From Nevskia sp. (GTDB taxonomy: Bacteria > Pseudomonadota > Gammaproteobacteria > Nevskiales > Nevskiaceae), in assembly GCA_019689635.1 (NCBI GenBank), contig JADGHB010000001.1, positions 62,001-126,000 of the forward strand: a stretch of 64,000 bases of DNA. Reading direction: 5' to 3'. The stretch's first letter is position 1; each line of letters opens with the position of its first letter. Shown here in pieces: positions 1 to 64,000 of this stretch. The translations under genes and the position numbers were made by a program. Under the pieces are notes generated by a model. It was not told the DNA's origin. It saw only the letters and a list, made by a program, of their open reading frames with translations, and searched no databases.

Positions 1-190
1 GCCGGCCAGTGCGCGACAACAGGACTTGTTCGAAGTCCGTGCTCTGGCAGTCTGGATTGCGGCAATAACGCGTCTCTTTGGGAAAGTAATACGTGCCGCA
101 GGCGGCGCAGCGCGTGCCGATCAGATGCGGCGCTTGCGCGTCGAGCGTGAACCAGCCCGGCAGGAAGGGTTCTTTCACGCAGGCTTCCAT
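1..190 (-). CDS. Zn-ribbon / OB-fold (DUF35-type) protein, 3' end outside window
   Basis: Reverse strand reads MEACVKEPFLPGWFTLDAQAPHLIGTRCAACGTYYFPKETRYCRNPDCQSTDFEQVLLSRTG with CxxC...CxxxxC zinc ribbon; ATG overlaps the upstream ipdB stop (ATGA). Confidence 0.75.
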   Translation of the reverse strand, partial: MEACVKEPFLPGWFTLDAQAPHLIGTRCAACGTYYFPKETRYCRNPDCQSTDFEQVLLSRTGR

Positions 191-1011
191 CACGCCGCCT
201 TCCGGGTGAGCGGAGGATTGTCCTTGAGCTGCTGGCCGCGCAGATCGTTCGGATCCAGCCGTCGGATGATCTCGAGCTGTTCGCGCGTGGGCAAGGGCGT
301 CTCGTGGAGCTCGGGCGCGCGAGCCAGCGGAAAGCCGGTGGCCGCCTGGACCTGCTCGAAGGACACGCCCGGATGCAGGCTCACCACGCGCAGCCCCTGC
401 CCGCCCCAGGGATCCGGACCGCCGAAATCCATCACGCACAAATCGGTGACCACGCGATGCACGCCGGGAAAACTGCCGCGCGCCGCGGCCGGCCAGCGCC
501 CGGGGTGATAGCCCGCCGCGCACACCACGTCCACTTCGCCCGCGACGAAGACGCGCGGGGAATGCTGGGGCACGAAGAAGGAATTGAGGTGGTGGACGCT
601 GTTGCCGGGAAAGCCGCGCAGCCCCAGCATCTGGCGCTTGGGCCGGGCGAACTCGCCGATGCAGGAGATGTTGGCCTGACCGTAGCGATCCACCTGCACC
701 GGCATGACCAGCGCGTGGCGGCGGCCGCCCCACAAGGCATCGAACACGCGCGCATAGGGCATCCATCCGGAATAGGCACGCCCTGCGTGAGTCTTGGCGC
801 CGAGCGCCACCGGCGTCTCGGTGAGGTAGGCCTCGCCGTCGGTGATCAGAAGCTGCGGGCTGTGGGTGAGCTTGGCCAGGCCCTGAGCCAGACGCGGGAT
901 CACGCCGATGCCGGTGGCCAGAATCTCTCCACCCGGGTCGCCCGCGTCGCGCCACACCTCGGCGCAGGCGCAGATCAACAGTTCGGCCAGAGTGGCGGTG
1001 GATGCGCTCAC
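190..1011 (-). CDS. ipdB: CoA-transferase beta subunit, IpdB-like (steroid C/D ring degradation)
   Basis: Protein from GTG: VSASTATLAELLICACAEVWRDAGDPGGEILATGIGVIPRLAQGLAK...; adjacent to IpdA; steroid gene context. Confidence 0.8.
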   Translation of the reverse strand: MSASTATLAELLICACAEVWRDAGDPGGEILATGIGVIPRLAQGLAKLTHSPQLLITDGEAYLTETPVALGAKTHAGRAYSGWMPYARVFDALWGGRRHALVMPVQVDRYGQANISCIGEFARPKRQMLGLRGFPGNSVHHLNSFFVPQHSPRVFVAGEVDVVCAAGYHPGRWPAAARGSFPGVHRVVTDLCVMDFGGPDPWGGQGLRVVSLHPGVSFEQVQAATGFPLARAPELHETPLPTREQLEIIRRLDPNDLRGQQLKDNPPLTRKAA

Positions 1012-1013
1012 GA

Positions 1014-1907
1014 TCAGAACACCTGGCGCGGCAGCGCGAGGATTTTTTCGAGCCCGCCGACCGCGCGCCGATAGGCTGCCTCGTCGCCGGCGAGAAACTC
1101 CTCCGCGTAACGCCGCCAGCCGTCGTCGGCTTCCGCGCCCGCGCAATACCGCGTCAGATGCGCCGCGTCCCAGCCGTAGCCTCCACCGTGGATCGACACG
1201 TGGGAGGTCGGATGCGCGCCGCCGGGCGCGTGCACCACGCCGGTGACGAGATTGCGTTCGAAGGAATTACACTGGGCATCCGCCTCGTCGGTCTCCAGGC
1301 GCTCGACCAGCTCCTCGCAGCTCACGTAGCAGGCGCGCGCGGCGCGCGCGAACCATTCGTCGAAGAACGGGTCGGGAGCGTACAGGCGCGTGTTGCCCCA
1401 GCGGTCCGCGCGGTGGACGTGCAAGAGCGCCGCGTCGAGCTTGAGCGCCGGCATGGCCAGCAACTCTTCGCCGTCGTCGTAAGGGGAGCGCACCGTGCGC
1501 AGGCCGGGATTGATTTTCATCAAGTCGGTGCCCAGGCCCACGCGTGTGGGCAGAAAGGGCAGGCGCATGGCCGCCGCGCGCAGCCCCCAGTGCAGCAGGC
1601 CTTCGTCCAGTTCCATCGCCTCGACGGCGCCCGCCTCGCGCGCCTTGCGGAAGTAGGGCTCGAGCGGAATGAAATCGAGCGAGACGAAGCCGTAGATCAG
1701 CTTCTTGACCTTGCCCGCCGCGCACAGCATGCCCATCTCCGGCCCGCCGTAGCCGACCACGGTCAGGTCCTTGAGCGGCGAGCGCAGGATTTCGCGCACC
1801 AGCGCCATCGGCTTGCGCCGCGGCCCCCAGCCGCCGATGCCGATCGTCATGCCGTCGCGCAATCGCGCCACGACTTGCGCCGCGCTCATTTCCTTGTTCA
1901 GCGCCAT
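1014..1907 (-). CDS. ipdA: CoA-transferase alpha subunit, IpdA-like
   Basis: 297 aa, MTIGIGGWGPRRKPMALVREILRSPLKDLTVVGYGGPEMGML; class I CoA-transferase alpha motifs. Confidence 0.82.
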   Translation of the reverse strand: MALNKEMSAAQVVARLRDGMTIGIGGWGPRRKPMALVREILRSPLKDLTVVGYGGPEMGMLCAAGKVKKLIYGFVSLDFIPLEPYFRKAREAGAVEAMELDEGLLHWGLRAAAMRLPFLPTRVGLGTDLMKINPGLRTVRSPYDDGEELLAMPALKLDAALLHVHRADRWGNTRLYAPDPFFDEWFARAARACYVSCEELVERLETDEADAQCNSFERNLVTGVVHAPGGAHPTSHVSIHGGGYGWDAAHLTRYCAGAEADDGWRRYAEEFLAGDEAAYRRAVGGLEKILALPRQVF

Positions 1908-1915
1908 GCGCGCTC

Positions 1916-2809
1916 TTATCTGAAGCCCACCGAAAAATCGTGGCCCCAGATGGAGACCTGCTTGGTCTCGGTGGGCTGCCAGCGTGCGGGATCCACGTCG
2001 ATGCCGCCCCAGCCGTATTCCAGCGCGAAATTGCCGGGCGTCATCATGTAAAACGAGGTCATGCGGTCGTTCTCGTGCTGGCCCAGCGTGGCCATGAGCT
2101 TGACGCCCAGCTTCTCGCGCCGGTCGTAGGCGCGACCCACGTCGGTCATGGAATTCACTTCCACCATGGCGTGCACGCAGCCCGCGGGATGGGGCATTTC
2201 CGCCAGCGCCAGGCTGTGGTGGCGTCCGCTCGCGCCGTGCAGGAAATGGATGCGGATGACCGGCGCATCCGGCGCGGGCTTGAAATTGAACACGTCCGAC
2301 AAACCCATGCCCAAGGTCTGGCGGAACAGCGCCACCGTGGCGTCGAAGTGCTGCGCCGCCGGCAGCACGGTGTGGCCCATGCCCTGCGCGCCGGTCTTGA
2401 ACCCGGACACGCCCAGCGGCGAGACGAAAGGCGCGCGCGCGCCGCTGTACCCCCAGGCCAGCTCGTGGCGGTTGCCGGAGGGATCGACGAAGGACAGCAG
2501 GCGCTTGAAAGCGCGCCGCGCCGCCTCGTCCGCACTGCCCATGCGCAGCGACGCACCGGCCCGGTCCAGCGCCGCCGCCGCCTGCTCGAACGCGCGCTCG
2601 TCGGTCGCTTCCCAGCCGGAATACAGATAGCGGTCGTCGGCGCCCGGCAGCACCGCGATGCGGAACGCGCGCTCGTCCATCTTGAGCTGCACGCCGCCAT
2701 CCGGCGCATCGTAGGCCGCCATGCCCAGCACGCGCTCGCCGAACTCGCGCCAGCGCGCGGGTTCGGCGCTTTGCACCACGATGTAGGCCAGGGCCTGGAT
2801 CTTGGACAT
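1916..2809 (-). CDS. hsaC: Extradiol dioxygenase (VOC superfamily), HsaC/TesB-like
   Basis: Starts MSKIQALAYIVVQSAEPARWREFGERVLGM; two-domain VOC fold with GHTVLPAAQHFDATVALFRQTLGM and ALEYGWGG; ends HDFSVGFR. Confidence 0.8.
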   Translation of the reverse strand: MSKIQALAYIVVQSAEPARWREFGERVLGMAAYDAPDGGVQLKMDERAFRIAVLPGADDRYLYSGWEATDERAFEQAAAALDRAGASLRMGSADEAARRAFKRLLSFVDPSGNRHELAWGYSGARAPFVSPLGVSGFKTGAQGMGHTVLPAAQHFDATVALFRQTLGMGLSDVFNFKPAPDAPVIRIHFLHGASGRHHSLALAEMPHPAGCVHAMVEVNSMTDVGRAYDRREKLGVKLMATLGQHENDRMTSFYMMTPGNFALEYGWGGIDVDPARWQPTETKQVSIWGHDFSVGFR

Positions 2810-2937
2810 CGTCTGCGCCTTGTTCTTGAGTGCCGCAATTATCCGGGCCGGCGCGCGCCGACTCATCACCCCAACGGATGAAGCCGCCGCGGCGCCGGCC
2901 TCCCGAAGATGGGCGCTCTGAAAAAAGAGGACCGGCG

Positions 2938-4641
2938 ATGGAGGAGATCGCGGCACGCGCCAGCGAATGGGGATTGCACGTCGAACCGCCGCTGCGCCTG
3001 GCGGACCCCGACGCGCAGGCTTGGGACGAGACCGCGGACCTGGTGATCGTCGGCCTGGGCGGTGGAGGCGTGGCCGCGGCGCTGGAAGCCGTCGAGCGCG
3101 GCCTGAGCGCGATCGCGCTGGACCATTACGAGGGCGGCGGATCGTCGGCGGCCAATGGCGGCGTGTACTACGCCGGCGGCGGCACCAGCATCCAGCGGCA
3201 GGCCGGCGAGGACGACTCGCCGGAGGCGATGTACCACTATCTCAAGCTCGAGGTCGGCGACGCGGTATCCGACCGCACCTTGCGCCGCTTCTGCGAAGAA
3301 AGCGCGGCCACTTTCGAATGGCTGGTCGCGCACGGCGCCAAGTTCGACGCGCGCGTGTGGAAGGAGAAGACCTCCTACCCGCCGCTCGATTATTTTCTCT
3401 ATCACCCGGACAGCTCCCTGGCCGCGCCCTACGCCCGGCGCGCGAAACCGGCCGCGCGCGGACACCGCGCCTACGCCTACAACGGCAAGAAAGCCTGGGG
3501 CCTGGGGGGAGCGATCTATCAGCCGCTGCGCGAAGCCGCGCTCAAGCTCGGCCTGCGGTTCCATCCTTATGCCGAAGCCTGCCAGCTCGCGCTCGACGCC
3601 CGCGGCCGCGTGATCGGCGTGAAAGCCTTGCAGATTCCCGCGGGCACGAGCGCGGCGCGACGTTTCGCCCGCTCGATCGCGCACGCGGCAAAATGGTTCG
3701 AGATCCTGCCGCCCAGTTTCCCGCTCGCCGCCCTCACCTACGCCATCGGCCGGCGTTATCTGGCCAAGGCGCGCGCCATCGAAGCACGCGCGCGCGTCGT
3801 GCGTTGGTACCGCGCGCGGCGCGGCGTGGTGCTGTCCACCGGCGGCTTCGTGCTCAACACCGCGATGCTCGCCCACTACGCGCCGCGCTACGTGCGCGGT
3901 CTGCCCAACGGCACGCTGGGCGACACCGGCGCCGGATTGCTGCTCGGCGCCTCCGTCGGCGGCGCCCTGAAACGGATGGATCGCATCAGCGCCTGGCGCT
4001 TCATCAATCCGCCCAGGGCCTGGGCGCAGGGCCTATTGATCAACGCGCGCGGTGAGCGCTTCGTCAACGAAACGCTCTACGGCGCGAGCCTGGGTGACGC
4101 GATCATGGCGCAGCCCGACGGCCGCGCCTGGATCCTGCTCGATGGCGCCCTGCGCAAGACCGCGCTGCGGCAGGCGCGCGATCCGCAGCTCGTGCCCTTC
4201 CAGCGCGACGTGGCGCGAGTCAATCTGTGGTTCAACTGCGTGCGGGCCCCGACCCTCGAGGCGCTGGCCGAACGTCTGAGCGTGGATGTGGCGACACTGC
4301 GCCGCACGATCGAGGAGTACAACTGCATCGCGCGTGGCGAACGGGCCGATCCCTACGAGAAACGTGCGGAAGAATGCGCGGTGCTCAGCCAGCCGCCGTA
4401 TTGCGCGATCGACGCTTCGATCGACAGCCGCTGGTTGCCGATGCCGATCATGACGGTCGGCGGGCTGGCGGTGGACGAAGACAGCGGCCTGGTGCTCGAC
4501 GACGCCGGAGCGCCCATCGCGGGGCTCTACGCCGCCGGCCGCAACGCGGTGGGCGTGTGCTCCAACGTGTACGTCAGCGGCCTGTCCTACGCCGACTGCA
4601 TCTTCTCCGGCCGCCGCGCCGCGCGCCACGCGGCAAAATAA
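2938..4641 (+). CDS. FAD-dependent 3-ketosteroid dehydrogenase-like flavoprotein (KstD-like paralog 1)
   Basis: DLVIVGLGGGGVAAALEAVERG dinucleotide motif, GGSSAANGGVYYAGGGT, C-terminal GLYAAGRNAVGVCSNVYVSGLSYADCIFSGR. Confidence 0.75.
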   Translation: MEEIAARASEWGLHVEPPLRLADPDAQAWDETADLVIVGLGGGGVAAALEAVERGLSAIALDHYEGGGSSAANGGVYYAGGGTSIQRQAGEDDSPEAMYHYLKLEVGDAVSDRTLRRFCEESAATFEWLVAHGAKFDARVWKEKTSYPPLDYFLYHPDSSLAAPYARRAKPAARGHRAYAYNGKKAWGLGGAIYQPLREAALKLGLRFHPYAEACQLALDARGRVIGVKALQIPAGTSAARRFARSIAHAAKWFEILPPSFPLAALTYAIGRRYLAKARAIEARARVVRWYRARRGVVLSTGGFVLNTAMLAHYAPRYVRGLPNGTLGDTGAGLLLGASVGGALKRMDRISAWRFINPPRAWAQGLLINARGERFVNETLYGASLGDAIMAQPDGRAWILLDGALRKTALRQARDPQLVPFQRDVARVNLWFNCVRAPTLEALAERLSVDVATLRRTIEEYNCIARGERADPYEKRAEECAVLSQPPYCAIDASIDSRWLPMPIMTVGGLAVDEDSGLVLDDAGAPIAGLYAAGRNAVGVCSNVYVSGLSYADCIFSGRRAARHAAK

Positions 4642-4758
4642 TTCCTGCGCCAGTCAGGGCTTGCGTGTTTTTCGCGCGCCGGTCGGGCGGCCCGTGTCGA
4701 TTTCGCGCGTCCTGCTTCGTCGTGTCGGTGAAAGCCCTCAACCGCAGGAGAACGCAGG

Positions 4759-5115
4759 ATGAAAACCTTTCTCGCCGTATTCATCGGCACCCCCGAGGCG
4801 AGGCAACGCTCCGGCTGGGATTCCCTGAGCGCGGCCCAGCGCCAGGAGCGCGAGCGCGCCGGCATCGAGGCCTGGCACCACTGGGTGAAAGCCAACCAGG
4901 CCGCCATCGTCGACGGCGGCAGCCCGCTGGGCAAGACCAAGCGAGTCTCGGCAGCCGGCATCGCCGACATCCGGAACGCCTTGACCGGCTATACCGTCGT
5001 GCGCGCCGCGACCCACGATGCCGCGGCGCGGCTGTTCGCGCAGCACCCGCACTTCACCATTTTTCCGGGCGACTGCGTCGAAATCATGGAGTGCCTGCCC
5101 ATCCCGCAAGCCTGA
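4759..5115 (+). CDS. YCII/DGPF-like small protein
   Basis: 118 aa MKTFLAVFIGTPEARQRSGW...; next to DGPF proteins and ECF sigma factor. Confidence 0.55.
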   Translation: MKTFLAVFIGTPEARQRSGWDSLSAAQRQERERAGIEAWHHWVKANQAAIVDGGSPLGKTKRVSAAGIADIRNALTGYTVVRAATHDAAARLFAQHPHFTIFPGDCVEIMECLPIPQA

Positions 5116-5136
5116 CCGCAACCAGGAGATCCCGCC

Positions 5137-5565
5137 ATGCGCTTCATGCTGCTGATGATTCCCAAGGGTTACGCAAGCGCCGCCCCGGGCACGATGCCCG
5201 ACCCCAAGCACGTCGCGGCGATGATGAAGTACAACGAGGCGCTGCGCAAAGCCGGCGTGCTGCTGGCGCTCGACGGCCTGCATCCGCCGGCCGAAGGCGC
5301 GCGCGTCTCGTTCCAGAACGGCAAGCCGCGCGTCAGCGACGGACCGTTCGCCGAGGCCAAGGAAACGATCGGCGGCTACTGGATGATCCAGGTGCGTTCC
5401 CGCGCGGAGGCCATCGAATGGGCCAAGCGCTGCCCGGCGCAGGACCACGAAACGATCGAGGTGCGCCAGGTGCAGGAATTCGCGGAATTCCCCGAGGACG
5501 TGCAGAAGGCCGCCGCTGGATTCGCGGACCTGCCGGCGCACAACGCCGGGCGCGGCGCGCGCTGA
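5137..5565 (+). CDS. YCII-related DGPF domain protein
   Basis: MRFMLLMIPKGYAS...SDGPFAEAKETIGGYWMIQVRSRAEAIEWAKRCP; canonical DGPF.EAKE motif. Confidence 0.85.
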   Translation: MRFMLLMIPKGYASAAPGTMPDPKHVAAMMKYNEALRKAGVLLALDGLHPPAEGARVSFQNGKPRVSDGPFAEAKETIGGYWMIQVRSRAEAIEWAKRCPAQDHETIEVRQVQEFAEFPEDVQKAAAGFADLPAHNAGRGAR

Positions 5566-5611
5566 GCACGTTGGCCTGCCGGACCGCCCTAAAAAACGCA
5601 AGGAGAGATTC

Positions 5612-6028
5612 ATGGCTGTGCAACCCTATCTGATGTTCGAAGGCCGCTGCGAAGAGGCGCTGGAGTTCTACCGTAAGGCGCTCGGCGCCGAGGTGACGAT
5701 GCTGATGCGCTTCGGCGAGGCGCCGATCCCCGCGGACCAGCGCCCGCCCGGCAGCGAGCGCAAGATCATCCACGCCGCTTTCCGTGCTGGTGGCAGCGAG
5801 TTGCTCGCCTCTGACGGCCATTGCAGCGGCAAATCCGCGTTCGGTGGCTTCTCGCTGACGTTGTCCGCCGAGAGCGACGCACAGGCGAAACGCTGGTTCG
5901 AGGCGCTGGCCGAAGGCGGCGAAGTGCGCATGCCGCTCGGTCCGACGTTCTTCGCCACCAGTTTCGGCATGCTCGCCGACCGCTTCGGCGTGCCGTGGAT
6001 GGTGATCCACGCCAAGCCCAAACCCTGA
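5612..6028 (+). CDS. VOC family protein, PhnB-like
   Basis: MAVQPYLMFEGRCEEALEFYRKALGAEVTMLMRFGEAP... Confidence 0.8.
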   Translation: MAVQPYLMFEGRCEEALEFYRKALGAEVTMLMRFGEAPIPADQRPPGSERKIIHAAFRAGGSELLASDGHCSGKSAFGGFSLTLSAESDAQAKRWFEALAEGGEVRMPLGPTFFATSFGMLADRFGVPWMVIHAKPKP

Positions 6029-6096
6029 GCGCAGGGCATGGCATCGGTCACCGAGCGGCTTGCGTACCGACGGCGATGATGCTGTGATCGGTCGCC

Positions 6097-7383
6097 ATGA
6101 CGGCGACCGACACTCATCGCGCGATCGAAGCGGTGTTCCGCATCGAGCAGGCCAAGCTGATCGCCGGCCTCACGCGCCTGGTGCGCGACGTCGGGCTGGC
6201 CGAGGAACTGGCGCAGGACGCGCACCTCGCCGCGCTGGAGCGCTGGCCGCTCGAGGGCGTGCCCGACCATCCCGCGGCCTGGCTGATGACCGCGGCCAAG
6301 CGTCGCGCCATCGACTGGCTTCGCCATCACCAGATGCGCAGCCGCAAGGAACCGGAGCTGAGCCGGGAGCTGGAGGCGCAGCTCGCCGCCGCCCGGCCCG
6401 GCCCGGACGCCGCGGCGGAGGCGGCGGACGAAGGAATTGACGACGACCTGCTGCGGCTGATGTTCATCGCCTGCCATCCGCTGCTGTCGGCCGATGCGCG
6501 CGTGGCGCTCACGCTGCGCCTGCTCGGCGGGCTGAGCACCGAGGAGATCGCGCGCGCCTTTCTCGTGCCGGAGCCGACCATCGCCCAGCGCATCGTGCGC
6601 GCCAAGCGCTTGCTGGCGGAACGGCGCGTGCCCTTCGAAACGCCGCGCGGCGCGGAACTCGGCGCGCGCCTGGCTTCGGTGCTGGAAGTGATCTACCTGA
6701 TCTTCAACGAAGGCTACACCGCCACCGCGGGCGAGGACTGGATGCGGCCGGCGCTGTGCGAGGAAGCGCTGCGCCTGGGCCGCATGCTCGCCGAGCTGGC
6801 GCCCGCCGAGCCGGAAGCGCAGGGCCTGGCCGCGCTGCTGGAGTTGCAGGCTTCGCGCATCCCCGCGCGCACCGACGCGGCGGGCGAGCCGATCCTGCTG
6901 CCCGACCAGGACCGCGCGCGCTGGGACCGGCTGCTGATCCGCCGCGGACTCGAGCGCCTCGCGCGGGCGACGGCGCTCGGCTTTGAACCCGGGCCGTATG
7001 TCCTGCAGGCCGAGATCGCCGCCTGCCACGCGCGCGCGCCAAGGGCGCAGGACACCGACTGGCCGCGCATCGCCGCGCTCTACGACGCGCTGGCCCGGTG
7101 CCAGCCCTCGCCGGTGGTGGAATTGAACCGCGCGGTGGCGCAGGCCATGGCTCACGGCCCCGCCGCAGGGCTGGCGCGGGTGGACGCGCTGCGCGACGAA
7201 CCGCTGCTGCGGAATTACCATCTTTTGCCGAGCGTGCGCGGCGATCTGCTCGCCAGACTCGGCCGCCACGAAGAAGCGCGCGCGGAATTCGAACGCGCCG
7301 CGCATCTGGCGCGCAATGCGCGCGAGCGCGAGCTGCTGCGGGCGCGCGCCGCGGCGCAAGCGCAAGCCGCGCAAGCATCTTGA
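6097..7383 (+). CDS. ECF-type RNA polymerase sigma factor with C-terminal extension (ECF42-like)
   Basis: AIEAVFRIEQAKLIAGLTRLVRDVGLAEELAQDAHLAALERWP...GVPDHPAAWLMTAAKRRAIDWLR; LGGLSTEEIARAFLVPEPTIAQRIVRAKRLL (sigma4); long C-terminal domain; DGPF neighbours. Confidence 0.85.
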   Translation: MTATDTHRAIEAVFRIEQAKLIAGLTRLVRDVGLAEELAQDAHLAALERWPLEGVPDHPAAWLMTAAKRRAIDWLRHHQMRSRKEPELSRELEAQLAAARPGPDAAAEAADEGIDDDLLRLMFIACHPLLSADARVALTLRLLGGLSTEEIARAFLVPEPTIAQRIVRAKRLLAERRVPFETPRGAELGARLASVLEVIYLIFNEGYTATAGEDWMRPALCEEALRLGRMLAELAPAEPEAQGLAALLELQASRIPARTDAAGEPILLPDQDRARWDRLLIRRGLERLARATALGFEPGPYVLQAEIAACHARAPRAQDTDWPRIAALYDALARCQPSPVVELNRAVAQAMAHGPAAGLARVDALRDEPLLRNYHLLPSVRGDLLARLGRHEEARAEFERAAHLARNARERELLRARAAAQAQAAQAS

Positions 7384-7406
7384 ACGGACCGAGCTCGGGA
7401 GAGCCC

Positions 7407-7763
7407 ATGCCTTCGTACCTGCTGCTGGTGATGGAACCCCGCGGACAGCGCCAAGCGCGCACCGCCGAACAGGGCCGGGAACTGCAGGCGCGCATGCGCC
7501 GCTACGGCGAGGGGCTGAAAGCGCGCGGCCTGCTCAAGTCCTGCGACTCGCTGCGCTCGGACGAGCACGGCGTACGCATCCGCGTGCGCGACGGCAAGCG
7601 CACCCTCACCGACGGCCCCTTCACCGAGGCGAAAGAGATGATCGGCGGCTATTTCCTGTTCGACTGCGCCTCGCGCGAGGAAGCGCTGGCTCTCGCCGCC
7701 GCGTGCCCGGCGGTGGAATGGGCCAGCGTGGAGCTGCGCGAGATCGGGCCCTGCTACGAATGA
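7407..7763 (+). CDS. YCII-related DGPF domain protein
   Basis: MPSYLLLVMEPRGQR...LTDGPFTEAKEMIGGYFLFDCASREEAL. Confidence 0.85.
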   Translation: MPSYLLLVMEPRGQRQARTAEQGRELQARMRRYGEGLKARGLLKSCDSLRSDEHGVRIRVRDGKRTLTDGPFTEAKEMIGGYFLFDCASREEALALAAACPAVEWASVELREIGPCYE

Positions 7764-7791
7764 ACGCGACCGCACGGCACACGCGGCAGCC

Positions 7792-8625
7792 ATGCTCGAA
7801 CTGAAACCGGACACGATCGCCGGCGTGCGCTGCGCGGTGTACGACAGCGGTCCCGCGGACGCGCGCGCGGCGGTGGTCTTCGTCCACGGCAACCCCGGCC
7901 CGGCCGACGACTGGGAACGGCTGGCCCCGGCCGCCGCGGGCTTCGCGCGCGTGCTGGCCCTGGATCTGCCCGGCTTCGGCCGTGCCGCGCGGCCGCGCGC
8001 TTTCGACTACACCATCCGCGGCTATGCGCGTCAGCTCGGCGCGCTGATCGAAGCGCGCGGCATCGAACGCGTGCATCTCGTGCTGCACGATTTCGGCGGC
8101 GGCTTCGGCCTGCGCTGGGCGCTCGACCATCCGCGGCAACTGGCCAGCCTCGCGCTGATCGACTGCGGCGTGCTGGAGAACTACCGCTGGCACCGCTACG
8201 CCCGCATCTGGCAGACGCCGATCCTCGGCGAGCTGTTCCAGTGGCTGTCCACCGCGCGCACCCTGCGCGCGGTGCTCAATCGCGACAATCCGCGCCCCTT
8301 GCCGCGCGCCTTCACCGATCGCATCGCGCGCTTCGCCGACTGGGGCCACCGGCGCGCCGTGCTCAAGCTCTACCGCGCCACGCGCGATCCGCTCGCCGCC
8401 TTTCCCGACCTGTCCCAAATCCGGCACTGGCAAGACCTGCCGGTGTGCGTGATCTGGGGCGAGGCCGACCCCTACCTCCCCGCCGCCTACGCGCAGCGGC
8501 AGAAGGACTATTTCCCGCGCGCGGAAGTGCACGTGCTGGAGGGGCTGGGCCACTGGCCGTTCGTGGACGATCCGGCGGCCGTGGAAAACATCCTCGTTCC
8601 TTTCCTGCGCCGCGTCGCCACGTAG
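7792..8625 (+). CDS. alpha/beta hydrolase, epoxide hydrolase / haloalkane dehalogenase-type nucleophile
   Basis: HGNPGPADDW oxyanion motif; nucleophile elbow HDFGGGFGLRWALDHP (Asp instead of Ser); C-terminal GLGHWPFVDDP. Confidence 0.75.
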   Translation: MLELKPDTIAGVRCAVYDSGPADARAAVVFVHGNPGPADDWERLAPAAAGFARVLALDLPGFGRAARPRAFDYTIRGYARQLGALIEARGIERVHLVLHDFGGGFGLRWALDHPRQLASLALIDCGVLENYRWHRYARIWQTPILGELFQWLSTARTLRAVLNRDNPRPLPRAFTDRIARFADWGHRRAVLKLYRATRDPLAAFPDLSQIRHWQDLPVCVIWGEADPYLPAAYAQRQKDYFPRAEVHVLEGLGHWPFVDDPAAVENILVPFLRRVAT

Positions 8626-8682
8626 CTTCGCGCGGCCGGGAATCGCCGCGGCGCGGGCGCCATTCGCCCGCCGCGGCCGGTT

Positions 8683-9297
8683 TCACGAAACCCGCCGCCC
8701 GCGCTCCCACAGCAGCCAGGCGTGCGCCGCGGCGATGCCGCCGAAGGTCAGCGGGCCGCCGGGCCAGGCGTGGGTCTTGAACAAAGCGATTCCGAAGCTG
8801 GAGATCGCCAGCAGCGCGATCGGTCCCCAGGAATGACCGCCGCGCCTCAACACCGCTCCTGCCGCCAGCGCGCCCACGGAAAGGGCGACCGAGCCGCCCA
8901 CGGCGAACAGTGACACGCCGCCGCCCATGACCGGATGCGACCACAGCGCGTCGAGCATCGCGCGCCAGGCCTCGGGCGCGTTCGAGCCATTGGCGGCGCC
9001 CACCAGAATCCCGGTCGCCACGCCGGCCACCGCATCCCAGGCGGTCCAGCTCGCGCCGAAGACGAACATCGCCACGCGGCACAGCGCCGCGGCGCCGCCG
9101 CTCTGCCCCCGGGCCCACCAGGCCACCGCCAGCGCCGCCAGCGGAAACAGCGCGATCTGCGCATAATGCACCGCGAGCCACGTCCGCACGTCGAGGCGCA
9201 AAAGGTCGTGCGGATGCGGGTGAAAGATCTCGACGATCGCCAACGACAGCGGCGCGCCCACCACCAGCGCCCATTCCAATCCCCTGTGCCGTTCCAT
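8683..9297 (-). CDS. Multi-pass integral membrane protein, unknown function
   Basis: 204 aa with several hydrophobic segments (MERHRGLEWALVVGAPLSLAIVEIFHP...). Confidence 0.6.
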   Translation of the reverse strand: MERHRGLEWALVVGAPLSLAIVEIFHPHPHDLLRLDVRTWLAVHYAQIALFPLAALAVAWWARGQSGGAAALCRVAMFVFGASWTAWDAVAGVATGILVGAANGSNAPEAWRAMLDALWSHPVMGGGVSLFAVGGSVALSVGALAAGAVLRRGGHSWGPIALLAISSFGIALFKTHAWPGGPLTFGGIAAAHAWLLWERGRRVS

Positions 9298-9350
9298 GTG
9301 AAAGCCTTCAATCTATATACCATCCCGCTCGCACGCCCGTCTTGTATCTA

Positions 9351-10451
9351 TTGAGCCTTCCCTAAATGGTTGACAGATCACAGCGCGAGTTCAGCCTGCT
9401 GCCAGAATGCGGTGACGAGCGTTGGTCGGCGCTGCATGGACTTCAATCGACGCCGGGCGAAGTCACTGACCTGCGCCAGTTGGATCGCGCAGAAGTTGCC
9501 GACTTCGTGCTGCTTGAGATGCGCCCAGAGGTATTCGACCGGATTGATCTCGGGCGCGTAGGCCGGGAGCCGTTCGAGTTGGATGGCGCCGTCGAGGCGA
9601 GCGACGAAGTCACGCACCAGGCGGCTTTTGTGGGCCGCCAGGCCATCCCAGATCACCAGCAGCTTGCGTCGGATCTGCTGGCGCAATGCCTTGAGGAATG
9701 CCACGACCTGCGGGCTCTTGATCGTGCCCTCAAAGAGCCGAAAGTAGAAGCCGTGGAACGTGACGCCGGCGATCATCGAGAGTTGCTTCCAACTGAAGCT
9801 GTACTGCAGCACGGGGGTCTGGCCCTTGGGCGCCCAGGTGCGTACCCGGCAGGGCCGCTCCGAGAGCCCGGACTCGTCTACGAAGACGATGGTGCGTCCT
9901 TGTCTTGCGGCGTTTTTTTTAGAGCCGGCCAGCGCTTTTCCTTCCACTGCCGGATCGCCCGCTCGTCGCGTTGCGTGGCCCGGCTCGTCGGGCGCTGGCA
10001 GCTCCAGCCGAGCTGGCCGAGGATGCGCCATACCTGCACCTGGCTGTATCGCCGTCCGAACCGCTTCTCGATCAGTGCCGTCACACGAGGCAGCGTCCAC
10101 AGTTCGGTGGCATATCCCTGGGCCAGCGCTCCGGCTTTCAGCGCGCGGGCCAGCTCCTGGCGCTGCGCCGGCGTAAGCCCCGCAGGTCGTCCCAGCGTGG
10201 GCGCGTTCTTCAGTGCCGCCAACCCACCCTCCGCCAGCTTGTCGGCCCAACGTCGCACCGCCTCGCGGCTCACCCCGGCCTTGCGCGCCACTTCCGCCTG
10301 GCTGACCCCTTTGGACAATTGGCGTCCCGCTTTCAATCGGCGCCGTTCCAACTCCCGTCGCATGCGTCGTGCCCTCATCATCGGCTCCCTTGGCTTCGAT
10401 GATAAGACCACAGCGACCACAAAAAGTGTCAAGCATTTATGAAAGACTCAA
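9351..10451 (-). mobile_element. IS630-family insertion sequence, complete, with TA target duplication
   Basis: Imperfect terminal inverted repeats TTGAGCCTTCCCTAAATGGTTGACA (left) / TTGAGTCTTTCATAAATGCTTGACA (right, reverse complement), 21/25 identical; flanked by TA at 9349-9350 and 10452-10453; encodes HTH + DDE transposase. Confidence 0.92.
9378..10381 (-). CDS. IS630-type transposase in two frames (HTH domain 9878-10381; DDE domain from about 9920 to 9378), joined at an A8 run
   Basis: Frame 1: MMRARRMRRELERRRLKAGRQLSKGVSQAEVARKAGVSREAVRRWADKLAEGG...; frame 2: TIVFVDESGLSERPCRVRTWAPKGQTP...LLVIWDGLAAHKS...LPAYAPEINPVEYLWAHLK. Confidence 0.9.
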
Positions 10452-13400
10452 TAATCCTGCTTCGAGACGGCTCGTAGAGGTACATTGTCAACTCTGGATG
10501 ATTGGGCACGAAGCATCATCTGATCGCCATTCAACAGATCAACTGTTCTGATGCGACGAACCTCAACAAGTTGTGGGGCTCGCTCTATGGCACCAAGGGG
10601 CTCAATACCCATTGCGGTCAGTCGCTCGATGAGCTCGGTGAGCACTTCATCCTTGCGCAACTGCCACGTCGACGCAAAACATCGCCAAAATGTCCAGCCG
10701 GCGCGCTCAAGCACTCGCTGGCGCGCCATGTCATGCGCCCAGCGGTCGGGCCCATGGCACTCGTCGCCATCGCACTCGATAGCCAGACGCACATCGCCCG
10801 CACCTTCGACGACCATGTCGATACGATAAGCACCCGTCTGCACCTGAGGCACCACGCGATAGCCTCGCTCCACGAGCGCTGTGTACACTTGCCGCTCGAA
10901 GCCCGACTCGCACCGGTCGATAAGAATCTCGGCTTCTTCCTTCTCGGCGACGATGGGTTTGTCGAAGTGCTTTAGCAGGGTCATCCGCAAGTCCTTATCG
11001 GAGAGGTGCTTCACTTCCACTGACCGCACCAGGTACATTCGATCACGAGCGCGACTGGCGGCGACGTTGAGACGCTGCTCGAACATATTGCCCGACAGTG
11101 CCTTGCAGTTGTTCGGATCGACCACCATCGACAGGAACATGATGTCACGCTCGCTGCCCTGAAAGGTGCGCGCATCGCCGCACTCGAAGCGGCGATGCAG
11201 CAGTTCCGCAGAATCGCACTTACTGCGGACGAGCGAGTCGATAAGCTTCGCTTGTTCCATCCCCAACAGAGACACCACCCCGAGTGTGCGGCCTGCGAAG
11301 CGCTCGTCGTCGAGCAGTGCCGCGATTTCGTTAGCGATGAACTCAGCCTCCTCACGGTTGCAATCGCGCCGGTCGCGCAGTCCGTCCTCAACGTAGACGT
11401 CCACCAGTGGAGGATCGATGCGCTCGGTACCCTTTGGAATGCGCAGCGGCTGGATAGCACCTTTGTAGAAGACGCGATTCGAGTACGCAATGATGGGCGG
11501 CACGCATCGGAAATGCTCGCGGAGCATTACTTGGCGGGCCGCGAAGACGCGTGCCGCAAGGTCGTAGAGCGACTTCTCCGGTGTCATTTCCTCCTTGAAC
11601 GGTTGCTCTGCCAAGAAGCGGTCGCGCAATTCCTGTATGCGCTGCGCGGCGATGAAGCCGCCATCGGGCGAGACCTGCTTGTCGTCGCCCACGACCAGAA
11701 TCTTCTTGCCTCGCAGGACGGCGGGTAGCGCCCACAGGTCGGACTGGCTCGCTTCGTCTACGATGACGAGGTCGAAGGCACCAATGTCGGCGGGCATTGA
11801 CTCCGAGACTTTCGCATGACTCATAATCCAGCATGGCACTGCACCGGCGGCGCTGGTCATGTGGTGCCGCGCATCGCGCCGATAACGCGTGGCGTTGGGG
11901 CCCGTGCCCATTCCGATTTTTCGGATGGCCGTGGCGTAGCCCTGCAGCGCCTGCAACACACGCGGCGAGGCATTGCGCTTGGTTTCTAGCCAAGCCGCTC
12001 TCGCGACCACTTCCTTGTACAGCTTAGACAGCCGCTGCTCCAGCTCACGCCGACGTGCCCATAGTGTCAGGAGTTTTTCGCGGGCCTCAATCTGCTCGAG
12101 GTGGCTCTTCACCCGGCCCCACGTCCACGCGCGGCGCCAGTTGACCGGAAACGCGGTGTCTTCGCCGTTTTGCGGCACCGCGACGGAACGAACGCGTGCC
12201 GCCAGTCTGGGTGCGCCGGCGCGTTCGAGCCGAACGGCCGCTTCATGAACGAAGGCCAGCTCCGGATTCAGCCCCTGAATGCGGCGCAACTCGGCAATGA
12301 GCCGAGCGTAGTCTGCGGCCACGCGTTCGGCGGCGAACCCCTCCTTGCCGAGGGCCTTGTCGATGAATGCGACCAGCGCTTCCGACACCGGTCCCGATGT
12401 GCCGGCGAGCTTGGCCCTCAGCGTCGAAAGCTGAGTTGCCGCGCGCGCCAGGTCCGCCTTGGTTAAGTGCGCCATCAATTGAGCGCGCACTTTGGCCAAT
12501 TCCTCCGATGTACCGTTGAGATGCTTCACCGGCACCTGCGCGAACACTTCTTCCGCCTTGCGCACGAGCACGACGTCATGGTGCGTGGCGAGCTGATGGG
12601 CCTTGCGCGCGACCGAGGCCACCATCTCGATGCGGCGCAGTTCGGTCACACCGCCCTCAAGCTTCGGCGCGCCGAGCGCCGGTGCGAACTGGTTCCAGCG
12701 CGTGACGAACGAAGTCAGTCGCAGATGCAGGTCGAGGAAGCGCCTGACGTGCCGCCAATCGTCTGCGGCCGCTGGCGGCAGACCGGCTACCTTGATCCTA
12801 GCGACCGCTTTCTTGACGTCGCCGTTGACAAACGACATGAGCCCGAACGGCTTGCCTGTTCCCGCGGCACGCTGCACCGCCTCACGCACCTTGCCCGATG
12901 TGAGCGCCTCCGGTGGCACCTCCACCGGGCGCTGCAGGAAGGCGGTGCGCGCTTCGGTCAACGCTGCTATCTCGTCGAAGAGTGCTTCCAGCGCGGCACG
13001 CTCAGCATCATACGTCGCGAGCCGGCACTTCAGTCGCACCTGATGCGCCCACGGTTCGCCCAGCTCGTCGATCTCGGCAAGAACGCTGCGCGCGGACTTG
13101 ATGGCCGCGAGCAGCTGCCGCGCCGCTTCGAGCACATCAGACGTGGCTGCTTTCAACGGAAGCAGCTTGCCCTCGCCGACCTGCCGCTCGATTTCGTGCA
13201 TGCGCAGCAGGACGTCGTGCAGTTGCGCTACCTCGGGAGGCGGCAGCAGGTCATCCGCCGCGGGGACGCGAGCTTGGACATAAACCAGATCCTTGCCGAG
13301 CTTGCGCCGCACCTCCCGCAGGCGTCTGGCTTCATCCTCCGACAGTGGCGGCGCGTGTTCCGGTGCGAGCGTGACCGCATCGTCGAACCAGCCGTGCTCA

Positions 13401-15055
13401 GCCTGGCCGCTGACGACCAGCTCGGCGAGTTGCTGCGCGCGCAGCGGCTGGCCGTCGATATCGACCTCGGCAAGCTGGGCCTGCGCGATTTCATCGACAC
13501 GCCGGTCGATGTCCTCCAGCTCCGCATGCGCGCGGTCTATCTGGCTTCTACAACGCTCAATTTGCTGGCGCGTCAGTTCCGGGTTGAGCTGCGAAACCTT
13601 CGCCTGAATCGTGTTGATGGCGATTTCGAACTGGCGCAGACTCTCGCGGTCGCTGGTCAGCAGCGCCACCGTCAGTGGGCGGACCTCCTCGGGAATCTTG
13701 TCCTGAAGGACCTCAAGCGCGCGCTCGCCTTTTGACGTGACGAGCACCCGCCGGCCCGTGGCCAGGTAATGACAGATGATGTTGGCAATCGTGTGGGTCT
13801 TGCCGGTGCCCGGCGGACCTTGAACCACCACGCCTTCGGCCTGTTCCAGTTGCTGGACGATGGTGACCTGCTCCTGGTTGTACGGCAGCGGGAAGTAGAG
13901 CTCCCGCACGTCACCACCGCCTCCACCGCCGCGGGTTGACAGGCCGCGAAACTGGATGTCGGCAAACGGCGCCGGCTCATCCGACGGAACCGTCACGAGC
14001 GCAGCCGGCCCTTCTGGAATATCGCAGCCGTCGACCAGTCGCTGCTTGAGGCGGTGCAGGTCATCAAGCAGGTAGTTGTTCGACCGCGGACGCACAAACA
14101 GCGCCCATGCATCCGTGACAACGAGGTGCTCGCCCGGCGGCGGCACAGTGTTGTCGTCCTCGGTCAGCGGCCGATAGGTACCCTGGCTGTCCAGATTGCG
14201 CGCCGCCAGCTTCAGTACATCGGCGTAAGTACCCGGGTCGAATGGCGTAACCGGGCGTTCGTTGCTACGCGCAAGTTGCTCGCGCGCGGCCCGTTCGACC
14301 TCGGCCGCACTGCGTCCCAGACAGACGGCAAAGGCGTCGCCCTCATAGCGTGTCTCAGTGGCGCGAGGTCGTAGGTAGAGGGCCATCGTCTTTTCGTCGA
14401 GTCCAATCTCCATCTGCTGTGTCAGCAGCGGGTACTCAAAATCGACCGTCGAAACCTTCTCCGGCGATTCCTGCCACTTCAACTGCTGGGTCGCAACGCC
14501 TATGCCCCACACAAGCTCTGCAGGGTTAACCGTCTCTTCGGCTTCAAGCTGGTGCTTGATGGCGAAGAGCTCGCTATACAAGTCGATGGTCTTGCGCCGC
14601 AGCTTTTCTTCCTCTGCCCACGATTCCCACACTGACGTGTATTCCTGTAGCACCTCCACAACCGCTGCACGTATGTCACGCTCTATCTCGTCTCGGTCTT
14701 CCAGGGTTTTGTTCGCGAACACCGAGGTAAGGCGCGTTTTCAGAGCGATCTCGTCGATGCTGGGGGGCGCACCGTTCGGATCATCGGTAACGCGGATGAA
14801 TTGCTTGAACTGCTCAAGAGCAGGAGGTTGTCTGCTGCGTAGTCTTTGTACGCGCAGCCAGTAGTGGTCGCCCTCAATGCTAACGTCGAATTCAACGCCA
14901 GGCAGTCCAATCAAATCTGCGCGTCGCTTCAAAAACCCCTTGATGTTGGCTAGTCGAAATACCCGCGGATCGATCTCCTTAGCCTGTTCCCCGATGTAGT
15001 CGACCAAACGAATCAGAAGGTCGCGCGGGCTCAATGTTGCATCTTCAGCTTTCAA
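10448..15055 (-). CDS. Large SF1 (UPF1/AAA_11-AAA_12 type) helicase with C-terminal Vsr/DUF559-like endonuclease domain; candidate anti-phage protein
   Basis: 1535 aa (TTG start); Walker A GVVVQGPPGTGKTHTIANI, Walker B FDLVIVDEASQSDLWALPAVL, GDDKQVSP, RLNVAASRARDRMYLV; C-terminal FERQVYTALVERGYRVVPQVQTGAYRIDMVVEG..LAIECDGDECHG...RQRVLERAGWTFWRCF. Confidence 0.85.
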   Translation of the reverse strand: MKAEDATLSPRDLLIRLVDYIGEQAKEIDPRVFRLANIKGFLKRRADLIGLPGVEFDVSIEGDHYWLRVQRLRSRQPPALEQFKQFIRVTDDPNGAPPSIDEIALKTRLTSVFANKTLEDRDEIERDIRAAVVEVLQEYTSVWESWAEEEKLRRKTIDLYSELFAIKHQLEAEETVNPAELVWGIGVATQQLKWQESPEKVSTVDFEYPLLTQQMEIGLDEKTMALYLRPRATETRYEGDAFAVCLGRSAAEVERAAREQLARSNERPVTPFDPGTYADVLKLAARNLDSQGTYRPLTEDDNTVPPPGEHLVVTDAWALFVRPRSNNYLLDDLHRLKQRLVDGCDIPEGPAALVTVPSDEPAPFADIQFRGLSTRGGGGGGDVRELYFPLPYNQEQVTIVQQLEQAEGVVVQGPPGTGKTHTIANIICHYLATGRRVLVTSKGERALEVLQDKIPEEVRPLTVALLTSDRESLRQFEIAINTIQAKVSQLNPELTRQQIERCRSQIDRAHAELEDIDRRVDEIAQAQLAEVDIDGQPLRAQQLAELVVSGQAEHGWFDDAVTLAPEHAPPLSEDEARRLREVRRKLGKDLVYVQARVPAADDLLPPPEVAQLHDVLLRMHEIERQVGEGKLLPLKAATSDVLEAARQLLAAIKSARSVLAEIDELGEPWAHQVRLKCRLATYDAERAALEALFDEIAALTEARTAFLQRPVEVPPEALTSGKVREAVQRAAGTGKPFGLMSFVNGDVKKAVARIKVAGLPPAAADDWRHVRRFLDLHLRLTSFVTRWNQFAPALGAPKLEGGVTELRRIEMVASVARKAHQLATHHDVVLVRKAEEVFAQVPVKHLNGTSEELAKVRAQLMAHLTKADLARAATQLSTLRAKLAGTSGPVSEALVAFIDKALGKEGFAAERVAADYARLIAELRRIQGLNPELAFVHEAAVRLERAGAPRLAARVRSVAVPQNGEDTAFPVNWRRAWTWGRVKSHLEQIEAREKLLTLWARRRELEQRLSKLYKEVVARAAWLETKRNASPRVLQALQGYATAIRKIGMGTGPNATRYRRDARHHMTSAAGAVPCWIMSHAKVSESMPADIGAFDLVIVDEASQSDLWALPAVLRGKKILVVGDDKQVSPDGGFIAAQRIQELRDRFLAEQPFKEEMTPEKSLYDLAARVFAARQVMLREHFRCVPPIIAYSNRVFYKGAIQPLRIPKGTERIDPPLVDVYVEDGLRDRRDCNREEAEFIANEIAALLDDERFAGRTLGVVSLLGMEQAKLIDSLVRSKCDSAELLHRRFECGDARTFQGSERDIMFLSMVVDPNNCKALSGNMFEQRLNVAASRARDRMYLVRSVEVKHLSDKDLRMTLLKHFDKPIVAEKEEAEILIDRCESGFERQVYTALVERGYRVVPQVQTGAYRIDMVVEGAGDVRLAIECDGDECHGPDRWAHDMARQRVLERAGWTFWRCFASTWQLRKDEVLTELIERLTAMGIEPLGAIERAPQLVEVRRIRTVDLLNGDQMMLRAQSSRVDNVPLRAVSKQDY

Positions 15056-15499
15056 GACCAGTTACCGCATATCTGATGTGATGACTTCCAAGACCTTCGA
15101 ACACCGGTAACGCCGCGCAACGAGCAAATTCTGGTGTGAGGTGCGGAGACAAAATTAGCCGCTAACTTACGGTATACAACACCGATCATAAATCAAGGTA
15201 ACCGAACTCGAGCGCAGGGGGTACGTTCTATTCTTGAGCCGCATCCGTCGCGAGACGGCGAACTCGCTGCGCTCGTCACGATACGCCTCGGCCGCATTAT
15301 TCGAGCGGCGCGAAGCGCAATGCCTCGACGGGACCCCACCATTCCTATTCGCCCCCGCACAAGCGCTGCACGAACTGGAATTGGACTAGCAGTACGGTAA
15401 TCACCGCTCCTAGCTAAGTCAAAACCGCGCGTCTGCGATCTTCCAAAATCAAAAGCCGGCCCGAACCGCATTAAGCGCAAAATCGGCTCAGGGCCCGAA

Positions 15500-16366
15500 T
15501 CATCGCCGCGCGGCCGGCGGACGGGCGAGCGTGTGCAGCCGGTCGTTGAGCCGGCGCATGACGAATTCGTAGGCGGGCGGGAACCAGCGCTGCGCCCACC
15601 AGCCGAGGCGCACGTCGAACGAGGTGAAGACGAGATAGCGCTTGCGCTCGATCCCTTTGAGGATCGCGGCTGCGGCGCGCTGCGGCGTGACGGCGCGTTG
15701 CTGGAAGCGCCGCTTGAGTTTCGAAAGCCGGGGATCGTTCGGGTCCACGCCCTCGATCTCCACCGTGTGGACCAGGCCGGTGTCCACGCCGCCGGGACAG
15801 ACCAGGGTCACGCCGATGCCGTGGCGTTCGAGATCGAAGCGCAACACCTCGCTCACGCCGCGCAGGCCGAACTTGGAAGCGCTGTAGGGCGCATGCCAGG
15901 GCAGGCCGAACAAGCCCGCGGCGGAGGACACGTTGACCAGGTGACCGCCGCGGCCGGAGGCGATCATCGCCGGCAGGAAGCACTCCATGACGTGGATCGG
16001 CCCCATCAGGTTCACTTCGATCGCGCGTCGCCACTGCGCGTGGCGCAGGCGCTCGACCGTACCCCACACGGCGATGCCGGCCACGTTCATCAGCACGTCC
16101 AGGCTGCCGTGCGCGGCGTGGATCTCGTCCGCGGCGCGGCATACCGCTGCGTAATCGGCGACGTCCAGCGCGGCAGTCCAGGCCACCGCGCCACCGGCGG
16201 CGCGGACTTCCGCAACCGCCGTGTCCAGTCCCGCGGCGTTGACGTCGGTCAAAAACAGCACGGCGCCGCGCCGCGCGGCGGCTTGCGCGAGAGCGCGGCC
16301 GATGCCGCTGGCCGCGCCGGTGATGAGGCATTTCTTCCCCGAGAGATTGGTCATCGTGCGTTTCAC
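15500..16366 (-). CDS. Short-chain dehydrogenase/reductase (SDR)
   Basis: KKCLITGAASGIGRALAQAAARRG; NVAGIAVWG; YSASKFGLRG. Confidence 0.88.
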   Translation of the reverse strand: MKRTMTNLSGKKCLITGAASGIGRALAQAAARRGAVLFLTDVNAAGLDTAVAEVRAAGGAVAWTAALDVADYAAVCRAADEIHAAHGSLDVLMNVAGIAVWGTVERLRHAQWRRAIEVNLMGPIHVMECFLPAMIASGRGGHLVNVSSAAGLFGLPWHAPYSASKFGLRGVSEVLRFDLERHGIGVTLVCPGGVDTGLVHTVEIEGVDPNDPRLSKLKRRFQQRAVTPQRAAAAILKGIERKRYLVFTSFDVRLGWWAQRWFPPAYEFVMRRLNDRLHTLARPPAARR

Positions 16367-16415
16367 CCCAGCCTCGAATCGCGCATGCTAGCCCGAACTT
16401 GTGCCAGGATGCGCC

Positions 16416-17060
16416 ATGGGGAATACCACCGATCCACGGCCGCAGGAACTCGCACCGCAAGGCGGCTGGTGCGAGGCGCCGCTGCGCTTGCCGCCGCCGG
16501 CGAAACCGCGCGGCGTGTTGTTCCGCGCGCTGGCGCGGACGGCGCGCATTTTCGGCCGCGCCCAGGTGCCGGACGTTTTCACGGTGCTGCATCTGCACCC
16601 GCGGCTGTTCTGGCCCTGGCTGTGGTTCGCCTCGCGCCTCATGCCGCGCGGCCGGCTGCCGGCGCGCATGCGGGAGATGCTGATCCTGCGCACCGCCTGG
16701 AACTGCCGCTGCCGCTACGAGTGGGCGCAGCATGTGGATCTCGCCCTGCGCGTGGGGCTGACCGACGCGGACATCCTGCGCGCCGCGCGCGGCCCCGCGG
16801 CGTGCGCCGATGCGCACTCGCGCGCGCTGCTGCAAGCCTGCGACGAGCTGACGCAGGGCGATCGCCTGTCCGATGCGACCTGGTCGCTGCTCGCCGAGCG
16901 CCACGATCGGAAGGCGCTCATCGAGATCCTCCTGCTGATCGGTCACTATCGCATGCTCGCCGGGTTCCTCAACACCGCCGGGCTGCGGCTGGAAGCGCCG
17001 GTGGAGGAACGGCTCGCGGCGTTCCATCGCCGCTTGACGACTGGCGAAGCATTTTCGTGA
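16416..17060 (+). CDS. Carboxymuconolactone decarboxylase / AhpD-like protein
   Basis: RMREMLILRTAWNCRCRYEWAQHVDLALRVGLTDADI pattern of the CMD family; start chosen at MGNTTD. Confidence 0.75.
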   Translation: MGNTTDPRPQELAPQGGWCEAPLRLPPPAKPRGVLFRALARTARIFGRAQVPDVFTVLHLHPRLFWPWLWFASRLMPRGRLPARMREMLILRTAWNCRCRYEWAQHVDLALRVGLTDADILRAARGPAACADAHSRALLQACDELTQGDRLSDATWSLLAERHDRKALIEILLLIGHYRMLAGFLNTAGLRLEAPVEERLAAFHRRLTTGEAFS

Positions 17061-17256
17061 ATCGCGTCGTCACTGCCATCCATGGCGGGACGACCGCAAT
17101 CCTGCGACCGCACGGCCCGGCTCTCCTTGGCCGCACGTTCGGGATCGTGGCGAGGGCCGGTGGCACTCGCCAGGCACGATCCCTCACCTGATCGGACGAA
17201 GCTGCCGCGCGGCAGTTGGAAATAATGCGCGCATCCAGATCCGAGCGCCGCTTGCG

Positions 17257-18945
17257 ATGTCCGCCCCGTCCGCACCCCGCATGCACGATGACGGCACGCT
17301 GTCCGTCGAACCGCCGCTGGTCGTCGAACGCGCGGACGGCGGAAGCTGGGACGAGCGCTGCGACGTGCTGGTGCTGGGCTTCGGCGCGGCCGGCGCCGCC
17401 GCGGCCATCGCCGCGCGCGAAGCTGGCGCCCAAGTGCTGGTCGCCGAGCGCTTCGAAGGCGGCGGCGCCACCGCCAAGAGCGGCGGCGTGGTCTATGCCG
17501 GCGGCGGCACGCGCACGCAGCGCGCGCTGGGCTACGAGGACACGCCGGAGGAGATGTACCAATACCTGCGCCAGGAAACCGGCGACGCGGTGAGCGAAGC
17601 GACCCTGCGCCGCTTCTGCGAGGATTCGCGCGCCTTGATCGAGTGGCTGGAGTCGATCGGCGCGGATTTCAGCTCCGCCGCGCCGGCGCCGAAAACCTCC
17701 TATCCCAAGGACGGCATTTATCTGTACTACTCCGGCAACGAGTCGGTGCCGGCCTACGCGGCGAGCGCCAGGCCCGCGCCGCGCGGACACCGCACGCGCG
17801 GCCGCTGGATGTCCGGCAAGGTGCTGTTCGAGCTGCTGCGCGCGCGGGTGGCCGAGCTCGGCGTGCGCGTGCTGACGCAGGCGCCGGCGCGCCGGCTGAT
17901 CGTGGAGCGGCACACCGGCGCGGTGCTCGGCGCCGAACTCTGGCGGCTGCCGCCGGGTTCGGCGGCCGCGCGCCGGCATCTCAAGCTCATGCGCCGCGCC
18001 GAGGGCTTGCACAATCTCGCCCCGCGCCGCGCCGACCGCCTGCGCGCCAAAGCCGCCGAGCTGGAGCGACGCGCGGCGCAGCCCTGGCGCGTGCGGGCGC
18101 GGCGCGGCGTGGTGCTGGCCACCGGCGGCTTCATCTTCAACCGCGAAATGGTCGCGCGCCACGCGCCGCCGTTCCGCCGCGCCATGCGCCTGGGCGCCAC
18201 CGGCTGCGACGGCTCCGGCATCCGACTCGGACAAAGCGTGGGCGCGGCAGTCGCGCGCATGGACAAAGTCTCGGCCTGGCGCTTCATCAATCCGCCCAGC
18301 GCCTGGCCGCGCGGCCTCGTGGTGGACGCGCAGGGCACGCGCTTGTGCAACGAACAGGTTTACGGCGCCACGCTGGGCGTGGCGATGTGCGAGCGGCACG
18401 AGGGCCGCGCCTGGCTGATCCTCGATCGCGCTCTGCGCCGCGCGGCGATGAAGGAAGCGCTCTGCGGCGGGCTGTGGTGGTTCCAGAGCGTGCCGGCGAT
18501 CCTGCTGATGCTCGGCGCACCGCGCGCGCGGCGCATCGAGGATCTCGCGCGCAAGCTCGGCCTGCCCGCCGCGGCGCTGGCGCAGACCCTGGCGCGCTAC
18601 AACGAGGGCGCACGCGCCGGACGCGACGCGCTGGGCAAGAGCGCGGAACTCTTGCAGCCGCTGGACCGCGGGCCGTACTACGCGCTGGACCTTTCCGTCA
18701 GCAACCGCCGCTTCCCCTGTCCAGCGATCACGCTCGGCGGCCTGCGCGTGGACGAATCCTGCGGCGCGGTGCTGGACACGCAAAACCGCGCGCTCGTGGG
18801 GCTGTATGCGGCCGGACGCTGCGCGGTGGGCATCGCCTCCAACGGCTACGTCAGCGGGCTGTCCATCGCCGATTGCCTGTGGTCGGGTCGGCGCGCGGGC
18901 GCCGCCGCGGCGGGCGCCGCGAGCGCGGCGCTCAAGGTCGCCTGA
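17257..18945 (+). CDS. FAD-dependent 3-ketosteroid dehydrogenase-like flavoprotein (KstD-like paralog 2)
   Basis: CDVLVLGFGAAGAAAAIAAREAG; GGGATAKSGGVVYAGGGT; VSAWRFINPPSAWPRGL; GLYAAGRCAVGIASNGYVSGLSIADCLWSGR. Confidence 0.77.
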   Translation: MSAPSAPRMHDDGTLSVEPPLVVERADGGSWDERCDVLVLGFGAAGAAAAIAAREAGAQVLVAERFEGGGATAKSGGVVYAGGGTRTQRALGYEDTPEEMYQYLRQETGDAVSEATLRRFCEDSRALIEWLESIGADFSSAAPAPKTSYPKDGIYLYYSGNESVPAYAASARPAPRGHRTRGRWMSGKVLFELLRARVAELGVRVLTQAPARRLIVERHTGAVLGAELWRLPPGSAAARRHLKLMRRAEGLHNLAPRRADRLRAKAAELERRAAQPWRVRARRGVVLATGGFIFNREMVARHAPPFRRAMRLGATGCDGSGIRLGQSVGAAVARMDKVSAWRFINPPSAWPRGLVVDAQGTRLCNEQVYGATLGVAMCERHEGRAWLILDRALRRAAMKEALCGGLWWFQSVPAILLMLGAPRARRIEDLARKLGLPAAALAQTLARYNEGARAGRDALGKSAELLQPLDRGPYYALDLSVSNRRFPCPAITLGGLRVDESCGAVLDTQNRALVGLYAAGRCAVGIASNGYVSGLSIADCLWSGRRAGAAAAGAASAALKVA

Positions 18946-19015
18946 TCGAAATGGCCGGTCGGGTCGCGCCCGACGGCGGGGCCGGCACCAAGGCCGGCGT
19001 GCATGGGAGAAGAGC

Positions 19016-19801
19016 ATGGGACGCGTACAAGGCAAGGTCGCCATCGTCACCGGTGCCGCGAGCGGCGTGGGCGCGGAGGACGCGCGGCTGCTGGCGCGCG
19101 AGGGCGCCAAGGTGGTGCTGACCGACATCAACGAGGAGGCCGGCCGCGCGGTCGCCCAGGAGATTTGTTCGCAAAACGGGAGCGACGCGGCACTGTTCTT
19201 GAAGCACGACATCGCTTCGGAGGAGGACTGGAAGCGCGTGATCGCCGCCACCGAGGAGCGGTTCGGCGGACTCGACGTGCTGGTCAACAACGCGGCGATC
19301 CTGCTCTACGGCAACATCGAGGACACCGACTACGCCACCTGGCAGAAGATCCAGCGCGTCAACTCGGACGGCTACTTCCTGGGCTGCCACTACGGTCTGG
19401 CGGCGATGAAGCGGCGCGGCGCGGGGTCCATCGTCAACATGTCCTCGATGGCGGGCATCGGCGGCGTGTCCAGCTTCTGCGCCTACTCGGCGAGCAAGGG
19501 CGCGGTGGCGGCGCTCACGCGCTCGATCGCCGCGCACTGCCGCATGAACCTCTACAAGATCCGTTGCAACTCCATCCACCCCGACGGCATCGCCACGCCC
19601 ATGGTCACGGGCTTGCACCAGACCATGCCCAAGGGCAAGCACAGCGCGGTGCGCATGATGGATCCCAAGCAGATGCAGGCGCGCTTCGCCCAGCCGATCG
19701 ACATCGCCAACCTGGTGCTGTTTCTCGCCTCCGACGAATCGCGCTTCATCAACGGCGCCGAGCTGCGCATCGACAACGGCTACCTGATGTGGGCGGATTG
19801 A
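19016..19801 (+). CDS. SDR, hydroxysteroid dehydrogenase-like
   Basis: MGRVQGKVAIVTGAASGVGAEDARLLAREGAKVVLTD; YSASKGAVAALTRS; steroid context. Confidence 0.85.
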   Translation: MGRVQGKVAIVTGAASGVGAEDARLLAREGAKVVLTDINEEAGRAVAQEICSQNGSDAALFLKHDIASEEDWKRVIAATEERFGGLDVLVNNAAILLYGNIEDTDYATWQKIQRVNSDGYFLGCHYGLAAMKRRGAGSIVNMSSMAGIGGVSSFCAYSASKGAVAALTRSIAAHCRMNLYKIRCNSIHPDGIATPMVTGLHQTMPKGKHSAVRMMDPKQMQARFAQPIDIANLVLFLASDESRFINGAELRIDNGYLMWAD

Positions 19802-19881
19802 TGCGCGGTGCGTACCCCTCCGCGTAAGTCCATCCTGTACAAGACCGCGGCAGCCATGCCGCGGACCGTTCAAAAAAGCAC

Positions 19882-20913
19882 ATGAGCCGCCTGCACTACC
19901 ACCCGCTGGAAGTCCTCGAAGTGATCGAGGAGACCGCGGACGCGCGCACCCTGGTGTTCGCGGTGCCGCCGGCGCTGCGCGAGACCTTCCGCTTCAAGCC
20001 GGGCCAGCACCTGCAGTTGCACGTGCCCTGCGCCGCCACACCGCTGCCGCGCTGTTACTCGCTGACCGGAGCGCCGGAAGAAAGCGACCGGCTGCGGGTC
20101 ACGGTCAAGCGCATCAAGGACGGCCGCGCTTCCGGCTGGCTGGTGAGCGAACTCAAACCCGGCGACCGGCTGGACGTGGCGCCGCCGGCCGGGGTGTTCA
20201 CGCCGCGCTCGCTGGATGGGGAATTCCTGATGTTCGCCGCCGGTTCCGGCATCACGCCGGTCTATTGCATCCTGAACAGCGTGCTGGCACGCGGCCGCGG
20301 CCGCGTGCGGTTGATCTACGCCAACCGCGACGAGCGCAGCGTGATCTTCGCCGCCGCGCTCGCGCGCCTGGCGCGCGAGCATCCGCAGCGGTTGCAGGTG
20401 ATCCACTGGCTGGAGACGCTGCAAGGATTGCCGACCGCCGCGCTGCTCGCGCCGCTCGCCGCCGGCTGGGAGCGCGCCGAAAGTTATCTCTGCGGACCGG
20501 CGCCGTTCATGGATGCGGCGCAGGCGGCGCTGCACGCCCTGCACGTGCCGCACGCGCAGATCCACATCGAGCGCTTCGTCTCGCTGCCCGAGGACGCCGA
20601 CGAAGCGCCGCCGGCGGCGCCGGCGGCGGGCGGCCAAGACGTCGAGATCGAGGTCGAGCTCGACGGCGCCGTGCATCGCCTCGGCGCGCATCCCGGCGAA
20701 CTGGTGATCGAGGCGCTGGAGCGCGCCGGCCTGTCGCCGCCGTTCTCCTGCCGCGCCGGCGCCTGCGCCGCCTGCATGTGCAAGCTCGAGGAAGGCGCCG
20801 TCGAGCTGGCGCACAATCACGTGCTCGACGACAACGATCTCAAAGCGGGCTGGATCCTCGCCTGCCAGGCGATCCCCAAAAGCCCGCGGCTGAAGCTCAG
20901 CTATCCGCAATGA
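19882..20913 (+). CDS. kshB: 3-ketosteroid 9alpha-hydroxylase reductase component (FNR + C-terminal 2Fe-2S), KshB-like
   Basis: HPLEVLEVIEETADARTLVFAVPPALRETFRFKPGQHLQLHV; RCYSLTGAP; C-terminal CRAGACAACMCKLEEGAVELAHNHVL. Confidence 0.87.
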   Translation: MSRLHYHPLEVLEVIEETADARTLVFAVPPALRETFRFKPGQHLQLHVPCAATPLPRCYSLTGAPEESDRLRVTVKRIKDGRASGWLVSELKPGDRLDVAPPAGVFTPRSLDGEFLMFAAGSGITPVYCILNSVLARGRGRVRLIYANRDERSVIFAAALARLAREHPQRLQVIHWLETLQGLPTAALLAPLAAGWERAESYLCGPAPFMDAAQAALHALHVPHAQIHIERFVSLPEDADEAPPAAPAAGGQDVEIEVELDGAVHRLGAHPGELVIEALERAGLSPPFSCRAGACAACMCKLEEGAVELAHNHVLDDNDLKAGWILACQAIPKSPRLKLSYPQ

Positions 20914-22478
20914 GCGCCGGGGCGGACTCCACCGTACCGCAGGCGTTCGCGGCGAGCGCGGCACGCCACGCCGCGCGCACCGCGCTGGTCGGCGAAGACG
21001 GCCGCGCCCTGTCCTACGCCGAGCTCGACGCGCGGCGTATGCAGGCGGCGCGCGCGCTGCTCGCGCTGGGCGTGCACGCGGGCGAACGCGTGGCGATCTG
21101 GGCGCCCAACGGCATCGAGTGGGTGATCGCGGCGCTCGCCATCCACTCCGTGGGCGCGGTGCTGGTGCCGATCAACACGCGCATGAAAGGCGCGGAAGCG
21201 GCCGAGCTCCTCGCACGCAGCGGCGCGCGCGTGCTGTTCTGCGCCGGGCGCTTCCTCGGCGTCGATTACCCGGCGCTGCTGTCGGATTTCGCGCTGCCGA
21301 ATCTCGCCCAGCGCATCGTGTTCGGTCCCGCGCGCGCCGGCGAATGCGGCTGGCAGGATTTCCTGACGCGCGCCGCGGGCGTACCTGCCGCAGCGGTCGA
21401 AGCGCGCGTGCGGGCGCTGACGCCGGCCGACCGCATGGACATCCTCTACACCTCGGGCACCACCGGCGCGCCCAAGGGCGTGGTCACCGGCCACGGCCAG
21501 AACCTGCGCGTGATCGCCGAGTGGTCGCGCGTCATGGGCCTCGCCCCCCAAGACCAGTATCTGGTGGTCAATCCCTTCTTCCATTCTTTTGGCTACAAGG
21601 TCGGCTGGCTGGCCGGACTGCTCGCCGGCTGCACGGTGCGGCCGCACGCGGTGTTCGACGCGCGCGTCATCCTCCGGCGCATCGAACGCGAGCGTATCTC
21701 GGTGCTGCCCGGGCCGCCGACGCTGTTCGTGTCGCTGCTCGACGATCCGGCGCGCGCCGGCGCCGACCTGTCCTCGCTGCGCGCCACCATCACCGGCGCG
21801 GCGGCGGTCGCGCCCGCGCTGATCGAGCGCATCCGCGCGGAACTCGGCTTCGGGATCGTGCTGACCGGCTACGGCCTGACCGAGACTTGCGGCGTGGTCA
21901 CGCTGAGCGAGCCCGGCGACGACGCGCAGACCGTGGCGTTCACTTCCGGCAAGCCGATTCCGGACGTGGAAGTGCGTATCGTCTCCGCGGACAACCGGCC
22001 GCTGCCGCCGGGCGAGGCGGGCGAGATCGTGGTGCGCGGCTACAACGTGATGCAGGGCTATCTCGACGACCCGCAAGCCACCCGCGAGGCGATCGACGCG
22101 CACGGCTTTTTGCACACCGGCGACGTGGGCTGTCTCGACGCACGCGGTTATCTGCGCATCACCGACCGGCTCAAGGACATGTACATCTGCGGCGGCTTCA
22201 ACTGCTATCCCGCGGAGATCGAGCGGGCGCTCGCCGCGCATCCCGCGCTGGCGCAGACGGCGGTGATCGGCGTGCCCGACGCGCGCCTGGGAGAAGTCGG
22301 CAAAGCCTACGTGGTGCTGCGTCCCGGCGCGCGGCTGACGGCCGACGAACTGATCGCCTGGGCGCGAGCGCGCATGGCCAATTACAAGGTGCCGCGCGCC
22401 GTCGAGTTCGTGGCGAGTTTGCCGACCAACGCCTCGGGCAAGGTACTCAAGTACCGCCTGCGCGAGAGACAGCGATGA
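20910..22478 (+). CDS. fadD3: Acyl-CoA synthetase, FadD3-like (HIP-CoA ligase type)
   Basis: DILYTSGTTGAPKGVV AMP-binding motif; TGYGLTETCGVVTLSEPGDD; ITDRLKDMYICGGFNCYPAEIE; ATGA overlap with kshB. Confidence 0.77.
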   Translation: MSAGADSTVPQAFAASAARHAARTALVGEDGRALSYAELDARRMQAARALLALGVHAGERVAIWAPNGIEWVIAALAIHSVGAVLVPINTRMKGAEAAELLARSGARVLFCAGRFLGVDYPALLSDFALPNLAQRIVFGPARAGECGWQDFLTRAAGVPAAAVEARVRALTPADRMDILYTSGTTGAPKGVVTGHGQNLRVIAEWSRVMGLAPQDQYLVVNPFFHSFGYKVGWLAGLLAGCTVRPHAVFDARVILRRIERERISVLPGPPTLFVSLLDDPARAGADLSSLRATITGAAAVAPALIERIRAELGFGIVLTGYGLTETCGVVTLSEPGDDAQTVAFTSGKPIPDVEVRIVSADNRPLPPGEAGEIVVRGYNVMQGYLDDPQATREAIDAHGFLHTGDVGCLDARGYLRITDRLKDMYICGGFNCYPAEIERALAAHPALAQTAVIGVPDARLGEVGKAYVVLRPGARLTADELIAWARARMANYKVPRAVEFVASLPTNASGKVLKYRLRERQR

Positions 22479-22481
22479 CGA

Positions 22482-22507
22482 ACGAGGGGCGCCTGCGCGC
22501 CCCTCGT
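22482..22507 (+). terminator. Perfect 11-bp GC-rich hairpin immediately after fadD3 (no U-tract)
   Basis: ACGAGGGGCGC-CTGC-GCGCCCCTCGT. Confidence 0.45.
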
Positions 22508-22685
22508 CCTCCACCCCAAGACAAGCGCGTCACGGCAGCACGGCGCACAGCGTGGACAGCACGGGGGTTTGGCGGACAGCCGGCTTCGCGCGACCTTCGG
22601 TCCTGCACGACTCATGTAATCGGACGATTTCTTTCGGGCGTTTCCGCGCCAGACTGGGGAAAACAGCCAAGGCTCGGGAGGAGAA

Positions 22686-23555
22686 ATGGACCGTCCGTTG
22701 AACGGCGTGGTCGCGGTCGTCACCGGCGCTTCGCGCGGTGCCGGCAAAGGGATCGCGCTGGCGCTCGGCGCGCAGGGTGCGACGGTTTACGTCACCGGCC
22801 GCTCGCAGCAGGAAGGCGACGCACCTCTGCCAGGCACGATCCACGCGACCGCCGCGGCGGTCACGCAGGCCGGCGGGCGCGGCATCGCGGTGGTCTGCGA
22901 CCACGCACGCGACCGCCAGGTGCGCGCGCTGTTCGAGCAGATCAAGCGCGAGCAGGACGGCCGGCTCGACATCCTGGTCAACAACGCCACCGTCATCCAC
23001 GACCGGCTCATCGACAAAGGACCGTTCTGGAAGAAGCCGCTGGCGCTGGTGGACATCCTCGAGGTGGGTCTGCGTTCGGCCTATGTGGCGAGCTGGTACG
23101 CGGCCAAGCTCATGGCGCGCAGAAAAAACGGGCTGATCGCCTTCACCTCGTCGTTCGGCGCGAGCTGCTACATGCACGGTCCCGCCTACGGCGCGCAGAA
23201 AGCCGGCGTCGACAAGTTGGCGCGCGACATGGCGGTGGATTTGCGGCCGTATCACGTCGCCGCGGTCTCGATCTGGATGGGCATGCTCAAGACCGAGCGC
23301 ACGCGCCGGGTGATGGACCAGGACCCGCAGAAATACGCCGGTTTCTGGGAAATCGCCGAAACGCCGGAGTTCACAGGGCGCCTGATCGCCGCGCTCTATC
23401 GCGACGACAAGCGCATGGAGAAATCCGGCCAGGTGCTGATCGGCGCCGAAGCCGCGCTGGAGTACGGCATCACCGACGAAGGCGGCAAGCAGCCGCCCTC
23501 GCACCGCGCCTTGCTCGGCGGCCCCGCGCCGGGCCATCCGGCGGTCGTCGAGTAG
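22686..23555 (+). CDS. SDR family oxidoreductase (DHRS1-like)
   Basis: GVVAVVTGASRGAGKGIALALGAQGATVYVTGRS; YGAQKAGVDKLARDMA. Confidence 0.85.
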   Translation: MDRPLNGVVAVVTGASRGAGKGIALALGAQGATVYVTGRSQQEGDAPLPGTIHATAAAVTQAGGRGIAVVCDHARDRQVRALFEQIKREQDGRLDILVNNATVIHDRLIDKGPFWKKPLALVDILEVGLRSAYVASWYAAKLMARRKNGLIAFTSSFGASCYMHGPAYGAQKAGVDKLARDMAVDLRPYHVAAVSIWMGMLKTERTRRVMDQDPQKYAGFWEIAETPEFTGRLIAALYRDDKRMEKSGQVLIGAEAALEYGITDEGGKQPPSHRALLGGPAPGHPAVVE

Positions 23556-23558
23556 GCG

Positions 23559-25004
23559 ATGCGCGCGTTCGTCGGCGTGCTGGGACTGACGGCCCTGCTG
23601 GCCGGCTGCGGTTCGAGCAGCTTGCCGGCGACGGATTCCGGCGCTGCGGCCGGTGCGGCGTTGCACCGCGAAGGGCGCTGGATGGTGGACGATCGAGGGC
23701 GCATCGTGCTGCTGCACGGCGTGAACGTGGTGTGGAAGCTCGCGCCTTATGCCCCGCCGGACAGCGCCGCGGGCTTCACCGCGGCGGACGCGGACTTTCT
23801 GGCGAACCAGGGTTTCAATGTCGTGCGCCTGGGCGTGCTGTTCGCCGGCGTGATGCCGCAACCGGGACAGATCGACGCAGGCTATCTCGCGCGCATCGAC
23901 CGCGTGGTGCGCCTGCTCGCGGCACGGCACCTCTGGGTGCTGCTCGACTTCCACCAGGACCAGCTCAACGAGAAATACCAGGGCGAAGGCTTTCCCGCCT
24001 GGGCGGTGGACGACGGCGGCCTGCCCAACGACGCCCATTACGGGTTTCCGCTCGACGAATTCCTGAGCGTGGCGCTGAACGCCGCCTACGACAATCTGTG
24101 GGCGAACAAAAACCAGGTGTGGGCGCACTACGCCGCGGCCTGGACGGCGGTGGCGAACCGCTGGAAAAACCAGCCGTACCTGCTCGGTTACGACCTGTTC
24201 AACGAGCCCTGGCCCGGCACGCGCTGGCCGACCTGTTTCGAAATCGACTGCACCGGGTTCGACGCCACGTTGCAACAGTTCTTCGACTCCGCGCTCGCCG
24301 GCGTGCGCGCGGCGGACACCGCGCACTTCGCCTTCTTCGAGCCGCAGCAGCTCTTCGACTTCGGCGCACCGAGCGGCTTCGCCGCCGAAAGCGACCCGCT
24401 GCTGGGCCTGTCCTGGCACGACTACTGCTCGGCCACGCTCACCGCTTCCAGCGGTCTGCCGGTGAACCTGCCGGACTGCGGGATCATCGAACCGCGCACC
24501 ATGAACAACGCCGACGCCCAGGTCGAACAGCTCGGCGCGGTTTCGCTGCTCACCGAATTCGGCGCCTCCGACGATCTGACCGACATCGCCCGCGTGGCAG
24601 ACCTCGCCGACCAGCATCGGGTCGGCTGGATCTACTGGGCCTACAAGTCTTTCGGCGACCCCACCGGCAGCGGCCAGGCCGAGAGTCTGTTCGCCGACGA
24701 CGCCGATTTCTCCACGCTCAAGCCCGGCAAGGCCGACATCCTGATCCGGCCCTACGCCCAGGCCATCGCCGGCACGCCGACGGCGATGCGCTTCGACCCC
24801 GCGACGAAAGTCTTCGCGCTCGACTACACGCCGAACGGCGCGACCGCGCCGACCGTGATCTTCCTGCCCGCCCGCCACTATCCGAACGGTTATTCCACGA
24901 GCGTGGCCGGTGGACAGGTCGTGTCGCCGGCCGGCAGCGCGCAACTCGAGATCGTCAACGATCCGGGCGCATCGAGCGTGCAGATCCAGGTTCAGCCCTT
25001 ATAG
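23559..25004 (+). CDS. GH5-family glycosidase, endoglycoceramidase-like, predicted lipoprotein
   Basis: Lipobox-like LLAGCGSS; HGVNVVWK; LFNEPWPG (acid/base Glu); LLTEFGAS (nucleophile Glu). Confidence 0.82.
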   Translation: MRAFVGVLGLTALLAGCGSSSLPATDSGAAAGAALHREGRWMVDDRGRIVLLHGVNVVWKLAPYAPPDSAAGFTAADADFLANQGFNVVRLGVLFAGVMPQPGQIDAGYLARIDRVVRLLAARHLWVLLDFHQDQLNEKYQGEGFPAWAVDDGGLPNDAHYGFPLDEFLSVALNAAYDNLWANKNQVWAHYAAAWTAVANRWKNQPYLLGYDLFNEPWPGTRWPTCFEIDCTGFDATLQQFFDSALAGVRAADTAHFAFFEPQQLFDFGAPSGFAAESDPLLGLSWHDYCSATLTASSGLPVNLPDCGIIEPRTMNNADAQVEQLGAVSLLTEFGASDDLTDIARVADLADQHRVGWIYWAYKSFGDPTGSGQAESLFADDADFSTLKPGKADILIRPYAQAIAGTPTAMRFDPATKVFALDYTPNGATAPTVIFLPARHYPNGYSTSVAGGQVVSPAGSAQLEIVNDPGASSVQIQVQPL

Positions 25005-25019
25005 ATCAGCCCTTATAGA
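24992..25019. repeat. Perfect 14-bp tandem duplication across the GH5 stop codon
   Basis: TCAGCCCTTATAGA x2 (24992-25005, 25006-25019). Confidence 0.95.
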
Positions 25020-25029
25020 GAGGAAACCC

Positions 25030-25809
25030 ATGGGCCGTTTGCAGGACAAGGTGGCGATCGTCACCGGCGGCGCGCGCGGCATGGGCGCGGCGACCGCGCG
25101 CGTGTTCGTCGCCGAAGGCGCCAAGGTGGCGATCGCCGACGTGCTCGACGAGCCGGGCGAGCGGCTGGCCCGCGAGCTGGGAACGCGCGCGCTGTTCCAG
25201 CATCACGACGTGAGCGACGAGGCGAGCTGGAGCCGGCTGATCGAAGTCGTCGAAGCGCGCCTGGGTCCGATCGACGTGCTGGTCAACAACGCCGGCGTGC
25301 TGCTGTTCAAGACCATCGCCGAGACCAGTCGCGCGGAGTTCGAGCGCGTGCTCGGCGTCAACTTGATCGGCTGTTTCCTCGGCACGCGGCTGGTCGGCGC
25401 GCGCCTGGTCACGCGCCGGCGCGGGGCCATCGTGAACGTCTCCTCGGTGGACGGCATGAAGGCCGCCAACGGTCTGGGCGCCTACTGCGCCAGCAAGTGG
25501 GCGGTGCGCGGCTTCACCAAGGTCGCGGCGATGGAGTTCGGCCACCGCGGCGTGCGCGTCAACTCGGTGCATCCCGGCGGCATCGACACCGCGATGGGCA
25601 ACCCCTACGCCGAGCCCAAGGCCGAGGTCAACAAGCGCTATGCCATGGTGCCATTGCAGCGCGTGGGCGAGCCGGAGGAAGTGGCGCGCGTGTCACTGTT
25701 TTTGGCCAGCGACGAAGCGAGCTATCTCAACGGCGCCGAGATCGCCGTGGACGGTGGCATGCTGTGCGGGCAGTATTACCTGGGCTTTCCGGGGGCGCCG
25801 GGCGTTTGA
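25030..25809 (+). CDS. SDR, 3alpha/20beta-hydroxysteroid dehydrogenase-like
   Basis: MGRLQDKVAIVTGGARGMGAATARVFVAEGAKVAIADV; YCASKWAVRGFTK; VHPGGIDTAM. Confidence 0.87.
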   Translation: MGRLQDKVAIVTGGARGMGAATARVFVAEGAKVAIADVLDEPGERLARELGTRALFQHHDVSDEASWSRLIEVVEARLGPIDVLVNNAGVLLFKTIAETSRAEFERVLGVNLIGCFLGTRLVGARLVTRRRGAIVNVSSVDGMKAANGLGAYCASKWAVRGFTKVAAMEFGHRGVRVNSVHPGGIDTAMGNPYAEPKAEVNKRYAMVPLQRVGEPEEVARVSLFLASDEASYLNGAEIAVDGGMLCGQYYLGFPGAPGV

Positions 25810-25908
25810 AGGAAAATTAGGGCCGCGCTCGAAGGCCAAGTCCGCGCCTGGCCGCCGCCGCCTCCTGGCCTATCATGAGCGCACCCCGCCGATCGCGCCC
25901 AGACCGTC

Positions 25909-26379
25909 ATGAACGCAACGCAACGCCGCGCACTCGCCGCCATCCTCAGCGCGGGCTTCGTGGCCGGCACTCTCGAGATCGGTGCCGCCGCCCTGATCTA
26001 TCGCGTCAGCCCGGTCATCGTCCTGCACGCCATCGCCGCCGGCGTGCTCGGTCCGCAGGCTTCCTTTTACGGCGGGGCGCCGACCGCAATCCTGGGCCTG
26101 GTGCTGCAATGGGCGATGTCGCTGCTGATCGCGGCCATCTACGTGCTCGCCGCCCGCCGCCTGTCCTGGCTGTTACAGCGCTGGAAGCTGTGGGGCCCGC
26201 TTTACGGGGTCGTGATTTTCGTCGTGATGAACTACGCGGTCGTCCCGCTGTCCCGGGCCGGACAGGGGATGCCGCACTTCGGGCTGGCGGAATTGGTCGA
26301 GAACCTGCTGGCGATGCTGCTGTTCGGCACGATCGTGGCCTTTTTCACTCAGCGCCTGACTCGGCCCGCGACGCGCTGA
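25909..26379 (+). CDS. Small multi-pass membrane protein, unknown function
   Basis: 156 aa with four hydrophobic segments (AAILSAGFVAGTLEIGAAALIY...). Confidence 0.6.
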   Translation: MNATQRRALAAILSAGFVAGTLEIGAAALIYRVSPVIVLHAIAAGVLGPQASFYGGAPTAILGLVLQWAMSLLIAAIYVLAARRLSWLLQRWKLWGPLYGVVIFVVMNYAVVPLSRAGQGMPHFGLAELVENLLAMLLFGTIVAFFTQRLTRPATR

Positions 26380-26392
26380 CGCCAGCGCGCCC

Positions 26393-27634
26393 TCAATCGG
26401 CAGCCGGTTGCCGGTTCAGACGCGCGGCATCGGCCAGCGCACCCTGCAATACACAGTGCGTTCCGCTCGCGCCATACATGGTGACCACGCACTCGTTGCA
26501 GGCGGTGCACGCGGAGACCGAAACGGTGCCGTTTTTGAGCTTGTTCACGAACTCGGGATCGTGGATCAGCGCCCGACCCAAGGCGATGCCGTCAAAGCCG
26601 TCGGCCATGACCCGGGCGATGCCCTGGAGGGACTTGGCGCCGCCGAGATAGACCAGCGGCAGTTTCACCGCCGCGCGCACGCGCAGCGAGGGCTCGCGCA
26701 GGTACAGCTCGTGGAACCTGAGCTTCGGCTCCGCAAGCCGCATCAGGCGGGTGGCGATTTTCACCACCGGATTCTGGATCGTCTCCACCGCCGCAGCCGG
26801 CATGTTGGAACCGAAGATCGCCCAGGGGGCCTCCACGTTCATGCCGCCCGAAAGCACCAGAAAGTGCGCGCCGGTGCGCTCCAAAACGCGGGCGATCGCC
26901 GCCGCCTCCTCCGCGCCGGCGCCGCCCTTGTAGCCTTCGATCACGCTGAGTTTGCAGCCGACGGCCAGCGTCTGGCCGACCGCGTCGAGCACGCGCGCGA
27001 GCACTTCGGCCGGATAGGCGGCGCGCTGCGCCGCGTCGCCGCCGTATGCGTCGCGGCGGCGGTTGTAGCGCGGCGAAAGGAACTGACTGAGCAGATAGCC
27101 GTGGCCCATGTGCAGCTCGACGGCGTCGAACCCCGCTTCGCGCGCCAGCCGCGCCGCGGCGACGAACTGTTGCGCGACGCGCTCCATGTCCTGACGCGTC
27201 ATCGCGGTCTTGAACAACCGTCCGCTGAGCACACCGGCGGCGTTGAAGCCGCCGGAAGCGGACAGCGGATATTGCGTCGAGAGTTTCGGCAGGAAAGTGA
27301 AACAACCGCCGTGCGTGAGCTGGGCGCTGGCGGCAGCGCCTTGGCGGTGCACGGCCTCGGTGAGCGCGCGCAGATGGCGCACGCTGGGCGCGTCCATCAG
27401 CACCTGGTCCTCGAAAGTGCGGCCATCCGCCGTCACCGCGCAGTAGGCCACCGTGGTCATGCCCACGCCGCCGGCGGCGATGCGCCGGTGATGCTCGACC
27501 AGCAGTTTCGACGGCACGCCGCCCTTGGCCATGCCTTCGTTGGTCGCCGACTTGATGAAGCGGTTGCGCAGGCTCAGCGGGCCGAGCGTGAGCGGCGTGA
27601 ACGCGCGTGCGGCCTCGGCGTCCATGAGACTCAT
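26393..27634 (-). CDS. NADH:flavin oxidoreductase, Old Yellow Enzyme family, with C-terminal Cys cluster
   Basis: FTPLTLGPLSLRNRFIKSATNEGMA; QLTHGG; FDAVELHMGHGYLLSQFLSPRYNRRRDAYGG; C-terminal CTACNECVVTMYGASGTHC. Confidence 0.87.
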   Translation of the reverse strand: MSLMDAEAARAFTPLTLGPLSLRNRFIKSATNEGMAKGGVPSKLLVEHHRRIAAGGVGMTTVAYCAVTADGRTFEDQVLMDAPSVRHLRALTEAVHRQGAAASAQLTHGGCFTFLPKLSTQYPLSASGGFNAAGVLSGRLFKTAMTRQDMERVAQQFVAAARLAREAGFDAVELHMGHGYLLSQFLSPRYNRRRDAYGGDAAQRAAYPAEVLARVLDAVGQTLAVGCKLSVIEGYKGGAGAEEAAAIARVLERTGAHFLVLSGGMNVEAPWAIFGSNMPAAAVETIQNPVVKIATRLMRLAEPKLRFHELYLREPSLRVRAAVKLPLVYLGGAKSLQGIARVMADGFDGIALGRALIHDPEFVNKLKNGTVSVSACTACNECVVTMYGASGTHCVLQGALADAARLNRQPAAD

Positions 27635-28395
27635 CCGAGGAAGGCTTGCCCGCCGTCCAGCGCGATGGACTGGCCGTTGACGTAGGCGCAGTCGTCGGAG
27701 CACAGCACGGCCACGAAGCGGCCGATGTCGCGCTCGCAGTCTCCGACGCGCGCCAGCGGCACGGTGGCGAGGAAGGCCGCGGCCTCCTGCGGCCGCGCCT
27801 GCGTCCAGCCGTCCATCGCCGGCGAGTTGGCCAGCGGCAGGATGGCATTGGTGCGAATGCCGTCGCGTCCCCACTCGCAGGCCGCCGCGCGGGTCAGCAT
27901 GCGAATCGCCTCCTTCACGGCGGCGTAAGCGCCATAGCCGCTCATGTCCCAACGCCTGGCCGCAGGACTCGCGAGATTGACGATGCAGCCGCCCTCTTTC
28001 TTCAGATGCGGATGGGCGAGCTTCATCAGCCGGAAGGTCGCCAGCGGACCAGACTCCCAGCCCGCGGCGAAGGATGCATCGCTCACCCGCGCCAGCGGCC
28101 CGAGCGGCACTTCCTGGGCGTTGTTGACCAGGATGTGCAAGCCGCCGAAGCGCTCGACGGTGCGCGCCACCGTCTGTGCCAGCGCGGCGGCATCCTTCAC
28201 GTCGCAGGCCAGCGCCAGCGCCTGCCCGCCGCGCGCAGCGATTTCACCGGCGACCGCCTGAAGCTTGGGCAGACTGCGCCCCGCCAGCGCCACGCACGCG
28301 CCCGCCTCGGCGAGCGCCAGCGCGATGCCGCGGCCCACGCCCTGGCCGGCGCCGGTGACCAAGCCGACGCGGCCGTCGAGCGCGCCGTTCACCAC
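27631..28395 (-). CDS. SDR family oxidoreductase
   Basis: GRVGLVTGAGQGVGRGIALALAEAG; YGAYAAVKEAIRML; ATGA overlap with the OYE gene; GTG start. Confidence 0.85.
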   Translation of the reverse strand: MVNGALDGRVGLVTGAGQGVGRGIALALAEAGACVALAGRSLPKLQAVAGEIAARGGQALALACDVKDAAALAQTVARTVERFGGLHILVNNAQEVPLGPLARVSDASFAAGWESGPLATFRLMKLAHPHLKKEGGCIVNLASPAARRWDMSGYGAYAAVKEAIRMLTRAAACEWGRDGIRTNAILPLANSPAMDGWTQARPQEAAAFLATVPLARVGDCERDIGRFVAVLCSDDCAYVNGQSIALDGGQAFLG

Positions 28396-30773
28396 CGCAC
28401 GATGCCGGTGAGGCCGTAAGTCACCGGGTCGATGAAATAGGCGTCGGTGAGATGGCCGAAACCGGGGCCGAAGTCGATGAAGTTGGCCGCCACGTCCTCG
28501 TTCGCGCAGTTACGGCACCACAAGGCCAGCTCGCCATAGGCGGATGATCCCAGCGGAATCTGCGCCAAGGACAGACGCAGATTGAGCAGGCCGTAGGCCT
28601 TCACGCGCGTATCGGCGGCGACCTGCGCGGCGGGATTGAAGTCGGGTCCCGCCGGATCGAGCTGGTAGGGATAGGTATAGATCGAGCTGGTGTAAGCGTA
28701 ATCGGCGAGCGCGCGCACGCGGCCCCAGGCGAAGCGGGCCAGCTCGCTGTCGATCACGACATTGAAGCTGTTGCGCGGCGCGTGCGGAAAGGCACGGTCG
28801 TTCTTGTAGTCGTGCGGCTGGCCGGTCCCGGGATCGGTGTCGATGAACTGGTCGTAGCGCGGGTCCAGCCAGGCGTAGTTGGCGCGCACCGTGGTGCCGG
28901 CCACCGGCACGAAGGCGCCTTCCAGCTCGAGACCCTTGATCGTCGCGCGACCGGCGTTGCGGATCACGGTGGCGGCGGCGCCGCTGCCGACGAACACCGA
29001 CTCCTGCAGATCGGTGGCCTGATTGCGGAACAACGCCAGACTGAGCTGCGCGCGATCGTCGAGGAAGTTGCTCTTGGCGCCCAGCTCCAGCGACTTCTGC
29101 TTCTCCGGCTTGAACGGGGTCAGCGTTTCCTGGACGTTGGCCGCCGAGGACTGGGTGGGGTCGCTGAACTCGCCGTTGAAGCCGCCGGACTTGAAGCCAT
29201 AGGCGTAGCGCGCATACACGTTGAGTTGCTCGCTGAACTTCCAGGCCGCGGCGAATACCGGCGTGGTCGCCTCGAAGCTGCGGCTGCCATGCGTGCCGGC
29301 AGGGATCAAATAATTGAACGTTCCCGGCGCCGCCATGCAGTTCGGATAGAACGCGGAATTGCAGCCGAAGATGCGATCCAGCCGCTTGCGCTCCTCGGTA
29401 TAGCGAACGCCGGCGGTCAGCGTCAGCGGATCGAGTGGCCGGTAGTCCAACTGAGCGTAGGCGGCGCCGGCCTTGGTGCCGGTACCGTACTGCGAATCGT
29501 AGAGCACGCCCTTGGAGAAGAATTCCTGCGGATTGTTGGTGCGGCCGTCGTCGAAGAAGTAGTACAGGCCGCCGACGTAATTGAAGCGGCCCTTGTGCCC
29601 CACCCACTGCAGTTCCTGCGACCATTCGCGGTACTTGGTGAAGCGCTGGGTGAAGGCGATGTCGTTGGGCGAGCCGTCGAGGTCCAGCGAGTCGCGCCAG
29701 TCGAGATGGCGGTAGGCGCTGATCGACTTCAAGGTATCCTCCGGCGTAGCGTTCCAGGTCAGGGTCAGCGAATGGCCCTGCACCCGCGAGATCTCGAACA
29801 CCGGCGCGTTGATGTCCGCCACCGTCTGGCGCTGCTGCGAGACGTAGGACGCCTCGGTCGGATAGCCGACGAAGGTGAAAAACGCGTTGTCCGCCCGATA
29901 GAGCTGGGCGTAGGCGGGATTCTGGTTGATGTCGGAGTGATCGAAGCGGTAATCGGCGGAGAAGTTCGGGCTGAACTCGAACAGACCCGCCAGGCGCACG
30001 CCGGCGTTCTTGCGGTTGTTCAGCGCCTGGGCCGAACTGCCGGCGGCGCCGGTGACCCAGCCGTCGCGCTGCTCGGCGCGCGCGCCGATGGAGAAACTGG
30101 CGATGCCCCACTTCGGCAAATCCACCGAGACTTTTTCGGTCAGCTCGTTGTAGTTGCCCAGCTCCAGGCTCGCCTGTCCGCCGAACACGCCGCTGGGCTT
30201 GGGGGTGACGAGGTTGATCGCCCCGGCGATGGTATTGCGGCCGTAGAGCGTGCCCTGCGGACCGCGCAGCACCTCGATGCGCGCCAGATCGACCACGTCG
30301 AACACCGAGCCCTGCGCCTTGCCGATGTACACGCCGTCGAGATAGATGCCGACCGCGGGATCCCAGTAGATCGCGGGATTGATCTCGGTGATGCCGCGGA
30401 TGGCGATCTGCGAGATGGTGTTGTTGGACGGGGTCTTGCTCACTTGCAGGCCCGGGCCGAGCGCATTGAGGTCGAGCACGTTGTCGATGCCACGCGACTC
30501 GATCTGCTTCTGGGAAAGCGCCGTGACGGCGATCGGCACGTCTTGCAGCTTTTGTTCGCGCTTTTGCGCGGTGACCACCACGGTCTCCAGCGTTTTCACT
30601 TCCGCCGGCGGCTTGGCCTGCGCCTGCGCCGCAGGCGACGGCGTCTCGCTTCCCGCCGCGGAATTCTGTTCCTGCGACGGCGCGGCGTCGGGCGACGAAC
30701 TTTGCTGCGCCGGCAGCGCGGGCGCAACCAGCATCCCCAGGGTCAATGACGCAAGCCACTTCGCGATGTGCAT
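28389..30773 (-). CDS. TonB-dependent receptor, candidate steroid uptake
   Basis: Signal peptide MHIAKWLASLTLGMLVAPALPAQ; ETVVVTAQKREQKLQDVPIAVTALSQKQIESRG (TonB box/plug); DLARIEVLRGPQGTLYGRNTIAGAINLVT. Confidence 0.93.
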   Translation of the reverse strand: MHIAKWLASLTLGMLVAPALPAQQSSSPDAAPSQEQNSAAGSETPSPAAQAQAKPPAEVKTLETVVVTAQKREQKLQDVPIAVTALSQKQIESRGIDNVLDLNALGPGLQVSKTPSNNTISQIAIRGITEINPAIYWDPAVGIYLDGVYIGKAQGSVFDVVDLARIEVLRGPQGTLYGRNTIAGAINLVTPKPSGVFGGQASLELGNYNELTEKVSVDLPKWGIASFSIGARAEQRDGWVTGAAGSSAQALNNRKNAGVRLAGLFEFSPNFSADYRFDHSDINQNPAYAQLYRADNAFFTFVGYPTEASYVSQQRQTVADINAPVFEISRVQGHSLTLTWNATPEDTLKSISAYRHLDWRDSLDLDGSPNDIAFTQRFTKYREWSQELQWVGHKGRFNYVGGLYYFFDDGRTNNPQEFFSKGVLYDSQYGTGTKAGAAYAQLDYRPLDPLTLTAGVRYTEERKRLDRIFGCNSAFYPNCMAAPGTFNYLIPAGTHGSRSFEATTPVFAAAWKFSEQLNVYARYAYGFKSGGFNGEFSDPTQSSAANVQETLTPFKPEKQKSLELGAKSNFLDDRAQLSLALFRNQATDLQESVFVGSGAAATVIRNAGRATIKGLELEGAFVPVAGTTVRANYAWLDPRYDQFIDTDPGTGQPHDYKNDRAFPHAPRNSFNVVIDSELARFAWGRVRALADYAYTSSIYTYPYQLDPAGPDFNPAAQVAADTRVKAYGLLNLRLSLAQIPLGSSAYGELALWCRNCANEDVAANFIDFGPGFGHLTDAYFIDPVTYGLTGIVRW

Positions 30774-30862
30774 CTCATCCTCCTCGTCCGATCTCGTTTT
30801 CCGCGCTGCTTTTCGCAGCGCGCCCTACCCCAAGCCGATGGGTTCGAGTTTTTGAGCGTTTG

Positions 30863-32605
30863 TTAAGCGGCGGCCGCCGCGCGCGGCGTGGCGCTTTCGC
30901 GCGCCGCGGCCAGGTCCTGCGCCGCGAGATAGCCGAAAGTCATCGCCGGCCCCAGGGTGGCGCCCGGCCCCGCGTAGGTCCGGCCCATCACCGCCGCCGA
31001 ACAATTGCCGATCGCGTACAACCCCGGGATGGCGCGGCCGTCCTCGCGCAACACGCGCGCGTGCGCGTCGGTGAGAAGTCCGCCCTTGGTGCCGATCTCG
31101 CCGGGATACAGGGGCATGGCGTAGTACGGCGCCTGTGCGAGCGGGGCGAGACAGGGATTGGGCTTGATCTTGGGATCGGCGTAGTAGCGGTCGAAGACGT
31201 TGCCGCCCTTGCCGAACTCCGGGTCGCGTCCTTGCGCGGCGTAGCGGTTCATGTTCGCCACCGTTTCCGCAAGGCCCGCAGCGTCCACGCCGATTTTCTT
31301 CGCGAGCGCTTGCAGCGTATCGGCTTTGAAGTACACCTTGCCGTTCCATTCCGCCGGCAGCTTGGCGTCCGGTTGCAGGCTGGCGGGCAACAGAGGGCCG
31401 CAGGGATAGTTCTTGCGGAAGCGCGCGTCGAACACCATCCAGCAGGGAATGGCCGCCCCGCTTCTCGCCTGCTCCGCGTAAATGGCGTACACCGCCTCGG
31501 TGTAAGGCGCCGCTTCGTTGAAGAAGCGCCGGCCGGCGCCATTGACGATCACGCAGCCGGGCAGCGAGCGCTCCACGAACAGCGCGGTGGCCACCGCGCT
31601 GCCCGGCACCGGCACGGTGGGCGCACCCCAGGTGAGGTTCATGAACCGGGTCGCCGCGCCAAGCCGCAGGCCGGCGCGCAAACCGTCGCCGGTGTTGCAG
31701 CCGGGAGCGGCGGTCCACTCCGCGCGCGTGGGCCGGGGCAGATACTGCTCGCGCAGCGCCTGGTTCGACTCGAAACCGCCGCTCGCCAGAATCACCCCGC
31801 GCCGCGCGCGCAGGCGCAGGCGCCGGCCGCCCTGCACGGCGACGACGCCGGTCACGCGGCCGTCTTCTTCCACGAGCGACTCCAGGGCGGTTTCGTATTC
31901 CAGCGGTATGGCGTTTTCCAGCATGGCCAGGCGCAGTTGGGCCACCAGGCTCTGGCCCAGCACCAGCCGGCGGTCGCGCCAGGTCTTGCGCCGCCAGGAA
32001 AAATCCGTCCAGTAGCGCCCCATGAGCTTGAGGGTGAGCCGCACCCAGCCGGGGCCGCGCGCGAACAGCGTGTGCGCCTCGACCTGGTCCATGCTGACGC
32101 GGCCCATGACCAGCGTGCCGCGATAAGGCTCGCGCTGGCGGAAAAACTCCGCGCCCAGACGCCGCGCGTCGAACGCCACCGGCTCCATGGTGCGCGCGCC
32201 GGGTTTGCCGCCCGGCGCCTCGGGGAAATAATCGGGGTACTTGGCCACCGCGCGAAAGCGCACGCCGTAGCGGCTTTCCATGAAGTGCAGCATCGCGCGC
32301 GCCCCGCGCACGTAGGCGATAAGCTTTTCTTCCGGCACCTCGCCGCCGGTGAGGTGCTTGAGATAAGTCAGCGCCTCTTCTTCGGAGTCCGGCACGCCGG
32401 CCGCCGCCATCTGCTCGTTGCAGGGAATCCAGATGCCGCCGCCGGACACCGCGCTGGTGCCGCCGTACACGCGGTCCTTCTCGATCAGCACCACCGACAA
32501 GCCTTGCGCGCGACAGCACAAAGCCGCGGTCATGCCGCCGGCGCCCGAGCCGACCACGATCACGTCGTATTCCCGCTGCGCGTCCGCCATTCGTTGGTCG
32601 TTCAT
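30863..32605 (-). CDS. kstD: 3-ketosteroid delta1-dehydrogenase, KstD
   Basis: YDVIVVGSGAGGMTAALCCRAQGLSVVLIEKDRVYGGTSAVSGGGIWIPCN; C-terminal GLYAIGNCSAAVMGRTYAGPGATLGPAMTFGYLAA. Confidence 0.85.
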   Translation of the reverse strand: MNDQRMADAQREYDVIVVGSGAGGMTAALCCRAQGLSVVLIEKDRVYGGTSAVSGGGIWIPCNEQMAAAGVPDSEEEALTYLKHLTGGEVPEEKLIAYVRGARAMLHFMESRYGVRFRAVAKYPDYFPEAPGGKPGARTMEPVAFDARRLGAEFFRQREPYRGTLVMGRVSMDQVEAHTLFARGPGWVRLTLKLMGRYWTDFSWRRKTWRDRRLVLGQSLVAQLRLAMLENAIPLEYETALESLVEEDGRVTGVVAVQGGRRLRLRARRGVILASGGFESNQALREQYLPRPTRAEWTAAPGCNTGDGLRAGLRLGAATRFMNLTWGAPTVPVPGSAVATALFVERSLPGCVIVNGAGRRFFNEAAPYTEAVYAIYAEQARSGAAIPCWMVFDARFRKNYPCGPLLPASLQPDAKLPAEWNGKVYFKADTLQALAKKIGVDAAGLAETVANMNRYAAQGRDPEFGKGGNVFDRYYADPKIKPNPCLAPLAQAPYYAMPLYPGEIGTKGGLLTDAHARVLREDGRAIPGLYAIGNCSAAVMGRTYAGPGATLGPAMTFGYLAAQDLAAARESATPRAAAAA

Positions 32606-32662
32606 GTCCGCCTCGTCTCGCGCCAGCGCCCTCGGGGTGGCCATCCCGCGAGCGCCGCGGTT

Positions 32663-33868
32663 TCAGATGAAGAAATCGGTGTTGTCGCGTCCGAGCAATA
32701 CGCCCCCGTAGTTGCGCCCGAACTGCTCCGGGTTGTTGGCGTAGTGCGCGCGCGCGGCGTAGATGTCCAGCAGGTAGCGATACAGCGGAAAGTCGGTGAA
32801 GATGCCGCGCCCGCCGCAGGCCGAGAACAATTGGTAGGCGTGGCGCGCGCAGCGCTCCACCACCTGGGCCGCCTGGTGGCGGAAGTGCAGGCGCTCGCGG
32901 ACATCGTCGAGCGGTACGCCGTTGCGAATCTTGTTCATCAGCGTTTCGAAGTTGCGGTTGAGCACCAGCTTCATTTCGTCGATGGCCAGCGCGGTCTCGG
33001 CCGCCGCCAGTTGCGCCGGCGCTTGCTCGGCGGTCTTGTTGCCCATGTCGCCGACGCGCACCTTGGCGAATTCGATGAACAGATTCAGCGCCCCCTGCAG
33101 GCCGCCGATCGCAGCGCTCGACACGGCGCGCACGAAGATCTGGCCGAAAGGCAGCTTGTAGAGATCCGACGTGAACACGTGACGGCCGGGATTGGTCCCG
33201 GCGAAGCCGTCCACGGCTCGGTGCGTACGGTACTCCGGCACGAAGGCGTCCTTGACCACGACGTCCTTGGAGCCGGTGCCCTTGAGCCCCATCACATGCC
33301 AGGTGTCGACCACTTCGAAATCGCGGCGCGGCACGAGGAACGTGCGGTATTCCGGCGGCTGGCCTTCGTTGAAGACGAGCCCGCCGAGGAACACCCAGTC
33401 GCAGTGATCGATGCCGCTGGAGAATCCCCAACGGCCGGAGAATCTGAAGCCACCCTCCACGGGCTTGACTTGGCCCTTGGGCATGTAGGTCGAGGCGATC
33501 AGCACCGAGCGGTCCTTGCCCCACACGTCCTCGGCGGCGCGCGGATCGAACAGCGCGATCTGCCAGTTGTGCACGCCGATCACGCCGTAGATCCAGGCGG
33601 TGGACATGCAGCCTTCCGCCAGCGTCATACAGATCTCGTAGAAGACCCGCGGGTCCATCTCGTAGCCGCCGTACTGCTTGGGCTTGAGCACGTCGAAGAA
33701 ACCCGCGTCCTTGAGCTCCGCGACGGTTTCCGCCGGCACGCAGCGCGCCTCCTCGCACTGCCGGGCACGGCTTGCCAGCACCGGTACCATCTCCCGCGCG
33801 CGCTGGATCAGCGCCTGCGGAGTCGCCAGGGTTGCGGTGGTGGCGATTTTCTGAGTCTGACTGGGCAC
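32663..33868 (-). CDS. hsaA: Flavin-dependent monooxygenase of the acyl-CoA dehydrogenase fold, HsaA-like
   Basis: AGFFDVLKPKQYGGYEMDPRVFYEICMTLAEGCMSTAWIYGVIGVHNWQIALF; GRWGFSSGIDHCDW; GTG start likely at 33868. Confidence 0.85.
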   Translation of the reverse strand: MPSQTQKIATTATLATPQALIQRAREMVPVLASRARQCEEARCVPAETVAELKDAGFFDVLKPKQYGGYEMDPRVFYEICMTLAEGCMSTAWIYGVIGVHNWQIALFDPRAAEDVWGKDRSVLIASTYMPKGQVKPVEGGFRFSGRWGFSSGIDHCDWVFLGGLVFNEGQPPEYRTFLVPRRDFEVVDTWHVMGLKGTGSKDVVVKDAFVPEYRTHRAVDGFAGTNPGRHVFTSDLYKLPFGQIFVRAVSSAAIGGLQGALNLFIEFAKVRVGDMGNKTAEQAPAQLAAAETALAIDEMKLVLNRNFETLMNKIRNGVPLDDVRERLHFRHQAAQVVERCARHAYQLFSACGGRGIFTDFPLYRYLLDIYAARAHYANNPEQFGRNYGGVLLGRDNTDFFI

Positions 33869-34068
33869 GGCGTTTCCTCGCTCAAAGATGCACCGGCGCG
33901 GCACGCCGGAGTTTTGCTGTCCGCCTTTGTCACAGAAAAGCGCGCGCGCGGCTTCGTCCGAATTGAGGAGAACGCGCGCCGAGGAACGATGCGGCTTTCA
34001 CTCAAACGGGTGAGGCCGCCTGCAGGCGCTTTGCACACACTGCGCGCATTCTCGCCGGGAGCCGCAAC

Positions 34069-35181
34069 ATGGCCGTGGTGATTCGCAGCGCGAGCGCTTC
34101 GGCGCCCGCCCACAAGATCGAAGCCGCACCGCCGCCGCAGCGCTATGCGCGCGGCTGGCACTGCCTGGGACTGGCCGCCGATTACGCCGACGGCAAGCCG
34201 CATGCGCTGGACATCTTCGGCACGCGCCTGGTGGCGTTCCAGGGTCAGGACGACAAGCAGTTCTACGTCCTCGACGCCTGGTGTCCGCACATGGGTGCCG
34301 ATCTCGGCATCGGCTGCGTCAAGGGCAACTCGGTGGTGTGCAAGTTCCACGGCTGGGCCTGGGGCGGCGACGGTGCCTGCACCGAGATCCCCTACGCCAA
34401 GCGCATTCCGCCCAAGGCGCGCATCAAGTCCTGGCCGACCCTGGTCGAAAACAAGCTGCTGTTCGTGTGGAACGACCCCGAAGGCAATCCGCCCGATCCG
34501 GCGCAGAAGATCCCGCGCATCGAGCCGGTGTTCCAGCCCGAGGAGTGGAGCGACTGGTCGCTGGTGAAATGGACCATCCACAACAACTGCCGCGAGCTGA
34601 TCGACAACATCGCCGACGTCGCGCACTTCGTCTCGGTGCACGGCTCCGACAACGTCGTTTACTTCGCCAACCTGTTCGAAGGCCACAAGGCCACCCAGGT
34701 GATGGTCGGCGCCAACCGTCGGCTCGGCGGCGGCGAGTATCTCACCACCATCGCCAGCTACTACGGTCCGGCTTACCAGATCACGCACATGTTCGGGAAG
34801 ATGGGCGGCCATCCGGTGGAGTCCATCCTCATGAACTCGCACACGCCGATCGACCCCAACCGTTTCGAGCTGCGCTTCGGCGTGCTGGTCAAGAAGTTCC
34901 CCGGCATGAGTGCCGAGCAGTGCGAGGCGATGGTCAAGCAGTACGTGGACCTGACCAACAAAGCCTTCAGCGAGGACGTCGAGATCTGGCACAACAAGGT
35001 GCGCATCGACAACCCGCTGCTGTGCGACGGCGACGGGCCGGTGTACCAGAACCGCCAGTGGTACGAGCAGTTCTACATGGACGCCGCGTCGGTTCCGGCA
35101 GAACTCAAGCAGCGCCGCTTCTTCGAAATCGACCACGGCATCGAGCGCAAGCCCGAGATCCGCCACGCCTTCGACAACTGA
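34069..35181 (+). CDS. kshA: Rieske oxygenase, 3-ketosteroid 9alpha-hydroxylase oxygenase component
   Basis: Rieske CPHMGADLGIGCVKGNSVVCKFHGW; NNCRELIDNIADVAHFVSVHG non-heme iron region. Confidence 0.9.
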   Translation: MAVVIRSASASAPAHKIEAAPPPQRYARGWHCLGLAADYADGKPHALDIFGTRLVAFQGQDDKQFYVLDAWCPHMGADLGIGCVKGNSVVCKFHGWAWGGDGACTEIPYAKRIPPKARIKSWPTLVENKLLFVWNDPEGNPPDPAQKIPRIEPVFQPEEWSDWSLVKWTIHNNCRELIDNIADVAHFVSVHGSDNVVYFANLFEGHKATQVMVGANRRLGGGEYLTTIASYYGPAYQITHMFGKMGGHPVESILMNSHTPIDPNRFELRFGVLVKKFPGMSAEQCEAMVKQYVDLTNKAFSEDVEIWHNKVRIDNPLLCDGDGPVYQNRQWYEQFYMDAASVPAELKQRRFFEIDHGIERKPEIRHAFDN

Positions 35182-35234
35182 GCGCCGCCGGCCGGCGCGG
35201 ACTTGATCGCGCCGCGCCCGGCGCATAGAATGCG

Positions 35235-35266
35235 ACCGCCGTCCACCGGGCGACGGCGGTTTTTTT
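35235..35266 (+). terminator. Rho-independent terminator downstream of kshA
   Basis: ACCGCCGTC-CACCGGGC-GACGGCGGT followed by TTTTTT; perfect 9-bp stem. Confidence 0.9.
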
Positions 35267-35384
35267 GCGTTCCAGAGATGGCCTGCGGTTTGGCGCACGC
35301 ATCCGTGCGCGCGTGTTTCGCGCGCGCCCGCTGCGACGGGGAGCTCCTTCCCGCCGCACCGCGCCGCGCGCGTGGAGGTGCGCG

Positions 35385-36626
35385 GTGAGCGGCCTCAAGC
35401 GCGCGCTCGACCGGCTGGTCCGCTGGCTGCCCGCGCCGGGCGACGCGCGCCTGATCCCGGCCGCGGACCTGGCGGCCGCGGATCTGGATCTGCCGCCGGC
35501 GGGCGAAGCGCTCCGGCGGCTGCTCGAGGCGCTCGAGCGCGAGGCCGACTTGAGTGCCTTCGGCAGACTGAGCACGCGCCGGGATCTGCGCCGCCTGCTG
35601 CGCTTGCGGCGACGCCTGCACGAAACCCTGCGGCGCGCACCGGAGAGCGAGCGACAGACGCTCGCCGCGCCGATCTTCATCACCGGCCTGCCGCGCAGCG
35701 GCAGCACTTTCCTCCACCGCCTGCTGGCGCAGGATCCCGCCCAGCGCGTGGTGCGCCATTTCGAAGCCCTGGACCCGCTGGCCCCGAGCGACGGGCCGGA
35801 CCTGCGCCGCGTACGCACGCGCGCCCAACTCGCTTTCATCGAGCGCCTGGCGCCGGAACTCGCCGGCTTGCATCCGCTGACGTCCGACACGCCGCAGGAA
35901 TGCACCGAGCTCTTCGCCGCCAGTTTCCGCAGCCTGCGGTTCGACACCACGTACGACATTCCCTCTTATCGCGCCTGGCTCGACCGTGCGGGCAGCCGCG
36001 ATGCCTATCGCTTCCACCGTCGCGTGCTGGGCGTTTTGCAGGCACGCGCCGCGACCGCGCCACGCTGGGTGCTCAAGTCACCGGACCACGTCTTCTCGCT
36101 GGATGATCTTCTGGCGGAGTATCCGGACGCACGCTTGATCTTCACCCATCGGGATCCCTTGCAGGTCATCCCCTCGGTCGTGCGACTGACCGCGGCGCTG
36201 CGCGGCATGTTCGCCGAGGCCATCGATGTGGCAGCGCTCGCTCGCGAGCAGCTCGCGCGCTGGAGCGAGGGCGGACAGCGGCTGGCCCGCGCGCGCGCGA
36301 CGGCGAGCGCTTCCGGAACCGTCCTGCACTTGGAATACCGCGACCTGGTAACCGATCCCCTGGACGCGGTGCGCCGCATCTATGCCCATTTCGGCTTGCC
36401 GCTCGAGCCCGCGGCGCGGGCGGCGATGGCCGCGTTCGTCGCCGCCCACCCCGACGGCGATTACCGCAGCCACGGGCACGACCTGGAACGCTACGGCCTC
36501 AGCGCGGCGGAAGTCGCCCGCGCTTTCGAGGACTATCTCGACGCGTACGCGCCCGAGCGGGAACACGCCGCGTGGCGGCGGCGCTGGGGGCCTGACCGCC
36601 GCGGGGTCCCGCAACGCCGCGCTTGA
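35385..36626 (+). CDS. Sulfotransferase family protein
   Basis: 5'-PSB motif APIFITGLPRSGSTFLHRLLAQDP; WVLKSPDHVFSLDDLLAEYPDARLIFTHRDP; GTG start. Confidence 0.85.
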   Translation: MSGLKRALDRLVRWLPAPGDARLIPAADLAAADLDLPPAGEALRRLLEALEREADLSAFGRLSTRRDLRRLLRLRRRLHETLRRAPESERQTLAAPIFITGLPRSGSTFLHRLLAQDPAQRVVRHFEALDPLAPSDGPDLRRVRTRAQLAFIERLAPELAGLHPLTSDTPQECTELFAASFRSLRFDTTYDIPSYRAWLDRAGSRDAYRFHRRVLGVLQARAATAPRWVLKSPDHVFSLDDLLAEYPDARLIFTHRDPLQVIPSVVRLTAALRGMFAEAIDVAALAREQLARWSEGGQRLARARATASASGTVLHLEYRDLVTDPLDAVRRIYAHFGLPLEPAARAAMAAFVAAHPDGDYRSHGHDLERYGLSAAEVARAFEDYLDAYAPEREHAAWRRRWGPDRRGVPQRRA

Positions 36627-36667
36627 GACGCCTGCGCCGAAGCGCCCTCGGCCGCAGGCAGACGAGC

Positions 36668-36698
36668 TTGACTCTGGATCGAGGTCCAGGGTTTAGAG
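36668..36698 (+). promoter_or_regulatory. MerR/CueR-type promoter-operator: -35 TTGACT, 19-bp spacer with dyad, -10 TTAGAG
   Basis: TTGACT-CTGGATCGAGGTCCAGGGT-TTAGAG; CTGGA/TCCAG dyad in elongated spacer, ahead of a merR-type gene. Confidence 0.8.
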
Positions 36699-36726
36699 TG
36701 ACCGCGGATTTCGCGGAGCGCAGCCC

Positions 36727-37128
36727 ATGCCCAGCCTGACCATCGGCGAACTCGCTCGCCGCACCGAAGTGCCGATCGACACCATCCGCTACTACGAGCG
36801 CCGCCGGCTGATCGCCGAGCCGCCGCGGCGGCCTTCGGGCTACCGCCAGTATCCCGAGGAGACGCTCCAGCGCCTGCGCTTCATCCGCCGCGCCAAGGCG
36901 CTCGGCTTCACCCTCGAGGAGATCGCCGAGCTGCTGGCGCTCTCCGGCCGGCGCGACGTGGCGGCGGTCAAGCGCGGCGCGCAGCGCAAACTCGAGGCCC
37001 TCGAGCAACGCATCGCCGAGCTGACGCGCATCCGCGACGGCCTGGCCAGGCTGGTGCGCGCCTGCTCCGGGCACGGTCGCGTGGAGGACTGCCCCATCCT
37101 GTCCGCCTTGAACGAGGACCTGCCATGA
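36727..37128 (+). CDS. MerR-family metal-responsive regulator (CueR-like)
   Basis: [40 protein letters not shown]-terminal [16 protein letters not shown]. Confidence 0.88.
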
Positions 37129-39527
37129 ATCGAGAGCACTCGCACCACGCCCACGCCGCCGAACCCGGCCGCGGCGTGCGCGATCCGGTGTGCGGCATGA
37201 CCGTCGACTCCGCGACTGCGCGCCGGCTCGATTACGGCGGGCACCGCTACCACTTCTGCAGCGCGGGCTGCGAGAGCCGCTTCAAGGCCGACCCGGGCCG
37301 CTATGCACAGCTTCTGCCGCCAAACGCAAACCCGCAGACTATAGGAGGAGCGTCAGCTCCGACCGTCGCGGCTCACGCCGTTCCTGCGCCGGCGGCGCGG
37401 CCCGGTGCGATCTACACCTGCCCGATGCACCCGCAGATCCGCCAGGACCATCCGGGTGCCTGCCCGATCTGCGGCATGGCGCTGGAGCCGGTGGGCGCGA
37501 GCGCCGAAGCGGGCGGGAACGCCGAGCTGCGCGACATGACGCGGCGCTTCTGGATCGGCCTGATGCTGGCGGTACCGGTCGTCGTGCTGGCCATGGGCGC
37601 TGACGTTCCGGTGCTGGGGCCAGCGCTCGCGCGCCTGCTGCCGCGGGCCTTGTCGGGCTGGATCGAGCTGGTCCTGACCACGCCGATCGTGCTGTGGGCC
37701 GGCTCGCTCTTTTTCGTCCGCGGCTGGCGCGCGCTCACCAACCGCCGCCTCAACATGTTCTCCCTGATCGCGCTGGGCGTCGGCACCGCCTATGTCTACA
37801 GCCTCGTCGCCACGCTCGCGCCCGGCCTGTTCCCGGCCGGCTTCCGCGCCGCCGACGGCACGGTGGAGCGCTATTTCGAAGCCGCCGCGGTGATCACCGT
37901 GCTGGTGCTGCTGGGCCAGGTGCTGGAATTGCGCGCCCGCGAGCAGACGGGCAGCGCGATCCGCGCGCTGCTCAAGCTGGCGCCCAGGATGACCCATCGC
38001 CTGCGCGGCGACGGCACGGAAGAAGAGATCCCGCTCGACCGTGTCCAGGTCGGCGACCGGCTGCGCATCCGTCCCGGCGAAGCCGTGCCGGTGGACGGCG
38101 TGGTCCTTGAAGGCAAAAGCCAGGTCGATGAAAGCATGGTCACCGGCGAGTCGCTGCCGGTCGCCAAGGCGCCGGGCGCGCGCCTGATCGGCGGCACCGT
38201 CAACGGCACCGGTACGTTGGTGATGCGCGCCGAAAAAGTCGGCGCGGACACGCTGCTGGCGCGCATCGTGGCCATGGTGGCCGAGGCGCAACGCTCGCGC
38301 GCGCCGGTCCAGCGTCTGGCCGACGTGGTCGCCGGCTGGTTCGTACCGGCGGTGCTCGTCGTCGCCGGGCTGGCCTTCGCGGGCTGGGCTCTCTTCGGGC
38401 CACCGCCGGCGCTGGCGCACGGCCTGCTCGCCGCGGTCTCCGTGCTGATCATCGCCTGCCCCTGCGCGCTGGGCCTGGCCACGCCGATGTCGATCCAGGT
38501 CGGCGTCGGCAAAGGCGCGACGGCCGGCGTGCTGATCAAGTCCGCCGAGGCGCTGGAGCGGATGGAGAAAATCGACACGCTGGTGGTCGACAAGACCGGC
38601 ACGCTCACCGAGGGCCGGCCGCGCGTGACCCGCATCCTGCCCGCCGCCGGAGTCGACGAAGCGGAGGTGCTGCGGCTGGCGGCCAGCCTGGAACGCGCCA
38701 GCGAGCATCCGCTGGCGGCGGCCATCGTCCGCGCCGCGACCGAGCGCGGGATGGCGCTGTCCGATCCCGCCGAATTCGAGTCGCTCACCGGCCAGGGCGT
38801 ACGCGGCCGCATCGCCGGCCGGCGCGTGGTGCTGGGCAACGCCAGGCTGATGGAGGCCGAGCGCATCGCGCGCGCCGAGCTCGCCGCCGCCGCCGACGAT
38901 TGGCGGGCCGGCGGCGCGACCGTGCTGTTCGTGGCGCTGGACGGCAAGCCGGCGGGTGTCGTGGCCGTCGCCGATCCGATCAAGGACAGCGCGCGCGCCG
39001 CGCTGTCCGCGCTGCGTGCAGAAGGCGTGCGCGTCGTCATGCTCACCGGCGACCACCGCCGCACCGCCGAGGCGGTGGCGCGGCAGCTCGGCATTACCGA
39101 GGTCGTGGCCGAGGTGCTGCCCGACCAGAAGCATGCCGTGGTGCGCCGGCTGCGCGCCCAAGGGCGGGTGGTGGCGATGGCCGGCGACGGCGTGAACGAT
39201 GCGCCGGCGCTGGCCGAGGCGGATGTCGGCATCGCCATGGGCAGCGGCACGGAGGTGGCGATGCAATCCGCCGGCGTGACGCTGGTGAAAGGCGACCTGA
39301 CCGGCGTGGTGCGGGCCCGCGTGCTGAGCCGGGCGACGATGCGCAACATCCGCGAAAACCTGTTCTTCGCCTTCGTCTACAACGCGCTCGGCGTGCCGGT
39401 CGCCGCCGGCGTGCTCTATCCGTTCTTCGGCCTCCGGCTGTCGCCGATGATCGCCGCGCTGGCGATGAGCGCCAGTTCGGTGTCGGTGGTGTTCAACGCG
39501 CTACGCTTGCGCTCGGTACGGCTGTGA
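37125..39527 (+). CDS. Copper-translocating P1B-type ATPase with YHS and heavy-metal-binding domains
   Basis: [68 protein letters not shown] overlap with merR. Confidence 0.93.
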
Positions 39528-39585
39528 GGGACGGCGACGAGCCGCCCTCGGCGCGCGGCCGGCGCGTGCATTGCTTCATTGCCGC

Positions 39586-40209
39586 TCAAGGCTGCGGTCC
39601 GTGCCCGACGCGAGCGGGCGATTCCGCCGGTACCGCGTTCCCGTCCGCGTGGTGAGGCACCGGCGACTCGCCGCGCGGCATCGGCATCATCGTCATGTCC
39701 GTGTCCATCGGCGCCCGGGCGACGATGTCCTTGTATTGCTGCGGACTGAGCTTGGGCAACTGCATGACGAAGGCGGTGATCGCCCAGAGTTCATCGTCCT
39801 CGTGCGAGGCGCCCCAGGCCGGCATGCCGCTCAGCTTGATGCCGTGCTTGATCACCCAGAAGATCTCGGCGGGGGTCAGGCTCGTGCCTTGATAGAGCTT
39901 CGGTGGCCTCGGATACAAACCTTCCCAGGTTTCGCTCTGGTCGTATCCCGGCGCGAGATGGCAGGTGGAGCACATCGCGGCGTACTGGCCCGCACCTTCC
40001 AGGATCATCTTCGGGTCGTTCAAGTCCGGCACCCGGATGTCCCGGGCATGTGCCGCAATCGAGCGATCGCGCAGCGCGCTCACGAGCCAATCAACGAAAC
40101 GCGTATGCGGCACGTCGGCACCGATGTCGTAGGCGCCGGAGTACACGTAGACGCCCAGGCCCACGACCGCGATGATCAACAGTACAAATAGTGTTTTGAT
40201 CGTTTTCAT
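39586..40209 (-). CDS. Membrane-anchored/secreted c-type cytochrome
   Basis: N-terminal hydrophobic MKTIKTLFVLLIIAVVGLGVYVYSG; heme motif CSTCH; GMPAWG. Confidence 0.82.
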   Translation of the reverse strand: MKTIKTLFVLLIIAVVGLGVYVYSGAYDIGADVPHTRFVDWLVSALRDRSIAAHARDIRVPDLNDPKMILEGAGQYAAMCSTCHLAPGYDQSETWEGLYPRPPKLYQGTSLTPAEIFWVIKHGIKLSGMPAWGASHEDDELWAITAFVMQLPKLSPQQYKDIVARAPMDTDMTMMPMPRGESPVPHHADGNAVPAESPARVGHGPQP

Positions 40210-40224
40210 TCGGGGTTCCCTCGG

Positions 40225-40974
40225 TTACCACCATACTCGGACACCGGCGACCAAGCGCAAATCCTCCACAGCAGCCCGCTCGACGCGGGCGAACCTGGCG
40301 GCCTGCCCGTATCTTTTCTCATACGTGACACCGACGTAGGGCGCGAACTGTCGGCGAATCTCATAGCGCAGGCGTAAGCCCGAATCGATATCTGACAAGC
40401 CGGCCCCAATGCCTTGGCGCGGATCGCTCTTGGAGTAGAAGTTGAGCTCGAACTGCGGCTGTAACACCAGCCGCTGGGTCAGGTACATGTCGTAGTGCCC
40501 TTCCAAGCGCGCTCCGTAATGCCCGCCGTTACTGACGAAACCGAAGGCACCGATCTCCCAGAACAGCGGCGCTAGACCTTCGACCCCGAACGCGCCCCAA
40601 CCGCGTGAAGGGCTCGGCTTGAAGTTGTAGCGCGCCCCGGCCTGCAGGTTAAAAAAGCGGGAGATGGCGCGTGAGTACAACGCCTGCGCTTCGGCTTCGT
40701 CGGGCGCGCCGGTGCCGGTGTCCAATTTGCCCTCGGTCTTGAACCGGGCGCGGTTCAAGTGATCGCCATACCAGCCTTCCCCTTCCCAGCGATAGGTGTT
40801 GTCGCCGTTGCCGGTGCGTAGCTCGTTTTGATCGAGAATGGCGAAGCCGAAGGGGCGGTTGTTTTCTACCGGCTGCGGCCAAGCCGCTTGGGTCAGCTGC
40901 TGCTGGGCCAGCGCGGTCAGCGGCAGCGTTGCGGCAAACGCCGCGAGGGCGAGTGTCCGGTTCATGGTAGCCAT
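40225..40974 (-). CDS. copB: Copper resistance outer-membrane protein CopB
   Basis: FGFAILDQNELRTGNGDNTYRWEGEGWYGDHLNRARFKTEGKL; C-terminal LRLVAGVRVWW; ATGA overlap with copA. Confidence 0.9.
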   Translation of the reverse strand: MATMNRTLALAAFAATLPLTALAQQQLTQAAWPQPVENNRPFGFAILDQNELRTGNGDNTYRWEGEGWYGDHLNRARFKTEGKLDTGTGAPDEAEAQALYSRAISRFFNLQAGARYNFKPSPSRGWGAFGVEGLAPLFWEIGAFGFVSNGGHYGARLEGHYDMYLTQRLVLQPQFELNFYSKSDPRQGIGAGLSDIDSGLRLRYEIRRQFAPYVGVTYEKRYGQAARFARVERAAVEDLRLVAGVRVWW

Positions 40975-42857
40975 CACGCCACCTCCGCGGTGGTGAACAT
41001 CCCTGCTTCCATGTGGTAGAGCAGGTGGCAGTGATAGGCCCAGCGGCCGCGCTCGTCGGCGGTCAGGTAGTAGTGCAGCGTTTCGCCGGGCTTGACGATG
41101 ACCGTGTGCTTGAGCGGCCGCCGCCGGTAATCGGCGGTGTTGTCCAGCTCGGTGAACATACCGTGCAGGTGGATCGGGTGTTCCATCATGGTGTCGTTGA
41201 CCAGGGTCACCCAGATGCGCTGGCCGTAAGGGAAACGCACCGGCTGACTCTGGTCGTAGGTCAGGCCGTTGAAGCCGAAGACGTAGCGGTCCATGCTGCC
41301 GGTCAAGTGCAGCAGCACTTCGGCGTCCGGATCCCGCGCGTGGAACGGGATGTTCTGCGGCCCGCGGTCCAGTCTCACCAGATCGGCGTAAGTCAGCACG
41401 CGGCGGCCGTTGCCGTCGAGGCCGGCGCCGGGCTGGTCCAGTCGGTAGGTCGGCATCATGGCGAGGGTTTCCACCGCGGGGCCGAGCTGGAGATGAACAT
41501 CTTGCGGTTGCGGATAGGCGGTCTGACCGCGGCCGTTGGCCGGCGCCGGGTGCGGAAGCTTCGGCCGCGGCGGCGGTGTCCACCCCCCGTGTGTCATGCC
41601 GCTCATGTCCATGCCGTGCATGTGCGACATGTCCATGCCCTGCATGCCGCCCATGTCCATGCCGCTCATGCCACTCATAGCGCCGCCGTCCATGCCTGGC
41701 ATGCCCATGTCGCTCATGGTGCGGCTGTAGATCGGATCCATCTCTGGCACCGGCGCGGATAGGCCTTCGCGCACCGCCAGCGTCGCGCGCGCGTAGCCGC
41801 TGCGATCCAGCGCCTGAGCGAAGATCGTGTAGGCGTCGTCTTTCGGCTCGACCACGACGTCGTAGGTTTCCGCCACACCGATGCGGAATTCGTCCACCGA
41901 CACCGGCTCCACGTTGCTGCCGTCGGCGGCGACCACGGTCATCTTGAGGCCCGGGATGCGAACGTCGAAGAACGTCATCGACGAGCCGTTGATGAAGCGC
42001 AACCGCACTCGCTCGCCGGGCTTGAACAGGCCGGTCCAGTTCGCCGCCGGCGGTTGCCCGTTGATCAGATACGTGTAGGTGCCGCCGGTCTGCGCACCGC
42101 TGACGTCCGACAAGTCGCGCGGATCCATCCGCATCATGCCCCAGGCCCAGCGGTTCTTGAGCGTGGCCGCCAAGCCCTTGGCCGAGACGTCGTGGAAGAA
42201 ATCGGCCACGGTGCGCTTGTGGTAGTTGTAGTAGCCGTCGCCCGCTTTGAGATGGTAGTAGACCGCCTCCGGATCCTCGTCGGTCCAGTCGCTGAGCATC
42301 ACGACGTAGTCGCGGTCGGCGCGGATCGGATCGGGATCCCGCGGTTCGATCACCAGCGCGCCGTACAAGCCGGTCTGCTCCTGAAAGCCGGTGTGGCTGT
42401 GATACCAGAAGGTACCGCTCTGGCGCACGCGGAAACGATAGGTGAAGCTTTCGCCCGGCGCGATACCCGCAAAACTGATCCCCGGCACGCCGTCCATGTC
42501 GGTCGGCAGCAGGATGCCGTGCCAGTGGATCGAGGTCGAGGTATTGAGCCGGTTGGTGACCCGCAAAGTCACCGCATCGCCCTCACGCCAGCGCAACACC
42601 GGGCCCGGCAGCAGGCCGTTGACCAGGGTGGCGATGCGCGGCGTACCGGTGATGTTCACCGCGGTCGGCTCGATCGCCAAATCGAACTCGGTGCCGGATA
42701 GCTCCGGTACGCCGTAGCGGCCGGGGCGGGCGACCGCGTAGGCGTCACGGGTGAGCCAGGGTGAGAACGCGGTGACCGCAGCCCCTGCGGCCAAACCCTG
42801 CACGAAGCGGCGGCGCGTCACGCGGCCGCCACCGGGCGGCCATGGGTTCCGTTTCAT
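40974..42857 (-). CDS. copA: Multicopper oxidase CopA (periplasmic, TAT signal)
   Basis: RRRFVQGLAAGAA twin-arginine; SIHWHGILLPTDMDGVPG; FWYHSHTGFQEQTGLYGALVIEP; HPIHLHGMF; AYHCHLLYHMEAGMFTTAEV. Confidence 0.93.
   Translation of the reverse strand: MKRNPWPPGGGRVTRRRFVQGLAAGAAVTAFSPWLTRDAYAVARPGRYGVPELSGTEFDLAIEPTAVNITGTPRIATLVNGLLPGPVLRWREGDAVTLRVTNRLNTSTSIHWHGILLPTDMDGVPGISFAGIAPGESFTYRFRVRQSGTFWYHSHTGFQEQTGLYGALVIEPRDPDPIRADRDYVVMLSDWTDEDPEAVYYHLKAGDGYYNYHKRTVADFFHDVSAKGLAATLKNRWAWGMMRMDPRDLSDVSGAQTGGTYTYLINGQPPAANWTGLFKPGERVRLRFINGSSMTFFDVRIPGLKMTVVAADGSNVEPVSVDEFRIGVAETYDVVVEPKDDAYTIFAQALDRSGYARATLAVREGLSAPVPEMDPIYSRTMSDMGMPGMDGGAMSGMSGMDMGGMQGMDMSHMHGMDMSGMTHGGWTPPPRPKLPHPAPANGRGQTAYPQPQDVHLQLGPAVETLAMMPTYRLDQPGAGLDGNGRRVLTYADLVRLDRGPQNIPFHARDPDAEVLLHLTGSMDRYVFGFNGLTYDQSQPVRFPYGQRIWVTLVNDTMMEHPIHLHGMFTELDNTADYRRRPLKHTVIVKPGETLHYYLTADERGRWAYHCHLLYHMEAGMFTTAEVA
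41595..41717 (-). repeat. Met/Gly/Asp-rich low-complexity repeat inside copA
   Basis: Encodes MSDMGMPGMDGGAMSGMSGMDMGGMQGMDMSHMHGMDMSGM. Confidence 0.9.
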
Positions 42858-43002
42858 GACGAGATTCTCCGAGGAAATGTTGAGCCAAAGAGCGGCCGTA
42901 TGCCGCTCGGACCTTCGCGCACCCAGGCGCGGGAAAACATGAACATGGAAACCTCCGCGAAGGATCGGGCGCTGCGCGATGGCGCAGCGCTTGGTCACGC
43001 GA

Positions 43003-43350
43003 TCAGGCGGAGCGAGTGATGGGCGGTCGCAGAGGCAGGGACAGGACGCCAAGGAAAACCGGCGCCCGCGGCGGATCGAACCTCGCGCGGAACGTCGGCG
43101 GGATCACCGGAGCGGATGGCAGCGAGGCGATGAACGGCGCATGGATCTGCGCGCAGTCGCAACCGGACATGCGGCAGTCGTGCGCTGGCGCGCACGGCGC
43201 GGAGTGCGCCGCGTGCGCCTGCGACCCGGGCGTTGGGGTGCCGGCCAGGCCGCACATCGCACTGGCGGCGAATGCGCCCTGCGCCGCCAGCGCCAGGCTC
43301 AACAGCAGGCACAGCCTTGCGAAGAGCTTCCTTGGCAAGCGGGCGCGCAT
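43003..43350 (-). CDS. Small Cys/His-rich secreted protein, first gene of copper operon (DUF2946-like, tentative)
   Basis: 115 aa; signal-like LFARLCLLLSLALAAQGAFA; HDCRMSGCDCAQIH; lies just after the MerR-type promoter. Confidence 0.55.
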   Translation of the reverse strand: MRARLPRKLFARLCLLLSLALAAQGAFAASAMCGLAGTPTPGSQAHAAHSAPCAPAHDCRMSGCDCAQIHAPFIASLPSAPVIPPTFRARFDPPRAPVFLGVLSLPLRPPITRSA

Positions 43351-43383
43351 CGGCGACGGTTCAAAGGGCTTCGGACCGAATAA

Positions 43384-43414
43384 GTTTAATCTCTGGACCC
43401 GACTCCAGAGTCAA
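43384..43414 (-). promoter_or_regulatory. Second MerR/CueR-type promoter-operator, drives the leftward cop operon
   Basis: Minus strand TTGACT-CTGGAGTCGGGTCCAGAGA-TTAAAC; 19-bp spacer; matches the site at 36668-36698. Confidence 0.8.
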
Positions 43415-43770
43415 CCCGCCACGACGTCGCTCGGCCCCCAGTAGGCGCGCATCGAGCTGAATCGGCCGGAATCGTCGAAGGTCATCACGTCGATCACGCG
43501 GATCAGGCTCGGCCCCTGGGGCAGGTTCAGGCGCACGTCGAAAGCCATGGCCGCCGCATTGCCGTGCGAGCCGCGGATCGGCGCGGCGAGCGTGAGCCTG
43601 GCGCCGGTGGCCACCGCCATCTTGTAGAACGCCGCGATCTCTGCCTTGCCGCGCTTGACCGGACTGCCGACCGGGTCTTCGACCGTGGCGTCGTCGGCGT
43701 ACAGCGCCGCGACGCCCTCGGCATCGGCGCGGTTGAACCGGTCGATGTAGTCCTGCAGCGCCCGCTTCAT
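43411..43770 (-). CDS. ksi: Steroid delta-isomerase (ketosteroid isomerase)
   Basis: DYIDRFNRADAEGVAALYADDATVEDPVGSPVKRGKAEIAAFYKMA...IRVIDVMTFDDSGRFSSMRAYWG; matches KSI family pattern and conserved Tyr/Asp/Asp contexts. Confidence 0.82.
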   Translation of the reverse strand: MKRALQDYIDRFNRADAEGVAALYADDATVEDPVGSPVKRGKAEIAAFYKMAVATGARLTLAAPIRGSHGNAAAMAFDVRLNLPQGPSLIRVIDVMTFDDSGRFSSMRAYWGPSDVVAG

Positions 43771-44028
43771 GGTTTCTTCGCTGACCGTCACGCGAGTGTT
43801 CCTTTTGACCGAATGAACCGACCCGCATTCTGCGCGGGCCAATGCGCACCGGAATCGTCCGCGCGGATGAAACGCCGGTCATGGCTTCGCTCGCTTTATG
43901 CACCGGCGGAAAACTTCCCCTATACTCGCCGGGCACGGCGTTTCCCCGGCATTCATCCCGATTTCCCGGGCCACGACAAACACCAAAAACCCGCGGGCGC
44001 CGGACGACTCACGACGGAGGAGGAGAGC

Positions 44029-45249
44029 GTGTCGATGGCGGCTACGGCGGGCTTCGTCAACGGCAGCCGCACTCGCGCCGGCAAGACCGCCGGCCCGGCG
44101 CCCTCCGCGGCGCTGTCCGTCTCGGAGCTGTCGCGCCTGGACCGCCTGCTCGGGGCGATCTACGAAGGGCCGATGGAATCCCCGCCCTGGCACGCGGCGC
44201 TGGAGCTGGTGCGCGAAAACCTCAAGGCCGCCCACGTCACCCTGATGCTGCGCCCGCCCTCGCCCGACAGCACCGGCGTGATGATCAACACCGGCCCGGT
44301 GACGCGCCAGGGCATCGAGTCCTACGAAACGCACTTCTTCGCGCTCGACCCTTTCGTGCGCCTGCCCGAAGGCGAGGTCGTCACCGCCGAGGAGCTGATC
44401 GGCAAGTCCTGGCTGGAAAGCGTGGTGTATCAGGAATACCTGAAACCCTTGGGCATCCGCCATCTGCTCGGCGCCGACATCTACACCCAGGACGGCATCG
44501 AGTGCCGGTTGCGCGTGACGCGCAGTCACAACCAGAAGCCGTTCAGCGCGGAGGACAAGGCGCTGGTGCGTTTTCTGTTGCCACATCTGAAGCGCGCCAT
44601 CCAGTTGCACGCGCGGCTGGATTATCTGGAGTGCGAGCGCCAACTTTTCGCCGGCACCGTCAACCGCCTGCTCTTGGGCATCGTCAGCTTCGCCCAGAAC
44701 GGCACCCTGTTGGAAACCAATCAGGAAGCGCGCCGCATTCTGTCCGAGAAGGACGGCCTGTGGCTGTCCGGCAACACGCTGTGCGTGGAGAGCGCCCAGG
44801 AAAGCCGCGAGCTGCAGCGCATGATCCGCCAGGCGCTGGCCGACAGCATCAGCGGCGGCCACGGCGGGCCGGGCCTGGTCGAGGCGATGTCGGTGTCGCG
44901 GCCTTCGGGACGCGCCAAGCTCGGCGTGCTGGTGCGCTCCATCCCGCCCGGCGACTGGTCCGAGAGCAAGCTGCGTCCCGCGGTCGCGGTGTTCCTGCGC
45001 GATCCCGAATCCAGCGCCGCCCAGCCCTCGCAGGAACTGGTGCGGCGCCTGTTCGGCTTGACGCGCATGGAAGCGCAGCTCGCGCTGCTGCTGGCCGAGG
45101 GCTACACGCTGGACGAAGCCGCGGAAAAGATGGACGTGCGCCGCAACACCGCCCGCACCCACCTGCGCTCGATCTTCTGCAAGACCGGCGTGACCCGCCA
45201 GACCATGCTGGTCAGACTGATGCTCAACAGCGTCCTGACGCTCGGCTAA
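44029..45249 (+). CDS. LuxR-type transcriptional regulator, candidate steroid regulator
   Basis: C-terminal HTH LFGLTRMEAQLALLLAEGYTLDEAAEKMDVRRNTARTHLRSIFCKTGVTRQTMLVRL; GGAGGAGGAG RBS before GTG start. Confidence 0.82.
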   Translation: MSMAATAGFVNGSRTRAGKTAGPAPSAALSVSELSRLDRLLGAIYEGPMESPPWHAALELVRENLKAAHVTLMLRPPSPDSTGVMINTGPVTRQGIESYETHFFALDPFVRLPEGEVVTAEELIGKSWLESVVYQEYLKPLGIRHLLGADIYTQDGIECRLRVTRSHNQKPFSAEDKALVRFLLPHLKRAIQLHARLDYLECERQLFAGTVNRLLLGIVSFAQNGTLLETNQEARRILSEKDGLWLSGNTLCVESAQESRELQRMIRQALADSISGGHGGPGLVEAMSVSRPSGRAKLGVLVRSIPPGDWSESKLRPAVAVFLRDPESSAAQPSQELVRRLFGLTRMEAQLALLLAEGYTLDEAAEKMDVRRNTARTHLRSIFCKTGVTRQTMLVRLMLNSVLTLG

Positions 45250-45253
45250 AAAC

Positions 45254-45736
45254 TCACGCCGGCGGCAGTTTCTTGCCGTGCTGGGCCAGCCAGTGCGCGG
45301 TGATGTTGGGCGGCTGCTCGAAGGGCGTGACGATCTCGAAGATGCGCTCGTAGGTGGCGCGCTGGATCCACCAGCGGCCGTCGCGCTTGACGTAGGTATC
45401 GCGGTACAGCGCGCTGCCGTCGGTGATGATCTTGTGGCGCAGGTCAAGGAACCAGTCCTTGAGATACCACTGGCCGCGCGCCTCGTCGGGCGCCACCAGG
45501 TCGATCTCGGGATGGTTGACGTGGTGGAAGGCGATGGCCTCGGCGTGGAAGGCGTTTCCGATCGCTTCCAGGATCCGGTCGCGCCCGGCCGCCTCGAACA
45601 CGTAGCTGCCCCCGACGTAGCGGATGCTCGCGTCCTCGGTGAACAACTCCGCGAGTTCCTTTATGTTGGCGGTGTCGATGCAGCGGCAGTAGCGGTACTT
45701 GAGGCGCTTGATCGCCTCCAGGTCTTCCAGGGACAT
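45254..45736 (-). CDS. SnoaL/NTF2-like protein
   Basis: MSLEDLEAIKRLKYRYCRCIDTANIKELAELFTEDASIRY. Confidence 0.78.
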   Translation of the reverse strand: MSLEDLEAIKRLKYRYCRCIDTANIKELAELFTEDASIRYVGGSYVFEAAGRDRILEAIGNAFHAEAIAFHHVNHPEIDLVAPDEARGQWYLKDWFLDLRHKIITDGSALYRDTYVKRDGRWWIQRATYERIFEIVTPFEQPPNITAHWLAQHGKKLPPA

Positions 45737-45761
45737 CGCGTTGGCTCCTTTGCGTGGAGAA

Positions 45762-46526
45762 TCAGATGCCGAATCCGCCGGACACGTTGATCTGCTGGCC
45801 GGTGACGTATTGATTGGCGGCGAGGAACACCGCGGCCTGCCCGACTTCCTCCGGCTTGCCCCAGCGCTTGAGACACAGAAGTTTCTGGGTCTCCTCGACC
45901 CACTTCGAGTCGAACACCCCGCGCCGCGACAGCTCCAGGAACATGCCGGCTTCGATCACGCCGACCAGCACGGAATTGGCGCGCACCTTGAACCGGCCTT
46001 CCTCCTTGGCGATGCCGCGGATCAGCGCCTCGTTGGCCGCCTTGGGCACCACCGACAGGCCGTCCTTCGGCGGCCACCACAGATGGCCGGCGGAGCCCAG
46101 GTGCACGTAGGAACCGCCTTGCTGCCGCAGATGCGGCAGCGTGGCCTGCACCACGTTGAAGAAACCAAGGCTCTCCGTCTCCAGCGAACGGCGCCACAGC
46201 TCCGGCGGCGTTTCCGCGAGCGTCAACTGCTCGACCACCGGTCCGGCGGCGAACACCACGGTGTGGATGCGCCCGTGATCCGCACACGCGGCTTCCACTG
46301 CGGCGCGCACCTGCGCCGGATCGGTCACGTCGGCGGCGTGCGTGCTGACCCGGCGGCCCAGCGCGCGCAGCTCAGCGGCGAGTTTCTCGGCGGTGTCTTT
46401 CTTGCGCCGATAGACCAGCGCGCAGTCGCCGCCCGCGCGCGCGAAACTCTTCGCCACCTCGCTGCCCAGACCGCCGCTGGCGCCGAACACCAGCACCGCA
46501 CCCTGCGGAAAAATCGCTTCGCCCAT
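45762..46526 (-). CDS. SDR family oxidoreductase
   Basis: AVLVFGASGGLGSEVAKSFARAGGDCALVYRR; C-terminal NQYVTGQQINVSGGFGI; alternative start at 46556. Confidence 0.82.
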   Translation of the reverse strand: MGEAIFPQGAVLVFGASGGLGSEVAKSFARAGGDCALVYRRKKDTAEKLAAELRALGRRVSTHAADVTDPAQVRAAVEAACADHGRIHTVVFAAGPVVEQLTLAETPPELWRRSLETESLGFFNVVQATLPHLRQQGGSYVHLGSAGHLWWPPKDGLSVVPKAANEALIRGIAKEEGRFKVRANSVLVGVIEAGMFLELSRRGVFDSKWVEETQKLLCLKRWGKPEEVGQAAVFLAANQYVTGQQINVSGGFGI

Positions 46527-46976
46527 CGTCTCCCCCGGCGGTTTTTCTTCGGGCATTGTGGGAGACCGGCGGCCTGCCGGCTTCACCCTAACGGGTGACG
46601 GAAGGGGTGACGGCCGACGCGCATCGCGCCGATTTTGTAAAGCAATGGTTAAAGCGCGTGCGCGCCAACACGCTGCGCGCGATACTTTGCCGCGCGCGGC
46701 GGGGTGCTTCGCAGCAATCGTCCGACTCCCACCGGTACCGCAGCGTGGAGCATTCCGCCGCGCACCTTCCTCTTTTCCCTCACTCGCGCCGACGCGCGGT
46801 GCCATTGACCCGCTGGCCGTTGGCGTCAATCCCGCCTGGGACGCTAAAATCCTCGGCAAGTCCAAGGACGGTCGTGCGGCGGCCCTCCGCCTGCGGCAGC
46901 TCGGTCCCGGTCCGACGCACCGCCACGTACGCGTGCAGCGCCCACGGCCTGCGACGGTTTTTTGGCTGATGAACCC

Positions 46977-47696
46977 GTGCAGTTTCCCCCGCAAGTTCTG
47001 ATCATCGACGACGATCGCAAGCTCACCGGCCTGCTGATCGAGTTCCTGCGCGCCAACGGCCTGCAGGCCGAGGCCGCGTACGACGGTAACGAAGGCTTGC
47101 AGCGCGCCCGCTCACAACCCTGGGACCTGGTGGTGCTCGACGTGATGATGCCGCACTGCGACGGACACCAGGTGCTCGCGCGCCTGCGTGCCGAAGCCAA
47201 TCCCGTGCCGGTGTTGATGCTGACCGCTCGCGGCGACGAGGACGAACGGATCCATGGCCTCGAACAGGGTGCCGACGACTACCTGCCGAAGACCGCGTCC
47301 TCGCGCGAGCTGCTGGCGCGGGTGCGTGCGCTGTTGCGCCGTGTCGCCTTGAATGCGCCACCGGCGGCGCAGCGCGAGCTACGCGTCGGTGGATTGGCGG
47401 TGAATCCCGCCGCGCGGCTGGCCTGGATCGATGGCCAGGCGCTGGAGCTCACGCCCGCGGAGTTCGATCTGCTGCTCGACCTCATCAGCCACCGCGGCCA
47501 GGCGCGCTCGCGCGAAACGCTTTCGGCCGTGCTGCGCGAGCGTCCGTCCGCCGCCTCCAACCGCGCCATCGACGTCCACATTTGCGCGCTGCGCCGCAAG
47601 CTCGGCGACGACCCGCGCACGCCGCGCTACATCCGCACGGTGCGCACCATCGGCTACCGCCTGGCCGACCCCGACGAACCGCTCACGACCTCATGA
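46977..47696 (+). CDS. OmpR/CpxR-type response regulator
   Basis: VLIIDDDRKLTGLLIEFLRANG; DLVVLDVMMPHCDGHQVL; C-terminal winged helix AIDVHICALRRKLGDDPRTPRYIRTVRTIGYRL; start codon uncertain (46962 or 46977). Confidence 0.87.
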   Translation: MQFPPQVLIIDDDRKLTGLLIEFLRANGLQAEAAYDGNEGLQRARSQPWDLVVLDVMMPHCDGHQVLARLRAEANPVPVLMLTARGDEDERIHGLEQGADDYLPKTASSRELLARVRALLRRVALNAPPAAQRELRVGGLAVNPAARLAWIDGQALELTPAEFDLLLDLISHRGQARSRETLSAVLRERPSAASNRAIDVHICALRRKLGDDPRTPRYIRTVRTIGYRLADPDEPLTTS

Positions 47697-49105
47697 AGTT
47701 GCCGCTGTACGGCAAACTCATGCTGTGGCTGCTCGGCAATCTAGTGCTGATCGCAGCGCTGTACGCCGCCATTCCAGGCCGCAACGGCGCGGGCTGGAAC
47801 GTGCTGTTGACCGAGCCGGTGCGCGATCGCCTGATCAGCGTCGGCGAAACCATCGGACGCGCGCTGGCGCAGGCCCCGCCCGCGCAGCGCGAGGCCGTGC
47901 TACAGCACTACGGCACCGAGTACGGCGTCGCGTTCGGCTTGCAGCAATTCGCGCCACCCCCTCCTCCACAAGTCCGCCCTTCGACAGCCCATCCGCCGCT
48001 CGCGCTCGCCGGGCCGGGCCTGCCGGTGGCTCCGCCACGACCGCCCGAGCGCAAAGCGCTGACCGAGTGGGTGCAGGTGGAACACGTCGGTGGGCTGGGC
48101 GAATTCAGCACTTACCTGGTGCTGATCCCGATGCGGCTGACGCTGCCGGATCAGCCGCCGCAGTTGTTGCAACTGATCGCGGTCGTTCCGAATCTGCGTG
48201 CCCTGCTCCAGTTCCTGCGCGTCACCGACTGGATCGTGTTCGTCGTCTCGGTGGTGCTGGCCTCGGCCCTGCTGTGGTGGCCCTTCGTCTGGAGCATCAC
48301 GCGCATGGCCGTGCAGCTCACTCACACCACGCAGCGCATCGCGCAAGGCCATTTCGAAGCGCGCATCCGCACCCGGCGCCGCGACGAGCTCGGCGAACTG
48401 GCGCAATCGGTCAACCACATGGCCGAGCAGTTGCACCACCTGGTCTCCGGCCAGAAGCAATTCCTTGCCGATGTCGCCCACGAACTGGCCTCGCCGCTGG
48501 CGCGCGTGCAGATCGCGCTCGGCATTCTGCAGCCGCACATCGACGCCGCGTCTCGGCCCGTGTTCGACGGCATCGGCGAGGACGTGGCCCAGCTTTCCGA
48601 GATGATGAGCGAGCTGCTTTTGTTCTCGCGCGCCGGCCACGCCGGCGCGGACGCCGCAGCGGAAATCCTGCCGCTGCGCGCGCTCGTCGCCGGCGTACTC
48701 CAGCGCGAAAACGCCCATGCGGTGCAAAGCGAGATCGCGGAGGAGCTGCGCGTGTCCGCGGTGCGGGCGCTGTTGGAACGCGCGCTGGCCAATCTTGTGC
48801 GCAACGCTTTGCGCTACGGCTGTGCGGACCGCGGCGGGGCCACAGTCACGGCCGAGAACGGCGGCGACCGGGTGCACCTGTACGTGCGCGATCGCGGTCC
48901 CGGCGTGCCGGAATCCGCCCTCGCGCGACTGGGCGAACCGTTCTTCCGCGTGCACGACGCGCGCGACCGCGACAGCGGCGGCTACGGCCTCGGGCTGGCC
49001 ATCGTGCGCCGCTGCGTGGAGGCCTGCGGCGGCGAAATCTTCTTCCGCAACCGCGCAGGCGGCGGTTTCGAGGCCGAGATCCGTCTCGCCCTCGCGCCCG
49101 CCTGA
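47693..49105 (+). CDS. CpxA-like sensor histidine kinase
   Basis: KQFLADVAHELASPLARVQIALGIL H-box; DRGPGVPESALARLGEPFFRVHDARDRDSGGYGLGLAIV; ATGA overlap with regulator. Confidence 0.9.
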   Translation: MKLPLYGKLMLWLLGNLVLIAALYAAIPGRNGAGWNVLLTEPVRDRLISVGETIGRALAQAPPAQREAVLQHYGTEYGVAFGLQQFAPPPPPQVRPSTAHPPLALAGPGLPVAPPRPPERKALTEWVQVEHVGGLGEFSTYLVLIPMRLTLPDQPPQLLQLIAVVPNLRALLQFLRVTDWIVFVVSVVLASALLWWPFVWSITRMAVQLTHTTQRIAQGHFEARIRTRRRDELGELAQSVNHMAEQLHHLVSGQKQFLADVAHELASPLARVQIALGILQPHIDAASRPVFDGIGEDVAQLSEMMSELLLFSRAGHAGADAAAEILPLRALVAGVLQRENAHAVQSEIAEELRVSAVRALLERALANLVRNALRYGCADRGGATVTAENGGDRVHLYVRDRGPGVPESALARLGEPFFRVHDARDRDSGGYGLGLAIVRRCVEACGGEIFFRNRAGGGFEAEIRLALAPA

Positions 49106-49109
49106 CCGC

Positions 49110-50195
49110 TTAACCCAGCAATAGCGCCGCGCGCTGCAGACACCATAGCATCGCCAGCGAGCCCATCAGGTAAACGGGCAGCACGCGCTCCGCCAGTCGC
49201 AACGCCGGGCCGCGCGGACGCGGTAGCTCGAGCCACAGTGCCAGCGCCAGCAAAGCGGCGCCAAGCAACAGGAGCTGACCGCACTCGATGCCGAGGTTGA
49301 ACGCCAGCAAGGCCAGCGGAATTTCACCTTGCGGCAATCCGATCTCGCTCAGTGCGCCGGCGAAGCCCAGGCCGTGCAGCAAACCGAAGATGAACGTCAT
49401 CGCCCAAGGCTTGCGCGCCAGCAGCGTCGGCCGCTCGCCTTGCGGACGTGACAACTCGCAGGCCAGCGCCAGGATGGTCAGGGCGATGCCCAGCTCCGCC
49501 AGCGGTTGCCGGACGTGGATCCACTGCAAACTGGCCAGGCTGAGCGTCACGCTATGGCCGAGGGTGAAGGCGGTCACCGTGAACAGCAGCGCTCGGAGAC
49601 GCGCGCGATCGAGCACGGCGGTGTCGACCGCCGCCAGCTTGCTCGCCGCCGGCGAGGCGCGCCGGACCAGCACAAGGAGGCCAAGCAAAAACAGCAGGTG
49701 ATCGGCGCCGGTCAGCAAATGGGTCACGCCCAGCCGCAGGTACATCGGCAACACCGCTGGTCGCTGCCCCGGCAACGGCACGGTATACGATACTCGGCCG
49801 TCACCGAGGAGCGCCTCGACGGGACGCCCGCGTGCCGGTTGGATACGCAGAATGACGTTGACGCCGCTGCCACGCAGTCCCTCCACGCCCACGCGGCGCC
49901 CTTCCAGCGCGCCCAGCGCGCAGCGCACCCTCCAGCGCTGCGTCACTACGTCGTCGCCGGCTTCCTCGCTGCGGGTCACCGCGCCTTCGACCGCGCAGTC
50001 GGCCGGCAACCGCGGGCGCAAGTTTCGCGCGGACAGCGTTCGTGCCGAGATCCGCCATCGCACAGCGTAGTGCGCCGCTTGGTCGGACGACGGCAACGCA
50101 TCCAACTCGAACCACGCGGGCGCCAGCAGATGGGCATGCGCCACGGTCGCGGCGCATAGACCGATGCTGCACCACAGGAGCTTTAGCGATTTCAT
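49110..50195 (-). CDS. HupE/UreJ-family membrane protein
   Basis: LRLGVTHLLTGADHLLFLLGLLVLV; FTVTAFTLGHSVTLSLASL; FGLLHGLGFAGAL. Confidence 0.85.
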   Translation of the reverse strand: MKSLKLLWCSIGLCAATVAHAHLLAPAWFELDALPSSDQAAHYAVRWRISARTLSARNLRPRLPADCAVEGAVTRSEEAGDDVVTQRWRVRCALGALEGRRVGVEGLRGSGVNVILRIQPARGRPVEALLGDGRVSYTVPLPGQRPAVLPMYLRLGVTHLLTGADHLLFLLGLLVLVRRASPAASKLAAVDTAVLDRARLRALLFTVTAFTLGHSVTLSLASLQWIHVRQPLAELGIALTILALACELSRPQGERPTLLARKPWAMTFIFGLLHGLGFAGALSEIGLPQGEIPLALLAFNLGIECGQLLLLGAALLALALWLELPRPRGPALRLAERVLPVYLMGSLAMLWCLQRAALLLG

Positions 50196-51205
50196 CGGGA
50201 ACTGGCAGCCGCCACGCTTATCGCCGCGGAGTTCGGTCCACTCACCACCACCCGATAGCGCTGGCGCAGCGCTTGCAGGCCTTGTTCCAGCGCCTGTTGA
50301 CGCCGTTCTTCGAGCGCCGCGTAGTAAGCGCGTCGCAAAGCTTCCGCCGGGTCTGCCTGCAGCCGCTCCACCGCCTCGACGCGCAGCAGGTGCCAGCCGT
50401 AAACCGAACGCACCGGTCCGTCCCAGCGGCCGATCGGCGCCTGCGCCACGGCGGCGGCCAAGCTGCGACCCAAACGATCGGCGATCTGCCGCCGTGTGCC
50501 TGCGAACGAACGGCCGAGCAGGAACGCGTCGCCGTCGACCGCTTGCGCGGGCTCGCCTGACTGCAGCGCGCCGAGCGCCGCGTGCGCGTCTCGCTCCGCG
50601 GCGCGGCCGCGCCGGTCGTCGCTGAAGAAGACTTGCGTAAAACGGTAACGGACCTGTGCGCCGGGAACTGCGCTCGGATGCTGCGCGAGATAACGCCGCG
50701 CCTGCGAGGTACTCACCGACACGCCGCGGCCCAGCCGTTGGCGCATCACTTCGATCAAACGGGCGCGCACCACGTAATCTTGCCGGTCCATGCCCAGCGC
50801 GTAAGCGGCGCGCAACCGAGCGGCGTCGCTGCGCGGCGCTTCGGATGAGAACGCTTCGACGAAGCGCAGGTTGGCGATCAGGCGGCTGCGCACCACCGGA
50901 TCGCTGCGGTCGAGGCCGAGGCGTAGCGCTTCGCGGTAGAGCATCTCGTCGTCCGCCAGGCCGCGGACGGCCGCGCCGAGCGCGGCCGCGTCCGGCGGAC
51001 GACCGCCGTTGCGCAGCGCCCAGTCGCGGCGGAAGTCCTCGAGCTGCGCCGCGTCGATGCGGATGGTCGTAGAACTCGCGACGTCACGTCTCTCGACGGC
51101 ATCCTGTCCGGCGTACAGCGCTGCCCCGATGAGCAGGAAATGGACCAAGGGCCGCCGCGCGCTACGCGCCAGCGCGCGACCGATACGCGGCGCCGTCATC
51201 GTCAT
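50192..51205 (-). CDS. Peptidyl-prolyl cis-trans isomerase, PpiC-like
   Basis: RDWALRNGGRPPDAAALGAAVRGLADDEMLYREALRLGLDRSDPVVRSRL; GRWDGPVRSVYGWHLLRVE parvulin end; overlaps neighbours by 4 bp. Confidence 0.82.
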   Translation of the reverse strand: MTMTAPRIGRALARSARRPLVHFLLIGAALYAGQDAVERRDVASSTTIRIDAAQLEDFRRDWALRNGGRPPDAAALGAAVRGLADDEMLYREALRLGLDRSDPVVRSRLIANLRFVEAFSSEAPRSDAARLRAAYALGMDRQDYVVRARLIEVMRQRLGRGVSVSTSQARRYLAQHPSAVPGAQVRYRFTQVFFSDDRRGRAAERDAHAALGALQSGEPAQAVDGDAFLLGRSFAGTRRQIADRLGRSLAAAVAQAPIGRWDGPVRSVYGWHLLRVEAVERLQADPAEALRRAYYAALEERRQQALEQGLQALRQRYRVVVSGPNSAAISVAAASSR

Positions 51206-53190
51206 GGCGAAACCGGGAGCGGGCCGCCGGGGTGATACCAGATCGGCGAAGTCCAGGCGCGTTCTTGCACGGTCTTGGGGTAGTCGGCGTTGCAGCAGTC
51301 CTGGTAGCCGCCGGGCACGTTCTTGGGATCCGAGCAGTCGATGTGCGCGGCCAGACACTGGTACGTGGACCAGCGACAGCTCGGATTCTGCACCACGCGC
51401 GCGTAATAGAACGCGGGTTGCCGGGGATCGAAGTTCGGATCCTGCCACACGGTGCAAAGATTGGAGAACCCTCGTCCCTGCGGCCGGCAATCGCTCAAGT
51501 CCACGCTGGCGCCGTCGTTGGGATCGCCTGCCACATCGTAAACCGCTTCGCGTTTCTGGCCGGCGTCGATCCAGCCCTTGACGATCTGGATGCGCTGCAG
51601 CGGCACGCTGGGATCGCCGTCGCCGCCGGGATCGCGCAAAGCCGCCACGGCGAAGGATGGCGCCGCCCGCGCATCCGGCGCCGCTGGCAGATCGCCTCCC
51701 ATCGGCACGCCGTGTGCGTAACCGACCGCAGCGAAGTCGCCGGCATCGCACTGGTTCTGCGGCAGCTCCCAACCGCCGAAGAAGCGCACCACCATCCGCG
51801 GTCCGCTGGTCCCGTAGGCTTCGCGGCGCGCCATCGCCCGGAACAAGGACTCGCGCGTGTTCTGCTCGGCCCACAGCACGGCTAAGCCGCCGGGATTGTA
51901 TTCGACGTAATCGGCCAGGCCATCGACCGCGTCGCTCGGCGGCTTGCCGTCGCCACCATGGCCGGGAAAGCTCGATTCGGCGACGTTACCCGGCGTAGAG
52001 ACGTGAGTGTCGGTGTCGGCGATGAAGCCGTACTTGAACGGATTGACGCCGAGCTTTTGCTCCTGGAGCAAGCCCTCCTCCAGACCGTAGCGCACGAAGT
52101 CGCCTTCCTGCGGCTGGCCCGATGCGAGCCGGTCGAAGCGATCGGCGGTAAGGTTGTCGTAGGGCAGATTCTCGAAATCGCACAATTCGTCCTGCGCGCC
52201 GAGGCCGACGCTGTGATTGCACTCCGACGAGCCCTTGTGCTGGAAGATTTCGATCAGCGGTTCGTGCATTTGTTTCTCGTAGGCGTACTGCGGGGTGAAA
52301 TCCGCCCCCTGGCCGTTGTTCTCGCGTGTTGTGAACATCAGCCCGCCGGAAAGATCGGAGTTGTGCGGAATGGTGAGATAGTCGCAGCCGTCCTGTGCGC
52401 GGCACTCGGCGTCGAGCTTCTGCCACAGCGACTCCGGATTCGCCGCATCGAGATAGCTCACCGGCAGCGGCGGCACATTCCCGTTCGCGAAGATCACGTT
52501 GCGGTGCAGGTTCTTGCTGCCCGGCGAGCCGGTCCATTCGTAGGCCACGAAGGTGGTGAAGCGGCAGGCGTCGTCGAACTGTGCCGCGGCCTGCTGCACG
52601 TCGCTCCACACGGACTGTGCCGCGGCAAGGCAACGCTCGCCACCCAGCCCGCAGTACGGCAGTCGCGGCACCGCCGTGGTCCCGTCGAGCTGTGGCAGAC
52701 CCGGCAGCGCCAGCAGCGAATTGAAGATCAGGAACGATTGATCGGGCGCAATGCGATAGAGCAGACATTCGGGCGACTGGTAGCCCGCTTGCTGGGGATC
52801 GGTGCAGATGCGGGTTTCGCCGAAGAACTCCGCGTGGTCGGTGTCCGCGGCGAAATCCAGCGGCCGCGCGAGCTGGGCGGTGCGCAACGGGTTGCCTTGA
52901 GCATCGTACGGCGGCAAGCCGATGCGCTGACCTTCGGCGAAACGGTAGGCGTCGCGCGCATCGGTCAGCGTGCCGCGCACGTTGGCGTCCAGCGAGTACG
53001 TGGTATGCACGTGCAAGTCGCCGAAATACGGATTGCGCTGCGGGTTGTAGTCGGGGCAGCGCACCGCGCTCGCGGCTGTGCCCCCGCTGGCGACCGGCGT
53101 GCTGCGGCCGCAGGCGGACAACAGCAGCGCGGCGCACGCCGCACCCAACAGAAGCCGCACCGACGTTCGCATCGGTCTCCTCCCCTTCAT
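51202..53190 (-). CDS. DUF3604 (PHP-like) lipoprotein
   Basis: LLLSACGRS lipobox; NPYFGDLHVHTTYSLDANVRGT; FAADTDHAEFFGE; PHNSDLSGG; IADTDTHVSTPGNV. Confidence 0.88.
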   Translation of the reverse strand: MKGRRPMRTSVRLLLGAACAALLLSACGRSTPVASGGTAASAVRCPDYNPQRNPYFGDLHVHTTYSLDANVRGTLTDARDAYRFAEGQRIGLPPYDAQGNPLRTAQLARPLDFAADTDHAEFFGETRICTDPQQAGYQSPECLLYRIAPDQSFLIFNSLLALPGLPQLDGTTAVPRLPYCGLGGERCLAAAQSVWSDVQQAAAQFDDACRFTTFVAYEWTGSPGSKNLHRNVIFANGNVPPLPVSYLDAANPESLWQKLDAECRAQDGCDYLTIPHNSDLSGGLMFTTRENNGQGADFTPQYAYEKQMHEPLIEIFQHKGSSECNHSVGLGAQDELCDFENLPYDNLTADRFDRLASGQPQEGDFVRYGLEEGLLQEQKLGVNPFKYGFIADTDTHVSTPGNVAESSFPGHGGDGKPPSDAVDGLADYVEYNPGGLAVLWAEQNTRESLFRAMARREAYGTSGPRMVVRFFGGWELPQNQCDAGDFAAVGYAHGVPMGGDLPAAPDARAAPSFAVAALRDPGGDGDPSVPLQRIQIVKGWIDAGQKREAVYDVAGDPNDGASVDLSDCRPQGRGFSNLCTVWQDPNFDPRQPAFYYARVVQNPSCRWSTYQCLAAHIDCSDPKNVPGGYQDCCNADYPKTVQERAWTSPIWYHPGGPLPVSP

Positions 53191-53226
53191 TGCCCGCGCC
53201 GTGGGCCGGCGCGTGGTTAGGCCCGG

Positions 53227-54024
53227 TCAATCGGCCCGATCTTTTTTGTTGACGTTCGCTGCGTCCAGAAACGCCGGCCGCTCGCCGCCGCCGTGCAGCA
53301 CCAGGTTGCTGCCGGAGACATAAACGGCTTCCGCCGAAGCGAGCCAGACGCAGGCCTCGCCCACGTCGCGCGGCTCGGCCAGGCGCCCGAGCGGAATGGT
53401 GCGCGCCACCGCCGCGACGCCGGCTTCGTCGCCGTAGTGCAAGTGCGCTTGTTCGGTGCGCACCGGCCCGGGGCTGACCGCCACCACCCGCACTTTCGGC
53501 GCCCATTCCACGGCCAGCGACTGCACGAGCGAGAGCACGCCGGCCTTGGCCGCGCCATAGGCGGCGCTGCCGGGCGAAGGGCGCAAGGCGCTCACGCTGG
53601 CGATGAACACGATCACGCCCCCCGCGTCCTGCCGCTGCATGCGGGCGTTGGCCTGTTGCGCCAGGTGCAGCGGCGCCAGCAGGTTGAGCGCGACGATCTT
53701 TTCGTGGAACCGCGGCGAGGCCTCGGCGGCGAGCGCGTAAGGCGCGCCGCCGGCGTTGTTGACCAGCACGTCGAGCGCTCCGGCGCGGCGCTCGAGCTCG
53801 GCGAACAGCTTCTCGATCTGCCCGGCGTCGCGCACGTCGCAGGCGATGAACTCCGCGGTCTGCCCTTGCGCGTGCGGCAGTTGCGCGGGCTGGGTACGGC
53901 CGCAGACGAACACGCGGTCGCCGCGCGCGAGAAAGCGCTCGCTGATGCCGCGCCCCACGCCCTTGGCGCCGCCGGTGACGAGGACCACTCTGCTTTGCAC
54001 GCGCCTTTCCGTTTTCCTGGCCAT
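53227..54024 (-). CDS. SDR family oxidoreductase
   Basis: RVVLVTGGAKGVGRGISERFLARGDRVFVCGR; YGAAKAGVLSLVQS. Confidence 0.85.
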   Translation of the reverse strand: MARKTERRVQSRVVLVTGGAKGVGRGISERFLARGDRVFVCGRTQPAQLPHAQGQTAEFIACDVRDAGQIEKLFAELERRAGALDVLVNNAGGAPYALAAEASPRFHEKIVALNLLAPLHLAQQANARMQRQDAGGVIVFIASVSALRPSPGSAAYGAAKAGVLSLVQSLAVEWAPKVRVVAVSPGPVRTEQAHLHYGDEAGVAAVARTIPLGRLAEPRDVGEACVWLASAEAVYVSGSNLVLHGGGERPAFLDAANVNKKDRAD

Positions 54025-54106
54025 GGCTATCGTAGGTCAGACGCCCCGGGCATCCGTACTGCAAAAGGACGAAGCCGCGCGGCGACGCGGCGACCATCAT
54101 GCACGC

Positions 54107-54946
54107 ATGGACGATCGCCGCGCCAAACCCGTTCCCGAAGGTCGTTACGCCACGCTGCCCAACGGCTACCGCATCCACTATCTCGACGAGGGCCAGGGCC
54201 CGGTGGTCGTGTTCCTGCACGGCTCGGGCAACGGCGCGTGCGGCTACAGCAACTTCAAGGGCAACTATCCGTATCTGGTCGCCAATGGCTACCGCTGCAT
54301 CGTCCCCGACCTGATCGGCTACGGCTACTCCGACAAGCCGGCCGACGTGGAATACGCGCTGTCGTTCTTCGTCGAATGCGTGCAGCAGACGCTGGACGCG
54401 ATCGGCGTGGAGCAATACACGCTGGTCGGCAATTCGCTCGGCGGCGCCATCGCGCTGGGTCTGGCGCTCGACCACCCGCAGAGCGTGGAACGACTGGTGC
54501 TGATGGCGCCGGGTGGCTTGAACGACCTGCCCGATTATCTGGCGATGCCCGGCATGCAAGCGATGTTCGGGCTGTTCAACTCGGGCACGCCGGTCAGCGA
54601 GGCGCGCCTGAAGGAATTTTTCATCAAGGCTTTCGTGGTCGATCCGGCCTGCGTGGACGATGCGCTGGTCCACGAGCGCTACGAATTGATGAAACTGCAG
54701 AATCCGCAGGTCATCAAGACCATGAAGGTGCCCAACTTGGTGGAGCGCCTTGGCGAGATCAAATGCCCGGCGCTGGGACTTTGGGGCATCCACGATCGGA
54801 TGATGCCCGAAAGCGGCATCCTGCGCTTGGCCAAAGGACTGCCGAACCTGCGCTTGGTGCTGGTGCCCAACTGCGGCCACTGGGTGATGATCGAACACCG
54901 CGACCTGTTCAATCGTCTGGTGCTGGATTTCCTCAAGAACGGCTGA
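54107..54946 (+). CDS. hsaD: Meta-cleavage product hydrolase, HsaD/TesD-like
   Basis: HGSGNGACGYSNFKGNYPYLVANGYRCIVPDLIGYGYSDKP; LVGNSLGGAIALGLALDHP; VPNCGHWVMIEH. Confidence 0.87.
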   Translation: MDDRRAKPVPEGRYATLPNGYRIHYLDEGQGPVVVFLHGSGNGACGYSNFKGNYPYLVANGYRCIVPDLIGYGYSDKPADVEYALSFFVECVQQTLDAIGVEQYTLVGNSLGGAIALGLALDHPQSVERLVLMAPGGLNDLPDYLAMPGMQAMFGLFNSGTPVSEARLKEFFIKAFVVDPACVDDALVHERYELMKLQNPQVIKTMKVPNLVERLGEIKCPALGLWGIHDRMMPESGILRLAKGLPNLRLVLVPNCGHWVMIEHRDLFNRLVLDFLKNG

Positions 54947-55743
54947 TGGCGCTCGCTCCCGATCGCATCCAGGCGCTCGGCGACGAACTGTTCGCCGCCT
55001 TGCGCACGCGCACCGCGCTCGCGCCGCTGACCGCACGCGAGCCGGCGCTCGACCTCGACGACGCCTACCGCATCTCGCTGCGCCTGCTGGAGCGGCGCTG
55101 CGCCCAGGGCGAGCGCGTCGTCGGCAAGAAGATCGGCGTGACGAGCAAGGCGGTGCAGGACATGCTCGGCGTGCATCAGCCGGACTTCGGATTTCTGCTC
55201 GACGCCATGCAAGTGGCCGACGGCGCCACGCTCAGCCTGGCGCAGCTCAAGCTGATCCAGCCGCGCGCCGAGGGCGAAATCGCCTTCGTGCTCAAGCGCG
55301 ATCTGCAAGGGCCCGGCGTGACCGAGGCCCAGGTGCTGGAGGCCACCGACTACGTGTGCCCGTGCTTCGAAATCGTCGATTCGCGCATCCGCGACTGGCA
55401 GATCAAGATTGAGGACACCGTCGCCGACAATGCCTCCTGCGGCGTGTTTGCGCTGGGCGAAGCGCGCGCCGATCCGCAGGCGCTGGATCTCGCCGCGGTG
55501 AAGATGGACCTCCGCAAAAACGGTGCGCATGCTGTCACCGGTTACGGCTCCGCGGTGCAAGGCCATCCGGCGACGGCGGTGGCGTGGCTGGCCAACACGC
55601 TCGGCAAATTCGGCATCCCCTTCCTGGCCGGCGAGATCATCCTGTCCGGTTCGCTCGCGCCGCTGCTGCCCATCGCGCCGGGCGACCGCTTCGAAATGCA
55701 GCTCGCAGGCATCGGCGGCGCTACCATCGCCTTCGAGCCCTGA
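54946..55743 (+). CDS. hsaE: 2-hydroxypenta-2,4-dienoate hydratase, HsaE/TesE-like
   Basis: GKKIGVTSKAVQDMLGVHQPDFGFLLDAM; RAEGEIAFVLKRDL; GEIILSGSLAPLLPIAPGD; TGATGG overlap with hsaD. Confidence 0.88.
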   Translation: MALAPDRIQALGDELFAALRTRTALAPLTAREPALDLDDAYRISLRLLERRCAQGERVVGKKIGVTSKAVQDMLGVHQPDFGFLLDAMQVADGATLSLAQLKLIQPRAEGEIAFVLKRDLQGPGVTEAQVLEATDYVCPCFEIVDSRIRDWQIKIEDTVADNASCGVFALGEARADPQALDLAAVKMDLRKNGAHAVTGYGSAVQGHPATAVAWLANTLGKFGIPFLAGEIILSGSLAPLLPIAPGDRFEMQLAGIGGATIAFEP

Positions 55744-55753
55744 ACCGGAGCGG

Positions 55754-56263
55754 ATGCCGATGAAACCCGTCCTCAACGTCGCCGATGCGAAGGTGAGCCG
55801 CACCATGGCGCACGGCGACACTTTCGAGTTCCGCATGGCCGAGCTGGCGCCGCTGATCGGCGCCACGCAAATCGGCGCCAACCTGACGATCGTGCCGCCC
55901 GGCAAGGCGGCCTTCCCGTTCCATCATCACTACGGCAACGAGGAGCACTTCTTCATCCTGCGCGGTAGCGGCATGCTGCGCTTCGGCGCCGAGACTTATC
56001 CGGTCAAGCCCGGCGATTACGTGGTGACGCCGGCCGGCGGGCCGGAGCTGGCGCACCAGTTCGTCAACACCGGCACCGAGGAGCTGGCCTATCTCGCCAT
56101 CTCCACGCTGAAGCTGCCGGAGATCGTCGGCTATCCGGACTCCGCCAAGACCGGTGCGCGCACTTCGCCCGAGCGGCACTTCATCGTCGCCAATGCACAT
56201 CTCAACGCCGGCTACTTTGACGGAGAAGACGGCGCCCAGGTGCGCGCGCTCACCAAACGCTGA
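55754..56263 (+). CDS. Cupin-domain protein
   Basis: [53 protein letters not shown]. Confidence 0.88.
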
Positions 56264-56283
56264 AGAATCGAGGTCCAAGAAAC

Positions 56284-57195
56284 GTGCAGAAGATCAAATG
56301 CGCCATCGTCGGCTCCGGCAACATCGGCACCGACCTCATGTACAAACTCAAGCGCAGCGCCTGGCTGGAGCCGGTGTGGATGGTCGGCATCGACCCGCAG
56401 AGCGAAGGCCTGGCGCTCGCGCGCCAGCACGGCTTGAAAACCACCGACCGGGGCGTGGACGGCCTCCTGCCGCACGTCAAGCAGGACGGCGTGCAGATCG
56501 CCTTCGATGCGACCAGCGCCTATGTGCACAAGGAGAACTCCGACAAGCTCACCAGGCTCGGCGTGATGATGATCGACTTGACGCCGGCGGCCATCGGCCC
56601 GTACTGCGTGCCGCCGGTGAACTTGAAGGAGCACGCCGGCAAGCGCGAGATGAACGTCAACATGGTGTCCTGCGGCGGCCAGGCGACGATCCCCATGGTC
56701 TACGCGGTCTCGCGCGTGCAGAAGGTGAAATACGGCGAGATCGTGGCGACCGTGGCGAGCAAATCCGTCGGCCCCGGCACGCGCAAGAACATCGACGAAT
56801 TCACCCGCACCACGGCCAGCGGCGTGGAGCAAGTGGGCGGCGCCTCCCGCGGCAAGGCGATCATCATCATCAATCCGGCCGACCCGCCGATCATCATGCG
56901 CGACACCATCCACTGTCTCACCGAGGATCCGCCGCGGCGGGCCGAGATCGAGCAGTCGGTGCACGACATGATCCGGGAAGTGCAGAGCTACGTGCCGGGC
57001 TACCGGCTGGTCAACGGCCCGGTGTTCGACGGCCCCCGCGTCACGATCTTCGTCGAGGTGGCGGGGCTCGGCGATTACCTGCCCAAGTACGCCGGCAATC
57101 TCGACATCATGACCGCCTCGGCCACGCGCACCGCGGAGATGTTTGCCGAGGAAATGTGCGCAGGACGCTTGAACCTGGCACCCGCGGCGGCCTGA
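56284..57195 (+). CDS. hsaG: Acylating acetaldehyde/propionaldehyde dehydrogenase, HsaG/TesF-like
   Basis: [63 protein letters not shown] start. Confidence 0.9.
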
Positions 57196-57206
57196 GGAGC
57201 GCACCC

Positions 57207-58250
57207 ATGAATCTCAAGGGCATCAGCATCAAAGTCCACGACATGTCGCTGCGCGACGGCATGCACCCCAAGCGCCACCAGATCACGGTGGAGCAGATGA
57301 AAGCCATCGCCAAGGGCCTCGACGAGGCCGGCGTGCCGCTGATCGAGGTCACCCACGGCGACGGCCTGGGCGGCGCCTCGGTGAACTACGGCTTTCCGGC
57401 AGCCAGCGACGAGGAATACCTGCGCGCGGTGATCCCCCTGCTCAAGCGCGCCAAGGTTTCGGCGCTGCTCTTGCCCGGCATCGGCACGGTCGATGATCTC
57501 AAGATGGCCGCCGACTGCGGCATCCACACCATCCGCGTGGCCACGCACTGCACCGAGGCCGACGTCGCCGAGCAGCACATCGCGCTGGGCCGCAAGATGG
57601 GCCTGGACACGGTGGGCTTCCTGATGATGGCGCACATGATCGAGCCGCAGGCGCTCGTCAAACAGGCGCTCCTGATGGAGTCCTACGGCGCCCACTGCGT
57701 CTATGTCACCGACTCGGCCGGATATATGCTGCCGGACGACGTCTCCGCGCGCGTAGGCCTGCTGCGCGAGAAGCTGCGCCCCGAGACCGAGATCGGCTTT
57801 CACGGCCATCACAATCTCTCCATGGGCGTGGCCAATTCGCTGGCCGCGGTCGAAGCCGGCGCGCGGCGCATCGACTGTGCCTGCGGCGGCATGGGCGCCG
57901 GCGCCGGCAACACGCCGCTGGAAGTCTTCGTGGCGGTGTGCAACCGCATGGGGATCGAAACCGGGATCGACGTGTTCAAGGCTTCCGACGTGGCCGAGGA
58001 TCTGGTCACGCCGATTCTGGATTTCCCGGTGCGCATCGACCGCAACGCGCTCACGCTGGGCTACGCCGGGGTCTATTCCAGCTTTCTGCTGTTCGCCCAG
58101 CGCGCGGAACAGAAATACGGCGTGCCGGCGCGCGAAATCCTGCTCGAGCTGGGCCGCAAGAAGATGGTCGGCGGCCAGGAGGACATGATCGAGGACACCG
58201 CGCTCACCATGGCGCGCGAGCGCGGGCTTAAGCCGCAAGCAGCGGCCTGA
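57207..58250 (+). CDS. hsaF: 4-hydroxy-2-oxovalerate aldolase, HsaF/TesG-like
   Basis: [65 protein letters not shown]. Confidence 0.92.
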
Positions 58251-58276
58251 ACCTCGCACCGGCGGTGACGTTCAGG
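58246..58276. terminator. Nested inverted repeat between convergent hsaF and ABC permease genes
   Basis: CCTGAAC-ctcg-CACCG-G-CGGTG-ac-GTTCAGG overlapping both gene ends. Confidence 0.35.
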
Positions 58277-59042
58277 ACTTCAGGCGGTAGCCGGTCCTGA
58301 ACATCCAGGCCACCACGGCCAGGCATACGACGAGAAACAGCACGATCATGGCGAGACTCAGGCCCACCGCCACGTCGGCGTTGCCGTAGAAACTCCAGCG
58401 AAAACCGCTCACCAGATAGACCACCGGGTTGAGCAGAGCGATCTTCTGCCACAGCGGCGGCAGCATGTTGATCGAATAAAAACTGCCGCCGAGGAAGGTC
58501 AGCGGCGTGATCACCATCAGCGGAATCACCTGGAGCTGCTCGAAGTTCTGCGCCCAGATGCCGAGGATGAACCCGAACAGGCAGAAGCTCAGCGCGGTGA
58601 GCACCAGGAAGGCGAGCATCCACACCGGGTGCGCGATGGAGTAAGCCACGAACAGGCGCGCGGTGCCGAGGATCAGCGCGCCGAGCAACAGCGACTTGGT
58701 CGCCGCCGCGCCCACGTAGCCGGCCAGCGCCTCGAAGGGCGACACCGGCGCCGACAGCAGCTCGTAGATGGTGCCGGCCCACTTCGGCAGGTAGATGCCG
58801 AACGAGGCGTTGGACACGCTCTCGGACAGCAGCGACAGCATCACCAGGCCGGGGATGATGAAAGCGGCGTACGGCACCTCGCCGATGGCGCCCACGCGCG
58901 CGCCGATGGCGGCACCGAAAACCACGAAGTACAGCGCGGTGGAAAGCACCGGCGCGGCGGCGCTCTGCATCAGCGTGCGGAACCAGCGCGCCATCTCGAA
59001 ACGGTAGATCGCGGCGACTGCATACCAATTGGCGGTGGACAT
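58272..59042 (-). CDS. ABC-2 type transporter permease
   Basis: [16 protein letters not shown]...[57 protein letters not shown]. Confidence 0.9.
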
Positions 59043-59968
59043 CAGGCGGCCTTCCTCACCAGATCGACGAAGATGTCCTCCAGCGAGGACTCGCGGGACC
59101 GCAGGCTCTTGAAGTCGATGCCGTGCGCGTGCAGCCTGCGCAGCAGCGCGGCGATGCCGGTCTCCTCGCTGCTCGCGTCGTAGCGGTAGGTCAACACCCA
59201 GCCGTCGGCCGACAGCTCCAGCGGCTGGCTCGCCAGTTCCTCCGGAATCCGCGCCAGGGGCTGCTGCAACTGCAGGGAAAGCTCTTTCTTGCCCAGCTTG
59301 CGCATCAGCGCCAGCTTGTCTTCCACCACGATCAGCTCGCCTTTGTGGATCACGCCGATGCGGTCGGCCATCTCCTCGGCTTCCTCGATGTAGTGCGTGG
59401 TGAGGATGATGGTGACCCCCTCGGCGCGCAGACGGCGCACCAGGGCCCACATCTCGCGACGCAGCTCGACGTCCACCCCGGCGGTGGGCTCGTCGAGGAA
59501 CAGCACCGAGGGCTCGTGCGCCAGCGCCTTGGCGATCATCACCCGCCGCTTCATGCCGCCGGACAGGGTCATGATCTTCTCGTCGCGCTTGTCCCACAGC
59601 GCCAGGTCGCGCAGCACTTTTTCCAGGTGCGCGGCATCCGGCGGCTTGCCGAACAAGCCGCGCGAAAAGCGGACCGCCGCCCACACGCTCTCGAACGCCT
59701 CGGTGTGCAGCTCCTGCGGCACCAGGCCGATCCGCGAGCGCGCCGCGCGCCAGTCGCTGATGATGTCGTGGCCGTCCACGGTCACCCGCCCGGCGCTGGG
59801 CCGCACGAGACCGCACACCACGTGGATCAGCGTGGTCTTGCCCGCGCCGTTGGGGCCGAGCAGGGCGAAGATCTCGCCGCGCTCAATGTCGAGATCGATG
59901 CCCTTGAGCGCCCGGAAGCCGTTGGCATAGGTCTTGGTGAGCCCGCGGATGGAAATGACGGATGGCAT
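59042..59968 (-). CDS. ABC transporter ATP-binding protein
   Basis: [57 protein letters not shown]. Confidence 0.95.
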
Positions 59969-60093
59969 GGGTACGGAATCCAAAACGCGCGCATGATAGC
60001 GCGTCCACGATCGCCGCCGACCGGCGCGTTGCGCACGCCGCCCGCTTGGGCTGCAATACGCGCCCGGACGGAACGTCCACGCCCCGAGCACGC

Positions 60094-60837
60094 ATGACCC
60101 CCGCAACGGCCTCGGAAGAAGCGCTCGCAACCCTCGTGGCGCGCAGCGGCCACGCCTTCGTGCCCGGCGCGGCGATGCGGCCGCTCCTGGAAACGCACGG
60201 CGCGCTTGCCGACTGGGAGCGCTTCGCGCAAAGCTGGGCGCACCTGCCGGTGGACCGCTATCTCGCCGACCGCGGACGCTACCGGCGGCGGCGTTACGCG
60301 GTTTATTCGCTGAGCCCCTCAGGAGAAATCCGGCGCCAGCCGCACCAGCCGCACTACCAGAGCCGCGACTACAACCCGCTCTACGGCGGTATCGAACGCT
60401 GGTTCGAACCGATCGAAGACCAGCTCGACCTTGGCGACAGCCTCCCGACCGTGCTGCGCTTCGCCGCGGGTTTCTTCGGCCGGCTGGCGCCCCAGGTCGC
60501 GCGCTGGCACGCGGAGGTACACCAGTTCCGCATCGAGGCGCACCCCGAAGCGCCGGGCCAGCCGACGCCGGAAGGCGTGCACCGCGACGGGGTGGATTAC
60601 GTGCTGGTGCTCATGGTGCGCCGACACAACATCGACGCCGGCGTCACCTCCATCCACGCGCCAGACGGCACGTCCCTGGGTAGCTTCACCCTCGCCGATC
60701 CCTGCGACGCGGCGCTGATCGACGATGCGCGGGTGTATCACGGCGTCACGCCCGTGGTGCCGCTCGATGCGACACGGCCGGCGCATCGCGACGTGCTGGT
60801 GGTGACCTTAAGACGCGAAACCTCGAGCGCGGCTTAG
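60094..60837 (+). CDS. 2OG-Fe dioxygenase family protein
   Basis: [64 protein letters not shown]. Confidence 0.75.
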
Positions 60838-60892
60838 CGCGATGCGCGGGTTGCGCGATCGGGGGCTCGCCTCCTGACCGCCGCAGCGCGAA

Positions 60893-61393
60893 TCACTCCG
60901 GCGCCGACAGCGAACGGCCGGCGCAGACGGCCTTGACGGCCGCCTCGTCCAGCGCCAGCACCAGGGTCGAGGTCACCGTGAAACGCGTGGCGGAAATCTT
61001 CCACGCGCCGCGCACCTTGCGGTATTCGTCCTCGTAGAACCCGGCGAGCTGGGTGAGGCGCCGCTGCCGGGTGTCGATGAGCTGGTAGTGCAAGTTCCAC
61101 AGGCCGCGCGCGCGGCTGTCGTCCAGCACCTCGATCTGCGGATTGGCGGCGTGGTGCAGCTCGACCATGTGCGGATGGCAAGCGATCGCGGTGAAAACCT
61201 CGACCAGCGCGTCGGCGTTCTCGAACTTGCCCACCGCGCCGTAATCGATCGCCACCGGTCCATCGGCGAAGCAGGCGCGCATGCCGGCCGGATCCTTGCG
61301 ATCGCAGGAGAAGAAGTACCGCGCCTTGAGCGCGCGGATGGCCTCGCGGTCCTCCAGCTCGCGCAAGCGCCGTTGCAGTTCGTCCAGGTTCAT
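60893..61393 (-). CDS. SnoaL/NTF2-like protein
   Basis: LRELEDREAIRALKARYFFSCDRKDPAGMRACFADGPVAIDYG. Confidence 0.78.
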   Translation of the reverse strand: MNLDELQRRLRELEDREAIRALKARYFFSCDRKDPAGMRACFADGPVAIDYGAVGKFENADALVEVFTAIACHPHMVELHHAANPQIEVLDDSRARGLWNLHYQLIDTRQRRLTQLAGFYEDEYRKVRGAWKISATRFTVTSTLVLALDEAAVKAVCAGRSLSAPE

Positions 61394-61580
61394 GTCGGCT
61401 CCGCTTTTTTCCAGTACAGCGAAGGTTTCGCGGCGCCGAATCCCCCGTTCGGCTGAGGCCTACTCCAAACAGAGGAAGCCTTCGCGAGACCTTCGTCGTA
61501 CGGTGCCACCCTAAAAATAGCAGCGGGCTCGGGGCCGGCCGCGGCAACCGGGTCGCCAGCGAGGCGAGGGGAGCCCAAGC

Positions 61581-63401
61581 ATGAAGCTGCGGACGATTCT
61601 GCCGGTACCGTTCGCCGGCCTGGCAATCGGCGTGCTGGTGTTTCTGTTGCCGCGCACGCAAGTGGACAACGAGCTTCACCTCGAACGTCTGCGTCGCCTG
61701 CAAGCGGTGGACGTCCTCGACGTGCAGCTCAACCGCCTGGTGTCGGAAGCGCGCGTCAGCTCGCTGGACAGCATGACCGATGCGGGCACCGTCATTACCC
61801 GCAAGCTCGGCGATGCGCTCGACGCGCTGGATCACGGCCCGCGTTCGCTGCGCGGGCTTTCGCCGACGCTCGATCGCGCGCTGGCCACCTTCATCGACTC
61901 GATGGACGAAAAGTCCGCGCTGGCCTACGACTTCCAAGCGCGCAACGTTCAGCTCAACGACCGCCTGGTCCAGAACCTCGACTCGGTGCCCGCCCTGATC
62001 GAAGCGCTGGCCGCTGCGGCGCCCGCGGCGCAGCGCGAGACGGTACGCGACCTGAGCTCGCGCCTGCAGACCGAAGTGCTGACCCTGGGCGTGACGCCCT
62101 CGCCGAGCAACATGCCGCAGATCGCCCAGCTTCTCGACCAGCTCGGCGCGGCGGTCCCCAAGGCGCCGGCGAGCTATACCGAAGCCTTGACCCAGCTCCA
62201 CGGCCGGCTCGACCAGGTGCTAGAGGACAAGAACGATCTGGTCGGCCGTCTGAAGGATTTCCTCGGCCGTCCCACCGATCGGGAGTTGCGCGCGGTGGAG
62301 CAGGATTACCTCGACTGGCACCAGGGCCAAGTGGATACGGCCAACCGCTACCGCATCGGCCTGGCGAGCTACGCCGCGGCCCTGCTGCTAGGCCTGGCCT
62401 GGCTGGGTCTGCGCTTGCGCCGTAGCTACCGCGAACTCGACCGCGCCAACGCCGGACTGCTCCACGCCAACGAGCACCTGGAAGAACAGGTCGAGGTCCG
62501 CACCCGAGATCTCAAACGCGCGCTCGACGAGCTGCGCGCCTCGCAGGCTCAGCTCATCCAGTCGGAGAAGATGGCCTCGCTCGGACAGATGGTCGCGGGC
62601 ATCGCGCACGAGATCAACACGCCGCTCGGTTACGTGCGCAGCAACGCCGGCATCGTGCGCAAAACGCTCACCGAGCTGCGCACGTTGATCGCCGCGCAAT
62701 CCCGCGCGCTGCGCCTGCTGCACGACCAACATGCCGATGAAGCAGAAGTGGCGCAAGCGCTCTCCATCGCGCTTGCGCACCAGGAATCGCTTGATCCCGA
62801 ACCGCTGACCGAGGATCTCGACAGCTTGCTCGGGGACGCCGAGCACGGCCTGTCGCAGATCGGGGAGCTGGTCTCCGGCCTCAAGGACTTTGCGCGCGTG
62901 GATCGCAGCCGCACCGATCTGTACAACCTCAACGAGGGACTCGAAGCCGCGCTCAAGATCTGCCACAACCAGCTCAAGCACCGCATCGAGGTCGTGCGCG
63001 CCTACGGCAAGCTGCCGGACATCGAGTGCTCGCCTTCGCAGTTGAACCAAGTGTTTCTCAATCTGTTCACCAACGCGGCGCAAGCGATCGAGGGCCGGGG
63101 ACGTATTTACGTCCACACCGCGGCCGAAGCCGATGGCGTGGTGGTGCGTGTGCTCGACACCGGCTGCGGCATGAGCGAGGAAGTGCGCGCGCGCATTTTC
63201 GAACCCTTCTTCACGACCAAGCCGGTCGGCCAGGGCACTGGCCTGGGTCTGTCGATCGTTTACCGCATCGTGGAAGATCACGGCGGGCGCATCGAGGTGC
63301 GTTCCCAGCCTGGCAAGGGCAGCGAGTTCATCGTCCGCCTGCCGCTGCGCCAAGCGCGTCCCGAAGCCCCCGCGACGACCTCCACCGCGGTCGCCGCATG
63401 A
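61581..63401 (+). CDS. Membrane sensor histidine kinase (HisKA/HATPase_c)
   Basis: N-terminal [23 protein letters not shown] second [31 protein letters not shown]-box, [18 protein letters not shown]. Confidence 0.9.
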
Positions 63402-64000
63402 ATCCCGCGACCGCCGTCAGCGTCGGCACTGCCAAGCCGCGTGTGCTATTCGTGGATGACGAACCGCGCGTGCTCACCAGCCTGCGCATGCTGTTCCGCG
63501 GCCAGTACGAAATCCATTGCGCGCAAGGCGGCGCGCAGGCACTGGAGCTGTTGCGTCGCCAACCGGTGGACGTGATCGTGTCCGACCAGCGCATGCCCGG
63601 CATGACCGGCATCGAGCTGCTGCGCGCGGCGCGCGAGCTCAATCCCGCGGCCATGCGCATCCTGCTCACCGGCTATTCCGATCTCAACGCCATCATCGGG
63701 TCGATCAACGAGGGCGAGATCTTCCGCTTCGTCGCCAAGCCCTGGTCGAACGAAGACCTGACGGCCACGGTCGCGCGCGCAGTCGCAGCGGCGCGCGCCA
63801 GCCTGGCCGTCGCCTCGGCGCGGCCGGACCTTCCGACATCCGAGATGCCGGCGTCGGCCGGCGTGCTGGTACTCGACGACGATCCTGCGGTGTTCGCGCA
63901 AATCCAGGCCATCCTCGGCGCCGGCTACCGTGTACACGGCGCCACGGGCCTGGAGCAGGCCGTGGATGTCCTCGCGCGCGAGCGCGTCGGCGTGATCATC
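63398..64000 (+). CDS. Response regulator with two tandem receiver domains, 3' end outside window
   Basis: Reads [33 protein letters not shown]...VIVSDQRMPGMTGIELL... then VLVLDDDPAVFAQIQAILGAGYRVHGATGLEQAVDVLARERVGVII; ATGA overlap with kinase. Confidence 0.85.
   Translation, partial: MNPATAVSVGTAKPRVLFVDDEPRVLTSLRMLFRGQYEIHCAQGGAQALELLRRQPVDVIVSDQRMPGMTGIELLRAARELNPAAMRILLTGYSDLNAIIGSINEGEIFRFVAKPWSNEDLTATVARAVAAARASLAVASARPDLPTSEMPASAGVLVLDDDPAVFAQIQAILGAGYRVHGATGLEQAVDVLARERVGVII

Follow-up and report, generated by a model that had tools for sequence, protein, structure and literature searches.

Genes for endoglycoceramidase-type enzymes of glycoside hydrolase family 5 (GH5) are repeatedly linked to steroid ring-degradation genes in the order Nevskiales. 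We found one such gene inserted into a steroid-catabolic operon of a Nevskia-like MAG (2.8 Mb, 98.5% complete), where it is the single copy of its type. The gene lies within the 64-kb stretch of DNA analyzed here, which we call the window. The sequence evidence tips toward a role for the encoded enzyme in steroid-glycoside utilization, with steroid-glycoside hydrolysis as its predicted activity. In plants and fungi, steroids commonly occur as steryl glycosides and steroidal saponins, yet most work on bacterial steroid catabolism has used free steroids. The recurrence of GH5 genes in the steroid clusters of the order suggests that sugars may be stripped from glycosylated steroids before the steroids are catabolized.

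A GH5 lipoprotein gene within a steroid operon

The window GH5 gene is an intact open reading frame (Table 1), and its GC3 (0.88) and GC2 (0.48) are usual for genes of the window. Its product contains a Cellulase GH5 domain (Pfam PF00150, 1.2e-24, 87.7 bits against a curated cut-off of 23.5) and a Glyco_hydro_5_C domain (PF18564, 7.8e-18, 65.2 bits against a curated cut-off of 22). A sequence-only reading of this DNA had described an endoglycoceramidase-like GH5 lipoprotein with the catalytic motifs LFNEPWPG and LLTEFGAS and an N-terminal lipobox. The Pfam domains, the fold, and the best matches agree with that label. The motifs contain N215/E216 and E333, respectively, and all of the catalytic residues are present. 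In an alignment of 35 homologs, K60, H132, D134, N215, E216, H287, Y289, E333, and W360 are invariant. The two catalytic glutamates and the above-threshold domain place the protein in family 5. Engineered (substrate-trapping) mutants in PDB 5j14 and 2osy align with E333 and E216 of the window protein. Given the invariant catalytic and −1 residues and the aligned trapping mutants, the enzyme is expected to act as a retaining beta-glycosidase whose −1 subsite binds glucose. The lipobox, TALLAGC with Cys17, closes a hydrophobic N-terminal stretch, and this combination (a regex match) identifies the protein as a bacterial lipoprotein.

Table 1. Coordinates and supporting matches of the GH5 gene and nearby genes in the window
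Feature	Position	Strand	Details
FAD_binding_2 oxidoreductase	17257..18945	+	PRK07121 family
SDR, upstream and co-directional	18806..19801	+	
KshB/PaaE-like ferredoxin reductase	19882..20913	+	
FadD3-family acyl-CoA ligase	20910..22478	+	NCBIfam NF005801, 732 bits vs cut-off 657
SDR1, short-chain dehydrogenase	22686..23555	+	conserved beside fadD3 across the order
GH5, endoglycoceramidase-I-like lipoprotein	23559..25004	+	481 aa, intact ORF, ATG start
Active-site residues of GH5	general acid/base E216, nucleophile E333		−1 subsite K60/H132/D134/N215/H287/Y289/W360
SDR2	25030..25809	+	best PDB matches Rv2002 (1nff) and 3alpha/20beta-hydroxysteroid dehydrogenase (2hsd)
TonB-dependent receptor	28389..30773	-	candidate uptake route
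KstD, 3-ketosteroid delta1-dehydrogenase	30863..32644	-	PDB 7p18, 4e-200
HsaA-like flavin monooxygenase oxygenase	32663..33904	-	NF045629, 370 bits vs cut-off 450 (below)
KshA, 3-ketosteroid 9alpha-hydroxylase oxygenase	34069..35181	+	KshA_C 2.8e-74; PDB 4qdf, 4e-110
HsaD-like C-C hydrolase (C-terminal part of ORF)	53756..54946	+	
HsaG-like acetaldehyde dehydrogenase	56284..57195	+	

The fadD3-SDR1-GH5-SDR2 arrangement forms an operon inside a steroid gene region that holds kstD, hsaA, kshA, and hsaD. Judged by the KstD, KshA, HsaA-like, HsaD-like, and FadD3 matches, the neighbors of the GH5 gene are bona fide steroid-catabolic genes, which bears out the steroid-operon setting originally assigned to it. 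The originally reported gaps are also exact. The GH5 ATG follows the end of SDR1 by 3 bp, and the GH5 stop codon precedes the SDR2 ATG (25030) by 25 bp. Further upstream, the fadD3 ATG overlaps the stop codon of the preceding reductase gene. A scan for promoters found none, and terminator counts equaled those of shuffled sequence. The GH5 gene is probably co-transcribed with its operon neighbors.

Relationship to endoglycoceramidases and sterylglucosidases

We compared the window protein with characterized GH5 enzymes. Among solved structures, endoglycoceramidase I from Rhodococcus equi was closest (E-value 4e-76), followed by endoglycoceramidase II (1.5e-29) and an endogalactoceramidase-type enzyme (2e-21). 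In NCBIfam, the sole family match was endoglycoceramidase I at 366 bits, which is below the equivalog cut-off of 700 (NF051847). An AlphaFold model of the protein (pLDDT 91.3, pTM 0.90) retrieved endoglyco- or endogalactoceramidases at Foldseek ranks 1-15, and generic GH5 enzymes gave TM scores of ~0.5 or less. The protein thus falls nearest to the endoglycoceramidase type in fold and sequence, and it has the GH5 C-terminal beta-sandwich.

The nearest characterized relative is endoglycoceramidase I from R. equi 103S (PDB 5ccu, 5j14, and 5j7z), with 37% identity in the structural alignment and TM scores of 0.82/0.88. Both proteins combine a GH5 TIM barrel with a C-terminal beta-sandwich and share their catalytic residues. 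Unlike endoglycoceramidase I, the window protein is a proteobacterial lipoprotein encoded inside a steroid operon, and it scores under the equivalog threshold. Endoglycoceramidase II (PDB 2osx, GH5_28) and endogalactosylceramidase (PDB 6jyz, GH5_29 according to the literature) share the fold and catalytic residues, with TM scores of 0.73-0.76 and 0.71, but are clearly farther away at 24-28% identity.

The sequence-only reading had also counted fungal enzymes that cleave steryl glucosides among the relatives of endoglycoceramidase-type GH5 enzymes. For the window protein, that kinship holds as a shared GH5 superfold and is otherwise distant, with endoglycoceramidase I the nearer enzyme. The fungal sterylglucosidases Sgl1 (7lpo) and SglA (8exd) gave profile matches of 4.9e-17 and 3.3e-14. 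Their Foldseek TM scores were 0.70-0.75 when normalized to the query and 0.48-0.56 when normalized to the target. They are 13-15% identical to the window protein and ~300 residues longer (~780 vs 481 aa). In Sgl1/SglA-type enzymes a cap encloses the steryl-glucoside pocket, and Sgl1 contacts glucose through Lys47, His142, Asn269, Glu270, Trp570, and Glu587 (PMC8497620). The window protein lacks this extra mass. Identity, size, and target-normalized TM together rule out membership in the fungal Sgl1/SglA type (GH5_12).

Recurrent linkage to steroid genes within the order

We compared the window proteins with the surroundings of GH5 relatives and mapped the positions of GH5 and hsaA in 85 genomes of the order. 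An intact GH5 gene lies within 10 kb of kshA, hsaA, kstD, or hsaD in 15 of the 85 genomes (G000 and those listed in the next sentence), or in 16 if a decayed copy is included. In genera other than that of the window, GH5 is placed between kshA and hsaA, in many cases only 0.1 kb away from hsaA, in G040, G025, G036, G069, G073, G074, G075, G067, and G080; it adjoins kshA and a LuxR-type gene in G023 and G076, follows kstD in G070 and G072, and sits by hsaD/hsaG in G081, as do second copies in G075 and G067. The decayed remnant (L059 9714-10847) is found beside hsaA-kstD in G022, whose intact GH5 gene is located elsewhere (L033). The insertion points observed are kshA-GH5-hsaA, kstD-GH5, hsaD-GH5-SDR, GH5-kshA, and SDR1-GH5-SDR2. 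Steroid-linked GH5 genes are spread over about seven genera and about five tree lineages of the order. The link to steroid catabolism that had been noticed at one locus therefore recurs well beyond it, and its recurrence across genera rules out chance proximity in the window. This tight linkage to kshA, kstD, hsaA, and hsaD marks GH5 as a component of steroid-catabolic operons.

A tree of 54 GH5 rows contained five changes of the label "steroid locus," all of them forced by well-supported branches. Shuffling the labels gave a mean of 14.8 changes, and 0 of 500 shuffles were as low as 5. The forced changes and the differing insertion points indicate that GH5 was linked to steroid genes several separate times. 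Across the 85 genomes, hsaA is present in 30 of 35 GH5 carriers vs 15 of 50 non-carriers (Fisher p 3e-7), although the Fisher and binomial figures are naive because the genomes are related and phylogeny is uncorrected. Five GH5-carrying Nevskia genomes, from the genus of the window, lack both hsaA and a KshA match above the family cut-off, and 15 hsaA-positive genomes of the order lack GH5. The lipobox regex matched 16 of 17 steroid-locus members vs 18 of 35 other rows, which take in non-lipoprotein actinobacterial sequences.

The homologs also differ in two loops. In the main steroid-linked clade, the loop after W148 has 26 residues vs 20-22 in other homologs, and 23-26 hydrophobic residues separate the cysteines after the HxYC motif vs 16-18 elsewhere. 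Both loops are short in the window protein. The GH5 of G066 belongs to the main clade and has long loops with no steroid neighbors observed, so loop length tracks phylogeny and by itself is no proof of substrate.

At two loci from different genera, an Abhydrolase_10 protein is encoded between GH5 and hsaA (L045 7238-8698 and L084 11098-12516; 64% identical). This protein may act as an esterase on acylated steryl glycosides.

We also examined GH5 genes outside the order. In 369 genomes sampled evenly across the class, the gene occurred only in the window genome and in G091, which has no clear steroid genes at its GH5 locus and no KshA in its genome. Sampling of 397 genomes of Actinobacteria found the gene in 17, and kshA, kstD, or hsaA homologs lay beside none of the 20 loci examined in this group. 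Steroid linkage was thus seen at 0 of 21 loci examined outside the order, where the family is rare. We conclude that steroid linkage is a trait of the order and not of this gene family as a whole. A family-wide steroid function is ruled out by the actinobacterial loci, G091, and several Nevskia lineages without steroid genes.

Separate recruitment of the window gene

The four closest homologs of the window GH5 (from G001, G003, G006, and G008) share 67-68% identity with it over the alignment. Their neighbors, on short contigs, are a MarR/EmrAB-type efflux operon, a flavin monooxygenase gene, or XdhC genes rather than steroid genes, and the clade of the window GH5 was otherwise not found beside steroid genes. 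All six related genomes checked (G003, G006, G008, G012, G014, and G025) contain the fadD3/SDR1/SDR2 order without an intervening GH5. The gene therefore entered the window operon secondarily, exactly between SDR1 and SDR2. The tree and the GH5-free operon in relatives rule out that the gene was inherited at this position from the main kshA-GH5-hsaA clade. At the GH5 stop codon, a 14-bp sequence (TCAGCCCTTATAGA) is perfectly duplicated in tandem (24992-25019). The duplication coincides with the 3' junction of the presumed insertion and may be a scar of that event.

The efflux genes flanking closest homologs at L027, L029, and L030 form a conserved MarR and EmrAB/TolC-type operon, hinting at a possible xenobiotic- or saponin-response role there.

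Proposed function and alternatives

In our model, the window GH5 would be an envelope-anchored retaining beta-glycosidase of the endoglycoceramidase I type that is presumably exposed at the cell surface. It would cut the bond between the reducing-end sugar, probably glucose given the conserved −1 subsite, and a hydrophobic aglycone, and it may do so in an endo or exo mode. The likeliest physiological substrate would be a steroid glycoside, such as a steryl glycoside, a steroidal saponin, or another 3-O-glycosylated steroid. The adjacent SDR2 is a candidate for oxidizing the freed 3-OH to give a 3-ketosteroid. Its likeness to 3alpha/20beta-hydroxysteroid dehydrogenase fits this step because removal of a 3-O-glycan yields a 3-hydroxysteroid. 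The 3-ketosteroid would then enter the 9,10-seco pathway (KstD, KshAB, HsaA, HsaD, and FadD3). Within the order, GH5 appears to have been brought repeatedly under the control of steroid-catabolic operons.

The genome bears on which aglycones might be used. Its two P450s both match best to CYP51/CYP120 at the PDB level, and neither resembles CYP125 at that level. Phytosterols with an alkyl side chain may thus not be fully degradable in this genome, which makes intact phytosteryl glucosides less certain substrates than side-chain-less steroids, bile-type steroids, or sapogenins. These last three are equally possible aglycones.

A related strategy is found in Sphingobium sp. RC1, which pairs saponin glycosidases (GH3, GH39, GH78, and GH106) with steroid catabolism (PMC10653915). 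As proposed here, the RC1 system first removes sugars, then oxidizes the 3-OH and degrades the rings, and its hydrolases carry export signals. It differs in the enzyme families used, and GH5 is not mentioned in the main text of that report (PMC10653915). A search of the literature yielded no relevant paper on endoglycoceramidase together with saponin, or on steroid degradation in Nevskia.

Recurrent operon linkage, the lipoprotein export signal of 16 of 17 steroid-locus members, the hydroxysteroid-type SDR, the lack of a neutral ceramidase match, and the Sphingobium precedent all count toward steroid glycosides as substrates. Against them stands the nearest characterized enzyme, which acts on glycosphingolipids. 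The window GH5 might accordingly be a true endoglycoceramidase that frees oligosaccharides from plant, fungal, or protist glycosphingolipids, and it would lie among steroid genes because both kinds of substrate come from eukaryotic membranes and are co-induced. Endoglycoceramidase I, its top match in fold and sequence, was solved with GM1/GM3, EndGlycCerase is its only NCBIfam match, and many other GH5 carriers among the steroid degraders of the order encode a neutral ceramidase. However, its family score is far under the equivalog cut-off, the window genome contains no match to the neutral ceramidase family PF04734 at 98.5% completeness, and a general glycolipid enzyme is not expected beside ring-degradation genes in separate lineages. 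We consider this explanation unlikely.

The unlinked closest homologs, the GH5 carriers without kshA or hsaA, and the CYP51/CYP120-like P450s also weigh against a steroid-glycoside substrate. Homologs in genomes that lack kshA or hsaA, and others beside efflux pumps, TonB/FecR systems, or different oxidoreductases, would suit a beta-glucosidase with broad specificity toward hydrophobic substrates (glycosides of steroids, triterpenoids, flavonoids, or hopanoids, or other glycolipids), for which the steroid operon is one of several regulatory homes. We doubt this reading to a similar degree, since it leaves the recurrent linkage to ring-degradation genes unexplained and the other recurring neighborhoods are confined to near-identical sister loci. 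It is very improbable that the window GH5 is a chance passenger, a gene that happened to settle in a long operon and contributes nothing to steroid use. Such an origin would fit the absence of other steroid links in its clade and the occurrence of the operon in relatives without the gene. Against it, the insertion is precise, intact, and co-directional, with a 3-bp gap and no loss of catalytic residues, and steroid loci house at least four further GH5 lineages.

Steroid-glycoside hydrolysis by the window enzyme leads to a broader and more tentative proposal, which we regard as plausible but short of probable. The steroid-linked enzymes may constitute an undescribed class of bacterial, envelope-anchored GH5 steroid-glycosidases that arose several times from endoglycoceramidase-type enzymes. 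They would deglycosylate 3-O-glycosylated steroids and pass the aglycones to the 9,10-seco pathway, and the two long loops of the main clade, which flank the active site, would form the steroid pocket. If the steroid-glycoside reading is correct, the missing deglycosylation step of this steroid-degrading order would gain both a genetic marker and an enzyme family. The reading would also supply bacterial GH5 enzymes for steroid glycosides, useful in saponin processing, and correct automatic "endoglycoceramidase" annotations.

Other genes in the window

Several other window genes are of interest. A co-directional Sulfotransferase_3-family gene (35265-36626, +) lies directly 3' of kshA, and its product is possibly a steroid or glycolipid sulfation enzyme. 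Inside the steroid gene region, between kshA and a LuxR-type gene, is a copper-handling block (37125-43052) encoding a P-type ATPase with YHS and heavy-metal domains, a cytochrome, CopB, and a multicopper oxidase. An Old-yellow-enzyme protein (26393-27952, -) is related to mycofactocin OYE and BaiCD and is kept near kstD, at 68-72% identity, in several genomes of the order. The same steroid gene region encodes a DUF3604 protein (PF12228, 1e-171; 51202-53190, -). A 1535-aa SF1-type helicase (10448-15055, -) has a C-terminal MTES_1575 nuclease domain and a GC3 below that of its surroundings, and from these features it looks like an anti-phage or restriction-type gene.
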